Assembly (NCBI GenBank): GCA_004376375.1
Contig: SOJX01000034.1
Span: forward strand, 26,156 to 90,155
Direction: 5' to 3'
Source of the DNA: Planctomycetota bacterium
GTDB lineage: Bacteria; Planctomycetota; E44-bin39
Length of the DNA: 64,000 nucleotides
The notes beneath the pieces were generated by a model that made no database searches, was not told the origin of the DNA, and worked only from the letters and a program-made list of their open reading frames with translations. Made by a program: the position numbers and the translations under genes. Positions 1 to 64,000 of the stretch are shown one piece after another; positions within the stretch are counted from its first letter, which is position 1; every line of letters begins with the position of its first letter.

Positions 1-259
1 CCGGCCCGAGATAAATATATTCCTCTTCATAGTCTCCGCGTCGCTTCCAATCCGTAATCCGAATAAGGTTGAAAAGTTCGAAGGTTCAAAAGTTCAAAAG
101 TTATGACCTTCGAACCTTTGAACTTGCTTCTATGGTATTTCGTCTTAAGCTGAAAGCTGATAGCTGAATGCTGACAGCTTTTTCGCGTTCTTGTCAAAAC
201 GCAGTCAACTTGAGTATATTATTAATATATTCTTCATTTCATACTTCATCCTTCATACT
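1..259. repeat. Low-complexity spacer at left edge
   Basis: I see no gene here. The stretch is made of imperfect short repeats: AAGGTTGAAAAGTTCGAAGG-like words around 65-130, then GCTGAAAGCTGATAGCTGAATGCTGACAG around 150-180 (variations on one word), then TTCATACTTCATCC words around 225-265. Similar language-like spacers occur between many other genes in this window. Confidence 0.6.
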
Positions 260-865
260 TCAACCTTTCTTCCTCTCCGTGCCCCATTTCAGTTCAAGCC
301 TCTTCGATCCCCTGCCCAGCGTCATAACCAGCGTGCAGCGCTCAATCTCCTTGCCGACGTTAAAACCGATTCTCAGCACGCAGTGGTAACCCGGCATCAG
401 GAGCGCAATCCCGCCTACCATCGAGTCTATTTTGAGGTCCACTTTCTCCGAAGCCGTGGCGTCTTCGGCGATGCAGATGTATTCGACGTCCAGGCCGGTC
501 TGGTGAAAATTGATTCGACGCATTCGCTCCTGAAAGGGAACCCCGGGCTCACTGCTGCCCGGCAGAAAGTCCGGCCGCAGCACCTTGCCGTCATCCAGCA
601 CCAGCTTGAGACCGTTGAAGTCGATCGGCAGCTTCTTCTTGGTCGGGTTCTCAATGACCAGCCTGAAAAAGACGGGGCACGTATCGGGATCGTACAGGTC
701 GTCGGCGCATACTACCGTCGCATCCACTTTCGCAACTTTCAGCCCGCCGTGCTCTACGGGCAGTTCCGGGCTTGTGCAAACCAGCTTGTAGCGGTGAGCC
801 GCGCACCCGGAAAACATTATGCCCGTAATCAGCAGAACACCGGCCAATGCATGGAATCTAAGCAT
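260..865 (-). CDS. Hypothetical lipoprotein
   Basis: This 201-residue protein has a lipoprotein signal: a hydrophobic stretch followed by FSGC near residues 17-20, so it is probably lipid-anchored in the envelope. An AGGAG ribosome site sits 8 bases before the ATG. The mature part looks like a small all-beta domain resembling proteins of the LEA/DUF type (alternating hydrophobics, a region around residues 65-100 with VIENPTKKKLPIDFNGLKL), but I do not recognise a named family. It is divergent from the DUF362 gene at 1043. A 240-residue reading frame on the opposite strand is its shadow. Confidence 0.75.
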   Translation of the reverse strand: MLRFHALAGVLLITGIMFSGCAAHRYKLVCTSPELPVEHGGLKVAKVDATVVCADDLYDPDTCPVFFRLVIENPTKKKLPIDFNGLKLVLDDGKVLRPDFLPGSSEPGVPFQERMRRINFHQTGLDVEYICIAEDATASEKVDLKIDSMVGGIALLMPGYHCVLRIGFNVGKEIERCTLVMTLGRGSKRLELKWGTERKKG

Positions 866-965
866 GTTTTTCTTCTCCTGTCCTGTCGCCCCGCCCGGAA
901 ATTTTCAGAATAATAATATCATCCTGCCGATGAAAAGGCAAGCTTTGAACGCCTGTAAAAATCGC

Positions 966-994
966 TTGCATGAAAGAACAACGCTGCATATACT
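966..994 (+). promoter_or_regulatory. Sigma-70-type promoter for the DUF362 gene
   Basis: TTGCAT (966-971), 17 bases, then TATACT (989-994). The predicted start is about 1001, giving a leader of roughly 40 bases before the ATG at 1043. Confidence 0.55.
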
Positions 995-1042
995 TGCCCG
1001 CGTATCGGGTTCAATCCCTATAACCGCGCCGGAGCGACCACC

Positions 1043-2119
1043 ATGCCTGAAAAAGTCTATTTCGCGCCGATTGAAGGCTCTGTCCGGGAATTCAACTTCG
1101 AGGGCAAGCTGAAAAAGCTCTTCTCGGCAGCCGGCCTGGACAAGGTGTTCTCCCCGGACGAGCTCGTCGCGGTGAAAATCCATTTCGGCGAAAAAGGCAA
1201 CACCGGTCATATCGCGCCCAAACACACCGGATACATAATAAATGAAATCAGGCGCCGACGCGGGAAGCCGTTCCTCACCGACACAACGACCCTTTACCGC
1301 GGTCAGCGCGGGAACGCCGTGGACCACCTCGCGCTCGCGGACGAACACGGATACAACTTCAGGAACTGCGGCGCCCCCCTGGTCATAGCCGACGGCCTGC
1401 GCGGCCAGTCCGGCGTCGCAATCAAAATAAAGGGAAAACATTTCAGGCAGGCGCACATCGCGTCCGAGTTCGCGCATGCGGACGCCATGATTACGCTCTC
1501 ACACGCGACCGGTCACATCGGCACCGGATTCGCGTGCGCGCTAAAGAACCTGGGCATGGGCTGCGCGTCCCGCGGCGGCAAGCGCGCCCAGCACTCGCAC
1601 ATGCGCCCGCAGGCGGACAGACTGAAATGCACGGCCTGCGGCGAGTGCGTCAAGTGGTGCCCGGAAAACGCCATAAAGCTGGTAAAAAAGAAGAAAAAAG
1701 TCGCGCAGATAAACGCGAAAAAATGCATCGGGTGCGGGCAGTGCTTCTCGGTCTGCCGTTTCAGCGCGATCGAGTTCGACTGGGGAAACATGGGGCGGGA
1801 CCTGCAGGAGCGGATTGCGGAATACGCGCTTGCAGCCGCCGCCGCACTGGGCGGAAAAGTCGGTTATATAAACTTCCTGACCCGCATCACCGAGAGCTGC
1901 GACTGCATGGGCATCGACGAGCCGCGCATCGTGCCCGACATCGGCCTCGTCGCCGGCCGCGACCCCGTCGCCGTCGACGCCGCATCCTACGACCTGATAG
2001 CGGAAAGAAACGGCGACGTCTTCAAAGAACTATACCCCGACTTCGAGGTCCGCGACCAGTTCACCCACGCCGAAAAAATCGGCCTCGGAACAAGCAAATA
2101 CAAAATAATAAAAGTATAG
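1043..2119 (+). CDS. DUF362 domain protein with two [4Fe-4S] motifs
   Basis: The 358-residue protein starts with a DUF362 fold (residues about 1-190, with VKIHFGEKGNTGHI and the SHATGHIGTGFACALKNLGMG stretch) and contains a ferredoxin insert: CTACGECVKWCP followed about 20 residues later by CIGCGQCFSVC. These are two classical CxxCxxCxxxC clusters, so it should bind two [4Fe-4S] centres and act in cytoplasmic electron transfer. DUF362 proteins are common in anaerobes, but their substrates are not known. A GGAG site lies 8 bases before the ATG. The membrane protein at 2162 follows after only 42 bases and is probably cotranscribed. Confidence 0.9.
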   Translation: MPEKVYFAPIEGSVREFNFEGKLKKLFSAAGLDKVFSPDELVAVKIHFGEKGNTGHIAPKHTGYIINEIRRRRGKPFLTDTTTLYRGQRGNAVDHLALADEHGYNFRNCGAPLVIADGLRGQSGVAIKIKGKHFRQAHIASEFAHADAMITLSHATGHIGTGFACALKNLGMGCASRGGKRAQHSHMRPQADRLKCTACGECVKWCPENAIKLVKKKKKVAQINAKKCIGCGQCFSVCRFSAIEFDWGNMGRDLQERIAEYALAAAAALGGKVGYINFLTRITESCDCMGIDEPRIVPDIGLVAGRDPVAVDAASYDLIAERNGDVFKELYPDFEVRDQFTHAEKIGLGTSKYKIIKV

Positions 2120-2161
2120 TATGGCGCATGTAACAGCCCCAAAAACAAAAGTTAAGAGAAT

Positions 2162-3316
2162 ATGGTGCTGAAAAAAGACTTACCAATGGGAGAGAAAATC
2201 ACTGAAGATATTATCCGTTCAAAAGACGGTGGGTTGTGGCTCCGCGCGCCCAGGAAACCGTTTCCCTGGTGGGGTTCGTTCCATCCCGTAAACTCGATCG
2301 GCAGAATTCTTCTGCTTGTCAGCCTCTGGTTTCTGGCGTTACTCTTCAGCATCATCGTCGCGGCGCTGGAATCCTGGAACAGGCCCGGAACGAGTGAACT
2401 CATGGTAGCATTCTTAATTTTACTTATACCTCTCGTGACAAGCTTCACTGCCGGTTCCGGCATACTGATGAGAAAGACGTGGGGCATCGGCTCGCTGAGG
2501 ATTCTGCTGACCGTTCTTTCGATTTTTATCTGGCTTGGTATAACCATAATGTTTGGTAGCCTTCTGAATGAAGCTTTCGACGAGAGATATTACTACTATC
2601 GAAGCCTCGACTCAGAATTCTTTTTTCCATTGATCCTGCTGGTTCTTTCGTTTTTTGGGATTATCATACCGTTATGGGGATATTTCAGGGCCCCTCACGT
2701 CAGGTACGAATTCGACTTCGTCCCGCTGTCCAGGATTGACAGGAACGTCGGGAAATCCGCCATTCGCTTCGCTTTCTCCTTTCTTGTTGCTGGAATATTC
2801 CAGGTATCGATAATTCTCTTTACCGTAATGGAAGAACCCAGGTTCTTTCGTATCCTCGGCGGGAACTGGATTATAAAAGTTTATCCAGTCGCGGTCCTTG
2901 TAGCCGGTCTGTTGATCATTATTTTCGCACCCGCTTTTGCGTGGAAGTCGAACGCCGGGCGCATGGGATTGCTGGTCCTCTGCTGGGTACAGATTATCCT
3001 TATGATTGTCCTTCTCGTGAGTTTCCTCTATGATGCCGTATCATTCCAGAGACTGCTCAGCCCTTCTTCAATCGGGAATCCGGAGCTCGTCTTCCTGATC
3101 CTTATAATTTTCGGCATTGCCATCGCAAGTTTTGTTTTTTTTGAAATCAGGCGATACCTCTCCAGCGACAGGGCAAAGGCATGGTGCTGGAAAGTGGTGT
3201 ACATACCCCCGTGGCGGAAACAGATTAAAGTTGCAGACCTGCAGCCTGTGGCAGACACGCCGCGACCGAAACCTGAAAGTTATTCCGAAAAGAATGTGGA
3301 ATCAGGGGACAAATAA
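2162..3316 (+). CDS. Polytopic membrane protein, unknown function
   Basis: 384 residues with about nine hydrophobic helices spread from residue 45 to 330, and a charged cytoplasmic C-terminal tail. There is no signal peptide beyond the first helix and I recognise no catalytic motif. The N-terminal 40 residues are soluble and contain WLRAPRKPFPWWG. The start is uncertain: the ATG at 2162 has only a weak AAGAGA site, and a second ATG lies eight codons in. It follows the DUF362 gene closely, so a role with that ferredoxin-like protein is possible, but nothing in the sequence shows it. Confidence 0.7.
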   Translation: MVLKKDLPMGEKITEDIIRSKDGGLWLRAPRKPFPWWGSFHPVNSIGRILLLVSLWFLALLFSIIVAALESWNRPGTSELMVAFLILLIPLVTSFTAGSGILMRKTWGIGSLRILLTVLSIFIWLGITIMFGSLLNEAFDERYYYYRSLDSEFFFPLILLVLSFFGIIIPLWGYFRAPHVRYEFDFVPLSRIDRNVGKSAIRFAFSFLVAGIFQVSIILFTVMEEPRFFRILGGNWIIKVYPVAVLVAGLLIIIFAPAFAWKSNAGRMGLLVLCWVQIILMIVLLVSFLYDAVSFQRLLSPSSIGNPELVFLILIIFGIAIASFVFFEIRRYLSSDRAKAWCWKVVYIPPWRKQIKVADLQPVADTPRPKPESYSEKNVESGDK

Positions 3317-3342
3317 AAAAATAATTAACAATCGAAAATAAC

Positions 3343-3363
3343 GGGCGGGCCGCTGGCCCGCCC
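3343..3363. terminator. Bidirectional hairpin terminator
   Basis: A perfect 9-bp stem GGGCGGGCC / GGCCCGCCC with a 3-base loop lies between the membrane protein (+) and gpsA (-), which converge here. On the minus strand it is followed by a T-rich run. Confidence 0.6.
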
Positions 3364-3408
3364 ACCTTATAACTTCAGCACTTCAACACTTCTTAACTTC
3401 AGCACTTC

Positions 3409-4401
3409 CTATTCCGCCTTCCAGTCGCGGGACATGAGCGCGTCAATCGCCTCCATCACCTTGCGGTCCTCGAACAGGACGCGGTGAAGCTCTTCCGCTA
3501 TCGGCATCTCGATGTTCTGCTCTTTCGCCAGCGGCACGACGGCCTTCGTTGTCCACACGCCCTCGGCGACCTTTTCCATCGAGTCGAGAATCTGCTGAAG
3601 CGTCTCGCCCCTGCCGAGCCGCTCGCCGACGGCGCGGTTACGGCCATGCGGTGAATAACATGTCGTGACAAGGTCGCCCATGCCGGAAAGGCCGTAGAAC
3701 GTCTCGCGGCTGCCCCCAAGCACGACGCCGAGCTTCGCCATCTCGACGAGCCCGCGGGTAAGGAGCGCGGCCTTCGTATTGTCGCCGAGGCCGAGGCCGT
3801 CAAGTATTCCCGCGCATACGGCGATAATGTTCTTGAGCGCGCCGCCCACCTCGACGCCGACCCTGTCAATCGTACGGTAAACGCGGAACCTGCCGGTGTT
3901 GAAAAGCTGCTGCACGCTTACGGCGAGCCGCTCGTCCGTCGCGCCGATTGTCACCGCCGTCGGCATGCGCCCTGCAACTTCTTCCGCGTGCGACGGCCCC
4001 ATCAGCACGGCAACGGCACGCTCCGGCAGGAACTCTTCGAGAATCTCGGTAGCGCGCTTGAAAGTCCCGATCTCGATTCCCTTGGAGACGGAAAGAATCG
4101 GCACGTCGGGCACGAACCGGGCGTGCTTTTCAAAAACGCCGCGAACGAACTGGGTCGGCGTCGCGTTCAGCACGAGGTCGGCCCCATCGACCGCTTCCGC
4201 GAAGTCGGCGGTATGCTCGAGCACGTCCGGGAGTTTTATGCCGGGCAGGAATTTCGTATTCTCATGCGACCTTGCGACCTCGGCGACGTAATCGGGGAAC
4301 GCGCCCCATATCCGCACGCCGTGCCCGTTCTCGGCCGCGACCAGCCCGAGCGCCGTCCCCCACGCCCCGTCGCCGATGATTGCGATCGTTTTCTTCTTCA
4401 T
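3409..4401 (-). CDS. gpsA: Glycerol-3-phosphate dehydrogenase [NAD(P)+]
   Basis: Reduces dihydroxyacetone phosphate to sn-glycerol 3-phosphate, the backbone of phospholipids. The 330 residues match the usual length. Visible are the dinucleotide loop IGDGAWGTA (9-17), SVSKGIE (104-110) and MGPSHAEEV (134-142), and the catalytic lysine in GGALKN (K190) with the GLGLGDNTKAAL helix behind it. A GGAAGGA site precedes the ATG. It lies 14 bases downstream of plsY on the same strand. The two genes form a phospholipid-precursor operon, with GpsA making the substrate PlsY uses. Confidence 0.96.
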   Translation of the reverse strand: MKKKTIAIIGDGAWGTALGLVAAENGHGVRIWGAFPDYVAEVARSHENTKFLPGIKLPDVLEHTADFAEAVDGADLVLNATPTQFVRGVFEKHARFVPDVPILSVSKGIEIGTFKRATEILEEFLPERAVAVLMGPSHAEEVAGRMPTAVTIGATDERLAVSVQQLFNTGRFRVYRTIDRVGVEVGGALKNIIAVCAGILDGLGLGDNTKAALLTRGLVEMAKLGVVLGGSRETFYGLSGMGDLVTTCYSPHGRNRAVGERLGRGETLQQILDSMEKVAEGVWTTKAVVPLAKEQNIEMPIAEELHRVLFEDRKVMEAIDALMSRDWKAE

Positions 4402-4415
4402 AACTGGATTCCTTC

Positions 4416-5114
4416 CTATTCCGCAGAATCCGATTGCACCGCAGCCGTTTCCCCCTGCTGCGCGGATTCTTTATCCTGCTTCTTCCCGAACGTCCTGCCG
4501 CCGCCAACTTTCGGCTCGGTCCCGGCGAGCAGGCGTTTGATATTCGTTATGTGCCGCGCGAAAACCGCGAGCACTACGACGGCGATGAAAACTGTAAGCG
4601 GAAATCCATCCGAGAAAAAAGTATCCCTGTTAAGGAAGATATGACCGGGAATAATCGCCGCAGCCGCGGCAAGCGAGCTCAGGGAAATGTAACGGAACAG
4701 CGCAAATACTATAATGAACACTCCAAGCGCAATCAGTGTCGGGTAAGTTACGAGCGAGAGCATAACCCCGACTCCGGCCGCAACCGCCTTGCCGCCTATG
4801 AATTTCAGGTAAACCGGGAACATGTGCCCGACAATGGCCGCGGCGCCCGCAACTATTCCGAGGTGCGGAGAGTATGACGCCAGGAGGAACCGCCCGATGA
4901 GCGCAGGCCCCGCGCCTTTGGCGGCATCGAGAAACAGCACGACCGGAAACCATTTCTTGCCGAGTTCACGCGCCGCGTTTGTCGCGCCTATGTTTTTCGA
5001 GCCCGTCGTGCGGATATCGACGCCGCGAAGGAGCTTAACGATGATCCACCCGAACGGTATCGCACCGATAAGATAACTTCCGATAATGACCGCGCACCAG
5101 ACGAGTATTTCCAT
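4416..5114 (-). CDS. plsY: Acyl-phosphate:glycerol-3-phosphate acyltransferase
   Basis: Inner-membrane enzyme that transfers the acyl group from acyl-phosphate to glycerol 3-phosphate, the first step of phosphatidic acid synthesis. The signature GSYLIGAIPFGWI (12-24) followed by DIRTTGSKNIGATNAAR is diagnostic, and GGKAVAAGVGVML is the second conserved loop. Five or so membrane helices are visible. At 232 residues it is slightly longer than usual because of a charged 35-residue C-terminal tail. GGGAG precedes the ATG. It is the first gene of the plsY-gpsA operon. Confidence 0.96.
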   Translation of the reverse strand: MEILVWCAVIIGSYLIGAIPFGWIIVKLLRGVDIRTTGSKNIGATNAARELGKKWFPVVLFLDAAKGAGPALIGRFLLASYSPHLGIVAGAAAIVGHMFPVYLKFIGGKAVAAGVGVMLSLVTYPTLIALGVFIIVFALFRYISLSSLAAAAAIIPGHIFLNRDTFFSDGFPLTVFIAVVVLAVFARHITNIKRLLAGTEPKVGGGRTFGKKQDKESAQQGETAAVQSDSAE

Positions 5115-5131
5115 GACATCTCCCGGCGCGG

Positions 5132-5161
5132 ATTATAACAGAAACGGACCACCCGCCGCAA
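5132..5161 (-). promoter_or_regulatory. Probable promoter of plsY-gpsA
   Basis: On the minus strand TTGCGG (5156-5161) is followed by 18 bases and a perfect TATAAT (5132-5137), just before the plsY ribosome site. The -35 end overlaps one arm of a 12-bp imperfect inverted repeat (5145-5175, CGGACCACCCGC pairing with GCGGATGGTCCG), which could be an operator or a terminator arm. Confidence 0.45.
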
Positions 5162-5203
5162 TAGCGGATGGTCCGATTATATATTCTGATTATATATTAA
5201 TGC

Positions 5204-5227
5204 AGGGGCAAGGCATGCCTTGCCCCT
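5204..5227. repeat. Intergenic palindrome, family copy 1
   Basis: A perfect 24-base palindrome with half-site AGGGGCAAGGCA. Flanking bases extend the symmetry with one mismatch. The same palindrome recurs at 25585-25614 and, with an insertion, at 32251-32286. Confidence 0.8.
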
Positions 5228-5264
5228 ACATATTAATCCTGGATTCCGTCCTACGCCGGAATGA

Positions 5265-5293
5265 CAAAAAAACCGGCGAGTAAACTCGCCGGC
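5265..5293 (-). terminator. Rho-independent terminator of acs
   Basis: A stem of CCGGCGAG / CTCGCCGG (5273-5292) with a 4-base loop is followed on the minus strand by seven T residues, right after the acs stop codon. This is a textbook intrinsic terminator. Confidence 0.8.
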
Positions 5294-5333
5294 TAATTAT
5301 TTATTATTTTCATCCTTCATAATTCATACTTCA

Positions 5334-7625
5334 TCATTTCTGCACGCTCTCCCTCTCGTCGACAAGTTTGTCCACGACGGAAGGATCGGTCAGCGTCGAC
5401 GTGTCGCCGATGTTGTCGGTGTCGCCCTCGGCGATTTTCCTGAGGATGCGGCGCATGATTTTTCCGCTTCGCGTCTTCGGAAGCGCGTCGGCGAACTGTA
5501 TCACGTCGGGCGTCGCGATGGGGCCGATAACGCCGCGTACGTGTTTTATCAGTTCGCCGCGCAGCCGGTCGGATTTGGCGACGCCTTCGCGCAGGGTCGC
5601 GAATGCGTATATGCCCTGGCCCTTTATCGGGTGCGGGAAACCGACGACCGCGGCCTCGCTCACGTCGTCGTGCGAGACAAGCGCGCTCTCTACCTCGGCC
5701 GTCCCGATCCTGTGGCCGGAGACGTTTATCACGTCGTCTATGCGCCCCATCAGCCAGTAGAAGCCTTCGTCGTCGACACGCGCACCGTCGCCCGTGAAAT
5801 AGACGCCAGGCATCTGGGAGAAATAGGTCTCCTTGAACCGCTCCGGCTCGTTATAGACGCCGCGCATCATGCCGGGCCACGATTTTTCGATTATCAGATA
5901 GCCACCTTCGTTCCTGCCGGCAGGTTTGCCTTCCTTGTTTACGATTTTCGGCTGCACGCCCGGCAGCGGCATGGAAGCGGAGCCCGGTTTGCTCGGGACC
6001 GCGCCCGGCAGCGGGGCAAGCATTATGCCGCCGGTCTCGGTCTGCCACCACGTATCCACAATCGGGCATTTCTCGCCGCCGATAACCCTGTGATACCACA
6101 TCCACGTTTCGGGGTTGATCGGCTCGCCGACGGTGCCGAGAATGCGGAGCGACGAGAGGTCGTGTTTGTCGGGCCATTTGGAGCCGAAACGCTGAAGCGC
6201 GCGGATAACCGTCGGCGCCGTGTAGAAGATCGTAACGCCGTATTTCTCAACGATGCGCCAGTAGCGGTCCGGCTCGGGATAGGTCGGAACGCCTTCGAAC
6301 ATGATCGAGGTCGCGCCCGCCGCGAGCGGGCCATAGGTGATATAACTGTGGCCCGTAATCCAGCCCAGGTCGGCCGTGCACCAGTAAATGTCCTCGTCCT
6401 TGGCGTCAAACACCCACTTGAAAGTCTGCATTGTATAGACGAGGTAACCTGCGCTCGTGTGCAGAACGCCCTTGGGCTTGCCCGTGCTGCCGCTGGTGTA
6501 GAGGATGAAAAGCGGATCTTCGGAATCCATTTCCTCCGCTTCGCACTTCGGTGACGCGTCTTTCATCAACTCGTGCCACCACAGGTCGCGCCCTTCAACG
6601 ACCGCTATCGGCGTTTTCGTGCGGCGCACGATTATCACGCGGTCGACACAGTCGCAATCCTCGAGCGCGTCGTCCGCGTTCTCCTTCAGGCTTATTATCT
6701 TGCCTCCGCGATAGCCGCCGTCCGCGGTTATCAGGAGCCTCGAGCCGCTGTCGAGGATGCGCTCGCGCAGCGATTCCGCCGAGAAACCGCCGAAGACCAC
6801 GCTGTGAACCGCGCCGATGCGGGCGCAGGCCAGCATCGCGATCGGAAGCTCCGGAATCATCGGCATGTAGAGGGTGATCCTGTCGCCCTTCTTAATATCC
6901 TGGCTTTTCAGGACGTTTGCAAACTTGCATACTTCCTTGTGGAGCCTTGCGTATGTGTACATCCGGGCCCGGCCCGTCTCTTCCGGCTCCCAGATGAGGG
7001 CGATCTTATTGCGGTGCCATGTGTGGAGGTGGCGGTCGAGACAGTTATGGGAAACATTCAGCTTGCCGCCGAGAAACCACTTGACCTTTGCCTCGTTGAA
7101 GTCCTCCTCAACAACCTTGTCCCATTTCTTGAACCAGTCCAGTCCTTCGGCGATTTCCGCCCAGAACTTCCCGGGATTCTTCACCGAGCGCTCGTAAAGC
7201 CGCTCGTAGTCCTCGAAACCGCTTACATAGGCGCCCTCGACGATACTTGCCGGCGGGTCGAACTTCCTCTCCTCGAGCCCGATAACCTCTATCTCGGGTT
7301 TGCCCTCGGGCACGTCGACCGGGCCGTGCATCGGCACCATTTCGCCCCGGTGATGCGAAATAAGCTCGACCACTTTTCCGCCCGCCGTCTGCACAAGCGG
7401 AACCACTTCGAACTCGATGCAGCCGGAAGCCCGCACCAGAAGCCCGGCAAGCGCCTCTGCGGAATCCGCTTCCACGATGTTTGTAAATCCGCCGCGGCCG
7501 CTGACCATCGTGTAGCGGCCGATTACTTTTATGCCCTCAGGCGGAGATTCGAATATCTCGTTTTCCTTTTCGTGTACTTTCCCCAGTTCTTGAGGATTGT
7601 ACCTGCCAATAAGCGCGAACAACAT
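5334..7625 (-). CDS. acs: Acetyl-CoA synthetase with N-terminal DUF3303-like domain
   Basis: Makes acetyl-CoA from acetate, ATP and CoA through an acetyl-adenylate. The reading frame opens 35 codons earlier, but the ATG at 7625 has an excellent GGAAGGAG site 7 bases upstream, giving 763 residues. Residues about 120-763 are a full synthetase: [11 protein letters not shown] (376-386), WWQTETGG (526-533), TGD (611-613) and K722 in SGKIMRR, the lysine that is acetylated in known enzymes. Residues 1-85 (start [11 protein letters not shown], later [18 protein letters not shown]) are an extra small alpha/beta domain resembling stand-alone DUF3303 proteins. Typical Acs is about 650 residues, so this is a fusion. 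It is monocistronic with its own promoter and terminator. Confidence 0.93.
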
Positions 7626-7742
7626 AGTGTACTCCTTCCGGCCAATCGTGCCGGCCCATAACAGGGTTTTACTGTCCGCTCCCATGACACCGTATCTTTT
7701 CCGGACACTTTGAAACTCATCAGCGGCCAAGTGTCTGATTCA

Positions 7743-7771
7743 ACTTTACTAAAAATCGGTTATGATGTCAA
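7743..7771 (-). promoter_or_regulatory. Promoter of acs
   Basis: On the minus strand a perfect TTGACA (7766-7771) is followed by 17 bases and TAAAGT (7743-7748). Transcription would start near 7736, leaving a leader of about 110 bases before the ATG at 7625. Confidence 0.65.
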
Positions 7772-7952
7772 GGGCTAATTCGTGAAATTATTCACACTAT
7801 CGGATTTCCGGCTATTTGTTTGAGTTACAGAGCTATAAGTGCTATAAGAGCCGTCGCGGAAATGTCACGAGAGTTCCATAATACGTTCACTGCCCGTTTG
7901 TCAGGTAATTCGGAATTTATTGTGAAATCGGAAATATTTTCACGATTTGCCA

Positions 7953-7981
7953 TTGATTCCAAATATCGGGCCTGATAATAT
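7953..7981 (+). promoter_or_regulatory. Promoter of the pseudokinase regulator gene
   Basis: TTGATT (7953-7958), 17 bases, TAATAT (7976-7981). The start would be near 7988, 57 bases before the ATG at 8045. It is divergent from the acs promoter within the 419-base spacer. Confidence 0.5.
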
Positions 7982-8044
7982 ATTCTATTGCGTTCGGAAT
8001 AGATACACACCAAAATCAAGTTTGTCCGTTTTCCGGTCAGTAAT

Positions 8045-11000
8045 ATGGCAGAAGGCAAGCAAATCATTGCAGAAAGGTTTGAAGCAATCGAGGAGCTTGC
8101 TCTGGGCACCCTCGGTCCCGTAATGCTGGTTCGCGACAGGCGTTCCGAGTGGCAGAAGCGAGTCCTCAGGATAGTTGACAGGGCCTTTGCCGAGCCGGCA
8201 TGGGTTGAGCGATATGAACATGAATTCCGGGAACTGGCGAAAATCAACCACCCGAATCTTGTACGCCTTTTCGATTTCGGCCGCTACGAAGACAGGTTCT
8301 TTTATACTGCCGAATATGTTCGCGGTACAAGCCTGGAAACCTGGGCGCCGGGTAAAAAGCCCGATGAGGTGCTTGCAGTCTTCGGTCAGGTTTTACGCGG
8401 TCTCCATGCTCTCCATGCCGGCGGTTTCATCCACGGCAACGTAAAGCCTGAAAACATTATTATTCTGGAAACGCCGGCCGGTTTTCACGCGAAGCTGGTT
8501 GATCCCGAGTTCGTAACCAGACCGCTTGCCGGGCTTGGCCGCCGCTTTCCGGGAAGCGCGGCATATCTTGCGCCCGAGATTGCGCGCGTAAGCCTGCTCG
8601 ACGGGCGCGCCGACCTCTATGCTTCGGGTGTAAGCCTCTACGAGACCTTTGCAGGCAGGCGCCCGGTGCCGGGCGCAACGGTGCATGATCTCCTGCGGAA
8701 CCTCGATTCCTACGTACCTATTGACATTATCTCTCTCGCACCCGACCTGCCTCCGGCGGTAGGGCGAATAATAATGCGGCTTCTCTCCCGAAACCCGATC
8801 GACCGGTTCGGAGACTCTAACCGCGTAATTGAACTGTTTTCCACCGCGACGGGAAAAGACATGCCGCTCGAACTCGAGCACGGTCATCCGGGGCTGCTCG
8901 CGGGCGGCGTGGTCGGCCGCGAAAACGTTGAAGAGCAATTCCGCACCTTCCTTACGAATCTCGGCGGCAGCGGGTGCAATGCCATGATTCTCTGCGGGCC
9001 GTCCGGCTCCGGGCGCTCCATTATGCTGGACGAACTTTCAGCAGTGGCGCACATGGAGGATTTCCGCATAATCCGCGCCGACGTGCGGCCGCATGAAACC
9101 GCCGATGCGGGCATCCGTAAGATTGCAGAAGGAATAATCTCGCTCGCCGGACCCGCCCGGGGGCCCGCGGCAAACCTGCCGGCGACACAGGCGCTTTCCG
9201 CCTATGCCTCGGCCACCGGCTCTGCGCCGGCTCGAGCCGTCACGCTCCTGAATCAGCTGCTGGAGATTGCGGCAAAAACTCAGGTGCTTGTAGTAATTGA
9301 CGATATCCATCTTTCCGGGCGCAGGCGCCGGGAATTCCTGCTGATTCTTCTCAACATGCTTCACCATGAAAACAAGCGCGGGCACCGACTGGCAGTCCTC
9401 ATGGCTTCTGAAAACCCCGCGTTACCTGAGGCGCTGGCAAGCCTTTTTATGCGGGAAGAACTGGTTGAAACCGTTGAACTCCTGTCTATCGACCTTTCCG
9501 CGTCCAGGCGAATAATCGCCGGCCTGCTGGGCGACGCCGATCCGCCCGAGGACTTCGTCCGCGTCGTACACGAGGCATCCGCCGGGCTCCCCAGAAGCGT
9601 AGTCGAGACCATTCGGCTCGCAGCGGCAACCGGAGTGCTTTCCCGCGATCCAAACGGGCACTGGACTTATCCCGAAGATCCGTCCGTCGTGCGACCCGAA
9701 ACGCCTGCCGACCTTGTGAAAAAACGGCTGGAAAATCTTCCTGACCAGCCGCGCGAGGTTGCGGGCGCATGCGTAACTTTCCGCGGTAACTTCACGCTTG
9801 AAGACCTCGGCAACCTTCTCCGCGAAAGACCGGTCGTGCTTTACCCCGTGGTCCGAGGATTAATCGCGGAAGGTTTCATCAGAGAAGAAGTCGACGGATC
9901 ATTCAGAATTGCCGGCTCTTTCCTGCGTGGTGCAATCGCAGCGGCCATGCCTGAAAGGCATTTCAAGGCGCATAACCGCCGGCTGGGAATGCACCATCTG
10001 GCACTGTCCGAGCGCGGCGATACCGCATCCCGCCTTCTGGCCGCGCATTACCTTATCGAAGCAGGGGACAAAAAATACGGTATGCCTCTTGCAATGGAAG
10101 TAGTGGACAAACGTATCGCCTCGGGGGATGCCGAAACTGCAAAAAGCCTGCTGGAGCTGATAGAAAAGCGGGACCTTATGCCGGCTCAAGGCAAGGAAGA
10201 GCGCCTTGGCGTTCTCGAGCGCGCCGTTCGCGCCGCCTCCATTTTAGGCTCCAAGTACAAAAAGCTCGAAGCGCTGGGCGAAGCGGTAACCACTGCCAAG
10301 ACTGACCCCAAGCGGACGGAAACCTTTCTGCGACTTGCGCTCGAACAGGCGGTGACCGCGCTTTCAATCGGAGAACTGGATACGGCCGGCACAACACTGG
10401 CCGCTCTTACCGGAAGCAGTATCGAAACCACGAGGCTGCGCCCGCAAATCACCGCCGCCGCCGCTGAGTTGGCGCTAAGACGTGGCGAAGCACAGGAGGC
10501 GCTGAATATGATTAAAAGCGCCCTCGCAGCAGACCCAGACTCGGATGCGGAGCAACTCAAGCAGGTCCAGGCAAAGGCTTTTGCATCTCTTGGCCGCCTT
10601 GAAGAAGCTCTTGCGGCCTGCGATACAGCCATAGATGATTTGTCGGGAAAAACAAGTGGACCTGAAGTGCTCTCCGGCCTGCTTATTGACAGGTGCGCAT
10701 ACCTCCGAAGGCTGGGCAGACTCAACGACCTTGAAGAAACGGCACGCACCGCCCTCAACCTCGTCCGGGAACACCGCCTGCACCGCCAGGAAGCGGAACT
10801 ATCGTTGGAGCATTCCCGCGCACTCCTTGCCCGCGGCCAGTTTCAGGCCGCGGACGAGGAACTCGGCTGGGCGGCAATACTTGCTCTGGTCCTGGACGAG
10901 AGATTCCTCGCCGTACACGCGCTGGTTGAGCGCGACACCGCCCTCACGCTCGATGGCCGCACCACCGAGGCTGCAACGCATGCCCGTCGCGCTTACACCC

Positions 11001-12460
11001 ACGCCCTGAGTATCGAATCGACCAGCAAGAGGGTGGAAGCGCTCCGCCGGACTTCATGGTCCGCGCTGGTTCGGGGTGATTTTTCAGTTGCGCGCTCGCA
11101 ACTGGACACGGCTGAAACGGCGGCGCGCAGAATAGAACTGACAATAGCCGAGGCGACCTGCAACGCCGACGGCGCCCGCCTTGCCTTCCTGCAGGGAAAC
11201 CTCGCACTGTCTGAGGCGCTTGCGCGCTCCGCATATGAACGGTTGAAACCTACGGTCGACGAACCGCACGCGTTCCGCCCCGCCGAGCTTATTCTCGAAA
11301 TCCTCTTCGTCACCGGGCGGTACGGTGAGATCCCCGGTGAGCTGAAGGAGATACTCGACGCCGCCTCAAAGGCAGGCGCCTTTACGGTTGTCGATACCGC
11401 ACACGTTTTCCGTGCCCGCTGGATGATACTCATGGGTCAGCACGACAAGGCGAGAAAGGAGCTTGTGACCCTCATGAGCGCGGCGCGAAAGCCTTTCTCT
11501 TTCCTGCTCTTGAAAATCGCGGAACTTGAAATAAGCATCGCCCTTTCGTCCGGCAACCTGACAGCGGCAAGAAACGTGCTCGAGCAGCTCGGCACGAGCA
11601 GGTTCGCGGTCGCGACGCCTCTCGAGCGATTCGAATGGGAGATTCTCCTGTGCAGACAGGAGGCGGCGGAAGGCAACATAAACAGCGCGCTGCAGAGAAT
11701 TGCGTTTCTTGCCCGGCTGCCTTTTATACCCGGCTCGGCTTTCTACCGCCACCGGCTCCTGATCGAAGAAGGCGCGACAATAGCGCGTTCCGGCGGCGTG
11801 AACCTTACCACGGCAGTTGACGTACTTCAGCGCTCCGTCGACGAGGCCAAGGCCAACGGCTACCTTCCTGTCGTCGAAGAAGCCTATGACTGGCTTGCCA
11901 ATGTGCATTCACGGATAGGCGATGCCAGCGCCGCACAACTGGCACGCGATCATGCAAACCAGGCGGCAGCTGTCATAAAAAGCGGTCTTTCAGAATCCGA
12001 CGCGGCTGAGTATGAAAAAGCGCTTGCCGAAAGGCGCTCAAGAAGGATTATTCAAAGCCCGGATTCCCTTCCGACACAATCCGCCCAACCCGCCCCGAGC
12101 CCCGCCCCGGCCGAGCAGGTACAACCTCAGGAGACCCAGTCTCAAAAGGATAGCGGACCTTCACCTGATACTGCCGAACCGGAGCCCGGTCCGCCGGCAG
12201 GGCCTGCCCATCGGGAAAGACCGCGCAAAACAAAAGTGGTTGACCCCGCTGAGGCAATGGGGGAACTGCCGTTACCGGCAGTCAAGAAAATATCCAAGTT
12301 ATCACATGCGGATTTCAGTAAAATCCTGGCTCAATACGAGCGGGCATATATAGAAGAAATACTCGAAAGGAGCGAAGGGAATAAAATGAAGGCTGCAAAG
12401 GAGATGGGAATCTCACGAGCCGCCCTTTACAGGATAATGAAACGACTCGGCATTGACTGA
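8045..12460 (+). CDS. Pseudokinase-ATPase-TPR-Fis HTH giant regulator
   Basis: 1471 residues. Residues 1-270 have a Ser/Thr kinase fold, but key residues are changed: the beta-3 lysine is R42, the HRD motif reads HGN (130-132) and DFG reads DPE (153-155). KPEN, APE and the structural DLYASGVSLYE are kept. Residues 290-560 resemble an AAA/STAND ATPase with a Walker A of GPSGSGRS (318-325, arginine for lysine) and Walker B VLVVIDDIH (414-422). Residues about 650-1330 are helical TPR-like repeats, then a proline/glutamine-rich linker, and residues about 1410-1471 are a Fis/NtrC-type helix-turn-helix (GNKMKAAKEMGISRAALYRI). The layout recalls PknK/MalT-type regulators. It is inferred to be a cytoplasmic DNA-binding signal integrator that probably does not phosphorylate. 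No clear ribosome site is visible at the ATG. Confidence 0.85.
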   Translation: MAEGKQIIAERFEAIEELALGTLGPVMLVRDRRSEWQKRVLRIVDRAFAEPAWVERYEHEFRELAKINHPNLVRLFDFGRYEDRFFYTAEYVRGTSLETWAPGKKPDEVLAVFGQVLRGLHALHAGGFIHGNVKPENIIILETPAGFHAKLVDPEFVTRPLAGLGRRFPGSAAYLAPEIARVSLLDGRADLYASGVSLYETFAGRRPVPGATVHDLLRNLDSYVPIDIISLAPDLPPAVGRIIMRLLSRNPIDRFGDSNRVIELFSTATGKDMPLELEHGHPGLLAGGVVGRENVEEQFRTFLTNLGGSGCNAMILCGPSGSGRSIMLDELSAVAHMEDFRIIRADVRPHETADAGIRKIAEGIISLAGPARGPAANLPATQALSAYASATGSAPARAVTLLNQLLEIAAKTQVLVVIDDIHLSGRRRREFLLILLNMLHHENKRGHRLAVLMASENPALPEALASLFMREELVETVELLSIDLSASRRIIAGLLGDADPPEDFVRVVHEASAGLPRSVVETIRLAAATGVLSRDPNGHWTYPEDPSVVRPETPADLVKKRLENLPDQPREVAGACVTFRGNFTLEDLGNLLRERPVVLYPVVRGLIAEGFIREEVDGSFRIAGSFLRGAIAAAMPERHFKAHNRRLGMHHLALSERGDTASRLLAAHYLIEAGDKKYGMPLAMEVVDKRIASGDAETAKSLLELIEKRDLMPAQGKEERLGVLERAVRAASILGSKYKKLEALGEAVTTAKTDPKRTETFLRLALEQAVTALSIGELDTAGTTLAALTGSSIETTRLRPQITAAAAELALRRGEAQEALNMIKSALAADPDSDAEQLKQVQAKAFASLGRLEEALAACDTAIDDLSGKTSGPEVLSGLLIDRCAYLRRLGRLNDLEETARTALNLVREHRLHRQEAELSLEHSRALLARGQFQAADEELGWAAILALVLDERFLAVHALVERDTALTLDGRTTEAATHARRAYTHALSIESTSKRVEALRRTSWSALVRGDFSVARSQLDTAETAARRIELTIAEATCNADGARLAFLQGNLALSEALARSAYERLKPTVDEPHAFRPAELILEILFVTGRYGEIPGELKEILDAASKAGAFTVVDTAHVFRARWMILMGQHDKARKELVTLMSAARKPFSFLLLKIAELEISIALSSGNLTAARNVLEQLGTSRFAVATPLERFEWEILLCRQEAAEGNINSALQRIAFLARLPFIPGSAFYRHRLLIEEGATIARSGGVNLTTAVDVLQRSVDEAKANGYLPVVEEAYDWLANVHSRIGDASAAQLARDHANQAAAVIKSGLSESDAAEYEKALAERRSRRIIQSPDSLPTQSAQPAPSPAPAEQVQPQETQSQKDSGPSPDTAEPEPGPPAGPAHRERPRKTKVVDPAEAMGELPLPAVKKISKLSHADFSKILAQYERAYIEEILERSEGNKMKAAKEMGISRAALYRIMKRLGID

Positions 12461-12583
12461 CCGGATTTCGAACAGAAACTGGCACCTGCCAGTTACAGTG
12501 TCGCGAAACCGTACACAAATCGACCCTGAAAATATGACAATTACGTGAACATCCGATAATCGTATTTCATTCTTGCCGGTCTT

Positions 12584-14539
12584 CTAAGCATCCTGGAACT
12601 CCGGAGCATTATTAATCATCTCAAAGATTTCAAGAACAGTTGCTACAGACCATGCCTGGGCGAACGCGCCACGCTGTGTATAAGGCTCATTACCGTCCAG
12701 AATTTCAGGCATCTGGCCGATTGCCTGGCGCGACAGAAGGCCTTGAACCGGTTCAATCAGCTTCCTCAACCAGGGAATATCATAACCGTTCACGCGAACG
12801 TATGCCTTCGCATATGGCGCCAGGAGCCATGGCCACGCCGTTCCCTGATGATATGCGCCGTCACGCGAAGTCTGATCGCCAAGATAACACCCCTGATAAC
12901 CATCTTCATCCTGCGCGAGCGTCCTGATCCCGCCGGGCACGGCAAGGCGTTCGCTTACTACGCTCACAACGCCTTTCCGAATCTCGTCCGGAAGCGGCGA
13001 ATAGGGAAGGCTGACCGCAAAAAGCTGGTTGGGCCGAACGCGAGCATCTTTATAATTTTCCTCAAGCACGTCATAGAGATAACCGCCTTGCTCGAAAAAG
13101 AACTTCTCGACAAAGCTCTTCCGGATGCGCGGCAAGAGGCCGATATACTTGTCCGCAGGTTTTTCCACGACCTTTGAAAGCCGGGCGAGCGAGGCGAGCG
13201 CGTTATACCAGAGCGCGGAAATTTCGACGGCTTTTCCCGCACGCGGAGTTACGACCCAGTCGCCGACCTTGGCGTCCATCCACGTCAGCCGCGGCCCGTG
13301 CCGCACGAGTCCGTCCGAATCCATCTTTATCCCGTTCATCGTTCCGGCCATATATGATTCGACGACTTCGACGGCTTTCGGGTAAAGCTCTTCGAGCAGG
13401 GCCTTGTCGCCGCTTGCATCAAAGTGTGCGGCCGTCGCGTGTATGAACCACAGCGACGCGTCAACGGTATTGTAATCCGACTCTCCCCCCTCCTCCGAGA
13501 AGAAGTTCGGCACAAGCCCGTCTTTCATCCCCGACGCGAAACGGAGCAGCACCCGGCCGGCCTCTTTGAAGCGTCCGCGGGCAAGCAGCAGGCCGGGGAT
13601 TGAAATCATCGCGTCGCGCCCCCATTCGGCAAACCAGGGGTAACCTGCAAACAGGCCGTGAGTCCCGTCGGAACGGACGACAAGGAAATCCTCGGCAGCC
13701 GCCGCGATATGAGGCGCCCACGGCACATCAAAGTCGCCGGACTTGCAAACGGAACGTCTGCGGCTCAATTCCGCTTCCAAAACCTTCTCAAATTCAAATC
13801 CGGTCCTGGATTCGACGGTCGCCGCGAGCCACGCCGGTTTTCCCTCTGCCAGATCGAAAGCAAGCGCGCAGGGCATGAAAAGGTCTTCATCGAAATCGAG
13901 TCCGCGCCGGCGCTCGATATCGTAGCGGAAGCTGTTATACCAGTGATATTCATCGGATGTACCGGACGCGTTATGAAACACGGTCATCCCGGGCAGGGAA
14001 TCATATGGGCGCATGCTGAAACCGCCTGGAACCTCGGTCAGTTTGCGCTTAAGCGTTGAGTTCTCATGCGTGAGCGAATGATAGTTTCGAAACGCGACAA
14101 GGGGCCGGACATGCATCTTCACAGGCCCCGAACCCTTAATCAATTTGTAGAAAACCACGACAGTGTTCTCGCCGTGAACGGTAAACACGTGTTTTTCAAC
14201 GGTTACGCCGCCGAACTCGAACACCGTGACGGGCCATTCAGCCCTGCGGAACTCGCGGACGTATCTGTAGCCTTTCGGGTGGACGGTGCCGCGGTAATGG
14301 TTGGTGGAGAGTTCGTACTCGCTTCCGTTTACGAGGACCGTCTCTTCAAGTTTCGATAACGTTACGACACGTCCAAGCGGCGGCCCCATGTCGGCAACCA
14401 GCAGGCCATGATAACGCCGGGTGTTGGCGCCGAAGGTTGTAGAGGCGGCGTAACCGCCGACGCCGTTCGCGTCGAAAAACTCGCAGGCGAAACCTTCTTC
14501 GATTTCGGGCTCTTCCCAGCGCAGGACAATCGGCTCCAT
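12584..14539 (-). CDS. Glycogen debranching enzyme (amylo-1,6-glucosidase type)
   Basis: A 651-residue cytoplasmic enzyme that removes alpha-1,6 branches from glycogen-like glucan. The N-terminal beta domain carries NGVGGYAASTTFGANTRRYHGLL (split here as residues about 26-48). The C-terminal (alpha/alpha)6 barrel carries YPWFAEWGRDAMISIPG, DASLWFIHA and GAYHQGTAWPW, which contain the acidic and aromatic residues conserved in the archaeal-type GDE/GH133 family. Length is as expected for that family. GGAGGG lies 7 bases before the ATG. It is monocistronic. No other glycogen gene is in the window. Confidence 0.93.
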   Translation of the reverse strand: MEPIVLRWEEPEIEEGFACEFFDANGVGGYAASTTFGANTRRYHGLLVADMGPPLGRVVTLSKLEETVLVNGSEYELSTNHYRGTVHPKGYRYVREFRRAEWPVTVFEFGGVTVEKHVFTVHGENTVVVFYKLIKGSGPVKMHVRPLVAFRNYHSLTHENSTLKRKLTEVPGGFSMRPYDSLPGMTVFHNASGTSDEYHWYNSFRYDIERRRGLDFDEDLFMPCALAFDLAEGKPAWLAATVESRTGFEFEKVLEAELSRRRSVCKSGDFDVPWAPHIAAAAEDFLVVRSDGTHGLFAGYPWFAEWGRDAMISIPGLLLARGRFKEAGRVLLRFASGMKDGLVPNFFSEEGGESDYNTVDASLWFIHATAAHFDASGDKALLEELYPKAVEVVESYMAGTMNGIKMDSDGLVRHGPRLTWMDAKVGDWVVTPRAGKAVEISALWYNALASLARLSKVVEKPADKYIGLLPRIRKSFVEKFFFEQGGYLYDVLEENYKDARVRPNQLFAVSLPYSPLPDEIRKGVVSVVSERLAVPGGIRTLAQDEDGYQGCYLGDQTSRDGAYHQGTAWPWLLAPYAKAYVRVNGYDIPWLRKLIEPVQGLLSRQAIGQMPEILDGNEPYTQRGAFAQAWSVATVLEIFEMINNAPEFQDA

Positions 14540-14608
14540 TTGCCGCCCTCCGATACGGTGCCTGACGATTTTCCATCTATTTCAGAAAGAGAGCAATCGG
14601 GCTGAATC

Positions 14609-14636
14609 ATTATACCGGTCCATGGCCCGCGTGCAA
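14609..14636 (-). promoter_or_regulatory. Promoter of the debranching enzyme gene
   Basis: On the minus strand TTGCAC (14631-14636), 16 bases, then a perfect TATAAT (14609-14614), about 70 bases before the ATG. Confidence 0.55.
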
Positions 14637-14683
14637 TCGAAAACAGTTTTCCGTGCGGATCAGGGGTGCACTTCACATTCATC

Positions 14684-14712
14684 TTGACATCAAAAACCAA
14701 TATCTGTATAGT
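14684..14712 (+). promoter_or_regulatory. Promoter of the yedE-tusA cassette
   Basis: A perfect TTGACA (14684-14689), 17 bases, then TATAGT (14707-14712). The predicted start at about 14719 leaves an unusually long leader of nearly 190 bases before the transporter gene. Confidence 0.7.
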
Positions 14713-14718
14713 TTTGTC

Positions 14719-14911
14719 GTCGTTTACATGAATGGAGACGCTACTCGCAGTGAAAAAACTCAGGTCTATCATACATCTTCAGCTCTGAGGCAGACATCGG
14801 AAGCCCGGGCGGCTTCCATCGCACTGCCTGCCCGCTCCCTCCATGCCCTGACCCGCACTCCCTGAGTCCGGGCGCGGGGGAGCCGCGCTCGGGTGAAAGG
14901 GGAAACCGGGT
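14719..14911 (+). promoter_or_regulatory. Structured 5' leader of the selenium/sulfur cassette
   Basis: The leader contains a perfect 7-bp hairpin GGAAGCC / GGCTTCC (14799-14817) and a GC-rich stem CCGGGCGCGG / CCGCGCTCGG (14868-14892, one G-U pair). The second stem ends just before the AAAGGGGAA ribosome site of the transporter gene. An open frame from the ATG at 14728 runs 45 codons but has no convincing family. It could be a regulatory leader; I cannot match it to a known riboswitch class. Confidence 0.35.
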
Positions 14912-15982
14912 ATGAACAAAGTCAACAGATTCTTCGCCTCGAGATGGGGAATTATTGCCGTCGGGGCGGTAATCGGGATTATCGCCGCGCTGCTGCAGAA
15001 GCTCGGCAACCCGGGCAACATGGGAATATGCGTAGCGTGTTTCGAGCGCGACGTCGTCGGCGCACTGGGCCTGCACCAGGCGAAGATCGTTCAATACCTG
15101 AGACCGGAAATACCGGCGTTCGTACTGGGCGCATTTCTCGCCGCGCTCCTGTTCAGGGAATTCAGAGCGCGGACCGGTTCGGCGCCGATTATCCGTTTCG
15201 TACTCGGCATGTTCGCGATGATAGGCGCGCTCGTGTTTCTCGGCTGCTCGTGGCGGGCAATCCTGCGCCTGGCAGGCGGTGACTGGAACGCGATAGTCGG
15301 TCTTGCCGGATTCGCCATCGGCATTGGCATCGCGGTCCTTTTTCTCAAAATGGGGTTCAGTCTCGGGCGCAGCTACCCGGCAAAACCCGTAACCGGCATC
15401 GCGATGCCTGCTTTGATGCTTGGGCTTCTCATATTTGCCATCTGGTACCCTTCGCCTCCGCTTTTCAAAACCTTGAAACCGGTCACGGGCAAAATCCCGC
15501 CGGGCGCGATGTACGCACCGGTCTGGATTTCCATTATTGCCGCACTTGTCATCGGCTTCCTCGCCCAGAGAACGCGCTTCTGTTCCGTAGGCGCGGTTCG
15601 CGACGTTCTGCTCATGCGCGACACGCACCTCCTCTGCGGCGTTGCAGCTTTCTTCGCCGCGGCGCTTATATTGAATCTTATTCTGGGACAATTCCATCCG
15701 GGCCTTGCCGGGCAGCCTATCGCACATAACGTACACCTGTTGAATTTCTTTGGATTGGTTTTGGCCGGGCTGTCATGGGCGCTCGCCGGCGGATGCCCGG
15801 GCAGACAACTGTTCATGGCAGGCGAAGGCGACGGCGATGCCGCGATCTTCGTGCTTGGAATGATGTCAGGAGCGGCGATTGCGCATAACTTCAAAACGGT
15901 CGGCACGGGACCAAACGCCTGGAGTGCGGTTATTGTCGGTCTTATCGTCGTTGTCGGCATCGGGCTTCTTGCCCGCGAGTAA
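14912..15982 (+). CDS. yedE: YeeE/YedE-family sulfur/selenium transporter
   Basis: 356 residues, about ten membrane helices, in the inner membrane. It shows the cysteine-rich signatures of YeeE/YedE proteins: GICVACFERD near the first loop, FLGCSWR (about 109-115), RFCSVGAVRD (about 225-234) and GGCPGRQL (about 289-296). In YeeE, these cysteines relay thiosulfate. The closely related YedE subgroup lies beside selenium genes. Here the gene leads a cassette with a TusA-like protein, a class V desulfurase and a DUF3343 protein, the neighbourhood typical of the selenium-linked YedE subgroup, so selenium or sulfur uptake is likely. No selD or selA lies in the window. Confidence 0.88.
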   Translation: MNKVNRFFASRWGIIAVGAVIGIIAALLQKLGNPGNMGICVACFERDVVGALGLHQAKIVQYLRPEIPAFVLGAFLAALLFREFRARTGSAPIIRFVLGMFAMIGALVFLGCSWRAILRLAGGDWNAIVGLAGFAIGIGIAVLFLKMGFSLGRSYPAKPVTGIAMPALMLGLLIFAIWYPSPPLFKTLKPVTGKIPPGAMYAPVWISIIAALVIGFLAQRTRFCSVGAVRDVLLMRDTHLLCGVAAFFAAALILNLILGQFHPGLAGQPIAHNVHLLNFFGLVLAGLSWALAGGCPGRQLFMAGEGDGDAAIFVLGMMSGAAIAHNFKTVGTGPNAWSAVIVGLIVVVGIGLLARE

Positions 15983-16000
15983 TATTAGGCGGAGGTCGAA

Positions 16001-16219
16001 ATGGATGAGGGAAGAAACGTAGACGCACGAGGCCTGTCGTGCCCACAACCGGTTTTGATGGCCCGCAAGACTCTAATGGAACTCGGTTCAGGCGAGGTGA
16101 GTGCTATTGTCGACACGATGACGCAGGTCGAAAACTGCATCCGAACCGCCGAGAGTCTCGGCTGGACGGCGACATATGAAGAAAAAGATGAGTGTTTCAG
16201 GCTCATATTCAAGAAATAG
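16001..16219 (+). CDS. TusA/SirA-like sulfur (or selenium) carrier
   Basis: A 72-residue protein with the TusA signature DARGLSCPQPVLMARK. The CPxP cysteine (C14) is the residue that carries persulfide in TusA and in the YedF-like selenium relatives. A GGAGG site lies before the ATG, 18 bases after the transporter stop. It probably receives sulfur or selenium from the YedE partner in the cytoplasm and passes it to downstream enzymes. It lacks the C-terminal DsrE-like domain of full YedF. Confidence 0.92.
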   Translation: MDEGRNVDARGLSCPQPVLMARKTLMELGSGEVSAIVDTMTQVENCIRTAESLGWTATYEEKDECFRLIFKK

Positions 16220-16238
16220 CCCGCGGGTGGAATTCCGT

Positions 16239-16267
16239 TTGACAAGTTGCCCCGTTCGGGCTACTGT
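16239..16267 (+). promoter_or_regulatory. Internal promoter before the class V desulfurase
   Basis: A perfect TTGACA (16239-16244), 17 bases, then TACTGT (16262-16267), only 18 bases before the ATG at 16285. It would let the desulfurase and DUF3343 genes be expressed apart from the transporter. Confidence 0.55.
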
Positions 16268-16284
16268 GTTGCGTTGAGGTTACC

Positions 16285-17436
16285 ATGATCTATTTCGATA
16301 ACGCTGCGACAAGCTGGCCCAAGCCCGACGTCATGCTCGAAGCGATGTCGCACTTCGTCCGCGAGGTCGGCGCCAACCCCGGTCGGAGCGGACACAGGAT
16401 GTCGGCCGAGGCCGAGCGGGTCCGCTACGGGGCGCGTGAGGTCGTCGCCGAAATGTTCGGACTGGACAACCCGCTCCGGATAGTTTTCACGCCCAACGCA
16501 ACCGCGGCCCTGAATACCGCCATCCTCGGCATTCTCAACCGGGGCGATCACGTCGTAACGACCTCGATGGAGCACAACTCCGTTATGCGCCCGCTTCGCG
16601 CACTGGAAGAAAACGACATCGAAATAACCGAAGTCCGGTGCAGTCCCGACGGCACACTGGACCCGGACGAATTCGAGAACGCGATAACACCGAAGACAAA
16701 GCTTATAGTTACGATCCACGCGTCCAACGTCTGCGGCACCATCATGCCCGTGCGCGAGATAGGGGCGATTGCAGGGGAATACGGAATTCCTTATCTTGTC
16801 GACGCGGCGCAGACCGCGGGCACGGTTCCGATCGATATTGTCGCGGATAATATCGATCTGCTCTCCTTTACCGGGCACAAGGGATTGCTCGGGCCGACCG
16901 GTACGGGCGGGCTTGCCTTTGCACCGGACTTCGATATCGAAAAGATGCGCCCGCTTTACCGCGGCGGTACGGGCAGCCGCTCGGACACTCAACACCAGCC
17001 CGATTTCCTGCCCGACAAGTACGAAAGCGGAACGTGCAATATAGTCGGGCTCGCAGGCCTTGCGGCAAGCATGCGCTGGATACGGGAAAAAGGCGGAGTC
17101 GGAAAAATCCGCGAGCACGAAGCCGAGCTCACCTCGCGGCTCATCGAAGGGCTTGGCGGAATCGACGGAGTAACTGTTTACGGAACAAAAGACGCGACGA
17201 AGCAGACGGCTGCGGTTTCATTCAACATCAGGGGTGTAAGCCAGTCGGACGCGGCTGAGCATTTCGGCGATGAGTACGACCTGATGTGCCGCGTCGGGCT
17301 GCACTGCTCGCCCGCCGGGCACCGGACGCTTGGAACTTTCCCGAACGGAACGATCCGTTTCGCGACCGGCCCATTCAACACTTCAGAAGAGGTTGACGCC
17401 GCGCTCGAAGCTGTGACCAAGGTCGCCGGCGAATAA
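16285..17436 (+). CDS. Class V aminotransferase-fold cysteine desulfurase (selenium-associated subgroup)
   Basis: A 383-residue PLP enzyme that should remove sulfur from cysteine or selenium from selenocysteine. The protein starts directly at MIYFDNAATSWPKP without an N-terminal extension, as in the short subgroup often found beside YedE and selD. The PLP lysine is in SFTGHKGLLGPTG, and VDAAQTAG carries the pyridine-nitrogen aspartate. The catalytic cysteine is in GLHCSPAGHRTLG. It differs clearly from the NifS at 21265. DUF3343 follows after 3 bases. Confidence 0.92.
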   Translation: MIYFDNAATSWPKPDVMLEAMSHFVREVGANPGRSGHRMSAEAERVRYGAREVVAEMFGLDNPLRIVFTPNATAALNTAILGILNRGDHVVTTSMEHNSVMRPLRALEENDIEITEVRCSPDGTLDPDEFENAITPKTKLIVTIHASNVCGTIMPVREIGAIAGEYGIPYLVDAAQTAGTVPIDIVADNIDLLSFTGHKGLLGPTGTGGLAFAPDFDIEKMRPLYRGGTGSRSDTQHQPDFLPDKYESGTCNIVGLAGLAASMRWIREKGGVGKIREHEAELTSRLIEGLGGIDGVTVYGTKDATKQTAAVSFNIRGVSQSDAAEHFGDEYDLMCRVGLHCSPAGHRTLGTFPNGTIRFATGPFNTSEEVDAALEAVTKVAGE

Positions 17437-17439
17437 AAC

Positions 17440-17661
17440 ATGCACGACGTAATTCTGGTACAAAGCACGACCCACGCCATACGCATAGAAAAGCTGCTGA
17501 AGAAGGCGGAGCTTCAGGTGAAACTTGTCCCGGTGCCGCGCCATCTCTCGAGCGACTGCGGCGTCGCGGTCAGGATACTCGCCGATGAGCGAAACCGCTG
17601 CGAAGAAATCCTTTCCGAAAACAGCACACCGTTCGAACAGATTGCATCCCTTAAAAAATAA
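17440..17661 (+). CDS. DUF3343 putative Se/S carrier-like protein
   Basis: A 73-residue protein matching the small DUF3343 (Se/S carrier-like) family. It has a ferredoxin-like pattern with HAIRIEKLLKKAEL in the first helix and the conserved SSDCGVAVRI with one cysteine. It lies 3 bases after the desulfurase and is the last gene of the cassette. The family co-occurs with YedE and selenium genes. A carrier role for the conserved cysteine is inference. Confidence 0.85.
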   Translation: MHDVILVQSTTHAIRIEKLLKKAELQVKLVPVPRHLSSDCGVAVRILADERNRCEEILSENSTPFEQIASLKK

Positions 17662-17688
17662 ACGCGCGGCCGTTTTCCGGCCGCGCGT
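17662..17688. terminator. Strong bidirectional terminator
   Basis: A perfect 10-bp GC stem CGCGCGGCCG / CGGCCGCGCG with loop TTTTC. It is flanked by T-rich runs on both strands and so ends both the DUF3343 transcript (+) and the peptidase transcript (-). Confidence 0.85.
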
Positions 17689-17720
17689 AATTTATTACGA
17701 TTTCCCCGCGGGCAGCGAAA

Positions 17721-19175
17721 TCACCTGAGCTGCTTTATATAGGCGTACCACTCCCCCTGTATCTGGCTCATGCTAATTCCCTTGAAGGCTTTCTTGACAA
17801 GCTTCCTTCCGCCCTCTTCTTTCTTGCAGCCGCTCATGAACTTCTGGACGATTTTCTTGTACTTGCCGCCTTCGTGGAACCAGCAGAAGTATACGAAGCT
17901 CCACGCCGCGGCGTAATATATCGCCGGGCGTTCGGCGCTGAGGCTCCATTCGAGCTGGCCCGAATACAGGAGATCCGGCAGCTTGGGGCACATCCCTCTT
18001 CCCAGCGCCTGCTTGATGTTCTGGCAGCGGCTACGGTTCACGACCAGTTTCATCTTCGGCTTGCCGCCTTCTTTGAAATACTGCGACGGACCGAAAAAGC
18101 ACGCGTGGCCCTCATTAAACCATCTCGGCACGTGCTCGGTGACCGTGTTCAGGAACTGGTGAAACCCTTCGTGGTACAGGGTATTGTTGAACCGAGCGGC
18201 ATTACTGGACCTCGGCATGTAAAGCGCACCGGTATAACCGGCGAAAAAACCGCCCGCGTTCGATGGCGCGCCCGTCTTCGACATGAAGCCCTGCCTGCTC
18301 GCGAAAATATGCACGTGGAACTTGTCGCCCGTGTTCTTATGCTTGAAAACCTTGCTGTACATCTTATATGCAATCTCGCACTGCTCGGCGACATCCTTGG
18401 CAAACGACTCGGAGACATCTGTATGAACGATGTAGTTCTTGCTTTCGTGGTTGTGAGGCGCCCACTTCCCGAGCTTCGCCAGGAGAAAAACTATCTTTAT
18501 GCTATCTTTCATCTTCGGGTCGATATCACTCTTGGTGCGAACGTAACCGTCCCAGGCTTTCTTGCACTCGTCCCATTTTTTCGCCCTGAGATAGCAGTTG
18601 AAAAGCCCCATGTGGTACTGATGTTTCTTGTCGAGCTCGCCTTTGGACATTTTCAGCGCGTCTTTGTACGCCTTGAGCGCCTCGTCGTATTTCTCGAGCC
18701 GCATGCAGATATCGGCCAGCTCGAGCGCGGCCTCGTAAAAATTGTCAAGAAGCTTCATCGCCTTCTCGCCCTGGACCTTGCCTTTCCGGACCCAGGACTT
18801 GGCGCCGCTTTCAAAATCCGACTTCCACTGGTACATTATGCAGAGATAGAAAGGCGGAATGTGACACTTCGGAGCAGCCTTCGCGGCTTTCTGGAAAAGC
18901 TTAATCAGCCTTTCGACTTTCTTCTTTCTTTTATCCGATTCCTTCATTCGAACGGTAGGCAGCTTGTACGGCTCATTATGACGGTTCTCGGACCTCTTTT
19001 TCATTTCCTTGTAGGTCTTGATTCCCTCTTCCAGATACTCTTTGGCCTTTTTATCCAGGTCTTCGGGTATCTGAAGGTTGGGGCCGTCTTCATCGTCTTC
19101 GCCCAGAACCGGGGCCGGCATGGGTGCAAGAAGGGCAAGGGAAATTATCAGGAGCCAGAAAAGAAGGCGTTTCAT
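17721..19175 (-). CDS. Secreted DUF1570-like zinc metallopeptidase with TPR region
   Basis: 484 residues with a cleavable signal peptide (about residues 1-25, ending near VLG). Residues 90-220 are helical TPR-like repeats. The C-terminal half is a gluzincin: HEGFH at 335-339 supplies two zinc histidines and the catalytic glutamate, and E355 in WFNEGH is the likely third ligand. DUF1570 proteins have this layout and are typical of planctomycetes and relatives. It is probably periplasmic or surface-exposed. GGGAGG precedes the ATG. An antisense frame of 483 residues is a shadow. Confidence 0.85.
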   Translation of the reverse strand: MKRLLFWLLIISLALLAPMPAPVLGEDDEDGPNLQIPEDLDKKAKEYLEEGIKTYKEMKKRSENRHNEPYKLPTVRMKESDKRKKKVERLIKLFQKAAKAAPKCHIPPFYLCIMYQWKSDFESGAKSWVRKGKVQGEKAMKLLDNFYEAALELADICMRLEKYDEALKAYKDALKMSKGELDKKHQYHMGLFNCYLRAKKWDECKKAWDGYVRTKSDIDPKMKDSIKIVFLLAKLGKWAPHNHESKNYIVHTDVSESFAKDVAEQCEIAYKMYSKVFKHKNTGDKFHVHIFASRQGFMSKTGAPSNAGGFFAGYTGALYMPRSSNAARFNNTLYHEGFHQFLNTVTEHVPRWFNEGHACFFGPSQYFKEGGKPKMKLVVNRSRCQNIKQALGRGMCPKLPDLLYSGQLEWSLSAERPAIYYAAAWSFVYFCWFHEGGKYKKIVQKFMSGCKKEEGGRKLVKKAFKGISMSQIQGEWYAYIKQLR

Positions 19176-19250
19176 AACGATACCTCCCGGGGTAATGTTT
19201 TAGACGCCTGCGTCCCGGTTTTCTTCAATTATGCGGAGCTTCAAGTGCCT

Positions 19251-19278
19251 ATTATACCTGCGTCCGGCCCGCTGTCTA
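19251..19278 (-). promoter_or_regulatory. Promoter of the DUF1570-like peptidase gene
   Basis: On the minus strand TAGACA (19273-19278), 16 bases, then a perfect TATAAT (19251-19256). A small perfect hairpin, CCGGTCT / AGACCGG (19286-19302), lies just upstream. Confidence 0.55.
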
Positions 19279-19344
19279 GTAGAATCCGGTCTTGCAGACC
19301 GGTTTTGCAGAATCGTGACATATAAAATAACAGGCCTTCCGCAC

Positions 19345-19373
19345 TTCCGAAAACACCTCCGCCGTGCTAGAAT
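19345..19373 (+). promoter_or_regulatory. Possible promoter giving a leaderless mRNA
   Basis: TAGAAT (19368-19373) sits only 6 bases before the ATG of the methyltransferase gene, with a weak -35 TTCCGA 17 bases upstream. If used, the transcript would start at about the ATG itself. Confidence 0.35.
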
Positions 19374-19379
19374 GCCGCC

Positions 19380-21065
19380 ATGAAGGAACGCAAGCGAATC
19401 GGCGCTTACGATACGTCGCCAAGGCTCGCGCGGATCATTTGCAGACTTGCCCTCGAAGAATGCCGCGGCCGGGCAATAAACGTCCTGGACCCGGCCGTCG
19501 GCGACGGCGTTTTCCTTGTCGCGCTCGCCGGTCAATGGAAAAAGCACCGGCGGCCTTTGTCCCGCCTGAACCTCACCGGGGTCGACATAAGGCGGAATGC
19601 TCTTCGCCGCACTGCTCGCGAGCTCAAACGCGCGGGAGCCGGGGCAGAGCTTCTGCGTGCCGACTTCCTTGAGCCGGGAACATTCAGAAAACTACATTCG
19701 TCGGCGCCGGACGGGTATGACCTCGTCATCGGCAACCCGCCATACGGTGTCAAGACCGACGCGGGAAGAAAATTCGGATTCAGCAGGGACAGTTATGCCG
19801 CATTCATAGGATATGCGGCCGGACTCATAAAGACGGGCGGCGTTCTCGGCTTCCTCGTTCCCGACACATGGGAAACCATTCCGAGTCACCGCGCGCTCAG
19901 GGAATTCCTCAACAGCCGCTTCTCAGTACGCCTGGTCGCAAACATCAGGTCGTCGCATTTCCGCGCGGCCGTCAACCCGTGCATCCTCATCGCCGTACGC
20001 GGTAAACGGAATAGAAACCGGATTACTGCCGTCGATTTGACCCGCACAGATGCCGATTCGCCGGAATTCGAAAAACTGGCCCGGAAAATTCTTCTTTCAA
20101 ACAGCCGCACCCGGACAGTTTCGAAGGTCAGCGAAAAATCGGCGGTTTACGGTTATCCGCAGAAAGACAGGCCGCGATTCTTCATCGGCAGGCCGTCGCT
20201 TGCGGGTTTTTTTGAACACCGTTCTGAGAGCAAAATTCGCCGAAATAGAAAGCAAATTAAAATCGTTCGGGTGGGAGAAACCGCCGAAGTCAAACACGGC
20301 CTGACCACGGGCGCGAACCGCGAGTTCATCAGGAAATTGCACGGCGCCTACGGAAATTACAGAATCGCCGAGCCGGAACTTGTCGTCAGGCCCGCCGAAA
20401 TCGCAAAGCTGAAACGCGATGAACTCGAAAACGGTTTTCGGCCCGGGCGATTCGGAAAACGCCATCTCCTGCCGTACGACAAGGGCGAGCGCTCGGACAG
20501 TTCGCGCGGCTGGCTGCCGAATTATTTCGTGCCCACGCGGTACTTCATCGACTGGCGGCGAAGCTCGGTCGCGCAAATGAAAAAACTCATCGGCCACCGG
20601 CACGACAACCCGCACTACTACGGGAAAAAGGGAATAACTTTCTCCTTCGCCGGCGTTTACTGTCCGACCTTCCGCCTCAACCACCCCGGCCCGTTCGACC
20701 ACGCAAGCTGCTGCATCTTCCCGCGCGGGGTCTCGCTGCCGCTCCTGCTCGGTTATCTGTGCTCCACGCCGATGCGCTACCTGATGCGCGTCTTCATCAA
20801 CCACACCGTCAACTTCGGCGTCGACGCGGTAAAGGAAGCCTTTATTGCATTAGATAAGAAACGCAACCCGAAGATTCAGAAACTGGTCAGCCGGATAATC
20901 GGAAAACAGAAACGCAACCCTTCCTACCTTTACATGAAATCCGAGCAACCGCAGATCGACCGCCACGTCGCCGACGCCCTCGCCCTCTCCGCATCCGAGC
21001 GCAAAGAAATCCGCACGTGGTTTTCCCGCCGCTACCCGAATCTTGGAAAACCGGCACGGTTCTGA
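19380..21065 (+). CDS. N6-adenine DNA methyltransferase, TaqI/Eco57I-like, orphan
   Basis: 561 residues. The SAM-binding motif I is NVLDPAVGDGVFL (about 34-46), motif IV is VIGNPPYG (about 118-125), and the latter defines gamma-class adenine methyltransferases. The C-terminal half (about 280-540) looks like a target recognition domain, with a conserved HYYGKKGITFSFAGVYCPTFR stretch of a type seen in type IIG and BREX-like enzymes. No PD-(D/E)XK nuclease motif is visible in the protein and no restriction gene is next to it, so it may be a solitary methyltransferase or an antiviral component whose partner was lost. There is no clear ribosome site. Confidence 0.85.
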   Translation: MKERKRIGAYDTSPRLARIICRLALEECRGRAINVLDPAVGDGVFLVALAGQWKKHRRPLSRLNLTGVDIRRNALRRTARELKRAGAGAELLRADFLEPGTFRKLHSSAPDGYDLVIGNPPYGVKTDAGRKFGFSRDSYAAFIGYAAGLIKTGGVLGFLVPDTWETIPSHRALREFLNSRFSVRLVANIRSSHFRAAVNPCILIAVRGKRNRNRITAVDLTRTDADSPEFEKLARKILLSNSRTRTVSKVSEKSAVYGYPQKDRPRFFIGRPSLAGFFEHRSESKIRRNRKQIKIVRVGETAEVKHGLTTGANREFIRKLHGAYGNYRIAEPELVVRPAEIAKLKRDELENGFRPGRFGKRHLLPYDKGERSDSSRGWLPNYFVPTRYFIDWRRSSVAQMKKLIGHRHDNPHYYGKKGITFSFAGVYCPTFRLNHPGPFDHASCCIFPRGVSLPLLLGYLCSTPMRYLMRVFINHTVNFGVDAVKEAFIALDKKRNPKIQKLVSRIIGKQKRNPSYLYMKSEQPQIDRHVADALALSASERKEIRTWFSRRYPNLGKPARF

Positions 21066-21187
21066 AACTTCTTTTCTTTTCTCCGTGTCACCGTGTCTCC
21101 GCGTCGCCGTGTCTGAACATAAGCGATTAAAGTTCCATACTCAATTAAGAATCCGCAATCCGAAACCTGCAATCCGCAATTCTCATA
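21066..21187. repeat. Low-complexity spacer
   Basis: Imperfect tandem words of the type CCGTGTCACCGTGTCTCCG (21081-21115), then AATCCGCAATCCGAAACC (21149-21182). No gene seen. Confidence 0.6.
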
Positions 21188-21216
21188 TTGACTTCCCGAT
21201 ATGAAAATGCCATAAT
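21188..21216 (+). promoter_or_regulatory. Promoter of nifS-nifU
   Basis: TTGACT (21188-21193), 17 bases, CATAAT (21211-21216), about 40 bases before the nifS ATG. Confidence 0.6.
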
Positions 21217-21264
21217 TGCCGAGTTCTACTATCAACTTTCAGACAGCCACCGCCGGGAGGAAAA

Positions 21265-22461
21265 ATGGCGGAACGCACCGTATACCTCGACAACTCTGCG
21301 ACTACGCGCCTCAAAGGCGAAGTCCTCGACGCGATGATGCCTTACTTCAGCGGAAAGTTCGGCAATCCCTCGAGCCTGCATACGGCCGGCCAGGACGCCC
21401 GCAAGGCAATCGAATCTACGCGCGAAAAAGTCGTCGGATTCATCGGCGCATCGTCGAACAGGGAAGTCATCTTCACCTCGGGCGGCACCGAATCCGACAA
21501 CATTGCAATCAAAGCCTCGCTCGAGGCGGGCAGGAAGAAAAACAAGAAGCACATCATTTCCTCGCCAATCGAGCATCACGCGATAATCAAGACGCTCCAG
21601 GCCCTCAAGAAAGCGGGCGGGTGCGAGCTCGATCTCGTACCGGTAAACGAAAAAGGCATCGTAAAGGTGAAGGAACTCGAAAAGCTTATCCGCGAAGATA
21701 CATGCCTTATCACCATAATGCTCGCCAACAACGAAATCGGCACCATCCAGCCGATAAAGGAAATCTGCGAAATCGCGGCGAAGCATAAAATTCCGGTCCA
21801 CACCGACGCGGTGCAGGCGCTCGGCAAGATTCCGATTAATGTCGAAGAACTCGGCATTTCGATGCTTTCCGCTTCGGCACACAAGTTCCACGGACCCAAG
21901 GGGATCGGCCTGCTCTACGTGAAGCTCGGCACCCCGTTCACCAAGCAGCAGACCGGCGGCCACCACGAATGGAACCGCCGCGCGGGTACCGAAAACGTGC
22001 CCGGGATTATCGGCTTTACGAAAGCGCTCGAGCTTTCCGTCATGCACCTCGACGAAAACGCGAAAAAGATGTCTGCCCTCCGCGACCGGCTCGAGAAAGG
22101 TATTCTCGAAAAAGTCCCGGAAACCTACGTCAACGGCGACACTGCGAAAAGGCTGCCGAACCTGTCGAACATCGGCTTCCGCTACGTTGAAGGCGAGGGG
22201 ATAATCCTCTCGCTCGACGCCGAGGGCATCAGCGTCGCAAGCGGTTCCGCGTGCACTTCCGAAACGCTCGACCCGTCGCACGTCCTGACCGCGATGGGTG
22301 TCTCGCCCGAGCACGCCCACGGCAGCATACGCTTCTCGCTTTCGACCGACATCACGGAAAAGGACATCGACTACACGATCTCCAAGGTGACCGCGGCCAT
22401 CGAGAGGCTGCGCGCCATGTCGCCGCTGTACAAACAGGACGCCGGCGGCGGGGGAAAATAA
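21265..22461 (+). CDS. nifS: Cysteine desulfurase, NifS/IscS type
   Basis: A 398-residue PLP enzyme that takes sulfur from cysteine for Fe-S cluster assembly. It has YLDNSATTRL at the N-terminus, TSGGTESDNIA, the PLP lysine in SASAHKFHGPKGIG, and the flexible loop with the catalytic cysteine in ASGSACTSETLDPSHVL, which marks group I desulfurases. Its stop codon shares one base with the ATG of the scaffold gene, so the two are translationally coupled. Use of nifS as a symbol means the family, not nitrogen fixation: no nif genes are nearby. Confidence 0.95.
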   Translation: MAERTVYLDNSATTRLKGEVLDAMMPYFSGKFGNPSSLHTAGQDARKAIESTREKVVGFIGASSNREVIFTSGGTESDNIAIKASLEAGRKKNKKHIISSPIEHHAIIKTLQALKKAGGCELDLVPVNEKGIVKVKELEKLIREDTCLITIMLANNEIGTIQPIKEICEIAAKHKIPVHTDAVQALGKIPINVEELGISMLSASAHKFHGPKGIGLLYVKLGTPFTKQQTGGHHEWNRRAGTENVPGIIGFTKALELSVMHLDENAKKMSALRDRLEKGILEKVPETYVNGDTAKRLPNLSNIGFRYVEGEGIILSLDAEGISVASGSACTSETLDPSHVLTAMGVSPEHAHGSIRFSLSTDITEKDIDYTISKVTAAIERLRAMSPLYKQDAGGGGK

Positions 22462-22925
22462 TGTACAGCGAAAAAGTCAAGGACCATTTTGCGAACCCGC
22501 GGAACGTCGGCGAGGTCGAGAACCCCGACGGCATCGGCAAGGTCGGCAACCCGACCTGCGGCGATATAATGGAAATCACGATAAAGGTAAATGGCAAAAT
22601 CATCGACGACATCAAGTTCCGCACGTTCGGCTGCGGCGCCGCCGTTGCGACAAGCTCGATGACGACGGAGCTCGCCAAGGGCAAGACCCTCTCCGAAGCC
22701 GCGCACATTACGAAGATGGACGTCGCCAACGCACTCGACGGCCTCCCGCCCATAAAGATGCACTGCTCCAACCTCGCCGTCGACGCGCTGAAGGATGCGC
22801 TCAGCAACTACTTCGAGAGCCACCCCGGCACCCGCCCCGACGACATCACCGACGACGACCTCAAAGTAGACACCTCCACGCACGAGCACGGCGACACCGA
22901 AGACGCACCGGCATGCGAGGCGTAG
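22461..22925 (+). CDS. nifU: Fe-S cluster scaffold NifU/IscU N-terminal type
   Basis: The frame is open further upstream, but the real start is the ATG at 22461, which overlaps the nifS stop as TAATG and gives 154 residues. It has the three cluster-ligand cysteines in GNPTCGD, TFGCGAA and MHCSNLA, with KTFG-type spacing as in bacterial NifU-like scaffolds that lack the HscA-binding region of true IscU. The last 30 residues are acidic and rich in D, T and H. It accepts sulfur from the upstream desulfurase and builds [2Fe-2S] or [4Fe-4S] clusters. Confidence 0.95.
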   Translation: MYSEKVKDHFANPRNVGEVENPDGIGKVGNPTCGDIMEITIKVNGKIIDDIKFRTFGCGAAVATSSMTTELAKGKTLSEAAHITKMDVANALDGLPPIKMHCSNLAVDALKDALSNYFESHPGTRPDDITDDDLKVDTSTHEHGDTEDAPACEA

Positions 22926-22948
22926 GATTGGCGAGGGATCGGGGACGT

Positions 22949-22978
22949 GTACCGAATTTTGCGAAGCAAAATTGGTAC
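22949..22978. repeat. Hairpin repeat after nifU
   Basis: Arms GTACCGAATTTTGC and GCAAAATTGGTAC pair perfectly apart from one bulged G, with a GAA loop. No T-run follows, so it is more like a small mobile inverted repeat than a simple terminator. Confidence 0.6.
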
Positions 22979-23116
22979 CTGTACCCGGAAGCCCGAGCGT
23001 ACGGAGTTAAAAGTTATAAGTCGTAAGTTTTAAGTTAAGAACCTTACAGACGATGCCTGAATCTCAGACAAGCCCTTACTGCATTTTCCGCCGGCGTTTG
23101 ACTGAGGAATATTAGA

Positions 23117-24502
23117 ATGAAGAAAAAACTGGTCATTATAATGATTCTAGTAATCGCCGTGCTCATCGTGCTGTTGTGCTTTGGGTATGTCCGGAAAAGA
23201 TCGAACCACATGCTTGCCGCGAAGCTGCGCATGGAGTTCAAACAGTGGGCGGCAGGATATGAAAAAATCCCCGACGAGGAAAACGGCGCTATCCTTATTA
23301 CCGAAGGAGAAGAAGAAATCACCTTCGCAGGGTTAAGCGAAGATAAAGACAACTCAATGATGCCTTACCGACTTTATCACGATGAATACAGCCTCGACTG
23401 CGAAAGCGATTTGAAGCTTATAAAGGAGATACTTGCACTGAATAAAGGCGCGATTGAGAAAATTGAAAAAGGTCTTTCTTATGAGAAATGGCGCTACACA
23501 CCCGACTATTCGGACTTTCAAAAAGCAAAAATCGCATCTCTGACGTCAAGCAACAATGCTGCAAAGCTTTTCATTCTGCGCGCTGAGGTTGCGGAGCATG
23601 AAGGAAGAAGTTCTGACGCGATCAGCGATTATATCAAGGCTATCCGGCTCGGAGTAACGCTTTCGCAGGACCCGGTTCTGATCAACAGAATGATAGAAGT
23701 TTCGGTTGAGAATATGGTTTTTGAGAAGCTTCTCGAGAAAATTGTCGCAAGGGAATTCGATAAAGGAAACCTGTCTCAACTGGTCAAAGCCATGAAACAA
23801 CTTCACCCGATACGAAAGAAGCTCAGTAAAGCTTACGAGTCGGACTATTACCACACGCTTTCAACTATAGCAAGAGATATCGAGGGTAAATTAAAATTCG
23901 AAATCCCGGACGAAATCTTAACAGAATTCCCTCCCGAAGCCAGAGCCAAGCTCAGAGCCCAGATGGAAGCATACTATCCCAAGCACAGCGCATGGATACA
24001 CGACTATAGCAAAGAGTGGGAGATCGCAAAAACCATGCGCGAAGTCATGGTTAAAGCAGACCCCGAAAAAATGCACGATGCGCCTCTTGAAATCAGAGAG
24101 GGCACTCTGGACGAAAAGCTCGGCATTGACAAGGAAGGCCCGTATCACGGCTATCTGATCAGGGCCCTGTCTCACGGGGCGGGAACCGGTGTCCTTAGTA
24201 TGACGGATTGCGAAATCATGTGGCGGGCGACGATGATTACGGCGGCAATCCAGATATTTAAAGCCGACAGCAATAGACTACCCAAAAACCTCAGTGAGCT
24301 TGAAAAAATCCTGCCGAAGAAATACCTTACCGATCCGTTCTCAGGCAAATATTTTGTTTATAAAATCCAGGGAAACGATTTTCTCCTTTACAGCGTCGGA
24401 CGAAACGGCAAAGACGACAACGCCAAAAATTCGAGACCGATATTAGAAAGCCATATCGGATTCACAGACCCGGACATAATATTACATAAACCTGCAAAGT
24501 AA
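23117..24502 (+). CDS. Membrane-anchored protein with pseudopilin-like C-terminal segment
   Basis: 461 residues. An N-terminal membrane anchor (about 4-24) follows MKKK, and the rest should be outside the cytoplasmic membrane. The middle is helical, with a possible TPR pair around 155-185. The C-terminal 70 residues (LPKNLSELEKILPKKYLTDP, then YKIQGNDFLLYSVGRNGKDD) resemble the end of GspG-like pseudopilins that pack the periplasmic domain. I recognise no catalytic site. It is a single gene followed by two hairpins. Confidence 0.65.
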   Translation: MKKKLVIIMILVIAVLIVLLCFGYVRKRSNHMLAAKLRMEFKQWAAGYEKIPDEENGAILITEGEEEITFAGLSEDKDNSMMPYRLYHDEYSLDCESDLKLIKEILALNKGAIEKIEKGLSYEKWRYTPDYSDFQKAKIASLTSSNNAAKLFILRAEVAEHEGRSSDAISDYIKAIRLGVTLSQDPVLINRMIEVSVENMVFEKLLEKIVAREFDKGNLSQLVKAMKQLHPIRKKLSKAYESDYYHTLSTIARDIEGKLKFEIPDEILTEFPPEARAKLRAQMEAYYPKHSAWIHDYSKEWEIAKTMREVMVKADPEKMHDAPLEIREGTLDEKLGIDKEGPYHGYLIRALSHGAGTGVLSMTDCEIMWRATMITAAIQIFKADSNRLPKNLSELEKILPKKYLTDPFSGKYFVYKIQGNDFLLYSVGRNGKDDNAKNSRPILESHIGFTDPDIILHKPAK

Positions 24503-24574
24503 AGTTCCGGACCATGCCTGAACATCAATCCAAACCCGAACTCATCCCCCGCTGGCGGCATCTGATTAAAAAAA

Positions 24575-24623
24575 CCAGGGCTGCGCCCTGGGCTTTCATG
24601 GCAAGCCCCTTCGGGGCTTTTAA
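24575..24623 (+). terminator. Paired hairpins ending the 23117 gene
   Basis: CCAGGGC / GCCCTGG (24575-24591) is followed by AAGCCCC / GGGGCTT (24603-24619) and TTAATT. The second stem with its T-run is the better terminator. Confidence 0.55.
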
Positions 24624-24651
24624 TTGAGCGGCTTCGCCGCGCGATTATACT

Positions 24652-24669
24652 CGCGCCGCAAGCGGCGCG
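24652..24669. repeat. CGCGCCGC palindrome, family copy 1
   Basis: Perfect 8-bp arms CGCGCCGC / GCGGCGCG with loop AA. Related copies occur at 30926-30983, 33889-33904 and 34675-34692, all between genes. Confidence 0.7.
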
Positions 24670-24769
24670 GCTAACAAGACGGACGGGTGTCGGATTGCAG
24701 ATTTCGGATTTGGAGAAATCCGCAATCCGAAATCCCAAATCCGCAATCGAAATGACCCGCCCCTACGAT

Positions 24770-25552
24770 TTATTTGCCGTCTAACACATCGTCCATCGTG
24801 TAGCGGCCGGGTTTTTTGTCGACAATCCACCTCGCGGCGCGGAGCGCGCCGAGCGCGAACGTATCGCGGGAATATGCGCGGTGCGATAGCGTAAGCACAT
24901 CGCCGGTCGACGCGAAATGGACCTTGTGCTCGCCCACCTCCGAACCCATGCGCAGCGAATGAATTCCAATCTCTTTGGGCAGCCTTGCGCCGATTTCTCC
25001 TACCCGCCCGTAGATCAAGTCGTCGTTTGTTCGTTCGGTCGATTCGACAATCGCCTTCGCCAGGCCGAGAGCGGTGCCGCTCGGCGCGTCGCGTTTGGCG
25101 TGGTGATGGGTTTCGGTTATCTCGATTTCGTAGCCGTCTTCCAGCTCTTTTGCAACCTGCCTCACAAGCCTGCGGAGAAGGTTGATGCCGACCGACATGT
25201 TCTCCGCAAGAAGTATGGGTATGGACTGCGCAGCCTTGTTAATCGTGTCGAGCTGGTCGTCCGAAATGCCGGTGACGCCGCAGACGAGAGGCGCCTCGCG
25301 CATGACCGCGAAATTCAGGTGCTTCATCGTCGAGGCGGGCAGGGAAAAATCCACGACCACGCCCGGCTCGGCCGGAAGCTCCTCCGTTATGGGTACGCTG
25401 CCGGCAAGCGCTTCAAGCTCTTTTCCATGCTCGCGGACGTTCTTCGGGTGCTCCACCGCCCCCGCCAGCTCGAGATCATCCGCTTCGTTCACAAGCGCAA
25501 GCAGCCTCCGCCCCATACGGCCGCCCGCGCCGACTACGGTTATACGGACCAT
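24770..25552 (-). CDS. dapB: 4-hydroxy-tetrahydrodipicolinate reductase
   Basis: NAD(P)H-dependent step of the lysine/diaminopimelate pathway. The frame opens earlier, but a GGGAG site precedes the ATG at 25552, giving 260 residues. Visible are the nucleotide loop VGAGGRMGR (6-14), VDFSLPAST, VCGVTG, ENMSVGINLL and the catalytic ETHHHAKRDAPSGTA. The upstream in-frame part would be translated from a palindromic repeat, which supports the shorter start. It is downstream of tsaE on the same strand. Confidence 0.96.
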   Translation of the reverse strand: MVRITVVGAGGRMGRRLLALVNEADDLELAGAVEHPKNVREHGKELEALAGSVPITEELPAEPGVVVDFSLPASTMKHLNFAVMREAPLVCGVTGISDDQLDTINKAAQSIPILLAENMSVGINLLRRLVRQVAKELEDGYEIEITETHHHAKRDAPSGTALGLAKAIVESTERTNDDLIYGRVGEIGARLPKEIGIHSLRMGSEVGEHKVHFASTGDVLTLSHRAYSRDTFALGALRAARWIVDKKPGRYTMDDVLDGK

Positions 25553-25584
25553 TGTTTTTCTCCCGCTATAGTTCACCGCGCGTT

Positions 25585-25614
25585 TGTAGGGGCAAGGCAT
25601 GCCTTGCCCCTACA
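25585..25614. repeat. Intergenic palindrome, family copy 2
   Basis: A perfect 30-base palindrome with half-site TGTAGGGGCAAGGCA. The tsaE stop codon (25610-25612) lies inside it. The core equals the copy at 5204-5227. Confidence 0.85.
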
Positions 25615-26104
25615 CGCGCCTTTTAAGCTCTGACAACATTTTTTTCGAGCCCGGTCCGGTCGCGGTTATGCTGAACCGCCGCCCGGTATCACCCGTAATC
25701 TCGATTGCGACTTCAAGCCTGTCTTTCGGCAGGGCATCAGAAACCCTTTCAGCCCACTCGACCGCAGTCACGGCCGATGCGTCTTCCAGCGCATCACCCG
25801 CCGCGTCCTCGAATTCGGCAGCGCCCGAGAGCCGGTACGCGTCGAAATGCCGAAAAGTTACACGTCCGGAATATTCGGCGGCTATCGTATACGTCGGGCT
25901 GACAACGCCCTCCGTGTCCAAAACGCCGAGCCCTTCCGCGATTCCTTTTGCCAGGCGCGTCTTGCCGCTGCCGAGAACGCCGGTCATTGCGACCCACAGG
26001 CCGGGCGCAGCCGCCTCCCCGATGGTTTTCCCCAGCGCAAGCGTTTCTTCTTCGCTTTCAGTCGTAACGGTCAACGCGTTGCTGCCGGTAGAAGGTTTAT
26101 CCAT
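25610..26104 (-). CDS. tsaE: tRNA t6A biosynthesis ATPase
   Basis: A 164-residue P-loop protein needed with TsaB, TsaC and TsaD to make threonylcarbamoyladenosine at tRNA position 37. It has Walker A GVLGSGKTRLAKG (42-54), SPTYTI, the HFDAYRL strand and VEWAERV, the family signatures. Its start overlaps the end of thiL by 8 bases, so the pair is translationally coupled. Its last codons run into a palindromic repeat. Confidence 0.95.
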   Translation of the reverse strand: MDKPSTGSNALTVTTESEEETLALGKTIGEAAAPGLWVAMTGVLGSGKTRLAKGIAEGLGVLDTEGVVSPTYTIAAEYSGRVTFRHFDAYRLSGAAEFEDAAGDALEDASAVTAVEWAERVSDALPKDRLEVAIEITGDTGRRFSITATGPGSKKMLSELKRRV

Positions 26105-27035
26105 CCTGTCCGAACCTGTGTACGTAACCGTCGGGGCTGAGAATGCTCGGCGCTTCGCCCTTCTTCAGCAGCCGGATAGCGCCGCTGTCCGTGATGGTCC
26201 CAATTCTTGAAACAGAAACGCCGCAGACGCCGCCCTCGACAAGCGCCTGCGCAACCGTTTCGCTGCACGTGAAACAGAGCTCAAAATCCTCCCCGTCATG
26301 AAGCGCGTGCTCGAGCGCGCTTTTTCCATCGTCAGCTTCCAGGGCGCGCGCGTCATCGGAGACCGGGACCGCCTCGGCGAAGATATCGGCGCCGTGGAAG
26401 GCCCTGTGCTCGATAAGATGCGCAAGGTCCTGCACCAGGCCGTCCGAGATGTCTATCATGCTGGTAACCTGGAACGTCCGGTTGAGTTCGATGCCGGCCG
26501 TCAGCCGCGGTTCAAACCTGAGGTGTTTCCCGCGCAGGGATCCGCCCAGCGAGCCGGTCACGCATATTGCATCGCCCACCTGCGAACCGGTCCTGAGAAC
26601 GGGCTCCAGCCCTTCCGCGATTCCGAAGACCGTTGTAGTAATGCTGAGCGGTCCTTTGCCGGTCGTGACGTCGCCGCCGACAAGGTCAACCTTGTATACA
26701 TCCGCTATCGTACGGATTCCGCGATAGATGTCGTCTGCGAAATCACGAGGCGTGTCTTTTGTAAGCGTGGCTGCAATAACACAGTAATCGGCAGGGCAGC
26801 CCATCGCGGCAAGGTCGGAGATCGAGACAGCCAGCGACTTGCGCCCTATGAGGACGGCCCCGTCTTCGAGGCGGCAATGGACGCCTTCGATAACCGTGTC
26901 GGTCGTTACGACAAGCTTCCGGCCGGAGCCGATGTCGATGACGGACGCATCGTCTCCGATGCCGACGAGGACGTTTTTCCCGTGCTTCGTTTGTTCTTTT
27001 ATCCAGGAGATATAGTCGAATTCAGAGTCGTCCAC
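26097..27035 (-). CDS. thiL: Thiamine-monophosphate kinase
   Basis: Phosphorylates thiamine monophosphate to the pyrophosphate cofactor. 312 residues. The N-terminal signature VGIGDDASVI (24-33) and TTDTVIEGVHC (44-54), SISDLAAMG, GGDVTTGKGPLSITTTVFG and SMIDISDGLVQDL match ThiL of the PurM/SelD superfamily. It starts with GTG, with an AGGA site about 10 bases upstream. It is the first gene of thiL-tsaE, with dapB further downstream. No TPP riboswitch is visible in the 95 bases upstream. Confidence 0.94.
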   Translation of the reverse strand: MDDSEFDYISWIKEQTKHGKNVLVGIGDDASVIDIGSGRKLVVTTDTVIEGVHCRLEDGAVLIGRKSLAVSISDLAAMGCPADYCVIAATLTKDTPRDFADDIYRGIRTIADVYKVDLVGGDVTTGKGPLSITTTVFGIAEGLEPVLRTGSQVGDAICVTGSLGGSLRGKHLRFEPRLTAGIELNRTFQVTSMIDISDGLVQDLAHLIEHRAFHGADIFAEAVPVSDDARALEADDGKSALEHALHDGEDFELCFTCSETVAQALVEGGVCGVSVSRIGTITDSGAIRLLKKGEAPSILSPDGYVHRFGQDG

Positions 27036-27130
27036 TATCGGAGTATCCTAACAAAAGTGCCAAGTACGAAGCACTAAGAAGATTTGAGATATGATTCGGG
27101 TTTTCTTTGTACTTGGCGCTTGGCGCTTAA

Positions 27131-28597
27131 TTATTTTGCACTTAGTATTTGTTTTTCTTTTTCCGCCGCGGCTTTGGCCTGCGCCTCCGCCTGTTTCTTC
27201 TGCGCATGGGTCAGGCGCTTTCCGGGTTTCAGCATTGCAACCAGGTTTTTGCAGAACGTGATACCCGCGAACTTCCCCAGTCCCGCGAGAAACCCGACGT
27301 TTGAAAGGATTTCCGCCCGCCACAGCTTTGATGCAATCCGCCACATTTGACCCGGCGTGTAGAAACGCCTGCTGATCTCGCGGCGGATCTTCCTCATGCG
27401 GCGGATCGGGAACTCGTCGGAAATGATATAGCCGTTCTCGTCGACAAAGTAGCCGGGAGTCTCCTCCACCTGTTGCGCGATCGGGGAATGCTGTTCGAGG
27501 CGAAGAATCTGGATGCCCATCGTGTCCACGCCCAGCTCTTGCGCAAATGGAGCGATGCGCATCTTGTCCTCAAGAGTTTCCCCGAGAAGGCCGAGCATGA
27601 AATAGCCGTGATAATGGAAGTCGATCTTCCTGAGAATCTTCCACGCCTCTTTCAGCTTCTTGACGGTGAAACCCTTGGTAATCCCCTTCAGCAGTTCATC
27701 CGTCGTCGATTCAATGCCGATGCAGGCCATGAAAAAACCCGCGCGCCGCATTTTGCGGAGGAGCGCGGGCCGGCGGTAGATATCTATCCGCGCGTTGAAA
27801 ACGTAACGCTTGTTAATACCGCGCTCGAGGATGAGGTCGCAGATCTCCTCCACGCGGTTCATGTTGACCGTCGGGTTGTCATCCACGATTCCGACTATCG
27901 GGGCCCTGATTTCCGCAAGCTCGTCCACAACGGACTCGGGGCTGCGCGCGGCCCACGGGCGCTTTACGCCGTAAGGACCTAAAGAGAAAGTACAGAACTT
28001 GCAGTTGAACGGGCAGCCGCGGGAGGTCGATATCGAATCTATCTTTATCCCCAGGTCCGTGTTCATGGCCCGGATATTGTACGTCATCCTTCTCAGGGAG
28101 CGGTCCAGCGCTTCGTCTGCAACGTGCTTTATCGCAATGGGCTCGTTGTGCACGACCTTCCCGTCTTCGCGGTACGACATGTTCGCCACGCCCCGCGGAT
28201 TCCCGCGTGCAAGGTATTCCCGCATGGCTTCCTCACCCTCGCCGCGTACGACCATGTCGACGTTCGGGAAGTCCGCAAATATATCGTCTATGAACTGGGT
28301 GGCATATCTGCCTCCGACAATCGTGGTGATTCGCGCGGGGATGCTGCGAATCACCCCGCTTACGAAATCATGCTCGAGCGGCCAATTCCAGCTTATGAGG
28401 ACCAGTTCGGTGCGGGGGGTGATAAAATCCCGATAATCCTCTCCGCCGCGGCAGTCTATAACGTAGACGCGCTCGGCAAAGTCCCTGGTGACCGTCGCTA
28501 TGTACTCAAGCCCAATAGGAGGGAAAGCAGTCCATTTCTGCAGCTCGACCTGGTAGGGATAGATGCAGAGGACTTCTCGAAGCGGCTTGTTGCTCAA
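27131..28597 (-). CDS. B12-binding-domain radical SAM protein
   Basis: 488 residues. The N-terminal half (about 10-150) has the cobalamin-binding fold pattern typical of this class (PPIGLEYIATVTRD, VGGRYATQFIDDI). The radical SAM cluster motif SRGCPFNCKFCTFS lies near residues 195-208. The C-terminus is lysine/glutamine/alanine rich. These enzymes do methylations or rearrangements on lipids, hopanoids or peptides. I cannot tell the substrate. It starts with TTG, with a GGAG site 8 bases upstream. Confidence 0.88.
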   Translation of the reverse strand: MSNKPLREVLCIYPYQVELQKWTAFPPIGLEYIATVTRDFAERVYVIDCRGGEDYRDFITPRTELVLISWNWPLEHDFVSGVIRSIPARITTIVGGRYATQFIDDIFADFPNVDMVVRGEGEEAMREYLARGNPRGVANMSYREDGKVVHNEPIAIKHVADEALDRSLRRMTYNIRAMNTDLGIKIDSISTSRGCPFNCKFCTFSLGPYGVKRPWAARSPESVVDELAEIRAPIVGIVDDNPTVNMNRVEEICDLILERGINKRYVFNARIDIYRRPALLRKMRRAGFFMACIGIESTTDELLKGITKGFTVKKLKEAWKILRKIDFHYHGYFMLGLLGETLEDKMRIAPFAQELGVDTMGIQILRLEQHSPIAQQVEETPGYFVDENGYIISDEFPIRRMRKIRREISRRFYTPGQMWRIASKLWRAEILSNVGFLAGLGKFAGITFCKNLVAMLKPGKRLTHAQKKQAEAQAKAAAEKEKQILSAK

Positions 28598-28781
28598 TTT
28601 ACCGGACTCCGCGATTGAAAAACGTGTTCGGACATACCGGAACCCCCGTGCAGCCCATTCCGGCAGGATTCAGATTAAAATAATATCGCAATTAGCGTTT
28701 CGACGCAAGCCCAAATTTATCAGTTGCTGAAATACCGGGCAAATCTTCAACAGGCGTCTACGCGATACACGTCGTAACGGT

Positions 28782-28809
28782 TGCAATTGTACAAATCTGA
28801 TATAGAATA
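28782..28809 (+). promoter_or_regulatory. Promoter of the transglutaminase-like/TPR gene
   Basis: TTGCAA (28782-28787), 16 bases, TAGAAT (28804-28809), 57 bases before the ATG. Confidence 0.45.
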
Positions 28810-28866
28810 ATCTAATGAGACCAAGTTTATAACATAACAATAAGAACTGAAAATGAAAGGACAAAT

Positions 28867-30369
28867 ATGCATCACTTGAAACCATCCCGCTCCTGGGCGA
28901 GGGGGTTGCTGATACTCGGGGTTGCAGTTGTCTTCATAATAAACCCGTCGACGGCAACCGGGGCACAGGAAGCGGCCAAGAAACGCACTCTGCCCAAATG
29001 GAGCAAGCCGGCCGAGCTACTTGAACTTATCATCCAGTTTAATAAATTGCAGGAGCCCGAACTGGACGTTGATAAGCTGAAAAAAGAGTTCAAAAAGCTC
29101 CTGGCAAAGGCTGAACCCGAAGTGAAGAGCGCCGCCTCACCGAAGGAGAAGGCGGCTGCGCTGGCGAAAGTCCTGTTTGGAGAGCGGGGTGTTGAATACC
29201 TCTCTAACATGTACTGGCGCGATTCAACGCTTGCAGGCGCAGTTCTTCGCAAAAAGGGGAATTGCCTTGCAACCACCACGCTCTACGTCCTCGCCGCACG
29301 ACACCTCGGCATGCCGGTTTTTCCCGTTTCAATGCCTGAACACATCTACGCCCGCTTCGATGACGGCGATCAATGGTTCAACATCGAAACGACAACCTCG
29401 GAGGTGGGATCGCCGGAAGAGAGCTTTAGAAAAAAATATGACTACACCGAGGAAGATTCCCGCCTCATGGGATACGGGAGAAACCTTTCCGAAAAAGAGT
29501 ACACAGCCCTGATGCATAAGGTTGCCGCCGACCATCTCGCGGATTCACAGCGTCCCCGGGAAGCTTTTACTTTGATGGAGAAGGCCCTTGAGTTATGGCC
29601 TGGAAACCCGAATTTCATTTTAAGGAAAATAGGAATCCTTTACACGGATCTCGGTAAAAAGCCGGAGGCCCTGGCGGAGCTGGAAAAGCTCGAGCAGAAA
29701 TACCGTTCGGGACGGGTCCGGATCAGCACGATGCTGTTCCGTGTAACGATATTTCAGGAAGAGGACATGCATGAAGAAGCCCTCTTCTTCCTCAAGCGCA
29801 TTTTCAAGCTTGCCCCGAAAAGTTCCCAGTATATCGTTCTCAACCGGATGTCGAGAAGCTACCGCGCCCAGCGCAAGTTCCGGGAGATGCTTCTCGCCGA
29901 CGAGTTGGCCGCCATCCTTCACGGCAAAAAGAGTGATTTTGTGAGCCTTGCAATAGCATACAAGAACGCCGGCGATATCAACGCCGCCATCGGCGCCCTC
30001 AGGCTCGCGCTCCGGATGAATCCGGAATGCTGGAATACGCGCCTGATCCTTGCCGGGTACATGATCCGCGCGGGCCGGGACGATGAGGGCTGGAAAATGT
30101 TTGAGACGGTGCAGAAACCGCGCACCGACCTGCTCCTGTATGAAACAAATATGGCGTGGTTCTACGGCTCGGTCGGAAAGAAGAAGGAGTTCCTCGAACA
30201 CCTCGAAAACGCGCTGAAGATGCCTTCCGGCTCCGGCGTTCTGAGTTACGTGAAAATGGAAGTCGATTTCGACCGTTACCGTGACGACCCCGATTTCAAG
30301 GCGCTTATCGAAAAATACTCCGGCGAGGCAAAAAAGGAGGCGGAACCGGCCGAAAAGAAGGAAAAATAA
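28867..30369 (+). CDS. Exported transglutaminase-like protein with TPR repeats
   Basis: 500 residues with a signal peptide (about 1-32). Residues 85-180 form a SirB1/transglutaminase-like papain fold: C133 in KKGNCLATTTL, H159 in MPEHIYAR and the following WFNIET give a plausible Cys-His-Asn/Glu site. Residues 215-450 are about six TPR units, such as ALRLALRMNPECWNTRLILAG. The tail is K/E/A rich. The domain order resembles proteins that bind or trim peptidoglycan-linked partners, but the substrate is unknown. The 28617-28866 spacer upstream holds only its promoter. Confidence 0.78.
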   Translation: MHHLKPSRSWARGLLILGVAVVFIINPSTATGAQEAAKKRTLPKWSKPAELLELIIQFNKLQEPELDVDKLKKEFKKLLAKAEPEVKSAASPKEKAAALAKVLFGERGVEYLSNMYWRDSTLAGAVLRKKGNCLATTTLYVLAARHLGMPVFPVSMPEHIYARFDDGDQWFNIETTTSEVGSPEESFRKKYDYTEEDSRLMGYGRNLSEKEYTALMHKVAADHLADSQRPREAFTLMEKALELWPGNPNFILRKIGILYTDLGKKPEALAELEKLEQKYRSGRVRISTMLFRVTIFQEEDMHEEALFFLKRIFKLAPKSSQYIVLNRMSRSYRAQRKFREMLLADELAAILHGKKSDFVSLAIAYKNAGDINAAIGALRLALRMNPECWNTRLILAGYMIRAGRDDEGWKMFETVQKPRTDLLLYETNMAWFYGSVGKKKEFLEHLENALKMPSGSGVLSYVKMEVDFDRYRDDPDFKALIEKYSGEAKKEAEPAEKKEK

Positions 30370-30371
30370 AA

Positions 30372-30401
30372 ACCGGACACTCGCAAGTCGTCATGTCCGG
30401 T
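30372..30401. terminator. Bidirectional terminator
   Basis: Stem ACCGGACA / TGTCCGGT lies between converging genes. On the minus strand it is followed by TTTTATTTTT, ending the lipoprotein transcript; on the plus strand it ends the TPR gene. Confidence 0.65.
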
Positions 30402-30420
30402 TGCCTGTGCGGGAAATTAG

Positions 30421-30819
30421 TTAATAGGAATACACGCGGGGGCGGGCAGCTTCCGCTTTTTTCTTTTCTTTAAGGCGCTCTCTGCGCTTCTGCATTATCC
30501 ACCACATATCGGTGTCAATTGTCTTGAGGTCCTTGTCGGCCGTCGGCCCGTACGGCGTGTAGGCGGTCGTGCGGTAAGGGTTGCCGGGCAGGATGCCTTC
30601 CCTGGCCAGCCAGCCGAGATACATGAACTTGCCGGTGGCGTCTATCTCGTCCTCGTCCTCCGGCTCTTCGTAAAGAGCGACGTTCGGGTTCGTGTAGGCC
30701 TCGAACGCTGCCCGCTCATGGGGCAGGAGGCGGTACGTCGGCTCCTTCTTTTCCGGAGTGCCGCAGCCCGACGCCACGACAAGCATCGAAGCCATAGACA
30801 GGATTATCATGTATCTCAT
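30421..30819 (-). CDS. Small hypothetical lipoprotein
   Basis: An AAGGGG site 7 bases before the ATG at 30819 favours this start over the one nine codons upstream, giving 132 residues. The signal MRYMIILSMASMLVVASGC ends in a lipobox cysteine (C19). The mature part is acidic (EEPEDEDEID) with an aromatic middle (KFMYLGWLAREGILPGNPY) and a basic, helical end. I do not recognise the family. Confidence 0.7.
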   Translation of the reverse strand: MRYMIILSMASMLVVASGCGTPEKKEPTYRLLPHERAAFEAYTNPNVALYEEPEDEDEIDATGKFMYLGWLAREGILPGNPYRTTAYTPYGPTADKDLKTIDTDMWWIMQKRRERLKEKKKAEAARPRVYSY

Positions 30820-30925
30820 ATACATTCCCCTTACCGGCTCTGCCAATTATACCGCATTCCCGCAGCGTTTCAAGCGCAAAACCGGCCAAACGTCGAACGT
30901 CGAATGTCAAACGCCATAGTTAGCG

Positions 30926-30983
30926 GCCGCGCTTGCGCGGCGTTGTATTTATCATTAATTATCAACGCGCCGCAAGCGGCGCC
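30926..30983. repeat. CGCGCCGC palindrome, family copies 2a and 2b
   Basis: Two hairpins, GCCGCGC / GCGCGGC (30926-30941) and CGCGCCGC / GCGGCGC (30966-30982), are arranged head to head and flanked by TTAGCGGC and GCCGCTAA. Together they form a composite inverted repeat of about 67 bases. Confidence 0.65.
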
Positions 30984-30999
30984 GCTAAATATAATTCAT

Positions 31000-31028
31000 T
31001 TGACCTCGCGGGGGAAGGTTCGTAGAAT
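31000..31028 (+). promoter_or_regulatory. Promoter of the TPR gene
   Basis: TTGACC (31000-31005), 17 bases, TAGAAT (31023-31028), leaving a leader of about 22 bases. Confidence 0.7.
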
Positions 31029-31056
31029 TTACTCTTCAATATACCGGAGGTCAGCC

Positions 31057-32247
31057 ATGAAAAAGAACTCAAAACGATATGTTTTCTCCTGCATGACAAT
31101 CTTTCTTTTCGTTCTCGCTTTATCCGCGATTCACATCGCCTTTGCCGATGAAGAGAAAAACGCGGAATATTTCTACTCACAGGGCCTGATCAAGGCCAGG
31201 GCCGGCGACCTCGACGGCGCAATTAAGGACTTCACGAAAGCCATCCAGCTCGAGCCGAAGCACGTGAACGCCTATTTTTCCAGAGGAGTTACCAGGAAGA
31301 TGAAGGGCGATCCGGAAGGCGCTATCGAAGATTACGATAAGGCGTTAATGCTCGATCCCAAGAACGCAAAATTCATCTGCAGCCGGGCCAACGCAAGGAA
31401 AGCCACAGGCGACCTGGACGGCGCCATCGCCGACTATGACAAATCAATCAGACTGGATCCGAAAAACCTTTCCGCATATCTCAACCGCGGAAACGCAAAG
31501 GCGGACAAGGGCGACTTCCGGGGCGCCATCCTGGACTACACCAGATCCATCATACTCGACCCGGGAAAGGAAATCGCATATTACAACAGGGCAAATGCAT
31601 GGGAGGAAATAGGTGAGCTCGATATGGCGATTGCCGATCACGACAAGGCAATTGAGCTGAACCCGGCATTCGTAAAAGCCCATAACAACCGAGGATTGGC
31701 AAAGTCGAAAAAAGACGACTTCAGCGGCGCGATAGCCGATTTTGACAAAGCAATTGAACTCGATGCGAAATACGCACCTCCATACAGCAACCGCGGCCTC
31801 CTGCGGATGCTCAGCATGATGTTCAAAAAAGCCGGGGAAGACTTCAGGGAAGTCATGAAGCTTCGCGGAAGCGGGCATTCCACCTATCCCTACGCCGCGC
31901 TCTACATCTGCACAATCGAGGCAAGAACGGGAAACATCTCGGCAGCCGTGAAGGAAGCGAAAGACTGCCTGGCAAAAGTGGAAAGCGATTCCTGGCCGAA
32001 GCCTATCCTCAACTTCTTTGCCGGAACAATCAAGGAAGAAGAACTTCTTAAAGCCGCGGAATCGAAGAAAGCCCCCCGGAGGTGCGAGGCGTATTTTTAC
32101 GCCGCCGAAGCGCGTCTTGCAAAAGGAGAAAAAGAGGCGGCTGTCGAGCTCTTCAAAAAATGCATCGCCACCGGCGCGACGCGCCAGACCCAGCACCTCG
32201 CCGCGAAACACGAAATCAAACTGGCGAAATCAAAAGATATAAAATAG
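31057..32247 (+). CDS. Exported TPR-repeat protein
   Basis: The frame is open from 30718, but a GGAGG site lies 6 bases before the ATG at 31057 and the promoter lies at 31000, so the protein has 396 residues. A signal peptide (about 1-27, ending AFA) precedes at least six consecutive 34-residue TPRs with the pattern AIADYDKSIRLDPKNLSAYLNRG. The C-terminal 120 residues are a further helical array. It is a periplasmic scaffold; its partner is unknown. Confidence 0.85.
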   Translation: MKKNSKRYVFSCMTIFLFVLALSAIHIAFADEEKNAEYFYSQGLIKARAGDLDGAIKDFTKAIQLEPKHVNAYFSRGVTRKMKGDPEGAIEDYDKALMLDPKNAKFICSRANARKATGDLDGAIADYDKSIRLDPKNLSAYLNRGNAKADKGDFRGAILDYTRSIILDPGKEIAYYNRANAWEEIGELDMAIADHDKAIELNPAFVKAHNNRGLAKSKKDDFSGAIADFDKAIELDAKYAPPYSNRGLLRMLSMMFKKAGEDFREVMKLRGSGHSTYPYAALYICTIEARTGNISAAVKEAKDCLAKVESDSWPKPILNFFAGTIKEEELLKAAESKKAPRRCEAYFYAAEARLAKGEKEAAVELFKKCIATGATRQTQHLAAKHEIKLAKSKDIK

Positions 32248-32250
32248 AAT

Positions 32251-32353
32251 GTAGGGGCAAAGAACACGCGCATGCCTTGCCCCTACATTTATATTCCCTA
32301 TCCCTTATCCCGTATCCCTTATCCCGTATTCCGTATCCCTTATCCCGTATCCC
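32251..32353. repeat. Palindrome family copy 3 plus tandem spacer words
   Basis: 32251-32286 has the arms of the GTAGGGGCAA palindrome separated by an extra 9 bases (AGAACACGC). 32292-32352 is a run of TATCCCTTATCCCG words, nearly tandem with a period of 7-14. Confidence 0.7.
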
Positions 32354-33793
32354 TTACCCCTTCAGCACCGCGAGCGGCTTGAGGCGCGCGACGGCTACGG
32401 CGAGGTCGGCGCCGACGACTGTCTCGATTACTTCGTCGATGTCCTTGTACGCCTGAGGCGCTTCCTCCTTTATCGAGCGCTTGTCTGCACAGACGAGGTG
32501 GATGCCCCGCATCGCGCGTTTGAAATCTGAATCAGAGATGGCCGCTTCCTGGCGCTTCTCCCTGCGCCTCTTACCCCAGCCGGGGCGGCGGCCCGTGGCA
32601 GCGGTCCTGCTCATCGTGCGGCCTGCGCCGTGGTTTACCGAAAACAGGCTTTCGTCCGCGGTCGGTGTTCCGACGAGAACATAGCTGGCCGTGCCCATCG
32701 AGCCGGGAATCAGGACAGGCTGGCCCACGTCGGCGTAGGGCGTGTCCTTCATCCGCGCCGCGTCGAATGCGCGGGTCGCGCCTTTTCTGTGCACCCAGTA
32801 ATCTTCACCGCCGTGCGTTTCGAGCTTTGCCATGTTGTGCGGCACGTCGTAGACGGTCGGCATCGCGATATCGCCGAACTCGTGGCGGAAGTTCTTGCGC
32901 ACGAGCGCGGCCATAAGGTGCCGGTTCACGAACGCGAAATTCGCAGCCGCGTGCATGGCTTTTATGTAGCGCTGTGCCTCCCTGTCGTCGAGAGGCAAAT
33001 AGGTAAGGCTCGGGTTGGGCGAACTGTCTCTGGTTTTCTGTTTCGATATCCTCATGTAATGGCCGCCGATTTCGTGCCCCAGCCCGCGCGAACCGGAATG
33101 GATCATCACGACAATCTGATTGGGATGAAGCCCGAACCGCTCACCGATTTTTTCATCTAGCACGCGCTCGACCACCTGGATTTCGATAAAGTGGTTGCCG
33201 CCGCCGAGAGTGGCGAGCTGCGATATCCCGCGCTCGAACGCGCGCTCCGAAACCGCCGCGGTGTCGCCGTCCATCGAACCGTGTTCCTCGATGGCCTGCA
33301 TATCGGCGTGCGTCTCGTCGAGGTTGAAGCCCTCCCACACCCGGTGGTCTTTGCGCTTAATCTCCCGGAGCGCGCTCACGCCTTTCTCGAGCACCAGCCT
33401 GAAGTCGTTTTTGTTCATGCGGACGTTCGACTTCCCCTCGCCGAGCGGGATATCGCGACGCAGGCTCTGTGTCATCTCGACCACATCGACGTCGCCACGC
33501 TCGAGCGGCGTCGTCAGAAGCCGCATGCCACAGTTGATGTCGTAACCGACGGCGGCCGGGCAAATCGTTCCCTCGAGTGCGACGACGGAGCCGATCGGCA
33601 CGCCGTAGCCGTGATGGAGGTCCGGTGTGCCGATAACTTTCCTGACGCCCGTGAGCGCGGCCGCGTCAAGAAGCTGCCTGATGGCGCTGTCCTCGATTTT
33701 CAGACTCTCGGACGCGTACAGCGCGGCAGGCACCTTCATCTTTCCCGTACGGTCGAATTCGACTTTGTATTTCGAAACTCTTTTTCCCTGCAT
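32354..33793 (-). CDS. rtcB: RNA-splicing ligase RtcB
   Basis: 479 residues. It joins 2',3'-cyclic phosphate or 3'-phosphate RNA ends to 5'-OH ends using GTP and Mn2+, and acts in tRNA splicing or RNA repair. Signatures are PDLHHGYGVPIGSV, VGYDINCGMR, GGGNHFIEIQ, VMIHSGSRGLGH, VHRKGATRAFD and the guanylated histidine in SVNHGAGRTMSR. Full length for the family. No rtcA or RtcR regulator is adjacent. Confidence 0.96.
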   Translation of the reverse strand: MQGKRVSKYKVEFDRTGKMKVPAALYASESLKIEDSAIRQLLDAAALTGVRKVIGTPDLHHGYGVPIGSVVALEGTICPAAVGYDINCGMRLLTTPLERGDVDVVEMTQSLRRDIPLGEGKSNVRMNKNDFRLVLEKGVSALREIKRKDHRVWEGFNLDETHADMQAIEEHGSMDGDTAAVSERAFERGISQLATLGGGNHFIEIQVVERVLDEKIGERFGLHPNQIVVMIHSGSRGLGHEIGGHYMRISKQKTRDSSPNPSLTYLPLDDREAQRYIKAMHAAANFAFVNRHLMAALVRKNFRHEFGDIAMPTVYDVPHNMAKLETHGGEDYWVHRKGATRAFDAARMKDTPYADVGQPVLIPGSMGTASYVLVGTPTADESLFSVNHGAGRTMSRTAATGRRPGWGKRRREKRQEAAISDSDFKRAMRGIHLVCADKRSIKEEAPQAYKDIDEVIETVVGADLAVAVARLKPLAVLKG

Positions 33794-33888
33794 GTATTTC
33801 GACCCCTATCAACAAAGGCGGGTTCAACCCGCCCTTTCAAGTTCCACCTGATTTTACTCCCTCTTAATTCTTCTTCACTCTAAGACAC

Positions 33889-33904
33889 GCGCAGCAAGCT
33901 GCGC
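33889..33904. repeat. CGCGCCGC palindrome, family copy 3 (diverged)
   Basis: Arms GCGCAGC / GCTGCGC with loop AA, followed by CGCTAA as in copy 2. The rest of the 33794-33988 spacer is low-complexity CTTCTTCCC and TTATCACTTATC words. Confidence 0.55.
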
Positions 33905-33988
33905 CGCTAAACGAAGAAACTTCTCTTCTTCCCCTTTTCCCTTCTTCCCTTCTTCCCTTATCCCTTATCACCTATCACTTATCACTTA

Positions 33989-34582
33989 TCACTCTTTGAG
34001 CTCCGTCTCCCAATACGCGGTATTGACAAACTTCTGCCAGTTCACCCTCTTGATCTGGGAGAGCTGGATTCCGATATGCGGAACCCATTTGGGTTTTTGA
34101 GGCATGCGTATCAGCTTCAGCCCGGCCTCGGATGGGAAGCGGTTCTGCTTGCGCGCGTTGCAGCGATAGCATGCCAGAACCAGGTTTTCCCACTCGTTCT
34201 TGCCGCCGCGCGAACGCGGCACGACGTGGTCAATCGTCAGGTCTTCGCGCGAATGCTTTTTCCCGCAATACTGGCAGGTGTTGTGGTCGCGCTCGAAAAT
34301 ATTCTTGCGTGAAAGGACCACCTCGCGGCGGGGAAGGCCGCCGTAGAGGGTCAGGACGATGACCTCGGGCACGCGAATCTGGAAGTGCACGGTGCGGACC
34401 ACCTCCGAGCTGGCGGCCTCGGACATGTCCCGCCAGGAATCGAAGTCATAGGTCTTGTAGTTGTCCTCGACGTGAACGACCTTCGCCAGCCCCTGGTAAA
34501 GCAGGCTGAGCGCGCGGCGCACGGACGCGATGTTAATCGCGATCCATGATTTGTTCAGTACGAGAACTCCCCGGTTCAACAT
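33989..34582 (-). CDS. HNH endonuclease
   Basis: The frame is open 16 codons further, but GGAAGAG precedes the ATG at 34582 (MLNRGVLVLNKSW), giving 197 residues. The C-terminal half has a zinc-bound HNH domain: CQYCGKKHSREDLTIDHVVPRSRGGKNEWENLVLACYRCN contains two CxxC pairs and the DH and N residues (given here as motif parts at about 105-145). This housekeeping HNH family, starting with MLNRGVLVLNKSW, is widespread in bacteria and not tied to an intron or phage. The role may be DNA repair, but is unproven. Confidence 0.85.
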   Translation of the reverse strand: MLNRGVLVLNKSWIAINIASVRRALSLLYQGLAKVVHVEDNYKTYDFDSWRDMSEAASSEVVRTVHFQIRVPEVIVLTLYGGLPRREVVLSRKNIFERDHNTCQYCGKKHSREDLTIDHVVPRSRGGKNEWENLVLACYRCNARKQNRFPSEAGLKLIRMPQKPKWVPHIGIQLSQIKRVNWQKFVNTAYWETELKE

Positions 34583-34674
34583 GAAACTCTTCCTTTTAGT
34601 CCGCTTTTGCGACCGTTCTATTGTACTCACCAGTTCCGGCTTGGCAAGCTAATTTTACTCAAAAAGCAGTCAGC

Positions 34675-34692
34675 CGCGCCGCCTGCGGCGCG
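34675..34692. repeat. CGCGCCGC palindrome, family copy 4
   Basis: Perfect 8-bp arms CGCGCCGC / GCGGCGCG with loop CT. Confidence 0.65.
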
Positions 34693-34797
34693 AGTTTTCC
34701 GGCAAATCCCCCGCGCAGTCGCCGCGCCTGACCATTACCCTTATCGGCAGATTATTAGACGCATATACAGCCCATATGTTTCAATCCCGAAAGCATA

Positions 34798-34826
34798 TTG
34801 CTTTTCACGTTTCATGCCGTTAGAAT
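34798..34826 (+). promoter_or_regulatory. Promoter giving a near-leaderless mRNA
   Basis: TTGCTT (34798-34803), 17 bases, TAGAAT (34821-34826), with the glycosyltransferase ATG only 8 bases after the -10 box. Confidence 0.5.
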
Positions 34827-34834
34827 AGGCACCT

Positions 34835-35929
34835 ATGGCAGGCAACAGTAATTCAAATCCGAACAGCGTTCTCTTCGTCGCAAGCAGAGCCGAGATACGC
34901 GGCATCACCGCTTACACCTACAACCTCGCGGTTGGGCTATCGCGAAGGGGAATGCATATCGAGGTTTTCTGCCCCGGTGGAGAGCGGTTCGACGATTTCA
35001 AGCAGGCCGACATCTGCATTACCAACGCCGAGGTAATCGGCAGGCGAATCTATGATTACTTTTCCGTGAAACGTCTTGCCGACCAGGCGCGTGAAGCAAA
35101 AGTGCAGCTCGTACACGCCCAGTCGCCGCCGATGCTTGGCGTCGCCTATAAGTTCGCATCGAAGCTGAGACTGCCTCTCGTCGTTACCGTGCATGACTTC
35201 ATGCCTGAAGGCGCAAGGTTTCCGCTTTCACCGCGGAAGATTGCGGGCGTCGCCGCTGTAAGCGAAGCGGTGCGAACCGACCTGGTTACGCGCGGCATCC
35301 TCCCGAAAGACCTTATCCGCGTGCTGCCGCCCGGCCTCGACATGGAAAGGCTTTGCCGATACCGCCCCAGGGTGGAAGAGAAAACAACGTTTACCATCGG
35401 AACCATCGGCCGGCTTGAAGAAATCAAAGGGCATCAGTATCTTATCGAGGCCGCAAAAACCCTTCACGAGCGCAACGTGGACATTCATGTCGTCATCTCC
35501 GGCGACGGGCCCGACCTGAAAAAATTCCGCAACCTCGCCGCGGACGCCGGCCTTGAAAAACAGGTCACGTTCGTCGCGCCTTCCGCGGACAACACGGTAA
35601 TCTATTCCTCGCTTGACGTGTTCGTAATGCCGTCTCTGAGGGAAGCACTCGGCCACGTAATGCTCGAGGCCATGGCCTGCGGCGTACCCGTCGTCGCTTC
35701 GGGGGTCGGCGGCGTCTATGGAATAATCTCCGACGGGGAAACCGGCCTGCTCGTACAGCACGGCGATTCACGCGAGCTGGCTGACGCGCTCTTCCGGTTC
35801 GTCGAGGAACCCGAACTGGCCCAGGAACTGGGCGAAGCCGGCCGCAGGAACGTGCTTGAGAATTTCACGCTGGGCAGGATGGCCGGAGCGATGCTCGAAT
35901 TCTATACCGAAATCCTCGAGACATCGTAA
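34835..35929 (+). CDS. Glycosyltransferase family 4
   Basis: 364 residues with a GT-B fold. The N-terminal domain has FVASRAEIRGITAYTYNLAVGL. The C-terminal nucleotide-sugar domain has TIGRLEEIKGHQYLIEA, VISGDGPDLKK and the EX7E motif in SLREALGHVMLEAMACGVPVV. It probably transfers a sugar from a nucleotide donor to a lipid or polysaccharide at the inner membrane face. It is monocistronic. The predicted transcript begins at about the ATG and no strong ribosome site is visible. Confidence 0.9.
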   Translation: MAGNSNSNPNSVLFVASRAEIRGITAYTYNLAVGLSRRGMHIEVFCPGGERFDDFKQADICITNAEVIGRRIYDYFSVKRLADQAREAKVQLVHAQSPPMLGVAYKFASKLRLPLVVTVHDFMPEGARFPLSPRKIAGVAAVSEAVRTDLVTRGILPKDLIRVLPPGLDMERLCRYRPRVEEKTTFTIGTIGRLEEIKGHQYLIEAAKTLHERNVDIHVVISGDGPDLKKFRNLAADAGLEKQVTFVAPSADNTVIYSSLDVFVMPSLREALGHVMLEAMACGVPVVASGVGGVYGIISDGETGLLVQHGDSRELADALFRFVEEPELAQELGEAGRRNVLENFTLGRMAGAMLEFYTEILETS

Positions 35930-36006
35930 ACCGGGAACGCCCGTTCTCTATAAGTAAATCAATATGATTCTGGACCCTTGACTCTCGACGCAAAATCATT
36001 TTTCAC

Positions 36007-36035
36007 TTGAAAAGACTATACGGGCTGTATAGAAT
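36007..36035 (+). promoter_or_regulatory. Promoter with overlapping palindrome
   Basis: TTGAAA (36007-36012), 17 bases, TAGAAT (36030-36035). The inverted repeat CTATAC / GTATAG (36016-36032) covers the spacer and the -10 edge, so a regulator may bind here. Confidence 0.5.
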
Positions 36036-36099
36036 CTCCTTTCCCGTTCACGACATGCAGGATAAATCAGAACGCTCTACCACACGGAGATAACCGGAT

Positions 36100-36435
36100 A
36101 TGCCCAGAAGAAGATTCGACAGACAGGAAAGGCCGAGCGGACCGAGATACTTTTGCTTCCTCTGCCGGCGCTCGATTGATTCCCCGATCCAGGCCTGCCC
36201 CAAACACGAGCCGGAGCTTCATCGAAAGCTTTCGGACCTCATGAAAAGACGGGACAAGCGCGTTGCCGCTGAGCGCACCGAGAGCAAAGAGGGCGGCAAA
36301 AAAGGACCGGCCAAAGGCGCCGCCGACAAAGGCAAGGAAGCGGCCAAGAAACCCGAGGAGAAAAAAGAGGAAGCCGCCAAGAAACCCGAGGAGAAAAAAG
36401 AGGAAGCCGCAGCGCCTGATTCGGAAAAGAAATAA
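36100..36435 (+). CDS. Small zinc-ribbon-like protein with Lys/Glu/Ala-rich tail
   Basis: 111 residues. The N-terminal half has CFLC (19-22) and, 11 residues later, CPKH (33-36), a plausible CxxC/CxxH zinc site. The C-terminal half is highly charged and carries a near-perfect repeat of AAKKPEEKKEE. No family recognised. It has its own promoter and a strong terminator at 36463, so it is expressed as a single gene. Confidence 0.7.
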   Translation: MPRRRFDRQERPSGPRYFCFLCRRSIDSPIQACPKHEPELHRKLSDLMKRRDKRVAAERTESKEGGKKGPAKGAADKGKEAAKKPEEKKEEAAKKPEEKKEEAAAPDSEKK

Positions 36436-36462
36436 CGCTGCAGCCCGTTGCCTGAAACTTCC

Positions 36463-36493
36463 AGGGCGATCCCGTAAACGGATCGCCCTTTTT
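36463..36493 (+). terminator. Intrinsic terminator
   Basis: A perfect 10-bp stem AGGGCGATCC / GGATCGCCCT with a 7-base loop and a following T-run. Confidence 0.85.
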
Positions 36494-36494
36494 A

Positions 36495-36680
36495 TGTGGT
36501 TGACCGGCAGCCCGACTGAGGTTATATTGTCTGTGGAATTCGCGATTTGCGATTTACGATTGTCGGTTTACGATTTTTTATCTGAGATCGGCAATCGTAG
36601 AGCGTGTCACGCAAACTCAGCCCTTAAATGGATTTTCGATTTGTGATTTAAGATCCTTTCAATCGTAAATCGAAAATCGT
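36495..36680. repeat. Low-complexity spacer
   Basis: Contains words such as ATTCGCGATTTGCGATTTAC and AATCGTAAATCGAAAATCG, with near-inverted pairing between 36540-36575 and 36640-36685. No gene seen. Confidence 0.55.
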
Positions 36681-36698
36681 CAATTGAAGGAGTACATC

Positions 36699-37166
36699 AT
36701 GAGGTGGATAATCCTTATATGCATCTGGCTGGCGATCCTGATACCGTTCATCGTTGCAACGCAATTGGGCCGGTCCGCGGCCAACGCCTTCCTTGAAAAA
36801 ATCCCCGACCCGTCGAAGCTGGACGACATCGCCTCGAAACCGAAGGACGTTGTCACCAAAGGCGCGGACGCTGTCAAGAGTGCCGCGGACAAGCTCGGGC
36901 TCGGCAATATCGCGGATAAGGTTACCGGAAAAGCGGAAGAGAAAACGGAAGAACTTACCGCGAAAACGACCGAAGCCACGACCGGTAAGTTATCCGGGAG
37001 CGTGAGCAGACTCAAAGAGTTCTTTTCCCCGTCGTTCCCGGCGTTCCAGATCAACGTGCTGAAGCTTTGTCCGATACTCTCGATAATTATCTTCGGCGGC
37101 CTGCTCGTACTGTCTTTCGGATTCATGTGGCCACGCAAACCCCGCGCCAGCGCCGAGGAGGCATAG
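36699..37166 (+). CDS. Two-helix membrane protein with coiled linker
   Basis: GAAGGAG lies 6 bases before the ATG at 36699, so the protein has 155 residues. It has an N-terminal helix (about 3-23), a periplasmic or cytoplasmic K/E/T-rich middle (KSAADKLGLGNIADKVTGKAEEKTEEL) and a C-terminal helix (about 118-140). No family recognised. The next gene is in the same frame immediately after its TAG, so the two are cotranscribed. Confidence 0.7.
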   Translation: MRWIILICIWLAILIPFIVATQLGRSAANAFLEKIPDPSKLDDIASKPKDVVTKGADAVKSAADKLGLGNIADKVTGKAEEKTEELTAKTTEATTGKLSGSVSRLKEFFSPSFPAFQINVLKLCPILSIIIFGGLLVLSFGFMWPRKPRASAEEA

Positions 37167-37238
37167 AAAATCTCTTTTCGCAGATTAATCCTACTGCTGA
37201 TAGCGATTTTTATCTCGCTGCATTTCTTTTTCACCGAC

Positions 37239-38030
37239 ATGGCCCGAGCGGTTGAGCCCAAGGCTACAACGACCGCGCCGGGCGGCGGCAACGCCTCTGA
37301 AGCCGGGGACAAGGCAAAAATCAAGGCTGAGAAAAAGCCCGGTATTCTCCGCCGAATGAAAAACTGGATGGAGGGCTGGGCGCTGACGAAGTATGCGCTG
37401 CTTGCGCTCATCATACTCGCGTTCGCCGAGAGCTCTTTTTTCCCCATCCCGCCCGACGTGCTGCTGATCGCGCTCTGCATCGTATCGCCTGAGAGGGCAT
37501 TTCTTTTCGCGTTCGCCTGCTCCTGTGCAAGCGTCGCGGGAGGGCTTTTCGGTTACTTTCTCGGCCGTGTCCTGTACGAGCCGGTAGTGAAACCGGTTTC
37601 ACGCTTCATCAGGCTTGATAAATATCTCGACGGCGCCCTGGATCTGTACAACAGGTACGACGTCCTGGCCGTCTTCATCGCCGGCTTCACGCCGATACCG
37701 TACAAGGTCTTCACGATAGCGGGCGGTCTGGCGAAGCTGAACATCTTCAAATTCGCCGTCGCGTCGGCCGTAAGCCGTTCGGCGCGGTTCTTCCTGGTCG
37801 CCACGCTCCTTTTCTTTTTCGGAAAAGCGGCGAACGATTTTATCGACGCATATTTCAACCTGCTCGCGCTTGCATTCGGCGTGCTGCTCATCGGGAGCTT
37901 CTTTCTCGTCGCCATATTTTTCGGAAAAAAAGAAAAAGACGCCGGAAAGGATAAAAGCGGTTCCAATGACTTACAGGCCTCTTCCGCGCCCGGCGAGGGG
38001 GGAAAAGAAAGCGGTGCGAAACCCGTCTAG
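37239..38030 (+). CDS. VTT/SNARE-associated (YqaA/DedA-like) membrane protein
   Basis: 263 residues from the first ATG. The VTT-domain signature is present: LLALIILAFAESSFFPIPPDVLL, then FGYFLGRVLYEP, and GFTPIPYKVFTIAGGLAKLN. These proteins are thought to scramble or flip lipids in the inner membrane. The in-frame region upstream (37170-37238) has no ATG, GTG or TTG, yet encodes a perfect signal-peptide-like stretch, ISFRRLILLLIAIFISLHFF. A GAGGAGG site lies about 9 bases before an ATC at 37170, so a non-standard start is possible. Confidence 0.85.
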   Translation: MARAVEPKATTTAPGGGNASEAGDKAKIKAEKKPGILRRMKNWMEGWALTKYALLALIILAFAESSFFPIPPDVLLIALCIVSPERAFLFAFACSCASVAGGLFGYFLGRVLYEPVVKPVSRFIRLDKYLDGALDLYNRYDVLAVFIAGFTPIPYKVFTIAGGLAKLNIFKFAVASAVSRSARFFLVATLLFFFGKAANDFIDAYFNLLALAFGVLLIGSFFLVAIFFGKKEKDAGKDKSGSNDLQASSAPGEGGKESGAKPV

Positions 38031-38448
38031 GCTCCTTTTATATTGTCTGCTGATAATATGCGTCATTCCCGCATCGTGCTCGTGTTCGGACGACCGGCCG
38101 GTCGGCAATTCCCTGAAACCCGACAGAAACGTCGACGAACTTATCGTGGACCTTTACCGGCCTGATGAACGAGCCAAAGCTGCAAAGCGGCTTCTCCCGT
38201 TCGCCCGGTTCATGGTTCCGAAACTGACCGCAGAAGTGACCGATGTGTCGAAGGACTCGGCAGGCGAAGTCGAGGCACGTATAATTATGCTTGAGATGCT
38301 CGGCCGGCTCGACCGCGAGCCGAAGATAGACGGTCTCCTGATACGTATCAACCGCGATTCTTCTAATCCAAAAGAACTGCGCGACGCAGCCGCCGACATC
38401 GCCCGCGCCCGTGCCTCCCGGCGCGCAAAAAAGCCCGAATCCCGTTGA
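38014..38448 (+). CDS. Hypothetical lipoprotein
   Basis: A longer frame opens at 37870 inside the membrane-protein gene, but the GTG at 38014 with GAGGGGGG upstream yields 144 residues starting with a lipoprotein signal (RLLLYCLLIICVIPASC). The mature part is helical and alternates charged and hydrophobic residues, like a short HEAT-type segment (AAKRLLPFARFMVPKLTAEV, then IIMLEMLGRL). The gene overlaps the upstream gene by 17 bases. Confidence 0.6.
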   Translation: MRNPSRLLLYCLLIICVIPASCSCSDDRPVGNSLKPDRNVDELIVDLYRPDERAKAAKRLLPFARFMVPKLTAEVTDVSKDSAGEVEARIIMLEMLGRLDREPKIDGLLIRINRDSSNPKELRDAAADIARARASRRAKKPESR

Positions 38449-38473
38449 CTTCATTTCCGTTAAACCATATCAT
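38445..38473 (+). promoter_or_regulatory. Promoter of the tandem glycosidase-like gene
   Basis: TTGACT (38445-38450), 17 bases, TATCAT (38468-38473), 40 bases before the ATG. Confidence 0.65.
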
Positions 38474-38513
38474 CGTAACATTCCATCCCACATTAAATTG
38501 ACGGAGAAACGCC

Positions 38514-41500
38514 ATGAACTCCCGCAGATTTCTTTCCGTTATATTCCTGGGTTTCACTCTTGTGATAATTTCTTCACTCTTCGGCGGCGAGCGGGCCGAC
38601 GCTCCCCGAATCCCGTCGTCGCAGGAGCTTCTCAGGAGGTTCGACAAGGACGGCGACGGCGCAATCACCCGCGCGGAGTGGGGCGCGCAGCCCCAGATGT
38701 TTCAGCGGCTCGACACCAACCGCGACGGCGTACTTGTCGCCGACGAACTCAAGACGCTCGACCGCGCACGCCGGGACAGGGCGTCCGGCGACAGGCCCGC
38801 CGCCCGGACCGCAAGACGCATACTGGTAAAAAGACGCCAGCCCGTTGAAACGGCGTATACGCTTGAAAACCTTTCGTGCGAGAAAGTCACGATTACCGCG
38901 CTCGTGCCGAAGGCCAGGCGCGGCGTGAAAGTAAAATCTTTTGCGAAAGGCTTCAATCGTGAAGTCCTGGCAGTAAAAGATGGAAAAGTTACAGTGAAGC
39001 TTAACGCCGATCCTGTGCTTGTCGAAGAAGGAGACGTTCCGCTGGCGGTAAGGAAGGAAGCGCGCCCGCATACCGCCGGGCCGTTCGGGTTTTTCAGGGT
39101 TCTGACTTTCTCCCGCGAGCAGATGATGCAGGAAGGCCTGAACGAATCCGAAATAATAAACTGGATTCGCAAGTGGAAGGTCCCGCAGGTGCGTTACCTC
39201 GGCGTGACATGCGAGCGCGTGCACCCCATGTACATGCCGAGCTTCGCGTGGGACCGCGTCGACCCGGACTTCGACGGCAAGGAGTTGAACTTCAAGCTGA
39301 CGGACGCGCTCGTAAAACTTGCGCAGGAAAACAGAATCCAGCTCCTCCCGTGCTTCTCCCCGCACTCCAACTTCCACCGGGACGAAAAATATTTACCCGA
39401 CGATTCCGACGCGTACAAGGCGTACGTGTCCGCGGTCGTCGAGCGCTACGACGGGGACAGCGAAAACGACATGCCGGGCCTGAAGTACAAGATCGAACGC
39501 TGGCAGGCGGACAACGAGCCCGACCTGCATAACAAAATAAGGCCGTACTACTGCCTTCCGCAGGAGTATGCGAAAGTCCTCAAGCTGACGCACGAGGCCG
39601 TCAAGTCCGCCGACCCGAACGGTATCGTGGTCCTGGCCTCTTCCTGCGGAGAGGCGCAGACCGACAACCGGCCCGTTTCGCGGCGCTACTTCGCCCAGTG
39701 CATCAAGTACGGGATCGGCGACCACTTCGACGAGATTTCGTTCCACTACTACCCCGTCAGCTACCGTATTTCCGAACTGGCCGCGTATTACGACCAGATA
39801 AAAAACATGTTCGGGAAAGAATACCCGTTTTCGATTACCGAAATCTGCGTCTCGAGCAAGACAAAAGAAACGATGACGTTCAACAGGTACGCCGGCGCAA
39901 ACGAGCGTACGCAGGCCGCGTTCATCGCCCGAATCCACGCGTGGCTCTGCGCCCGGCCCGCCCGTCACATCTGCTGGAACACGTTTAATGACCTCGCCCC
40001 CAGCCGCACCCGCGGCCGGGACGTAATGATGAACCGATGGGCGTGGGGTTCGTTCATCGAGCACGAAACGGGAAACAAAAAGCTTTCCTACTTCACCTAC
40101 AAGCTGCTCTCCGACAAGCTCGGCGGTGTCGACCCGGCAAAAACGAAAATCCTCTCCGAAGAGCCGGGCGGGATACACGCCTACCGTTACAGCATCGGAA
40201 AAAAAGAGAAAAAAATCTATATCGCATGGAACGAATACTTCGAAACGAAGCCGACGAGGAAACCTGGCGAGCCGCGCGACCGGAAAAAACTCGCCGCCTC
40301 GCCGTTCGGTATAACGGGCGGGCTTGCATATCCGAGGCGCGAAGCGAACAAGGATGGACTGTCGGTCTCCGAAGGATTCTTGCGCATCGAGCGCGAGCGC
40401 ATCGCGCTCCTCGACGAGGTGGGCGCAGGCTGGGTCCGCGTGCGGCCGGACGAGTTCCCCGCCAACTTCGCGTTCGGGTCGATCCTCATGCAGAGGGGGA
40501 TAATGGAAGTCGGGTGGATGGACCGCATCGTAATGCTTGCGCAGTCGCGGAACCTTTCGCTCTGCGTCGTGCTCGCACCGCCGCGAAACCGGAGGCAGGT
40601 CGCGAACCTCGCCGACAACCTGCCGCAGTGGGAGAACTACGTGCGCATCATCGTCGAGCGGTACGACGGCGACGGCGAAGACGACATGCCCGGCCTCGAG
40701 CACGGCGTCAAGCACTGGGAAATCGACTGCGACCTCGCGAAAAGCAAGAACCGCTACACGACGGACCAGTACGTCGAGCTTCTTCGCTCGGCCTGCGGCA
40801 GCGCGAAGAAGGCGGACAAGCACGCCATCGTCCATCTCGGCTCGGTGGGAAACATCGAAACTCTCAAGGAATTAATAAAAAAGGGCGCGGACCAGTTCTA
40901 CGATATCATCAATCTCAAATACGTGTCAGAATCGCCGGACCTTGCCGATTTCGAAAACCTGATCGCGGACGTTCGCGAAGAGTGCCCCGGCACGCCTTTA
41001 TGGATGGCGGAATACGGCGTTAACGAGAAAACTCAAAAAGACAACGAACCGACACAGGCGGTTTTATCCCCCGGTGAAAGAGAAACAAAATTCTTCGTGC
41101 AGGCGACGGTGACCGGCCTGGTGCTGGGTGCGGAAAAGATGTTCTGGAGTCCGATAACCGATGCGAACAGGTCAAAAGAACTCAAGGCTCTCGGTTTTTT
41201 CACGTCGCCGGACCTGAAGGCGAAGTCCGCAAAATACGCGGTCGAGAAATTCACATCGCTTCTCGAAGGCTGCGACCTTTCGAAAATCGAAGACGCCTCC
41301 GGCGAAGAAGAAACCAACTTCGCCTATAAATTCAAGGACAAGGACGAGAAAATCAGATTCATCGTCGGCTGGTGCGAGCCGACGTCGAAAAAGGAAAAAA
41401 CCTATTCCGTCGAGTTGTGGCTCCCCGACGGCGAGTACGAAATCCTTTCCGCCTTCCCCGACGGTACCGGAAAGTTTGAAACGAAAGCCGCAACCGCCAA

Positions 41501-41564
41501 AGGCGGCAAGCTGGCCCTGCCGCTAACTGCAATGCCGGTGTATGTTGTGCCGGTGAAGAAATAA
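38514..41564 (+). CDS. Secreted tandem GH-A-like glycosidase with EF hands
   Basis: 1016 residues with a signal peptide (about 1-24). Two EF-hand loops follow (DKDGDGAITRAEW, 44-56, and DTNRDGVLVADEL, 67-79), then a beta domain, then two TIM-barrel domains of GH39/GH5 type. Barrel 1 (about 190-540) has the acid/base glutamate in WQADNEPD (E335) and a nucleophile in SITEIC (E443). Barrel 2 (about 600-930) keeps the nucleophile-like MAEYG (E833), but the NEP position reads IDCD (738-740), so it may be inactive. A beta sandwich closes the protein. It probably cuts an unknown polysaccharide outside the cell. Confidence 0.78.
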   Translation: MNSRRFLSVIFLGFTLVIISSLFGGERADAPRIPSSQELLRRFDKDGDGAITRAEWGAQPQMFQRLDTNRDGVLVADELKTLDRARRDRASGDRPAARTARRILVKRRQPVETAYTLENLSCEKVTITALVPKARRGVKVKSFAKGFNREVLAVKDGKVTVKLNADPVLVEEGDVPLAVRKEARPHTAGPFGFFRVLTFSREQMMQEGLNESEIINWIRKWKVPQVRYLGVTCERVHPMYMPSFAWDRVDPDFDGKELNFKLTDALVKLAQENRIQLLPCFSPHSNFHRDEKYLPDDSDAYKAYVSAVVERYDGDSENDMPGLKYKIERWQADNEPDLHNKIRPYYCLPQEYAKVLKLTHEAVKSADPNGIVVLASSCGEAQTDNRPVSRRYFAQCIKYGIGDHFDEISFHYYPVSYRISELAAYYDQIKNMFGKEYPFSITEICVSSKTKETMTFNRYAGANERTQAAFIARIHAWLCARPARHICWNTFNDLAPSRTRGRDVMMNRWAWGSFIEHETGNKKLSYFTYKLLSDKLGGVDPAKTKILSEEPGGIHAYRYSIGKKEKKIYIAWNEYFETKPTRKPGEPRDRKKLAASPFGITGGLAYPRREANKDGLSVSEGFLRIERERIALLDEVGAGWVRVRPDEFPANFAFGSILMQRGIMEVGWMDRIVMLAQSRNLSLCVVLAPPRNRRQVANLADNLPQWENYVRIIVERYDGDGEDDMPGLEHGVKHWEIDCDLAKSKNRYTTDQYVELLRSACGSAKKADKHAIVHLGSVGNIETLKELIKKGADQFYDIINLKYVSESPDLADFENLIADVREECPGTPLWMAEYGVNEKTQKDNEPTQAVLSPGERETKFFVQATVTGLVLGAEKMFWSPITDANRSKELKALGFFTSPDLKAKSAKYAVEKFTSLLEGCDLSKIEDASGEEETNFAYKFKDKDEKIRFIVGWCEPTSKKEKTYSVELWLPDGEYEILSAFPDGTGKFETKAATAKGGKLALPLTAMPVYVVPVKK

Positions 41565-41611
41565 GAAGCTTTAATCGGCTCTGAACAGAAGAGGGAAAAC
41601 GGCAAACGGAA

Positions 41612-42250
41612 TCAATTCGCCTCTTCTTCCTCAGCCTCTTCCTTCTCGTCCGATTCCGGCTTCTTTATTACCCATTCGACCTCATCATCGCCGGCAATGT
41701 CGGCCGTGGTCCATCCGACAATAAAATCAATTAGCTCAATTACGTTTACGCCGACCCTGACGGTGACGAACCCGGCGGTCGCGCTGACATGAACATCGCC
41801 GACGAAATATACCCATTCCGGCTTATTCATAGCGTCCAGTTGCATTGGGCCGCCGAGAAAGAAAACCGTCCACATGGCCGGGTCGTCCACGTAAAGCCAG
41901 CTTGTCAGGGAAAGCCCCGAGGCATAACAGAACCCCGCGCCTTCAGGCTCGTAAAACCCATTAAAGATGTGGATATTCGAGAGCGGGAACCCCAACTCCG
42001 TATAGTCGTTCCAGAAGAAAATCTCCCGGTCGCGCATGCCCGCAACTTTCGCTTTTGCGCCTCCAAAGCCGATGCCGAGCGGCCCGACAACCGCATGGGC
42101 CGACAAACCGTAACCCAGGCCGATATGCGCCGTAAAGATATCAGCCGCATCCGACCCGCGGTCCTTCAAATACGCGCAGCCGGTGATGCAGGTCATCGTA
42201 AAAAACAATGTAATTGCAATCCCGAAATTTATAAACAAAGACCGTTTCAT
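41612..42250 (-). CDS. Short lipoprotein of a four-member paralogous family (member 4)
   Basis: 212 residues with lipobox TGCAY. After the cysteine it carries the family signature GCAYLKDRGSDAADIF, glycine-rich strands (HIGLGYGLSAHAVVGPLGIGFGG) and the closing motif RVGVNVIELIDFIVGWTTADIAGDD. The tail is acidic. It has no ankyrin repeats. Its ATG overlaps the stop of the preceding gene by 4 bases (ATGA). It is the last gene of the operon. The shared domain is not one I recognise; its alternating hydrophobic pattern suggests an envelope beta-structure. Confidence 0.8.
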   Translation of the reverse strand: MKRSLFINFGIAITLFFTMTCITGCAYLKDRGSDAADIFTAHIGLGYGLSAHAVVGPLGIGFGGAKAKVAGMRDREIFFWNDYTELGFPLSNIHIFNGFYEPEGAGFCYASGLSLTSWLYVDDPAMWTVFFLGGPMQLDAMNKPEWVYFVGDVHVSATAGFVTVRVGVNVIELIDFIVGWTTADIAGDDEVEWVIKKPESDEKEEAEEEEAN

Positions 42251-44118
42251 TTCTGTTTTTCCTTTTCCGCTTTCAGCTTGGCACCCCTTTTGCCGCCGTT
42301 GGCGCGAAGAAGGCTTGTGATTTTGGTATAGCCTCGTTCAATTGCAATATCCAGCGCTGTTTTCCCGTTCCCATCGGAAAGGTTGATATCCGCACCCTTT
42401 TCTATAAGGAGCTTCGTGATATTCAGCCTGGAGTCAGGGTGATAATTATATTTGGAATTTACGGCCAGGTGTATCGGGGTTATACCGTTTTTTGTTCTCG
42501 CATTAACGTCGGCGCCGTTTTCGACAAGCGGCTTAACTTTCCAGATATTCGATATCCCCGCCGCCTCGTGAAGCGGTGTGGTTCCGTCTTTTATTTTCGC
42601 ATTGACATCCGCGCCGTTATCTATCAGGAATTTCGCAGTCCTGCGCTCGAGGTCATGGTTCAGGCCCCCCGTGTCTGCCGCAAGATCGTGTAGAGGAGTT
42701 CTTCCTTCATAATCGGTGCAATTAACGTCTGCACCTTTTGAGACAAGGTACTCGCACATTTCCGGCCCCATAGACGAACGCTTCGCGGCGAGGTGTATTA
42801 CTTTTTTCCCTTTATGGTTTCCATAATTGACGTGGGCCCCGCCTTCGACCAGCGCCTTCACTATCGAAAACTTGTATTTACCTGCCGCGAGCGTCAGCGG
42901 GGTCCAGCCGTCCCTGCCCGAGCGGTAATTGAGCTCGACATCCTCCTCGATAAGCATTATCGCTATATTATCGGCATCGTGATTGATTGCGTAATCGAGC
43001 GGCCGCCACTCTCCTTCGGCGACCATGTTCAGGTCGGCGCCTTTCTCGATCAGCACTTTCACAACTTCTGTCTTCTTGCGTGCTATGGCCACCTGAAGCG
43101 GCGTTCTACCTTTTTTCTCCCAATGCCAACTCCCATCCATAACATTCATATCCGCCCCGCCGTCGCAAAGGACTTCGACAATCTCGGCGTAGCCTCTTTC
43201 GGCCGCAGCATGCAACGCGGTGTAATCACTCCCACTACATTTACTATTGATATTGAGGTCCACCCCCCACTCCACGAGCAACTCCACAGTTCTGGCGAAA
43301 TGCCGTTTCGTGGCGTATAGAATTTCGGGTGCAGGTTCGTCCACACCGAAGAAGGGGAGATACTCGAGAGGGTTAAGCCAGTATCTGCGGCGGGGCCACT
43401 CCTTGAAAAGATATTCCCATTCATCTTCATCTTCAGGAAACTTTGCCAGCAATGTCTTTTTCGCACGCTCGCCTTTCTCCAGCAGGCAAATCAGCGCCGC
43501 CACCCTCTTTTTTCTTTCTTTCGACGACAGCATGTCCGTCAACTCATCCAGACTGAGGCCTTCGTACTCGGAGGCAAGCCTCGCGACGGCCGGGGGCTTC
43601 TGCCCATCGTCCTGCATGATGTCATACGTCGTGAAACCGAGCAGGAAATCGGCAAGCTCCGTCGGGCTGATGCCAATTCGCAATCCAAAATATCCGGCAT
43701 GAACATGAACGCTTGTGTCGAGAGCCCAGGGCAAGACTTCTTTACTTTCGTAATCGAGCCACTTCAATGTATGCCAGTTTACAAGCCCGGCATATTGCAG
43801 ATACATATAATCGGTTTCACCGACAAACGAGCAGACGCCAAGTCCAACACACAGCATGTCAGAAAATCCTTCAGAACCCAGTTTCTCGGGTACGAAGTCT
43901 TTATCCCGAAACTTGATGGGGTAAGTATCGATCACGCCGAAGCCCACCATCGTTCCGAGAAAGCGCGTCGCCTCAATGTGCACTCCGAGCCCCGGTCCAA
44001 CGCTTGCCTCGAGGATGAAGATGTCGGAAAAATCCCGCAACCGGTCCTTCATGTATGCGCAGCCGGTGGAGACGGAGAAAAGAATAACAAGGAGGAATAA
44101 TAAATATATGCGCTTCAT
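42247..44118 (-). CDS. Ankyrin-repeat lipoprotein (member 3)
   Basis: 623 residues. Lipobox STGCAY, then the same N-terminal family domain (GCAYMKDRLRDFSDIF ... GISPTELADFLLGFTTYDIMQDD, about 20-165), a charged helical linker, and about nine ankyrin repeats from residue 290 to 610 (for example DGTTPLHEAAGISNIWKVKPLVENGADVNA). The anchor predicts the repeats are outside the cytoplasm. It overlaps both neighbours by 4 bases. The last four repeats are nearly identical to those of the paralogue at 44897. Confidence 0.85.
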   Translation of the reverse strand: MKRIYLLFLLVILFSVSTGCAYMKDRLRDFSDIFILEASVGPGLGVHIEATRFLGTMVGFGVIDTYPIKFRDKDFVPEKLGSEGFSDMLCVGLGVCSFVGETDYMYLQYAGLVNWHTLKWLDYESKEVLPWALDTSVHVHAGYFGLRIGISPTELADFLLGFTTYDIMQDDGQKPPAVARLASEYEGLSLDELTDMLSSKERKKRVAALICLLEKGERAKKTLLAKFPEDEDEWEYLFKEWPRRRYWLNPLEYLPFFGVDEPAPEILYATKRHFARTVELLVEWGVDLNINSKCSGSDYTALHAAAERGYAEIVEVLCDGGADMNVMDGSWHWEKKGRTPLQVAIARKKTEVVKVLIEKGADLNMVAEGEWRPLDYAINHDADNIAIMLIEEDVELNYRSGRDGWTPLTLAAGKYKFSIVKALVEGGAHVNYGNHKGKKVIHLAAKRSSMGPEMCEYLVSKGADVNCTDYEGRTPLHDLAADTGGLNHDLERRTAKFLIDNGADVNAKIKDGTTPLHEAAGISNIWKVKPLVENGADVNARTKNGITPIHLAVNSKYNYHPDSRLNITKLLIEKGADINLSDGNGKTALDIAIERGYTKITSLLRANGGKRGAKLKAEKEKQK

Positions 44119-44900
44119 TCTTCTTCCTCCCCGGATTCGGTTTCTTCCTCACGTTCCGTTTTCGATTTCATGTCGTCGCCGAGGATATCTGCGCCGAACC
44201 AGCCGGTCAGAAAATCGGCAAGCTCGACCGCGCTGAAGCCGACCTCCACCGACAGGAAGGCGGCGGCGTGTACGCGAAAATCGAAACGCCTGTAATGCGG
44301 AATCCTGATCACAGGCGGTCGCCTCCCGGCCCCATCCCGGCCCGACAACCTTTCCTTTTCATCCTCGACAGAAGGTTTGATCGGGTAAGGGTCCTTTTCC
44401 TCCTCCACATCATTCTTATCCGACTCGTCATCGGATACCATGTCTTCCAGCAGCATGCTTACGTTTATGCCGGCCAATCCGACGTATTCGGGGAAGTCGT
44501 CTGAATTTGAGAACTCGGTACCCGTGCACGCGCAGGCCAGCATCATCACCGGGCAGAACTCGCAGCCGGAAGCGCCGTGACCGTTCGGTATGAACGGGAT
44601 CATCGCGACAAACGGGGCGATGAGGGTGCATGCGGGCACACCGAGGACGGTGTTATCGCTTTCATAGTAGTAGCGCCCGACGTAGCCTAAATTGTATTCC
44701 CAGCTGACGCCAACGGCCGCGTATCCCGCGCCGAAGACCGATACGGACGCCGCCGCCGGCAGGCCCCCGCCGATCTTGAAGGAGAAAACGTCGACAAAAT
44801 CGAGCGCTCGGTCCTTTGCATACGCGCAGCCGGTAAAGCAGGTCACAGCCGTAAGTAATACAATTGCTATTCCGAGTTTTGCATATATCGACAGTTTCAT
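44115..44900 (-). CDS. Short lipoprotein (member 2)
   Basis: 261 residues. Lipobox FTGCAY and family signature GCAYAKDRALDFVDVF, closing with VGFSAVELADFLTGWFGADILGDD. It differs from member 4 by a cysteine-rich hydrophobic loop (GASGCEFCPVMMLACACTG, about 108-126) and an acidic stretch. There are no ankyrin repeats. It overlaps both neighbours by 4 bases. Confidence 0.8.
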   Translation of the reverse strand: MKLSIYAKLGIAIVLLTAVTCFTGCAYAKDRALDFVDVFSFKIGGGLPAAASVSVFGAGYAAVGVSWEYNLGYVGRYYYESDNTVLGVPACTLIAPFVAMIPFIPNGHGASGCEFCPVMMLACACTGTEFSNSDDFPEYVGLAGINVSMLLEDMVSDDESDKNDVEEEKDPYPIKPSVEDEKERLSGRDGAGRRPPVIRIPHYRRFDFRVHAAAFLSVEVGFSAVELADFLTGWFGADILGDDMKSKTEREEETESGEEEE

Positions 44901-46717
44901 TTCCGTTTTTCCTCTTCCATTTTTAAATCAGCGCCCCTCTTGCCGCCGAGCTTCTTTAGAAAATTTGCAACATCCCTGTCAGAGTATCGCCCCGTCTCGG
45001 CGAGATCGAGCGGCGTTCTGCCCTGCGTTGTCCAGGCGTTAATATCGGCGCCCTTCTCTATCAGGAGCGCGGTAATCTTCTCCTTTGAATGAAAAAAGTT
45101 GTAATTGGAATTCACGGCCCGGTGTATCGGGGTCATGCCGTTATTTGCTTTCGCCTTCACGTCGGCGCCGTTTTCGACGAGCAGCTTGACTGTCCAGATA
45201 TTCGATATCCCCGCCGCCTCGTGAAGCGGGGTCGTTCCGTCTTTTGCCTTCGCGTTCACGTCGGCACCGTTGTCGATAAGGAACTTCGCCGCCTTCAGAA
45301 GCTTACCTGTATTTACTCCCCCCACCTCCGCGGCCAGATCGTGGAGCGGCGTTCTGCCTTTCTTGTCCTTTGCGTTGACGTTCGCGCCGAGGGAGATGAG
45401 GTACTTCACCCTTTCGATGTTGTGGTAGTCGCCCTTTACCGTACCGTGGAGGATTGTCCTGCCGGTGTTCGTCGGGGTGCTTATGTCGACGCCCATATTC
45501 ACGATTTCCTCGAGAAGTTCATCGTCGCCGGAGGCATAGTGGAGGACTGAAGATCCGTCGCTGTCGGTTTTATGGATATCGAGCCCGGCTTCGATAAGCT
45601 TTCTGAGGATACCGTAGCGTTTGTGTCTCGCGACCTGGTCAAGTGGGGAGCGGCCGTACGACGCTTTTCCCCTGAAGACTTCCGCCCCTTTTCCAAACAG
45701 CATAAGGGCGATTTCGGCATGCCCGTTCTCAATGGCAACGCATATCGGGGTTCCGTCGTCATAGTCGCTTTTCTCGATATCGGCGCCGGCCTCCAGAAGC
45801 AGTTTCACAATCTCCCTGTTGCCGTTTTTTGCAGCCCGGTAAAGTGCGGTCTTTTGATCATTGTCATCATTGTCGATATGAACTCCCCAGTCGATAAAGA
45901 ACTCCACCAGCCGGGCCCAGCCTTTCTTTGCAGCCACGGCTATCTCCGGCTCGGGCTCACGGCCCCAGTAGGAGCGCTTGTTTGTCGGGATCAGCCAGTC
46001 CCTCCGCCACTCCCACTCCTTGATGATGTATTCGGCCGCCTTTTTTCCGTCCGGGAAGTTTTCAATCAGCGCCTCGTTGCCGTCGTCGCCGTGTTTGAGA
46101 AGGCCGATAAGCGCCCTGATTCTTTTCACTTTACTTTCAGATTCTAGGTCCGCGACGAGGTCGCCGATCGGCCAGATGTCGTCATCGCCGAGATCGAGAC
46201 CGAACCAGCCGAGCATGAAATCCGCGAACTCTCCCGGACTGAAGCCAAAGCGTGCGGCTACGACGCCCGCGACAACGCCAACCTCGAAGTCGAACGCGTT
46301 TACCGGGTCCCGGAAATGGTCCTTCCGCTTCAACGAGTCGTCGATCTCCCCCCGGTCGGTAAAATCATATGTAACAAAGCCTGCGCTCTTCGAAACGTAT
46401 CCGCCTTCGAGTATCCTGTCCTTGCCAAAAATCTGCCATTCATATCCGATTGTGGATTCGTCCATGATGAACAGGCCTATATGCGTGTTAAAGAACACTC
46501 CGGGGTTTCGCCCCTTGAATCCGAACTCGATTGCTACTCCGCCTCCGGCGCCTCCGGTTACGAAATTCGTCGCACGGAAGTTGACGTCCCCGCCCAGACC
46601 AAAACCGATACCGGCCTTGAAGCAGTCCGCGAAATCGAGCGCCCGGCTTTCCATGTACGCGCAGCCGGTGGAAAAGAAGATAGATAAAGCAAGAACCGGG
46701 ATCAGAAAATGTTTCAT
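44897..46717 (-). CDS. Ankyrin-repeat lipoprotein (member 1)
   Basis: 606 residues. Lipobox STGCAY, signature GCAYMESRALDFADCF, closing RFGFSPGEFADFMLGWFGLDLGDDD (about 165-190). A helical linker follows and then about nine ankyrin repeats (for example NDQKTALYRAAKNGNREIVKLL and DGTTPLHEAAGISNIWTVKLL). It overlaps the regulator gene upstream by 4 bases and the next lipoprotein by 4 bases. Confidence 0.85.
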   Translation of the reverse strand: MKHFLIPVLALSIFFSTGCAYMESRALDFADCFKAGIGFGLGGDVNFRATNFVTGGAGGGVAIEFGFKGRNPGVFFNTHIGLFIMDESTIGYEWQIFGKDRILEGGYVSKSAGFVTYDFTDRGEIDDSLKRKDHFRDPVNAFDFEVGVVAGVVAARFGFSPGEFADFMLGWFGLDLGDDDIWPIGDLVADLESESKVKRIRALIGLLKHGDDGNEALIENFPDGKKAAEYIIKEWEWRRDWLIPTNKRSYWGREPEPEIAVAAKKGWARLVEFFIDWGVHIDNDDNDQKTALYRAAKNGNREIVKLLLEAGADIEKSDYDDGTPICVAIENGHAEIALMLFGKGAEVFRGKASYGRSPLDQVARHKRYGILRKLIEAGLDIHKTDSDGSSVLHYASGDDELLEEIVNMGVDISTPTNTGRTILHGTVKGDYHNIERVKYLISLGANVNAKDKKGRTPLHDLAAEVGGVNTGKLLKAAKFLIDNGADVNAKAKDGTTPLHEAAGISNIWTVKLLVENGADVKAKANNGMTPIHRAVNSNYNFFHSKEKITALLIEKGADINAWTTQGRTPLDLAETGRYSDRDVANFLKKLGGKRGADLKMEEEKRK

Positions 46718-47064
46718 GTCGCACCTCCATTATTCTGACTTTCTGCGTCTTTCTCCTCCTGGAATTCGCTGACCATGCTGGCCATCATGTCGATATACTC
46801 CCGGAAAACTTCCCTCCCCTTGTCGGTCAGCCTGAAAGACGTCCGCGGTTTCTTTGCGATAAAGCGTTTCCTCACTTTTATTATGCCGTGCTTTTCAAGC
46901 GTCGAAATGTGCGTCGTCAGGTTTCCATCGGTCGCGCCGACGGTTTTCCTCAGGTTCGTGAAGCTTTCCTCCCCGGCCGAGTACAGCGTGCTCACGATCG
47001 CAAGCCGGATGGGTGAGTGAATAGCCTTGTTCAGTTCCGTGGGGTTGAAGCCTCGCTTACTCAC
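46714..47064 (-). CDS. Winged-helix transcriptional regulator heading the lipoprotein operon
   Basis: 116 residues with a MarR/ArsR-like winged helix of the HTH_34 type: IHSPIRLAIVSTLYSAGEESFTNLRKTVGATDGNLTTHISTLEKHGII is split over helices 1-3, then a wing with RKRFIAKKPRTSFRLTDKG. The start is GTG with GGAG 8 bases before. It is first in a five-gene chain joined by 4-base overlaps, and probably autoregulates the operon through the palindrome at 47234. Confidence 0.88.
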   Translation of the reverse strand: MSKRGFNPTELNKAIHSPIRLAIVSTLYSAGEESFTNLRKTVGATDGNLTTHISTLEKHGIIKVRKRFIAKKPRTSFRLTDKGREVFREYIDMMASMVSEFQEEKDAESQNNGGAT

Positions 47065-47155
47065 TCTGCCGCTCCGTCAGCTTGATGATGATTCCATAGG
47101 CAATCGAACCGATGCCCGGCGTCATGCCGGGGATTGTGAAAAAAGCATGTGCCAC
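47057..47155 (-). other. Possible small or decayed membrane ORF before the regulator
   Basis: On the minus strand a frame encoding VAHAFFTIPGMTPGIGSIAY, then GIIIKLTERQSE, ends at a TAA overlapping the regulator GTG by 8 bases. It looks like the last membrane helix and tail of a small protein. Its upstream part is cut by an in-frame TAA about 10 codons before the GTG at 47155, and no convincing ribosome site is present. It may be a remnant of a cotranscribed membrane gene. Confidence 0.3.
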
Positions 47156-47233
47156 AACCCCGGGATTCCGGAATATGCTGGATTACATGCCTGTCATCCA
47201 TGTCACCCTCTCCGGCTTAACTCATCATCAAAG

Positions 47234-47252
47234 TACTTTGCTTTTCAAAGTA
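47234..47252. promoter_or_regulatory. Operator-like inverted repeat
   Basis: TACTTTG / CAAAGTA with a 5-base spacer. It sits beside a TATACT-like -10 sequence on the minus strand, upstream of the regulator operon, a typical place for winged-helix autoregulation. Confidence 0.45.
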
Positions 47253-47468
47253 TAATAACACATTCTGCCGCAAAGGGTAGGTAAAAATTAAGAATTATTT
47301 TACAGCCGGATAGATATGAAACATCAGCGCGCCTAACTTCCTTTTATATATGGGAGTTAGGCCTTCGCATAACGGTCTAAGTTTTTCTGTGACTCATCGC
47401 CGGCCGTGCGATTACAAGGCCAAAGGTACGGCCTCAGGGGAGGATGGAACAGAACAATCAAGCACGGA
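47253..47468. other. Spacer with an isolated hairpin
   Basis: The hairpin GCCTAACT / AGTTAGGC (47331-47362) lies 107 bases beyond the archaemetzincin stop and could end its transcript, though it lacks a T-run. I see no gene in the rest. Confidence 0.4.
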
Positions 47469-48359
47469 CTACACGTGTGAATTCAGAGATGACAGCAGGC
47501 GTTTCTGAAACGCGGCGGCCCGGCGCCAGCCCGAGCGGGTGTAATAACTTTTCAGGCGGCGGCAGTGTTTTGAGAGGTCGAGGCGGAAAGCCCACTCCAC
47601 TTTAGCCAGGCACACGGGGCAGAGCGAAAGCGGGATGCGGTCGGATTCTTTGACCGAGTTGGCGCCGTTCATCAGACAGCGGAAGTACGGGCAGTGCTCC
47701 ATGCCGACGGCGTGGCCGAGCTCGTGGGCGGCGTTCTTTGCAATCCTGATTGCATCACTTTTGCGTTGGCCTTTTCGCCCGCAGCGGGCAAGGGAAATGA
47801 CGGCCGCCCTCCCCTTGAGGGCGGAAATGCCTGCAACGTCTCTCAGCCTGCCGCGCGAGAGATGCTCGCCGGTGACGCCGAGGACCGCAATGGCATCGGA
47901 CGGAACCTGCGCGCCGAGCAGGTCGAGCACGGCGTCCGCATCGTACTGTCTGCGGCGGGGATTGTATAACGAATCATCCAGCAGCACACGCCTCGAAGCG
48001 CACACGCGGCAGTCAAAAAAAGCCCGCAGAAACGCGGCTACGGCTTTCACCTGGCGCGGCGCTCTTGTACCGGGCGGCGCCATCGGGACAACGAGGATGC
48101 TGCTGCGCTTCTGATTTATTCGCGGGGGTTCCAGCCTGTGGAACTCGCTGAATGTCTGGCCGCGCTCGGGAACGGCGTAAAGCCACTCGCCCTTCCTGAC
48201 TTTTTCGACGGGCTTGAACTCGAAAACGTCCGCCTTCACGGCCGCAAGAGGCGGTCTCATGCGCGTTGCCGCTTTCGCGAGGTCGGCAAGCGCATGTGCG
48301 CGCAGGCGCTTGAGCGTCCGCATGGAGAGGTGGCTGTTTTTTCTGCTATGTGGCGACAC
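47469..48359 (-). CDS. Archaemetzincin-type zinc protease
   Basis: 296 residues. It has the full metzincin site HELGHAVGMEHC (212-223) followed by C228, the Met-turn M230 and a CPVC pair (247-250), the cysteine pattern of archaemetzincins. The N-terminal 50 residues are basic and may not be folded. The start could be the GTG used here or the ATG 12 codons in. The family is common in archaea and animals but patchy in bacteria. No signal peptide is visible, so it is probably cytoplasmic. Its substrate is unknown. Confidence 0.88.
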   Translation of the reverse strand: MSPHSRKNSHLSMRTLKRLRAHALADLAKAATRMRPPLAAVKADVFEFKPVEKVRKGEWLYAVPERGQTFSEFHRLEPPRINQKRSSILVVPMAPPGTRAPRQVKAVAAFLRAFFDCRVCASRRVLLDDSLYNPRRRQYDADAVLDLLGAQVPSDAIAVLGVTGEHLSRGRLRDVAGISALKGRAAVISLARCGRKGQRKSDAIRIAKNAAHELGHAVGMEHCPYFRCLMNGANSVKESDRIPLSLCPVCLAKVEWAFRLDLSKHCRRLKSYYTRSGWRRAAAFQKRLLSSLNSHV

Positions 48360-48419
48360 TTCTACTTCTGCTGCGTCTCTCGGAAGCGTTTTTCGGCATG
48401 TGGATTAGGCCCATTCTAA

Positions 48420-48512
48420 CCCGGCTTTTACATGTTGCAAACGGAAAACTCGGTTGTTCAGTTATTCGGTTATTCAGTTGTTCGGTCATTCGGTCATTCG
48501 GCCAATAAGGTT
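48420..48512. repeat. Low-complexity spacer
   Basis: Contains near-tandem words TTCGGTTATTCAG, TTCGGTCATTCGG between about 48450 and 48500. No gene seen. Confidence 0.6.
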
Positions 48513-48540
48513 TTGACTTCGCGGACGGGGCTGTGATACT
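48513..48540 (+). promoter_or_regulatory. Promoter of the aldo/keto reductase gene
   Basis: TTGACT (48513-48518), 16 bases, GATACT (48535-48540), 35 bases before the ATG. Confidence 0.55.
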
Positions 48541-48575
48541 ATCGTTCCCTCAACCTAAAAACTCCCGGAGATGAA

Positions 48576-49517
48576 ATGGAAAAGATAGAACTGGGAAAAA
48601 CGGGAATCATGGTCACGCCGATATGTTTCGGCGCATGGGAAATCGGCGGCGAGCCGTTTTTCAAATCAACAGACAAAAGCCAGGCCGTAAAAGCGATAAA
48701 CACCGCGCTCGACATCGGCATCAACTTCATCGACACCGCTCCCATCTACGGCTTCGGGCGCTCGGAAGAAATTCTCGGCGAAGCGCTCGAAGGTAAAAGG
48801 AAGGATGTTGTCCTCGCGACCAAGTGCGGCATTGTCTGGGAAAAGAAGGTAACGAAATCCATCCGCATCGACGACAGCAGGAAGGTTATCGAAGCGGATG
48901 TTGAAAGAAGTCTGGAGCGATTACAGACGGATTACATCGACCTCTACCAGGTCCACTGGCCGGAAAAAGACATGAAGACGCCGATGGAAGAAACAATCGG
49001 AGCACTGGAGAGTCTGAAAGAAAAGGGAAAGATAAGGGCATACGGCGTCTCGAACTTCAGCCGCGAGCTACTCGAATCCACCCTGCCGCATGGATCCGTT
49101 TCCACCGTGCAGAACCAGTTCAGCATTGTCCGTGACGATAAACAGGATGCGGAATTCGAGTTCTGCAAAGAGCACGGCCTTTCCTTCATGGCCTACTCCC
49201 CCCTGAACCGCGGCCTGCTGACCGACAAATTCGAAAAGAACTTCAAGGAAGACGAAAACATGGTCGTGCGAGACATGAGCAATGCCGATACCTTTGAGTC
49301 AGAACAGACAAAGGCCCGCACACTTTACGAAATCGCCCGGGACAATAACATCAGCCTTTCCAACCTTGCCCTCAACTACACACTCAACCACACAGGCATC
49401 GACATAACAATCGTAGGCAGCAAGACGCCGGCCCACGTCGAGGAGCTTAAAAACGTGTTTTCGTTTACCCTCAACGATAAGACCGTCGGAATGATTGAGA
49501 AGGTCATTAATTCGTAG
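48576..49517 (+). CDS. Aldo/keto reductase
   Basis: A 313-residue NADPH-dependent oxidoreductase with the full TIM-barrel pattern. The tetrad is visible: D in FIDTAPIYG with its tyrosine, K in VLATKCGIV, and H in LYQVHWPE. The C-terminal cofactor site IVGSKTPAHVEEL is present. It resembles the YajO/YdhF-like general subfamily rather than a defined pathway enzyme. GGAG precedes the ATG. Confidence 0.92.
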   Translation: MEKIELGKTGIMVTPICFGAWEIGGEPFFKSTDKSQAVKAINTALDIGINFIDTAPIYGFGRSEEILGEALEGKRKDVVLATKCGIVWEKKVTKSIRIDDSRKVIEADVERSLERLQTDYIDLYQVHWPEKDMKTPMEETIGALESLKEKGKIRAYGVSNFSRELLESTLPHGSVSTVQNQFSIVRDDKQDAEFEFCKEHGLSFMAYSPLNRGLLTDKFEKNFKEDENMVVRDMSNADTFESEQTKARTLYEIARDNNISLSNLALNYTLNHTGIDITIVGSKTPAHVEELKNVFSFTLNDKTVGMIEKVINS

Positions 49518-49520
49518 TCT

Positions 49521-49584
49521 CCTTGCTTCCTTGTCTCCTTGTCTCCTTGTCTCCTTGTCTCCTTGTCTCCTTGTCTCCTTGTCT
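49521..49584. repeat. Octanucleotide tandem repeat
   Basis: Eight copies of CCTTGTCT, the first degenerate, directly after the reductase stop codon. The copy number could vary between strains. It is not a CRISPR: units are contiguous without spacers. Confidence 0.9.
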
Positions 49585-49614
49585 GTTATCAGCAGCCAAC
49601 CATGCAAATAGATA

Positions 49615-49642
49615 TTGATTTCCCGCGCGCAGGTTGTATAAT
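49615..49642 (+). promoter_or_regulatory. Promoter of tRNA-Pro
   Basis: TTGATT (49615-49620), 16 bases, perfect TATAAT (49637-49642), 13 bases before the tRNA. Confidence 0.65.
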
Positions 49643-49655
49643 TGATAATGAACGA

Positions 49656-49730
49656 CGGGGCGTGGCGCAGCCTGGGTAGCGCGCTTGACTGGGGGTCAAG
49701 AGGTCGGTGGTTCAAATCCACTCGCCCCGA
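49656..49730 (+). tRNA. tRNA-Pro (anticodon GGG)
   Basis: Cloverleaf with acceptor stem CGGGGCG / CGCCCCG, D-arm around 49664-49680, anticodon stem CTTGA / TCAAG with loop CTGGGGG (anticodon GGG), T-arm GGTGG TTCAAAT CCACT, and discriminator A. CCA is not encoded. The 3' end coincides with the end of the recombinase gene on the other strand and with the left end of the integrated element. Confidence 0.93.
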
Positions 49731-51211
49731 CTATCCTTCATAAAGGGCCGTTCGGCTAAAAAGTCGAACGGCTTTCTCTTTATCATCACAAGACTTACGT
49801 TCGAAATAGTACGGTTCGAACTCACGCAATTCAATATCTCGCGCCGAACGGCAGAGTTCGAACCGCGCCAGATATTTGCCAGGTTCTGGCTGAAATCGAA
49901 CACGGACAATGCCATCTCGCCGTAGGACGGCTCGAAGTTCCCTGCCGCGTCCAGTTGCCGCTCCATCTCTTCCGCCTCCCGCTTGAATTCCACCGACTTG
50001 GCGTGAAACGCGGCCTCGTCAACCGTGCCTGCGAGGTATCCATTGAGCAGGCGGTCCTGCATGTTGGCGAGCTCGCTTTTCCGCTTGACCAGCATCTTTC
50101 GCTGTTGTTGTTGCGTATAGGACACGTCGGAAAAGGCCTCGGCCAACGTATCCCGGAACCAGTCCGCAATCTCCTGCGACGGGATGCGCATAGAATCCAG
50201 TTCTTTCAGGATGGCCGCCTCGACGTCTTCCTCTCGCCAGCGAACCTTGGGGTGGTCATCCGGTTGGTGGTTATTCCCGCACTTGTAATAGACGTGGACA
50301 TTGCGGCCGCCGTTTCTCAGCTTACGTCGTATCTGCTCGCCCGTAATGGCGTGGCCGCAGATGGTGCAACGCAGGACGCAGCCCGAGAGCATAATGTCCG
50401 GATTGCCCGTGCGGCGGTTCTTGCCTTTCAAGAGATTTTGACAGACATCGAAAGTCGGTCTGTCGATAAACAGTTTATACTTACCGGGATAAATCTTGCC
50501 GTTACGTTTTAGCTCGCCGGTGTAGAAACGGTTATTCATAATGTAGGAGAGCGTAGTCCTATTGAAGCGCGGCTGACTGGGGCGATAGGTATGGCCTTCA
50601 GCCTGCAATTTATCGGCAAGGCTTTTAAACGTGTAGTTGCCACTGGCATAGAGTTCAAAGATGCGGGCTACCGTTCTTAACTTCTCTGGATGCGGTTTGA
50701 CAGGTTCATCGCAGTCGTCCACGTTCACGTACCCGAAAGGTGCATGTCCCGTGGGCCAGCCCTGGCGAACTTTCTCGTCCATACCCTTCAGAACTTCGGA
50801 ACGCAGGTTGTCGGAATAGTATTGCGCGACCGCGGCCATGACATTGAAGGAAAGCGCGCCTGCGGCACCGGGACCGAACTGGTTGTCAACAAACGCGAGC
50901 TTCACACCGCAAGCATCTTCCAGTTCCTGAAGGCGAACAGCGTCACGCATATTGCGGCAGACGCGGTCGAGCTTGTGGGCGAGGATGGCATTGATTTTTT
51001 CGCGCTTGGCGTTGGCCTTCACCCATTTGAACATCTTGTTGAAGACCGTTCGCTCTGCGCCGCGTTTAGCGGATTCTGCAACATCGAATTCACGAACAAT
51101 CGTCCAGCCGTTTTTGGTGGCCTTGTCCCGCATGGCGCGGAGCTGGGCGTCGATGGAGTAGCCTTCCCGTTGCTCGCGGGATGACACTCTTGCCCAAACC
51201 ACTACGTTCAC
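49712..51211 (-). CDS. Large serine recombinase (integrase) at the left end of the element
   Basis: 499 residues. The resolvase-like domain starts VVVWARVSSREQREGYS with the catalytic serine (S10), and DRVCRNMRD and related arginines follow. The recombinase domain (about 150-260) contains GHAPFGYV and FYTGELKRNGKIYPG. A zinc ribbon carries CTICG and a later CGNN, followed by a coiled coil (about 360-440). The start is GTG with GGGAGGTGA upstream. The last codons lie in the T-arm of tRNA-Pro, so its gene end is part of the attachment site. It integrates or excises the phage-like element. Confidence 0.92.
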   Translation of the reverse strand: MNVVVWARVSSREQREGYSIDAQLRAMRDKATKNGWTIVREFDVAESAKRGAERTVFNKMFKWVKANAKREKINAILAHKLDRVCRNMRDAVRLQELEDACGVKLAFVDNQFGPGAAGALSFNVMAAVAQYYSDNLRSEVLKGMDEKVRQGWPTGHAPFGYVNVDDCDEPVKPHPEKLRTVARIFELYASGNYTFKSLADKLQAEGHTYRPSQPRFNRTTLSYIMNNRFYTGELKRNGKIYPGKYKLFIDRPTFDVCQNLLKGKNRRTGNPDIMLSGCVLRCTICGHAITGEQIRRKLRNGGRNVHVYYKCGNNHQPDDHPKVRWREEDVEAAILKELDSMRIPSQEIADWFRDTLAEAFSDVSYTQQQQRKMLVKRKSELANMQDRLLNGYLAGTVDEAAFHAKSVEFKREAEEMERQLDAAGNFEPSYGEMALSVFDFSQNLANIWRGSNSAVRREILNCVSSNRTISNVSLVMIKRKPFDFLAERPFMKDSRGEWI

Positions 51212-51474
51212 TTCGCATCACCTCCCTGTTTTGCTCTCATCAACACTTCAGCCGTTCGTTTCACGTTTATCAGAATTTCCACAGCCTCCTCTTCGCTTAC
51301 GGGCCGGCCATAGGCTCTCGACCAGACCCGCTGAGTCTTGGCCAGCAGGTCGTCCGAAATCCAGGCCATGAATAGCGAACGCCCCTCGGCTTTTCCAGGG
51401 CACTGGACATGTTCGCTCTTCGGGACCCCAAATCCAGTCTTTTCTGAGGAATTCTTTATGCCCACGATATCCAT
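51208..51474 (-). CDS. Small protein coupled to the recombinase
   Basis: 88 residues, overlapping the recombinase start by 4 bases (GTGA). The second half, DDLLAKTQRVWSRAYGRPVS then EEEAVEILINVKRTAEVLM, is helical and resembles small proteins encoded before serine recombinases in other elements. It may modulate integration. The start could also be the internal ATG at codon 36. Confidence 0.6.
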   Translation of the reverse strand: MDIVGIKNSSEKTGFGVPKSEHVQCPGKAEGRSLFMAWISDDLLAKTQRVWSRAYGRPVSEEEAVEILINVKRTAEVLMRAKQGGDAK

Positions 51475-51495
51475 AACTCCTTGCTATTTCAGGGG

Positions 51496-51999
51496 TTAGT
51501 CGTGGGCTGTTTCGTCCAGGCCGAGTGCAAGAAGGTGCTTGCGAATGCGGCGCATCAGGCGGTCCACCGTGTGCCATCCACAGCCGAGCGCATTGGCAAT
51601 CTGAAGCTTGGAATATCCGCGTCCGAGCAGGCAGCAGACCATGTACTCCCGCATCGGGAGAAACTCTACAGCCTCCCGCACGTCGTTGACCCAACATTCG
51701 CTGGGCGTTGAAGCGTAAGCTCGTTTCCGTTCCACTGCGAGTCGTTCCAGGTGCGCCCTGTAACGCGTCTCGGAACGCCGGAGTTTTTTCAGGCGGTTGT
51801 CGATGAGCGCGATGAGCGCTGTTGTTTCCGTCGCGCCGTTTGATTTCGCCGTATCGTATCGGAAGTGCATCACGTCGAGGATAAGCTCCTGCTGCAAATC
51901 CTCCATCTCGTCGCAGCGGAATCCCATGCGCTTGGCGCGGCTGATGATCAGGTCTACTTTCCAGGATTCCACGAGTCCGTCGTAATCGAGTCTGTTCAT
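51496..51999 (-). CDS. Phage-encoded sigma-like factor
   Basis: GAGAGGA lies 7 bases before the ATG at 51999, giving 167 residues. It has a region-2-like helix set (DEMEDLQQELILDVMHFRYD, about 30-50) and a C-terminal region-4 helix-turn-helix (LPMREYMVCCLLGRGYSKLQ, then IANALGCGWHTVDRLMRRI, about 115-155). It probably directs RNA polymerase to phage promoters or acts as a late activator. Confidence 0.7.
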   Translation of the reverse strand: MNRLDYDGLVESWKVDLIISRAKRMGFRCDEMEDLQQELILDVMHFRYDTAKSNGATETTALIALIDNRLKKLRRSETRYRAHLERLAVERKRAYASTPSECWVNDVREAVEFLPMREYMVCCLLGRGYSKLQIANALGCGWHTVDRLMRRIRKHLLALGLDETAHD

Positions 52000-52289
52000 G
52001 TCATTCCTCTCGTTCAAAAAAAAGTCACGCGATTAACCGGAACTGTTCCGGTCTCCTGGACTCCATTCTCCACGCGCAAGGGGACAAGGTATGTAGGACT
52101 GAAAGTGAGCAAGGCAACTCACGTGAGCAGTCAGGTGAGCGCTACATGGGGGACATTTCACTCACGTGAGTGCTCACGTGAGTTACTCAAGAGCGGCGAA
52201 AAAACGGGCTGAGCGGGTAATAACCAAGTGCAGGCACGAGCAGTCAACGGGCTGCAAGAACGTGACCGGCATTCCGTGCAGGAGAAAAA
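52000..52289. promoter_or_regulatory. Divergent control region with CTCACGTGAG operators
   Basis: The 290-base gap between the leftward sigma-like gene and the rightward nuclease gene has three exact copies of the palindrome CTCACGTGAG at 52118-52127, 52161-52170 and 52173-52182. Half-sites lie at 52105 (GTGAGC) and 52131 (CAGGTGAGC). The last two centres are 12 bases apart, about one helical turn. This is how a dimeric phage repressor would bind. No repressor gene is recognised nearby. Confidence 0.65.
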
Positions 52290-53099
52290 ATGAATGCTTC
52301 GAAAACACCGGACTTCATCTTCAGCGAACCGGAAAAGGTGTATCGCGCAAAGGCAAAGGAAAATCTAAGCAGTCATCAGTTGGCCGATTTCCGAAAGTGT
52401 CCGCAGCTATACCGAAAAAAACAACTGGACTTGATCAAAGATGAAGACCGGCCCGCGTACCTGATAGGTCGCGCGGCGCACAAGCTGATTCTGGAGGGGC
52501 AGGATACATTTAATAAGAGCTACGCCGTAGGCGGGCCGGTCAATCCGCGCACCGGCAATGTCTATGGAGCGAATACTAAGGCTTACCACGAGTGGGCAGA
52601 CGCGCAGGGCAAGCCGGCCCTGACCGACGCGCAGTCCGCGCTCATCACAAATCTGGCCGCGGGTGTCCAAGCCCATAAATTGGCGAAGGTGCTGCTTTCA
52701 GAAGGCATCGCAGAAGGTGTGGTCCGCACCGAGTATTGCGGCATCCAGTGCCAGGCGCGATTCGACTTCTTCAATCCTGGGAGGGGGGTTATTGATCTCA
52801 AGACGTGCGACGATCTCACATGGTTCGAGGTCGACGCGCGCCGGCACGGTTACCTACATCAGGTCGCCTTCTACCGTGCAGTTCTTGCTGCCGCAGCCGC
52901 TGGAAAAATGTTCCCTGTTCATCTCATCGCCGTGGAGAAGAAGGAGCCATACCGCTGCGGTGTGTGGCGCGTAGGCGATGACGTTCTCGGCATGGCGCAA
53001 AAAGAGAATGAGGCGGCGATGCGCCGCGTTCTGAAGTGCCGAGAGGTCGATAACTGGCCCACCGGCTACGAGGAAGTCCGGACATTCGATTACCTGTGA
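52290..53099 (+). CDS. PD-(D/E)XK phage exonuclease (RecE/Cas4-like)
   Basis: 269 residues. The nuclease core has a conserved histidine in GRAAHKLILEG (about 60-70), then RTEYCGIQCQARFDFF and GVIDLKTCDDL (D and K of the active site, about 165-175), with QVAFYRAVL behind. This matches the PDDEXK_1/DUF3799-type exonucleases of phage recombination modules. It is the first gene of the rightward early operon, with AGGAG before the ATG. Confidence 0.85.
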   Translation: MNASKTPDFIFSEPEKVYRAKAKENLSSHQLADFRKCPQLYRKKQLDLIKDEDRPAYLIGRAAHKLILEGQDTFNKSYAVGGPVNPRTGNVYGANTKAYHEWADAQGKPALTDAQSALITNLAAGVQAHKLAKVLLSEGIAEGVVRTEYCGIQCQARFDFFNPGRGVIDLKTCDDLTWFEVDARRHGYLHQVAFYRAVLAAAAAGKMFPVHLIAVEKKEPYRCGVWRVGDDVLGMAQKENEAAMRRVLKCREVDNWPTGYEEVRTFDYL

Positions 53100-53203
53100 A
53101 TCAAGGCGCTGGCCGGGTGGGATGGCGTAACGGCATGGCTAACCGTTGGGACTCCCTGTATCCATCTGTTTCCAGCGCCACAATATGAAAGGAGGTCACT
53201 ACC

Positions 53204-53971
53204 GTGACACTGCTCGAACAAGTACAGAGCGGGCGGCAACCCGCGCCACGCCGGGTGATGTTATACGGCACGCACGGCATCGGCAAATCGACCTTCGGGT
53301 CAATGACCCCGAAGCCAATATTCATCCAGACCGAGGACGGTCTCGGCGAGATCGACTGCGAAAAGTTTCCGCTCGCGGAAACGTTCGACCAGGCCATTTC
53401 GGCCCTCTCGGAACTCTATTCCGAAAAACATCCGTATCGAACGGTCGTGGTCGACTCGCTCGACTGGTTGGAGCGCCTGATCTGGGCTGACGTCTGCCAG
53501 AAACGCATGATCGAGAGCATCGAAGACATCGGTTATGCGAAAGGGTACACCTTCGCGCTTACGCAGTGGCGCGAGTTTCTGGAGGGACTGACCGCGCTGC
53601 GTAACGAGCGCGGGATGATGGTGCTCCTCATTGCCCACACGAAAATCGAGCGCTTCGAGAACCCGGAAACGGAATCTTACGACCGGTACGTGCCGCGCCT
53701 GCATAAGCTGGTTTCGGCAGTAATCCAGGAGTGGTGCGATGAGGTCCTCTTCGCGACCTACAAGGTCTACACAAAAGTCACCGACGAGGGCTTCAACCGG
53801 AAGAAGGCCAAGGGTTGCGGCAGCGGCGAGCGGATCATGCGGACGACCGAACGCCCCGCCCACATGGCTAAGAACCGTTTCAACCTGCCGGACGAGCTCC
53901 CGTTCGACTGGAACGCTTACGCAGAATACTTACCTCAACTCAACGGAGAAAAAAACAATGGCAAAGCTTAA
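53204..53971 (+). CDS. Sak4-like phage recombination ATPase
   Basis: 255 residues with Walker A LYGTHGIGKST (20-30) and Walker B TVVVDSLDWLE, the RecA-core pattern of phage Sak4/AAA_24 proteins that anneal single strands. The start is GTG, with AAAGGAGGT upstream. It overlaps the DUF669 gene by 14 bases. With the exonuclease and DUF669 protein it forms a homologous recombination unit. Confidence 0.85.
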   Translation: MTLLEQVQSGRQPAPRRVMLYGTHGIGKSTFGSMTPKPIFIQTEDGLGEIDCEKFPLAETFDQAISALSELYSEKHPYRTVVVDSLDWLERLIWADVCQKRMIESIEDIGYAKGYTFALTQWREFLEGLTALRNERGMMVLLIAHTKIERFENPETESYDRYVPRLHKLVSAVIQEWCDEVLFATYKVYTKVTDEGFNRKKAKGCGSGERIMRTTERPAHMAKNRFNLPDELPFDWNAYAEYLPQLNGEKNNGKA

Positions 53972-54413
53972 CGGATTCAACGCAAACGAAGTCGACCCCA
54001 TGGACACCTTCGATCCCATCCCGGCCGGGAAATACATGGCGGTCATCACGGAATCGGAGATGAAGCCGACGAAGTCCGGCAATGGCTCATACCTCGAGTT
54101 CGTTTTCCAGGTCATCGAGGGCGAGTTCAAGGGCCGGCTCCTGTGGTCGCGTCTCAACCTTGACAACCCGAACGAGCTCACCGTCAAGATCGCGCAGGGC
54201 GAGCTGTCCGCAATCTGCCGCGCAGTGGGAGTGATGCAGCCGAAAGACAGCGTCGAGCTTCATAACATCCCGCTCCAGGTCACGGTGAAATGCAAGAAGC
54301 GCAAGGATACTGGCGAGATCGTGAACGAGGTCAAGGGTTACGCCAAGAAGGAGGCGGCGACGGGACAGCCGAAGCAGGCGGGGAACAACACCCCTCCCTG
54401 GTCGCGTAAATGA
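53958..54413 (+). CDS. DUF669 single-strand-binding-like phage protein
   Basis: The frame opens at 53739, but GGAG and the ATG at 53958 give 151 residues. The beginning, GFNANEVDPMDTFDPIPAGKY, and YLEFVFQVIEGEFKGRLLW are DUF669 signatures. The OB-like fold and neighbours support an SSB-type role in phage recombination. Confidence 0.85.
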   Translation: MAKLNGFNANEVDPMDTFDPIPAGKYMAVITESEMKPTKSGNGSYLEFVFQVIEGEFKGRLLWSRLNLDNPNELTVKIAQGELSAICRAVGVMQPKDSVELHNIPLQVTVKCKKRKDTGEIVNEVKGYAKKEAATGQPKQAGNNTPPWSRK

Positions 54414-54769
54414 TCGAGATCGAACTGCCGTTTCCGCCGAGCGTCAACCACTACTACCGGCGCGTGGGGCCACGAACGCTCATCAGCCGCGAGGGCCGAG
54501 CATTCCGTGTAAAGGTTTGCTCGGTCCTCGCATCTCTGGGCATCAAGCCCATGTTGGGTCCGCTTGAGGTCCATGTGGAGGTCTTTCCGCCGGACCGGCG
54601 CAGGCGCGACATCGACAACGTTCAAAAGGCCCTGCTCGATGCGCTGGAGCACGCCGGAGCGTACCGGGACGACAGCCAGATCGTGAAGCTCGTTGCCGAG
54701 AAGCGTGAATGCGTTCCCGGTGGCAGAACCATCGTGCGCATACGGAGATTGAAAAATGGAAGAAGATGA
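54410..54769 (+). CDS. rusA: RusA-family Holliday junction resolvase
   Basis: 119 residues, overlapping the DUF669 gene by 4 bases. It starts with IELPFPPSVNHYYRR and carries the catalytic acidic cluster in RRRRDIDNVQKALLDALE and YRDDSQIVKL. It cuts four-way junctions during phage recombination. Confidence 0.9.
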   Translation: MIEIELPFPPSVNHYYRRVGPRTLISREGRAFRVKVCSVLASLGIKPMLGPLEVHVEVFPPDRRRRDIDNVQKALLDALEHAGAYRDDSQIVKLVAEKRECVPGGRTIVRIRRLKNGRR

Positions 54770-55040
54770 ATGGGGTCCACTCGGGCCGATTATACAATCG
54801 CCGGACGACCTGATGGATATTCCTATTGAGGCCCTCGTGTTCAAGCTTGCCACGCGATTGCGCCGGCTCCGCCTGCTTGAAGAATTCAAGCTCGCGACGG
54901 ATTCATACAGATGCAAGATCGTCCGCTGCCTTATCAGGCGCGAACGCGCCCTGATTCGGGTCGCAGAAATCGCGGCCCGCGCCCGAGTGCGCGAGTTGGC
55001 GATGCTTATTTACCGGCTCGGCACAGCACCGCCGAGGTAA
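54756..55040 (+). CDS. Small helical phage protein
   Basis: 94 residues, overlapping rusA by 14 bases with GGAG upstream. An acidic tip (MEEDEWGPLGP) is followed by an arginine/leucine-rich helical body. No family recognised. Confidence 0.6.
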   Translation: MEEDEWGPLGPIIQSPDDLMDIPIEALVFKLATRLRRLRLLEEFKLATDSYRCKIVRCLIRRERALIRVAEIAARARVRELAMLIYRLGTAPPR

Positions 55041-55044
55041 TGCT

Positions 55045-56754
55045 ATGGGAATACAACTGCGACCTTATCAACAGGAAGCCGTGGAAGCGGTATACAATCA
55101 TCTGCGGGTACGCGATGATAATCCGTGCGTAGTACTTCCCACCGCATCCGGAAAGACTTTCGTAATCGCGCAAATCTGCATGGACTCCGTCCTGCAGTGG
55201 AACGGCCGAGTTATTATTCTTGCACATGTCAAGGAACTGCTCGAACAGGCTGCTGAAAAACTCATGCAAACCGCATCTGAATTGATACTGAGAGTTGGAA
55301 TATATTCCGCCGGCTTGAAGAGCCGTGACACGGAGCATCCTGTTATCATTGCCGGGATTCAAAGCGTGTACAAGCGTGCCTGCGAGCTCGACGCCTTCGA
55401 CCTCGTCATCATAGACGAGGCGCACATGATCCCGGTTGACGGCGAGGGCATGTACAGGACTTTCCTGGCCGACGCCCGGGCCGTCAACCCGAACGTGCGG
55501 GTAATCGGTCTTACGGCAACGCCATTCCGCATGAAATCCGGCTTGATCTGCGCACCGGATAATTTCCTCAATTCCGTCTGTTATGAGGTCGGCGTCCGCG
55601 AACTTATCGTGCAGAACTACCTCTGCCCGCTTATCACCAAAGCCGGCAGGAAAAAAGCCGACACTTCCAGCCTGCATGTGCGTGCCGGCGAGTTCGTAAC
55701 GAGCGAAACCGAAGCGCTCATGGATACCGACGAGCTCGTCGAGTCGGCTTGCAGGGAAATCGTGGAATACACGCGGGATCGCAAATCGGTACTGATTTTT
55801 TCATCAGGCGTGAAGCATGGCGAACACATTGCAGACGTCCTTCGCACGCATCATAGCGCGCAGGTTGCTACAGTGTTCGGCCACACGCTTTCTGCATTGC
55901 GCGACCAGACGCTCGCCGACTTTCGCGCCGGTCGGCTCAAGTACCTGGTGAACGTCAATGTCCTCACGACCGGCTTCGACGCGCCCAACATCGACTGCGT
56001 GGCCATGCTGCGTCCGACGATGTCGCCGGGACTTTTCTATCAGATGACCGGTCGTGGCTTCAGGCTCCATCCCGGAAAGGAGAATTGTCTCGTCCTCGAC
56101 TTCGGCGGAAACGTTATGCGGCACGGGCCTGTGGATGCGATCCGAATCCAGAAGCCGAAAATGAACGGCAGCGGAGATGCGCCGGCGAAAGAATGCCCGG
56201 AATGCCATTCAGTCGTTCATGCCGCATACGCGATCTGCCCGGATTGCGGTTACGAATTCCCGAAGCCCGAGCGCGCGCGGCACGACGCGAAAGCATCCAC
56301 TGCAGGCATTCTGTCAGACGATGTCGAGATCACGGAGCATCCGGTGAAGGCCGTTTTCTACGGTGTTCACACCAAACAAGGCGCTCCGGAGGATGCGCCC
56401 AAGACCATGCGCGTCGAGTACCAGGTCGGCTGGCAGCACTACCAGTCCGAGTGGATCTGCTTTGAGCACACGGGCTGGGCGCGCAGGAAAGCCGAGTCCT
56501 GGTGGCGAAGGCGCAGCAATGCGCCGGTGCCCAGTACTGCCGAAGAAGCTGTTGACATGGCTGAGGCCGGTGCGCTTTGCAAGACGGAATCCATTACTGT
56601 CCGCAGCGCGGCAAGCGAGAAGTACGACCGCATTGTCGGTTATGAACTCGGCGAAAAAACTTTTTACCGCGAGCCGGGTTGGGATGATGAAGACCTCGAT
56701 ATTGCGGAAGAGCCGCAACACACCCAGGCGAGCGATGAGGAACCTCCATTTTAG
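55045..56754 (+). CDS. SF2 DEAD/DEAH helicase with zinc ribbon
   Basis: 569 residues. Motif I PTASGKTF (about 30-37), motif II IIDEAHM (about 130-136), motif III GLTATPFR and motif VI QMTGRGFRLH show an active SF2 helicase. After the helicase core, CPECHSVVHAAYAICPDCGY is a zinc ribbon (about 380-400), and the C-terminal 170 residues have no clear family. It probably unwinds DNA during phage replication, next to the primase. Confidence 0.88.
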   Translation: MGIQLRPYQQEAVEAVYNHLRVRDDNPCVVLPTASGKTFVIAQICMDSVLQWNGRVIILAHVKELLEQAAEKLMQTASELILRVGIYSAGLKSRDTEHPVIIAGIQSVYKRACELDAFDLVIIDEAHMIPVDGEGMYRTFLADARAVNPNVRVIGLTATPFRMKSGLICAPDNFLNSVCYEVGVRELIVQNYLCPLITKAGRKKADTSSLHVRAGEFVTSETEALMDTDELVESACREIVEYTRDRKSVLIFSSGVKHGEHIADVLRTHHSAQVATVFGHTLSALRDQTLADFRAGRLKYLVNVNVLTTGFDAPNIDCVAMLRPTMSPGLFYQMTGRGFRLHPGKENCLVLDFGGNVMRHGPVDAIRIQKPKMNGSGDAPAKECPECHSVVHAAYAICPDCGYEFPKPERARHDAKASTAGILSDDVEITEHPVKAVFYGVHTKQGAPEDAPKTMRVEYQVGWQHYQSEWICFEHTGWARRKAESWWRRRSNAPVPSTAEEAVDMAEAGALCKTESITVRSAASEKYDRIVGYELGEKTFYREPGWDDEDLDIAEEPQHTQASDEEPPF

Positions 56755-56766
56755 GGGCTATATGCT

Positions 56767-57111
56767 ATGACGGAAAACAATCCTTTTCGTGTCGATACTG
56801 AGAACCTGGGCCAGCCTGTACTTGCCTGCCCGGTCTGCGGTTGCCACTCTGTACATCCGGTAGGGCTGGAGTGCCGCTCGCCGGGCATGAGGAACGGTAT
56901 TCTCTCGGTTAATTCACGCGGCATAACTCTCGATCCCGACTATGAACCGAGTAATCGTGGCGTCAAGATAACCCTGCAATTCCTTTGTGAATCCGGGCAC
57001 CGGTTCGACTACATTTTGCTGTTCCATAAGGGTTCGACTTTAATCGACCTGCTGATGTCGCCGCTAGCGCTTCCCATGGAAAAACAGCCCGATACTATCT
57101 GGAGGGATTAA
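56767..57111 (+). CDS. Small zinc-binding phage protein
   Basis: 114 residues with CPVCGCHSVH near 21-30 and CESGHRF near 75-81, which could form a zinc site. Its stop codon overlaps the primase ATG by one base. The family is seen in Siphovirus replication regions without a known role. Confidence 0.6.
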   Translation: MTENNPFRVDTENLGQPVLACPVCGCHSVHPVGLECRSPGMRNGILSVNSRGITLDPDYEPSNRGVKITLQFLCESGHRFDYILLFHKGSTLIDLLMSPLALPMEKQPDTIWRD

Positions 57112-59423
57112 TGAGCGAATCGGGCTCAGACCTCCTTCGAGCCGCGCTCGACTATCTCGACGCCGGCCTATCCGTGCTGCCGGCGCACCTGAAGCTAAAG
57201 TACGCTGCCATTAGGAAGTGGAAGCCCTACCAGTCGAGGTTGCCGTCCCATTCTGAGATCGGAGCGTGGCTGAAGAACGGTTCAGACGCTATATGCATTA
57301 TTGCAGGTGAAGTATCCGGCAACCTCGAGATGCTCGATTTCGACCTGGCCGGCGAAGCGTTCGAGAAGTGGTGCATTCTCGTGAAGGAACAATCGGCGTC
57401 TCTCCCGGACAGGCTCGTAATCGAGACCAGCCCGTCCGGCGGCTTCCACGTTGTCTACCGCTCCGAAGTCCCCGTTTGCGGTAACCTGAAGCTCGCGCAG
57501 CGCAGGGAATCTACGGATGGCCCCGAGCCGGTAGTCATACATGGCAAAAAATATGTTCCGCGAAAAGATACTGACGGGCGATGGCACATAATTCTCACGC
57601 TTATCGAAACCCGGGGCGAAGGCGGGCTGTTCCTGTGTGCGCCATCGCTGGGTTATGTAGTAACCCAGGGTGATTTCAGGGATCTGCCGGTACTGGAAGT
57701 AAGGGAACGGGAAGTCCTGCTCAGGTCGGCCTGGTCACTGAATGATTATTTTCCGGAGGTTATCGAGAGCACGCCGACATCGCACGGCAACGGTATGAAA
57801 CGCCCGGGCGACGATTTCAACGAGCGCGGAGATATTCCCAGCCTGCTGAAAAAACACGGTTGGGCTCTTGCCCGACCCGGCGAAAATGAATACTGGCGCA
57901 GGCCAGGTAAAAGTAAAGGCTGGTCAGCGACGCTCAAAGATAGGGTATTTTACGTGTTCTCGTCGAACGCTTACCCCTTTGAGGCCAACCAGGCATATGC
58001 ACCGTTTGCGGTTTATGCCCTGCTGGAAAATAACGGCGACTTCGCAGAAGCGGCCAGAGCGCTCAGGGTTGAAGACTATGGTGAAAAGGCTGGAACAACT
58101 GATATTGACGCGTCAACGATCTCCTGCTCCACCGCTGATGAGAAACAGCCTGACATCATCGACCCCGGACCGATTCCAACGAAGCTGTTACGTATCCCTG
58201 GCTTTGTATCAGAGGTCATGGATTATTGCCTCGAAACGGCGCCGTACCCGAATACGGTCATGGCGTTCTGCGGCGCGCTTGCGCTCCAGGCATTCCTGGC
58301 CGGTCGCAAGGTGCGCGATCCCGGAGACAATCGCACCAACGTTTATCTGCTCGGCCTCGGGCATTCAGGCACGGGCAAAGACTGGCCGCGAAAGATAAAC
58401 ACGAAAATCATCCACGAAATCGGCATGGCTGATTCCCTGGGCGAGCATTTCGCATCCGGTGAAGGCATTCAGGACGCTCTGTTCGGAAAGCCATGCATGC
58501 TGTTCCAGACCGATGAGATTGACGGCCTGTTGCAGACAATCAACAAGGCCAAGGATGCCAGGCACGAGAATATTATGTCCACGCTGCTCACAATGTTCTC
58601 GGCGTCCAACAGCGTGTTCCCCATGCGCAGGAAAGCGGGTAAAGAATCGCCCGGGGCTATCGACCAGCCGTGCCTGGTTATTTTCGGAACCGCGATACCG
58701 AACCACTATTACGAAGCGCTCTCGGAACGCATGCTAACGAACGGGTTTTTTGCGCGGATGATAATTCTTGAAAGCGCCCGGCGACCGGAGGGGCAAGACC
58801 CCAAGCTCATCGAGATCCCGGACAGGATTCTCGAAATTGCCAAGTGGTGGTCCGAATTCAATCCCGGGACCGGCAACCTGGAAAAATGGCATCCGGTTCC
58901 GAAAGTCGTCGAGCATATCAGCAAGGCCGTGGAAATCCTGGCCGAATGCCGTCGGGAAGCGGAAGCGGAATATTCCAAAGCGGAAGCTAAGAACGACTCT
59001 GTTAGCACTACGGTGTGGAGCCGGGTGAATGAGCAGGCTCGAAAGCTGGCCCTGCTCTACGCCGTGAGCGAAAACCACATCAAGCCCGTCATCGGGAAAG
59101 GCGCTACGGAATGGGGCAGCTTGTTCGCGGTTCACCAGGCGAAACGGATGCTCTTCATGGCGAATGAGCATGTCAGTGAGAACGATTTTGATGCCCATCA
59201 AAAAAAAATTATACGCATCATCAGAAAAGCAGGTGGGCAACTTGAGCGTCGGGCATTGTCGCGTAAAACACAATATCTGAAAAAAGGTGAAAGGCAGGAA
59301 ATTATCGCCAACCTGATGGATGCGGGAATCATTAAGCAGGTTCCATTACCAACGCGCACCAAAACCGGTTTCGCTTACAAACTTTCCGAATCCGTCAATG
59401 TCAAGGAAAACGTCAATGATTAA
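57111..59423 (+). CDS. Phage primase-polymerase/DUF3987 helicase-like protein
   Basis: 770 residues. The N-terminal part (about 1-200) resembles the bifunctional primase-polymerase domain (SVLPAHLKLKYAAIRKWKPY, the acidic LEMLDFDL and SGGFHVVYR). Residues about 360-770 resemble the DUF3987 ATPase with Walker A GLGHSGTGKDW (aspartate in place of the usual serine/threonine) and MLFQTDEID as Walker B-like. It probably primes and opens the phage origin, which may be the iteron cluster just downstream. Confidence 0.82.
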   Translation: MSESGSDLLRAALDYLDAGLSVLPAHLKLKYAAIRKWKPYQSRLPSHSEIGAWLKNGSDAICIIAGEVSGNLEMLDFDLAGEAFEKWCILVKEQSASLPDRLVIETSPSGGFHVVYRSEVPVCGNLKLAQRRESTDGPEPVVIHGKKYVPRKDTDGRWHIILTLIETRGEGGLFLCAPSLGYVVTQGDFRDLPVLEVREREVLLRSAWSLNDYFPEVIESTPTSHGNGMKRPGDDFNERGDIPSLLKKHGWALARPGENEYWRRPGKSKGWSATLKDRVFYVFSSNAYPFEANQAYAPFAVYALLENNGDFAEAARALRVEDYGEKAGTTDIDASTISCSTADEKQPDIIDPGPIPTKLLRIPGFVSEVMDYCLETAPYPNTVMAFCGALALQAFLAGRKVRDPGDNRTNVYLLGLGHSGTGKDWPRKINTKIIHEIGMADSLGEHFASGEGIQDALFGKPCMLFQTDEIDGLLQTINKAKDARHENIMSTLLTMFSASNSVFPMRRKAGKESPGAIDQPCLVIFGTAIPNHYYEALSERMLTNGFFARMIILESARRPEGQDPKLIEIPDRILEIAKWWSEFNPGTGNLEKWHPVPKVVEHISKAVEILAECRREAEAEYSKAEAKNDSVSTTVWSRVNEQARKLALLYAVSENHIKPVIGKGATEWGSLFAVHQAKRMLFMANEHVSENDFDAHQKKIIRIIRKAGGQLERRALSRKTQYLKKGERQEIIANLMDAGIIKQVPLPTRTKTGFAYKLSESVNVKENVND

Positions 59424-59656
59424 ATTGACAATCTTAATTAACGCAAGCCGATACGTGTCAAAGAATTGGAGTGATGCAGTTGAATCCGTCAAATCTGTCA
59501 AGGGGGGTCTCATATACACACAAAGAAAAAAAGAGATAGGTAGTAGGGTTGACAGATTGACAGATTTATTAAGTAAAAATATATTTCTTTATATTATATA
59601 TAGTTATATCTCTTCGAATCCGTCAATAAATCCGTCAAATCCGTCAAGTCCGTCAA
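59391..59656. repeat. Iteron-like GTCAA cluster, candidate replication origin
   Basis: Thirteen GTCAA pentamers (ten on +, three on -) lie within 266 bases. The last four are spaced 12, 9 and 9 bases apart as TCCGTCAAG words (59619-59657). A strongly AT-rich stretch (59572-59611) lies inside. It is directly after the primase/helicase gene, where theta-type phage origins are often found. Confidence 0.45.
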
Positions 59657-59697
59657 GTCAGAATCCAGGATTCATTTTAAGAATAAAAGGAGCATAA
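59416..59697 (+). CDS. Doubtful small ORF across the iteron region
   Basis: 93 residues from an ATG overlapping the primase stop. The C-terminal third is low-complexity (NPSINPSNPSSPSS) because it is read through the TCCGTCAAG words. No ribosome site of note. It may be translated but is more probably a by-product of the repeats. Confidence 0.3.
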   Translation: MIKLTILINASRYVSKNWSDAVESVKSVKGGLIYTQRKKEIGSRVDRLTDLLSKNIFLYIIYSYISSNPSINPSNPSSPSSQNPGFILRIKGA

Positions 59698-59700
59698 GTC

Positions 59701-59985
59701 ATGGACTGTGACTTCACAATAACCGAGGTAAAAATCAGGCTCGCAGATGAGCCGCGAGGCGGTCTTATCGGCTGGGCATCATGCGTGCTGAACAGGACTC
59801 TCTTTTTTGACAGCATCGCAGTGTTCCGTAACGAGCACGGAGAATTCTCGCTTTCGTTCCCGAAAAAATCATCCCAGCATGGGGCCGAATACCATTTTTT
59901 CAAACCGATCACACGTTCCGCCTACCAGCGATTCCTGGAGGCGATAGTAAAAAGCCTGGACCTCACCAGAAAGGATTTGCGATGA
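59701..59985 (+). CDS. SpoVG-like phage protein
   Basis: 94 residues. EVKIRLADEPRGGLIGWASC, then VLNRTLFFDSIAVFRNEHGE and FSLSFPKK, follow the SpoVG pattern (short beta-rich DNA-binding protein). AAGGAG lies 8 bases before the ATG. In phages such proteins lie beside nuclease inhibitors; the role here is unproven. Confidence 0.65.
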   Translation: MDCDFTITEVKIRLADEPRGGLIGWASCVLNRTLFFDSIAVFRNEHGEFSLSFPKKSSQHGAEYHFFKPITRSAYQRFLEAIVKSLDLTRKDLR

Positions 59986-60473
59986 AACCCGAAGAACAGA
60001 TCAACCAAATAGTGGAAGAAGAATATCTGCCGCTAACGCGCGAAATTATTGCAGCCCACAGTCAGATGCGTGCGGAAACCGCGATCAAGCGAAACGAGTT
60101 GCGCGAGATGTACAGAAAGCTCAATTCCAGGGAGGACGCTCTCGCAAAGCAACGTCGAGCGGTCATGCAGAGAATCCTGGAAATATGGGAAAAGCATTTC
60201 GATGAAAAAAAGTCTATCGATCTTCCTATCGGGGAAATAAGGCGGTGCAACAAGGCCAAGTTCGAGATACTGGATATTGCGGCAATGTTCGATGCACTCG
60301 ACCGGGCTGACCGGCTCGACCTGGTTACTTATACCTTCGATGAAAAAGAAGTAAAAAAACTTTTCCGTGCAGGCAAGCTCGAAGGGTTGCCGGAGGATGC
60401 GGTCAAGCTTGAGAACTATCACGAGCTCCAGGTAAGGTCTAAGGAGAGACTCTATGGCAAAAAAAAAGCATAA
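59982..60473 (+). CDS. Gam-like host-nuclease inhibitor
   Basis: 163 residues, overlapping the SpoVG-like gene by 4 bases. An N-terminal coiled coil (about 20-75) is followed by KSIDLPIGEIRRCNKAKFEI and LVTYTFDEKEVKKLFRAGKL, the LP-G-I-R and K patterns of Mu Gam. It probably coats phage DNA ends to block RecBCD-type nucleases. Confidence 0.6.
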   Translation: MKPEEQINQIVEEEYLPLTREIIAAHSQMRAETAIKRNELREMYRKLNSREDALAKQRRAVMQRILEIWEKHFDEKKSIDLPIGEIRRCNKAKFEILDIAAMFDALDRADRLDLVTYTFDEKEVKKLFRAGKLEGLPEDAVKLENYHELQVRSKERLYGKKKA

Positions 60474-60990
60474 TACGACTAAGAAGAAAACCGCGTTCCG
60501 CATGAGGCTGCAGGGGATGACTATAAAGGCTGTTGCAACCGAGCTCAAAGTCTCACCGAACACTGTCGCACGATGGGAAAAAGGTTGGATCGACGGCAAG
60601 GGACGTAAGCACCGAGGCTGGCTCTCCGATCTCGAAAAGCTCAAGTCAGAAAACGAGAAGGAAGAGTACATGTCGGGTCTCGCAATCAAACGCGAACGCA
60701 TGAAAGCGTATGACGAACTCGCGCAGATGGCGATTGCCAAGATCAAGGAGATATTTCCGAATATCAAGGGCAAGACTGCGGCTGATGCGAAAGCGCTCCT
60801 CTCCGAGGTACGTGAGCTTTGTCGTCTCATGGCGATGGAGCAAGGTGAGATCGGTCCAAGCCGCACGACCGTCATTGCGGTAAAGAACGATATTACCATC
60901 GAGGAACTTTCCGAAAGGTATCGCAATGCCACCGGCGGGATCGCCGAAGCGGATGTAACCGCGCTGCCGGAACCGGGAGAAGAGGAATAG
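60454..60990 (+). CDS. Terminase small subunit-like HTH protein
   Basis: 178 residues, overlapping the Gam-like gene by 20 bases. A basic helix-turn-helix near residues 20-50 (MTIKAVATELKVSPNTVARW) is followed by a helical oligomerisation region. Its position 1 base before the large subunit supports a small terminase that recognises the packaging site. Confidence 0.7.
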   Translation: MAKKKHNTTKKKTAFRMRLQGMTIKAVATELKVSPNTVARWEKGWIDGKGRKHRGWLSDLEKLKSENEKEEYMSGLAIKRERMKAYDELAQMAIAKIKEIFPNIKGKTAADAKALLSEVRELCRLMAMEQGEIGPSRTTVIAVKNDITIEELSERYRNATGGIAEADVTALPEPGEEE

Positions 60991-60991
60991 T

Positions 60992-62455
60992 ATGGGTAAG
61001 TCAGGACCGGGAATCAGGGTTTCGCGGCAGCCGTCTGAAGAGGAAATCACGGCATGGCTCTCAACGTCTGCAGGATTTATCCAAGGGCTTACGGAAGTCG
61101 ATGAAGAGCATACCAGGCTCGCAGACTACCAGGTCAGATTCATGCGCAACAAATCCAAGTTCCGGGCGGTCGAGAAAGCGCGTGGAGTCGGGTTCTCATT
61201 CGGGTGTGCAGCCGAGGCGCTTGCAAAAGCGCATCTCAAGAAAGACTATACCGCGATCTTCGTTTCCATGAACCTGGAAGAGGCGATTGAAAAGATACGC
61301 TATGCCAACCTGCTCTATGAATCCCTGCCACTCCGCTGGCGCAAGAAAAAAGTCGTCGATAACAAGACCTCGCTCGAATTCGAGGATTCATCCGGGCGTT
61401 TCCGTTCCCGGCTTATCTCGCACCCATGCAAAGACCCGCGCGGGAAACACAAGGCAGATGTCTACCTCGACGAGTTCGCGCACTACGGTTCGAAGCAGCG
61501 GAAAATTTATGTTGCAGCCGTGCCCATCGTCTCACGTGGTAACGGACAACTCACTATCGGTTCTACGCCACTCGCTGTTGGCGATCTTTTCCACGACATC
61601 CTGAAGGAAGAGCGCAAGAAATACACGATGTTTACTCGCCAGTCCGTGCCTTGGTGGCACTGTGGCGACCTGTGTGAAGACGTCGGCAAGGCGATTGCGG
61701 AAGCATCGGGTCTTTCTACCGCTGAACGCGTACACAGGTTCGGCAAGGAAATCCTGATCGAAATCTTCCACTCACTCGAAGTAATCGACTTCCAGCAGGA
61801 GTACGAGCTTCTCTTTGCCGATGAGACGCAATCGTACTTCCCTTACGAGCTTATCCTATCCTGCTGCTCGGACGAGATGAAAGTTTGCGAAAGTATCGAC
61901 TCGCTCGTGTCCGATTGTTCCGGCGATTTCTACGCCGGCTTCGATGTCGGACGCACACGCAACAAGTCTGAACTGATAGTATTCGAGCGCGTAAAGAAAC
62001 GGCTGCATTACCGCTACGGAAAAGAATTCGACAGGTCGAAGTTTCAGTACCAGGAAGAATTCCTGCGCAAAATGCTGAAGCGCTCCAAGCGGTTCAAGCG
62101 GCTCTGCATCGACAAGCATGGGATCGGAATGAACCTGGCCGAGAACCTGCGCACGGAGTTCCGCTCGCGTGTTGAAGGTATCGCGCTTATCGGGCAAATG
62201 AAGGAGTCGCTCGCGGTCGATCTGCATATCGCGTTCGAGAACGAAGAGATTATGATTCCGCGCGACCGCAAACTTATTCAGCAAATTCATTCCATCAGAA
62301 AGAAAGCGACTGATGCAGGCTACGCCCGGTACGACACCGAGAAAAACGAAACACATCATGCAGATAAAATGTGGGCGCTTGCGCTTGCCCTGCACGCGTC
62401 TGGAGGTCGGAAGCGCAAAAGGAAACGGCGTGGAATCGATGCTTCCATTGTTTAG
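60992..62455 (+). CDS. Terminase large subunit (Mu gp28-like)
   Basis: 487 residues. The ATPase has a deviant Walker A, EKARGVGFSFG, in which the lysine precedes the loop (as in lambda gpA, KSARVGYSK), and Walker B VYLDEFAHY. The nuclease domain has FDVGRTRNKSELIV, CIDKHGIGMNLAE and ETHHADKMWALAL, supplying the acidic metal ligands. It packs phage DNA into a prohead. No portal gene follows. Confidence 0.88.
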   Translation: MGKSGPGIRVSRQPSEEEITAWLSTSAGFIQGLTEVDEEHTRLADYQVRFMRNKSKFRAVEKARGVGFSFGCAAEALAKAHLKKDYTAIFVSMNLEEAIEKIRYANLLYESLPLRWRKKKVVDNKTSLEFEDSSGRFRSRLISHPCKDPRGKHKADVYLDEFAHYGSKQRKIYVAAVPIVSRGNGQLTIGSTPLAVGDLFHDILKEERKKYTMFTRQSVPWWHCGDLCEDVGKAIAEASGLSTAERVHRFGKEILIEIFHSLEVIDFQQEYELLFADETQSYFPYELILSCCSDEMKVCESIDSLVSDCSGDFYAGFDVGRTRNKSELIVFERVKKRLHYRYGKEFDRSKFQYQEEFLRKMLKRSKRFKRLCIDKHGIGMNLAENLRTEFRSRVEGIALIGQMKESLAVDLHIAFENEEIMIPRDRKLIQQIHSIRKKATDAGYARYDTEKNETHHADKMWALALALHASGGRKRKRKRRGIDASIV

Positions 62456-62562
62456 TTGTTTTACTTTGATGCTTCCTGCTCACTTTGAAAATTAACGCCG
62501 GAGCTTCGGTTCATAGAGCATGTATCTTTTTGGCAGCGGCGAAGTTATGCCGGGAGGCACTC

Positions 62563-62631
62563 ATGATCGTATATTCCCGAGACATGGGCGACCGTAATGT
62601 CACACCCCACGGGGTGGCATGTTCCACGTAA
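62563..62631 (+). other. Possible 22-codon micro-ORF
   Basis: ATG with GGGAGG 7 bases upstream. It encodes MIVYSRDMGDRN and a short tail ending in ST. The strong ribosome site is its only support. Confidence 0.3.
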
Positions 62632-62632
62632 C

Positions 62633-62724
62633 GCCTAATGGAATAAAGAGTTACGCGAGCGACGCCGGGCGGCTCGGAGGCAGCGCAGCCTTTGCTCTAC
62701 CCCTTACCCTTGTTTCCGTTAGGC
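62633..62724. repeat. Long imperfect inverted repeat, possible structured RNA or attC-like site
   Basis: The arms GCCTAATGGAA (62633-62643) and TTCCGTTAGGC (62714-62724) pair over 11 bp with one G-T pair. An inner stem CGAGC / GCTCG lies within. The outer GCCTAAT ... GTTAGGC ends resemble the R-boxes of integron attC sites. It could equally be a structured phage RNA. Confidence 0.35.
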
Positions 62725-62905
62725 AGATATGGCCCATAACCCCCCGGCTACACTCAAATTATGACGAGCTCTGTTTCGATTTGCTCTCTTCGGCACCTTC
62801 GGCCCTCGGCGAACTACGGAGAATTGACTTGACTTCCGGCAGCGGAAAAGCCCTCATGCGTAATGGCTTGGCCTGCAATGGGTTACGCAGATTGGAGGTG
62901 CGTTC

Positions 62906-62971
62906 ATGAGCGGGTTTTCAGGCAGAATGTACATTCCCGAAAACGAATTTGACATCGAGGAAGGTTATTAG
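62906..62971 (+). CDS. 21-residue micro-protein upstream of the right recombinase unit
   Basis: ATG with GGAGG 7 bases upstream. It encodes MSGFSGRMYIPENEFDIEEG plus a final tyrosine. Its stop codon lies 1 base before the GTG of the next gene, and the ribosome site of that gene is inside it. This spacing favours real translation. Confidence 0.4.
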   Translation: MSGFSGRMYIPENEFDIEEGY

Positions 62972-62972
62972 C

Positions 62973-63440
62973 GTGCTCAAGTTCGAAAATTCCAGGGAAA
63001 CGACCATCGCGATGCTTGTTCTCGCCCGCTGGCTGCCAGAGTTGGCGAAGCGAATGGAAGCTGGTGTGCGTGCGATGGGCTTCGAGGTTATCGAGAAAAC
63101 CGTTGAGCGTTACGAGGACGGTGTCGTCAATCCCGTGCTGACGTTGCGCCGGGCTGACGGCGATTGGACCGTGAAGCTAAGCCTTCGGAACGCGCTGGAG
63201 GAGTTTCTATTACTCGACCGCGAAGATGAGTCGAAGCGGTTCGATATGCGCCTGCTGGATAGCTCCAGCGCTGAGAAGAAACTCGCACATATTGTAGAGG
63301 GTCGCCTTGCGCTCGCGCAAACGTTTACCGAGTGCCGTAGCGCCGAGGAAGTCCAAAAGCGCATGGAAAAACTCGCGCCGCGGTTCGAGCACATGAGAAT
63401 CTGGAAATTCGATGAGGAGAACAATGAGCGAAAAGGATAA
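62973..63440 (+). CDS. Hypothetical protein coupled to the right recombinase
   Basis: 155 residues from the GTG at 62973, with GAGGAAGG upstream. Helical and charged, with a beta strand pair in the middle (NPVLTLRRADGDWTVKLSL). It overlaps the recombinase ATG by 17 bases. Not a family I recognise. It may be an accessory of the second recombinase. Confidence 0.6.
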   Translation: MLKFENSRETTIAMLVLARWLPELAKRMEAGVRAMGFEVIEKTVERYEDGVVNPVLTLRRADGDWTVKLSLRNALEEFLLLDREDESKRFDMRLLDSSSAEKKLAHIVEGRLALAQTFTECRSAEEVQKRMEKLAPRFEHMRIWKFDEENNERKG

Positions 63441-64000
63441 AACCCGCGTCGCCGGTTATATCCGCGTGTCGCAGGAGCGGCAGGTAAGGAACGGCTATGG
63501 CCTGGAGGCGCAAGAGACCGACGTCAGGCGCTTCGCCGAATACAAAGGCTGGCGGCCTGTCGAACTTTACCGTGAGGAAGGCGTGTCGGGTTACAAGCGA
63601 GACCGGCCTTCACTGGAGCGCCTGCTTGCGGACGCTAAAGCGGGAAAGATTGACGTGGTCGTATTTCCGTCGATAGACCGCACAGGCCGTTCAGTAAAAG
63701 ACATAATCGAGATTGACACCGCGCTCCGCGACGCCGGCGCGAGCATCGTGTTCCTTCGGGAAGGCATTGACACGTCAACGCCGACAGGCCAGTTGTTCAG
63801 GAATATCATGGCTTCCGTCGCCGAGTTCGAGGGCCGTATCATCTACGAGCGACTTTCCAAGGGCAGGTGCCGCAAGGCTGCCGCGGGCGGTTATGTCGGC
63901 GGCTGGCTGCCATACGGTTATCGTCGCGGCGAAGATGGCAAGGTCGCCGTCGTGCCCGAAGAAGCCAAAATTGTCAAGCGCATCTTCCGCTGGTCAGCCG
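63424..64000 (+). CDS. Second serine recombinase, cut off by the window end
   Basis: 192 residues are visible, open to the right. It starts TRVAGYIRVSQERQVRNGYG with the catalytic serine, then GVSGYKRDRPSLERLL, VFPSIDRTGRSVKDII and TPTGQLFRNIMASVAEFE, a normal resolvase catalytic domain, followed by the start of the recombinase domain (GGWLPYGYRR). It differs from the left recombinase and points the other way. It probably belongs to a second mobile element, or to the right end of the same one. Confidence 0.9.
   Translation, partial: MSEKDKTRVAGYIRVSQERQVRNGYGLEAQETDVRRFAEYKGWRPVELYREEGVSGYKRDRPSLERLLADAKAGKIDVVVFPSIDRTGRSVKDIIEIDTALRDAGASIVFLREGIDTSTPTGQLFRNIMASVAEFEGRIIYERLSKGRCRKAAAGGYVGGWLPYGYRRGEDGKVAVVPEEAKIVKRIFRWSA

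Follow-up and report, generated by a model that had tools for sequence, protein, structure and literature searches.

The window, a 64,000-nucleotide stretch of the genome of a Planctomycetota bacterium, harbors a run of five genes, all on the minus strand. A winged-helix regulator of 116 aa (46714..47064) is followed by four predicted lipoproteins, namely, ankyrin lipoprotein 1 (606 aa, 44897..46717), short lipoprotein 1 (261 aa, 44115..44900), ankyrin lipoprotein 2 (623 aa, 42247..44118), and short lipoprotein 2 (212 aa, 41612..42250). At each of the four junctions (46714–46717, 44897–44900, 44115–44118, and 42247–42250), the sequence ATGA places the start of one gene over the stop of the preceding one with an overlap of 4 bases. 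The initial annotation had described a regulator and four lipoproteins with exact 4-base overlaps, with ankyrin and short forms alternating; this observation was right, as the coordinates, the strand, all four junctions, and the gene order agree. ATGA overlaps by themselves are commonplace in operons. Ribosome-binding sequences, as read by eye, were strong 5' of both ankyrin genes and weaker 5' of the short genes. The flanking genes that were tested matched a glycosyl-hydrolase core, an M54 peptidase, and an aldo/keto reductase.

The search for known RNA elements between positions 40000 and 50500 at gathering scores returned tRNA only and none in the leader of the operon. Consensus promoters and terminators showed no excess over shuffled sequences, and the promoter scan was blank at the operon start. 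A phage origin was rejected as phage-type genes were seen only past the tRNA-Pro gene and the operon lies on its opposite side. Assignment to a defence system was also rejected, since PADLOC, run with the regulator and the short proteins (the two ankyrin proteins being left out), gave winged-helix matches only, to the regulator only. A plasmid search with the 261-aa protein alone gave no match. No description of the operon or of the domain shared by its lipoproteins was found in the literature on LIC13411, planctomycete ankyrin lipoproteins, sdpRI, exported ankyrins, and PF13601, subscription journals being outside the scope of the search.

All four lipoproteins start with a signal-like segment, and their lipoboxes (STGC, FTGC, STGC, and ITGC in gene order) are followed by Ala. 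In Escherichia coli, lipoproteins are sorted by the Lol system according to the residue after the Cys. Export and lipid anchoring are predicted for the four proteins, and, as no Asp follows the Cys, their destination would be the outer membrane. The paralogous N-terminal domain proposed in the initial annotation was recovered in all four proteins, with the motif R-x-x-D-x-x-D at its start and E-x-x-DF-x-x-G-x-x-x-x-D-x-x-x-DD at its end. In agreement with the earlier failure to recognize this domain, no Pfam family was found for it: neither short lipoprotein matched a Pfam model at E ≤ 1, and the long ones matched ankyrin models only (Ank_2, E 9e-71 and 6e-54). The ankyrin proteins end in a basic stretch, with 8 K/R each among the final 20 residues, whereas the short proteins have an acidic tail (11 and 9 D/E over the same length).

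Tertiary structure prediction of the 212-aa protein using AlphaFold2 on 18 alignment rows gave a moderate model (mean pLDDT 67.9) with the signal helix, a helix at 28–36, strands at 39–55, 58–73, 76–87, and 152–169, and a helix at 170–180; the stretch 90–141 was below pLDDT 50. The model of the 606-aa protein (mean pLDDT 77.6) showed the same layout for the shared domain (about residues 1–181), with the stretch 86–138 unsure, and beyond it a helical linker (184–238) and ten ankyrin helix pairs (258–589). About nine ankyrin repeats had been noted earlier in each of the two long proteins; the repeats themselves are borne out by the Ank_2 matches in both, and their number in the 606-aa model is ten helix pairs. 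No solved relative was found in the PDB by sequence, nor did the fold of the shared domain show a significant match among solved structures. Along the first strand, hydrophobic residues take turns with small or polar ones in 18 of 18 rows; in the other strands, this alternation is less clear or absent. It may be guessed that strands of the domain enter a membrane. CsgG provides a precedent for a shared ring or pore built from strands lent by lipoprotein subunits. By analogy, the domain could be a new outer-membrane building block, each copy giving four long amphipathic beta strands to a common ring or pore from which the ankyrin arms hang, and the operon would then combine a regulator deprived of its membrane partner with an unrelated set of lipoproteins captured under the operator of that regulator; we consider this quite improbable.

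The distribution of the domain was evaluated with a profile built from 11 of its copies in the source genome and run on this genome and on same-phylum genomes. It was found in 13 copies in the source genome and in 17 of the 39 other genomes, with up to 33 matches in one of them (pieces counted) and tandem copies in several. A pattern scan of the contigs of named genomes gave 8 loci, from Planctomycetota, a Kuenenia MAG, a groundwater bacterium, RUG12838 (presumably a rumen label), a Lentisphaerae, and a Verrucomicrobia MAG. Protein word searches were saturated and gave at least five and at least two proteins; P0001 and P0006 were the window's own and P0002 was the copy C133 of the same genome, leaving three and one new proteins, respectively. 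No recurrent neighbor family of the domain was recognized, and a single cluster, made up of 15 frames from 12 loci, bears no family name.

The comparison with NF047817, the NCBIfam model of the LIC13411 family, suggested a distant relationship. The four lipoproteins matched it with E 2.6e-6, 8.9e-6, 8.3e-10, and 4.7e-12 in gene order, at scores of 26–46.5 bits that are far under the family cut-off of 150; the best stretch covered the last 34–40 profile positions, and all four matches ended at 210/210. In the wider alignment, 18 of 18 domain members matched NF047817 (LIC13411_adhesin) at E ≤ 0.01, a count that is partly circular because 9 of the 18 rows had been found by conserved-motif patterns, one motif lying at that end. 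Judged by sequence, the shared domain is a remote relative of the LIC13411 outer-membrane family. The initial annotation had raised the prospect that the domain would prove to belong to a well-described family, which holds to the extent of this remote link, far below the cut-off. In Leptospira, LIC13411 is recovered in the outer-membrane fraction and increases binding to endothelial cells (PMC9354625). The lipoproteins of the window might then be surface adhesins in which the domain acts as in LIC13411, binding cells or particles, with the ankyrin arms widening the range of ligands. The matches across the alignment and the location and binding activity of LIC13411 speak for such a role; yet the scores stay far from the family cut-off, the likeness is concentrated at one end of the profile, the alignment count is not independent of the motifs, and a motif in common does not transfer adhesion. 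An adhesin function is a possibility that we regard as unlikely.

The alternation of ankyrin and short genes had been explained by tandem duplication of a two-gene unit. The gene order fits this account, as does a 323-base ankyrin block at 45038..45360 (minus strand) of ankyrin lipoprotein 1, which is 76% identical to 42382..42707 (minus strand) of ankyrin lipoprotein 2. The close similarity of the two large genes is limited to this block, and its four other matches in the genome are short pieces. The domain tree (26 rows) showed that ankyrin lipoprotein 1 groups with P0007, itself an ankyrin fusion (100/95), short lipoprotein 2 with a C128 copy of the same genome (97/92), and short lipoprotein 1 with the HEAT form of C128 (93/86, not starred); ankyrin lipoprotein 2 is a long branch and was not placed. 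AU tests rejected the grouping of the ankyrin pair (p 0.013), of the short pair (p 0.012), and of all four together (p 7e-6), a rejection that is weakened because ankyrin lipoprotein 2 is a long branch. Plain tandem duplication is thus disfavored, and we rate it as very improbable. On comparison of the sequences, the set appears to have been assembled from old paralogs, with the ankyrin part exchanged or duplicated later.

The association of the domain with helical repeats extends beyond the window. Nine of the 13 copies in the source genome are fused to, adjoin, or share an operon with ankyrin or HEAT proteins: two are the ankyrin fusions of the window, two lie in an operon with those, three adjoin an ankyrin gene, and two are HEAT fusions (E 3e-12 and 2e-25; one further copy had an insignificant match at E 0.06). 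The copies C84, C133, and C18 showed no ankyrin or HEAT tie. Among the three neighbors, the ankyrin gene overlaps by 4 bases at C39, lies 112 bases on at C26 (longest frames), and is convergent at C128. Adjacency in 3 of 9 copies has a P of about 0.002 when about 4800 genes are assumed. The genome is rich in ankyrin proteins (194 Ank_2 matches, with at least 68 frames among the matches listed), and therefore chance adjacency is not negligible. The linker of ankyrin lipoprotein 1 aligned with the stretch that opens the ankyrin protein at C39, at a score of 67, against a maximum of 50 in 500 shuffles, so that the parts exist in fused form as well as in separate, adjacent genes. The match of the ankyrin lipoprotein 2 linker to C39 was weaker, its score being reached by 3 of 500 shuffles, and comparison with the C128 and C26 ankyrin proteins did not exceed the shuffles. 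Elsewhere, ankyrin fusions were found in P0007 (a JGI metagenome) and in G010, the latter being the one fusion in 38 stretches from relatives; outside the source genome, the domain mostly stands alone, and no ankyrin gene adjoins it among the neighbors listed for these 38 stretches.

Exported ankyrin proteins could also form an AnkB-like stress scaffold in the periplasm, supporting an envelope enzyme such as catalase. AnkB and Cj1386 are on record for that role (titles cited in PMC7567364), but no catalase is present among the flanking genes that were tested, and such a scaffold appears decidedly unlikely for the proteins of the window.

Sequence analysis of the regulator confirmed the winged-helix protein reported earlier in the same gene run. 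It matched PF13601 (HTH_34) at E 5e-25 and 87.9 bits, against a gathering cut-off of 27, over profile positions 1–80 of 80, and its nearest solved sequence is PH1061 (1ub9). Two paralogs exist in the source genome, in the pairs C125 and C42 (59% and 43% identity). Each follows a membrane-protein gene, of 193 aa in the former and of 208 or 204 aa, depending on the start, in the latter; a simple count gives five hydrophobic segments for both. The regulator was detected at E ≤ 1e-12 in 17 of 58 other genomes, none of which belongs to the family of the source genome. For comparison, 21 regulator loci besides that of the window were assembled (2 from the source genome and 19 from relatives). A frame with at least four hydrophobic segments directly precedes the regulator in 13 of the 21, overlapping it or lying within 3 bases in 12. 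In the window, an intact membrane-protein gene before the regulator is absent, and a C-terminal remnant is found instead (47057..47158, minus strand). This remnant aligned with the 193-aa membrane protein of C125 at a score of 76; the highest score among 500 single-base shuffles was 44. The stop of the remnant and the regulator start overlap by 8 bases, an arrangement also seen in the C125 pair. The C42 membrane protein gave no match to the leader. On this sequence evidence, it is likely that the regulator lost a small membrane-protein partner and now heads the four-lipoprotein operon.

The leader also contains a frame of 46 codons (47061..47201, minus strand), preceded by a ribosome-binding sequence and overlapping the regulator start by 4 bases. 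The frame of the remnant differs from that of this leader start. The 46-codon frame probably represents the shifted remains of the membrane gene and is perhaps a translated leader. The leader frame, the remnant, and the palindrome at 47229–47240 were all absent from the initial annotation.

The perfect palindrome CAAAGTACTTTG (47229–47240) and a third half-site (ACTTTG-N5-CAAAGT, 47235–47251) constitute a predicted operator at 47229..47251 on the minus strand, the palindrome being 164 bases upstream of the regulator. In the 5.68-Mb assembly (157 contigs, 93.8% complete), CAAAGTACTTTG is perfect at just two sites, before the operon of the window and before the C125 pair. At the C42 pair, it occurs with one mismatch, as TAAAGTACTTTG, between TTGACG and TATAAA (read by eye). 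When the 21 other regulator loci were scanned whole, 7 of them, including 5 of the 19 from relatives, had CAAAGTACTTTG at ≤1 mismatch, three of these being perfect, and in six it lay upstream of the regulator; 60 shuffled palindromes averaged 0.07 (maximum 1). Fourteen of the 21 loci are without the palindrome. Genome-wide, sites with ≤1 mismatch were not enriched relative to the reversed pattern (8 vs. 14 for the palindrome and 5 vs. 14 for the spaced form), and the case for the palindrome therefore rests on position and not on number.

The initial annotation had joined the regulator to the lipoproteins as one unit. In the 38 stretches from 15 relatives and the 8 loci of named genomes, some of them on short contigs, the domain had no regulator of this subfamily in its vicinity. 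The linkage is hence not borne out in relatives as far as sampled and looks particular to this lineage.

The pairing of a membrane protein with a winged-helix protein in the paralogs resembles sdpRI, in which a polytopic membrane protein sequesters an autorepressor (PMC1626106). This resemblance would favor an SdpR-SdpI-like immunity or signaling unit directed against an exported toxin, with the lipoproteins now acting as immunity factors. Against it, the regulator scored 12 bits (E 0.14) with the SdpR model (NF033789), for which the cut-off is 100; the membrane gene comes first in the pair and is decayed in the window; and the PADLOC matches were those of the winged helix to Csa3/CasR only. 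A function of this kind seems highly unlikely.

The reading that we prefer, and in which our confidence is evenly balanced, is that the operon is autoregulated and encodes outer-membrane lipoproteins, with ankyrin arms that bind envelope proteins. Its regulatory part is fairly well supported: the regulator would repress the unit by binding CAAAGTACTTTG at the promoter from which it is itself transcribed, the ancestral partner would have been a small polytopic membrane protein that survives as the remnant in the leader, and the lipoprotein set would now be under the same operator, such that induction yields outer-membrane lipoproteins. The function of the lipoproteins themselves we infer. The shared domain, with its predicted helix, four long beta strands, and closing helix, would keep each protein at the surface of the membrane; partner binding would fall to the ankyrin arms, and the short forms could be co-assembling partners or spacers.

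With these data, an uncharacterized lipoprotein domain of many Planctomycetota gains a family and a remote link to a Leptospira surface protein, and its repeated tie to ankyrin and HEAT repeats may help to explain what exported ankyrin proteins do in a planctomycete rich in ankyrin genes. In the leader, the remnant would preserve a visible sign that a regulator has switched its output gene. The palindrome opens the regulation to a direct test that needs a single purified protein and one short DNA. The partner change of the regulator and the tie of the domain to helical repeats merit further study.

Each component of the operon can be compared with a known system. The regulator resembles the PF13601 HTH_34 regulators by its full-length domain match, and PH1061 (1ub9) by sequence, but it heads a lipoprotein operon and does not follow an intact membrane-protein gene. 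The paralogs and many relatives share with sdpRI of Bacillus subtilis a winged-helix protein and a polytopic membrane protein in one operon; they differ in belonging to another family by model score and in having the membrane gene first, and in the window the partner has decayed. The lipoproteins are similar to the LIC13411 family in the C-terminal part of their common domain, whereas here the domain is multi-copy, is fused to or located beside ankyrin or HEAT solenoids, and falls below the family cut-off. Pseudomonas AnkB and Campylobacter Cj1386 possess a signal sequence and ankyrin repeats, as do the ankyrin proteins of the window. To our knowledge, AnkB and Cj1386 are not joined to this lipoprotein domain, whereas the ankyrin repeats of the window are, and in a neighborhood whose tested flanks lack catalase.

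In the stretch 49656-59423, tRNA-Pro (ggg) precedes a large serine recombinase gene (49712-51211) and phage-type replication genes for a DUF3799 nuclease, AAA_24, a ResIII helicase and Prim-Pol. These genes were read as a prophage-like element that abuts the tRNA gene, and the lipoprotein operon is placed on the opposite side of tRNA-Pro from it. Adjoining the operon is a gene for an M54 (archaemetzincin-type) peptidase (47469-48359), assigned by domain match, with an extra N-terminal part ahead of the matched region. The gene at 38514-41564 encodes an exported-looking protein of 1016 aa that carries EF-hands and matches a glycosyl-hydrolase core. The two halves of this protein resemble each other, as judged by eye.

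The source genome was found to be very ankyrin-rich, with 194 Ank_2 matches genome-wide and at least 68 ankyrin frames counted among the matches listed. The ankyrin proteins adjoining the lipoprotein domain on contigs C39, C128 and C26 all (3/3) carry an N-terminal hydrophobic anchor or lipobox-like stretch. In G019, a relative of the same phylum, 33 matches to the lipoprotein domain were present in one genome, several of them short or with internal stops, which was read as a large expansion, possibly accompanied by decay.

The pairing of a polytopic membrane protein with an HTH_34 regulator (L017-L018 and L091-L109) occurs across the phylum. The two membrane proteins of such pairs that were scanned, on contigs C125 and C42, gave no Pfam match above the cut-off. 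The predicted operator palindrome, CAAAGTACTTTG, is present at some of the pair loci.
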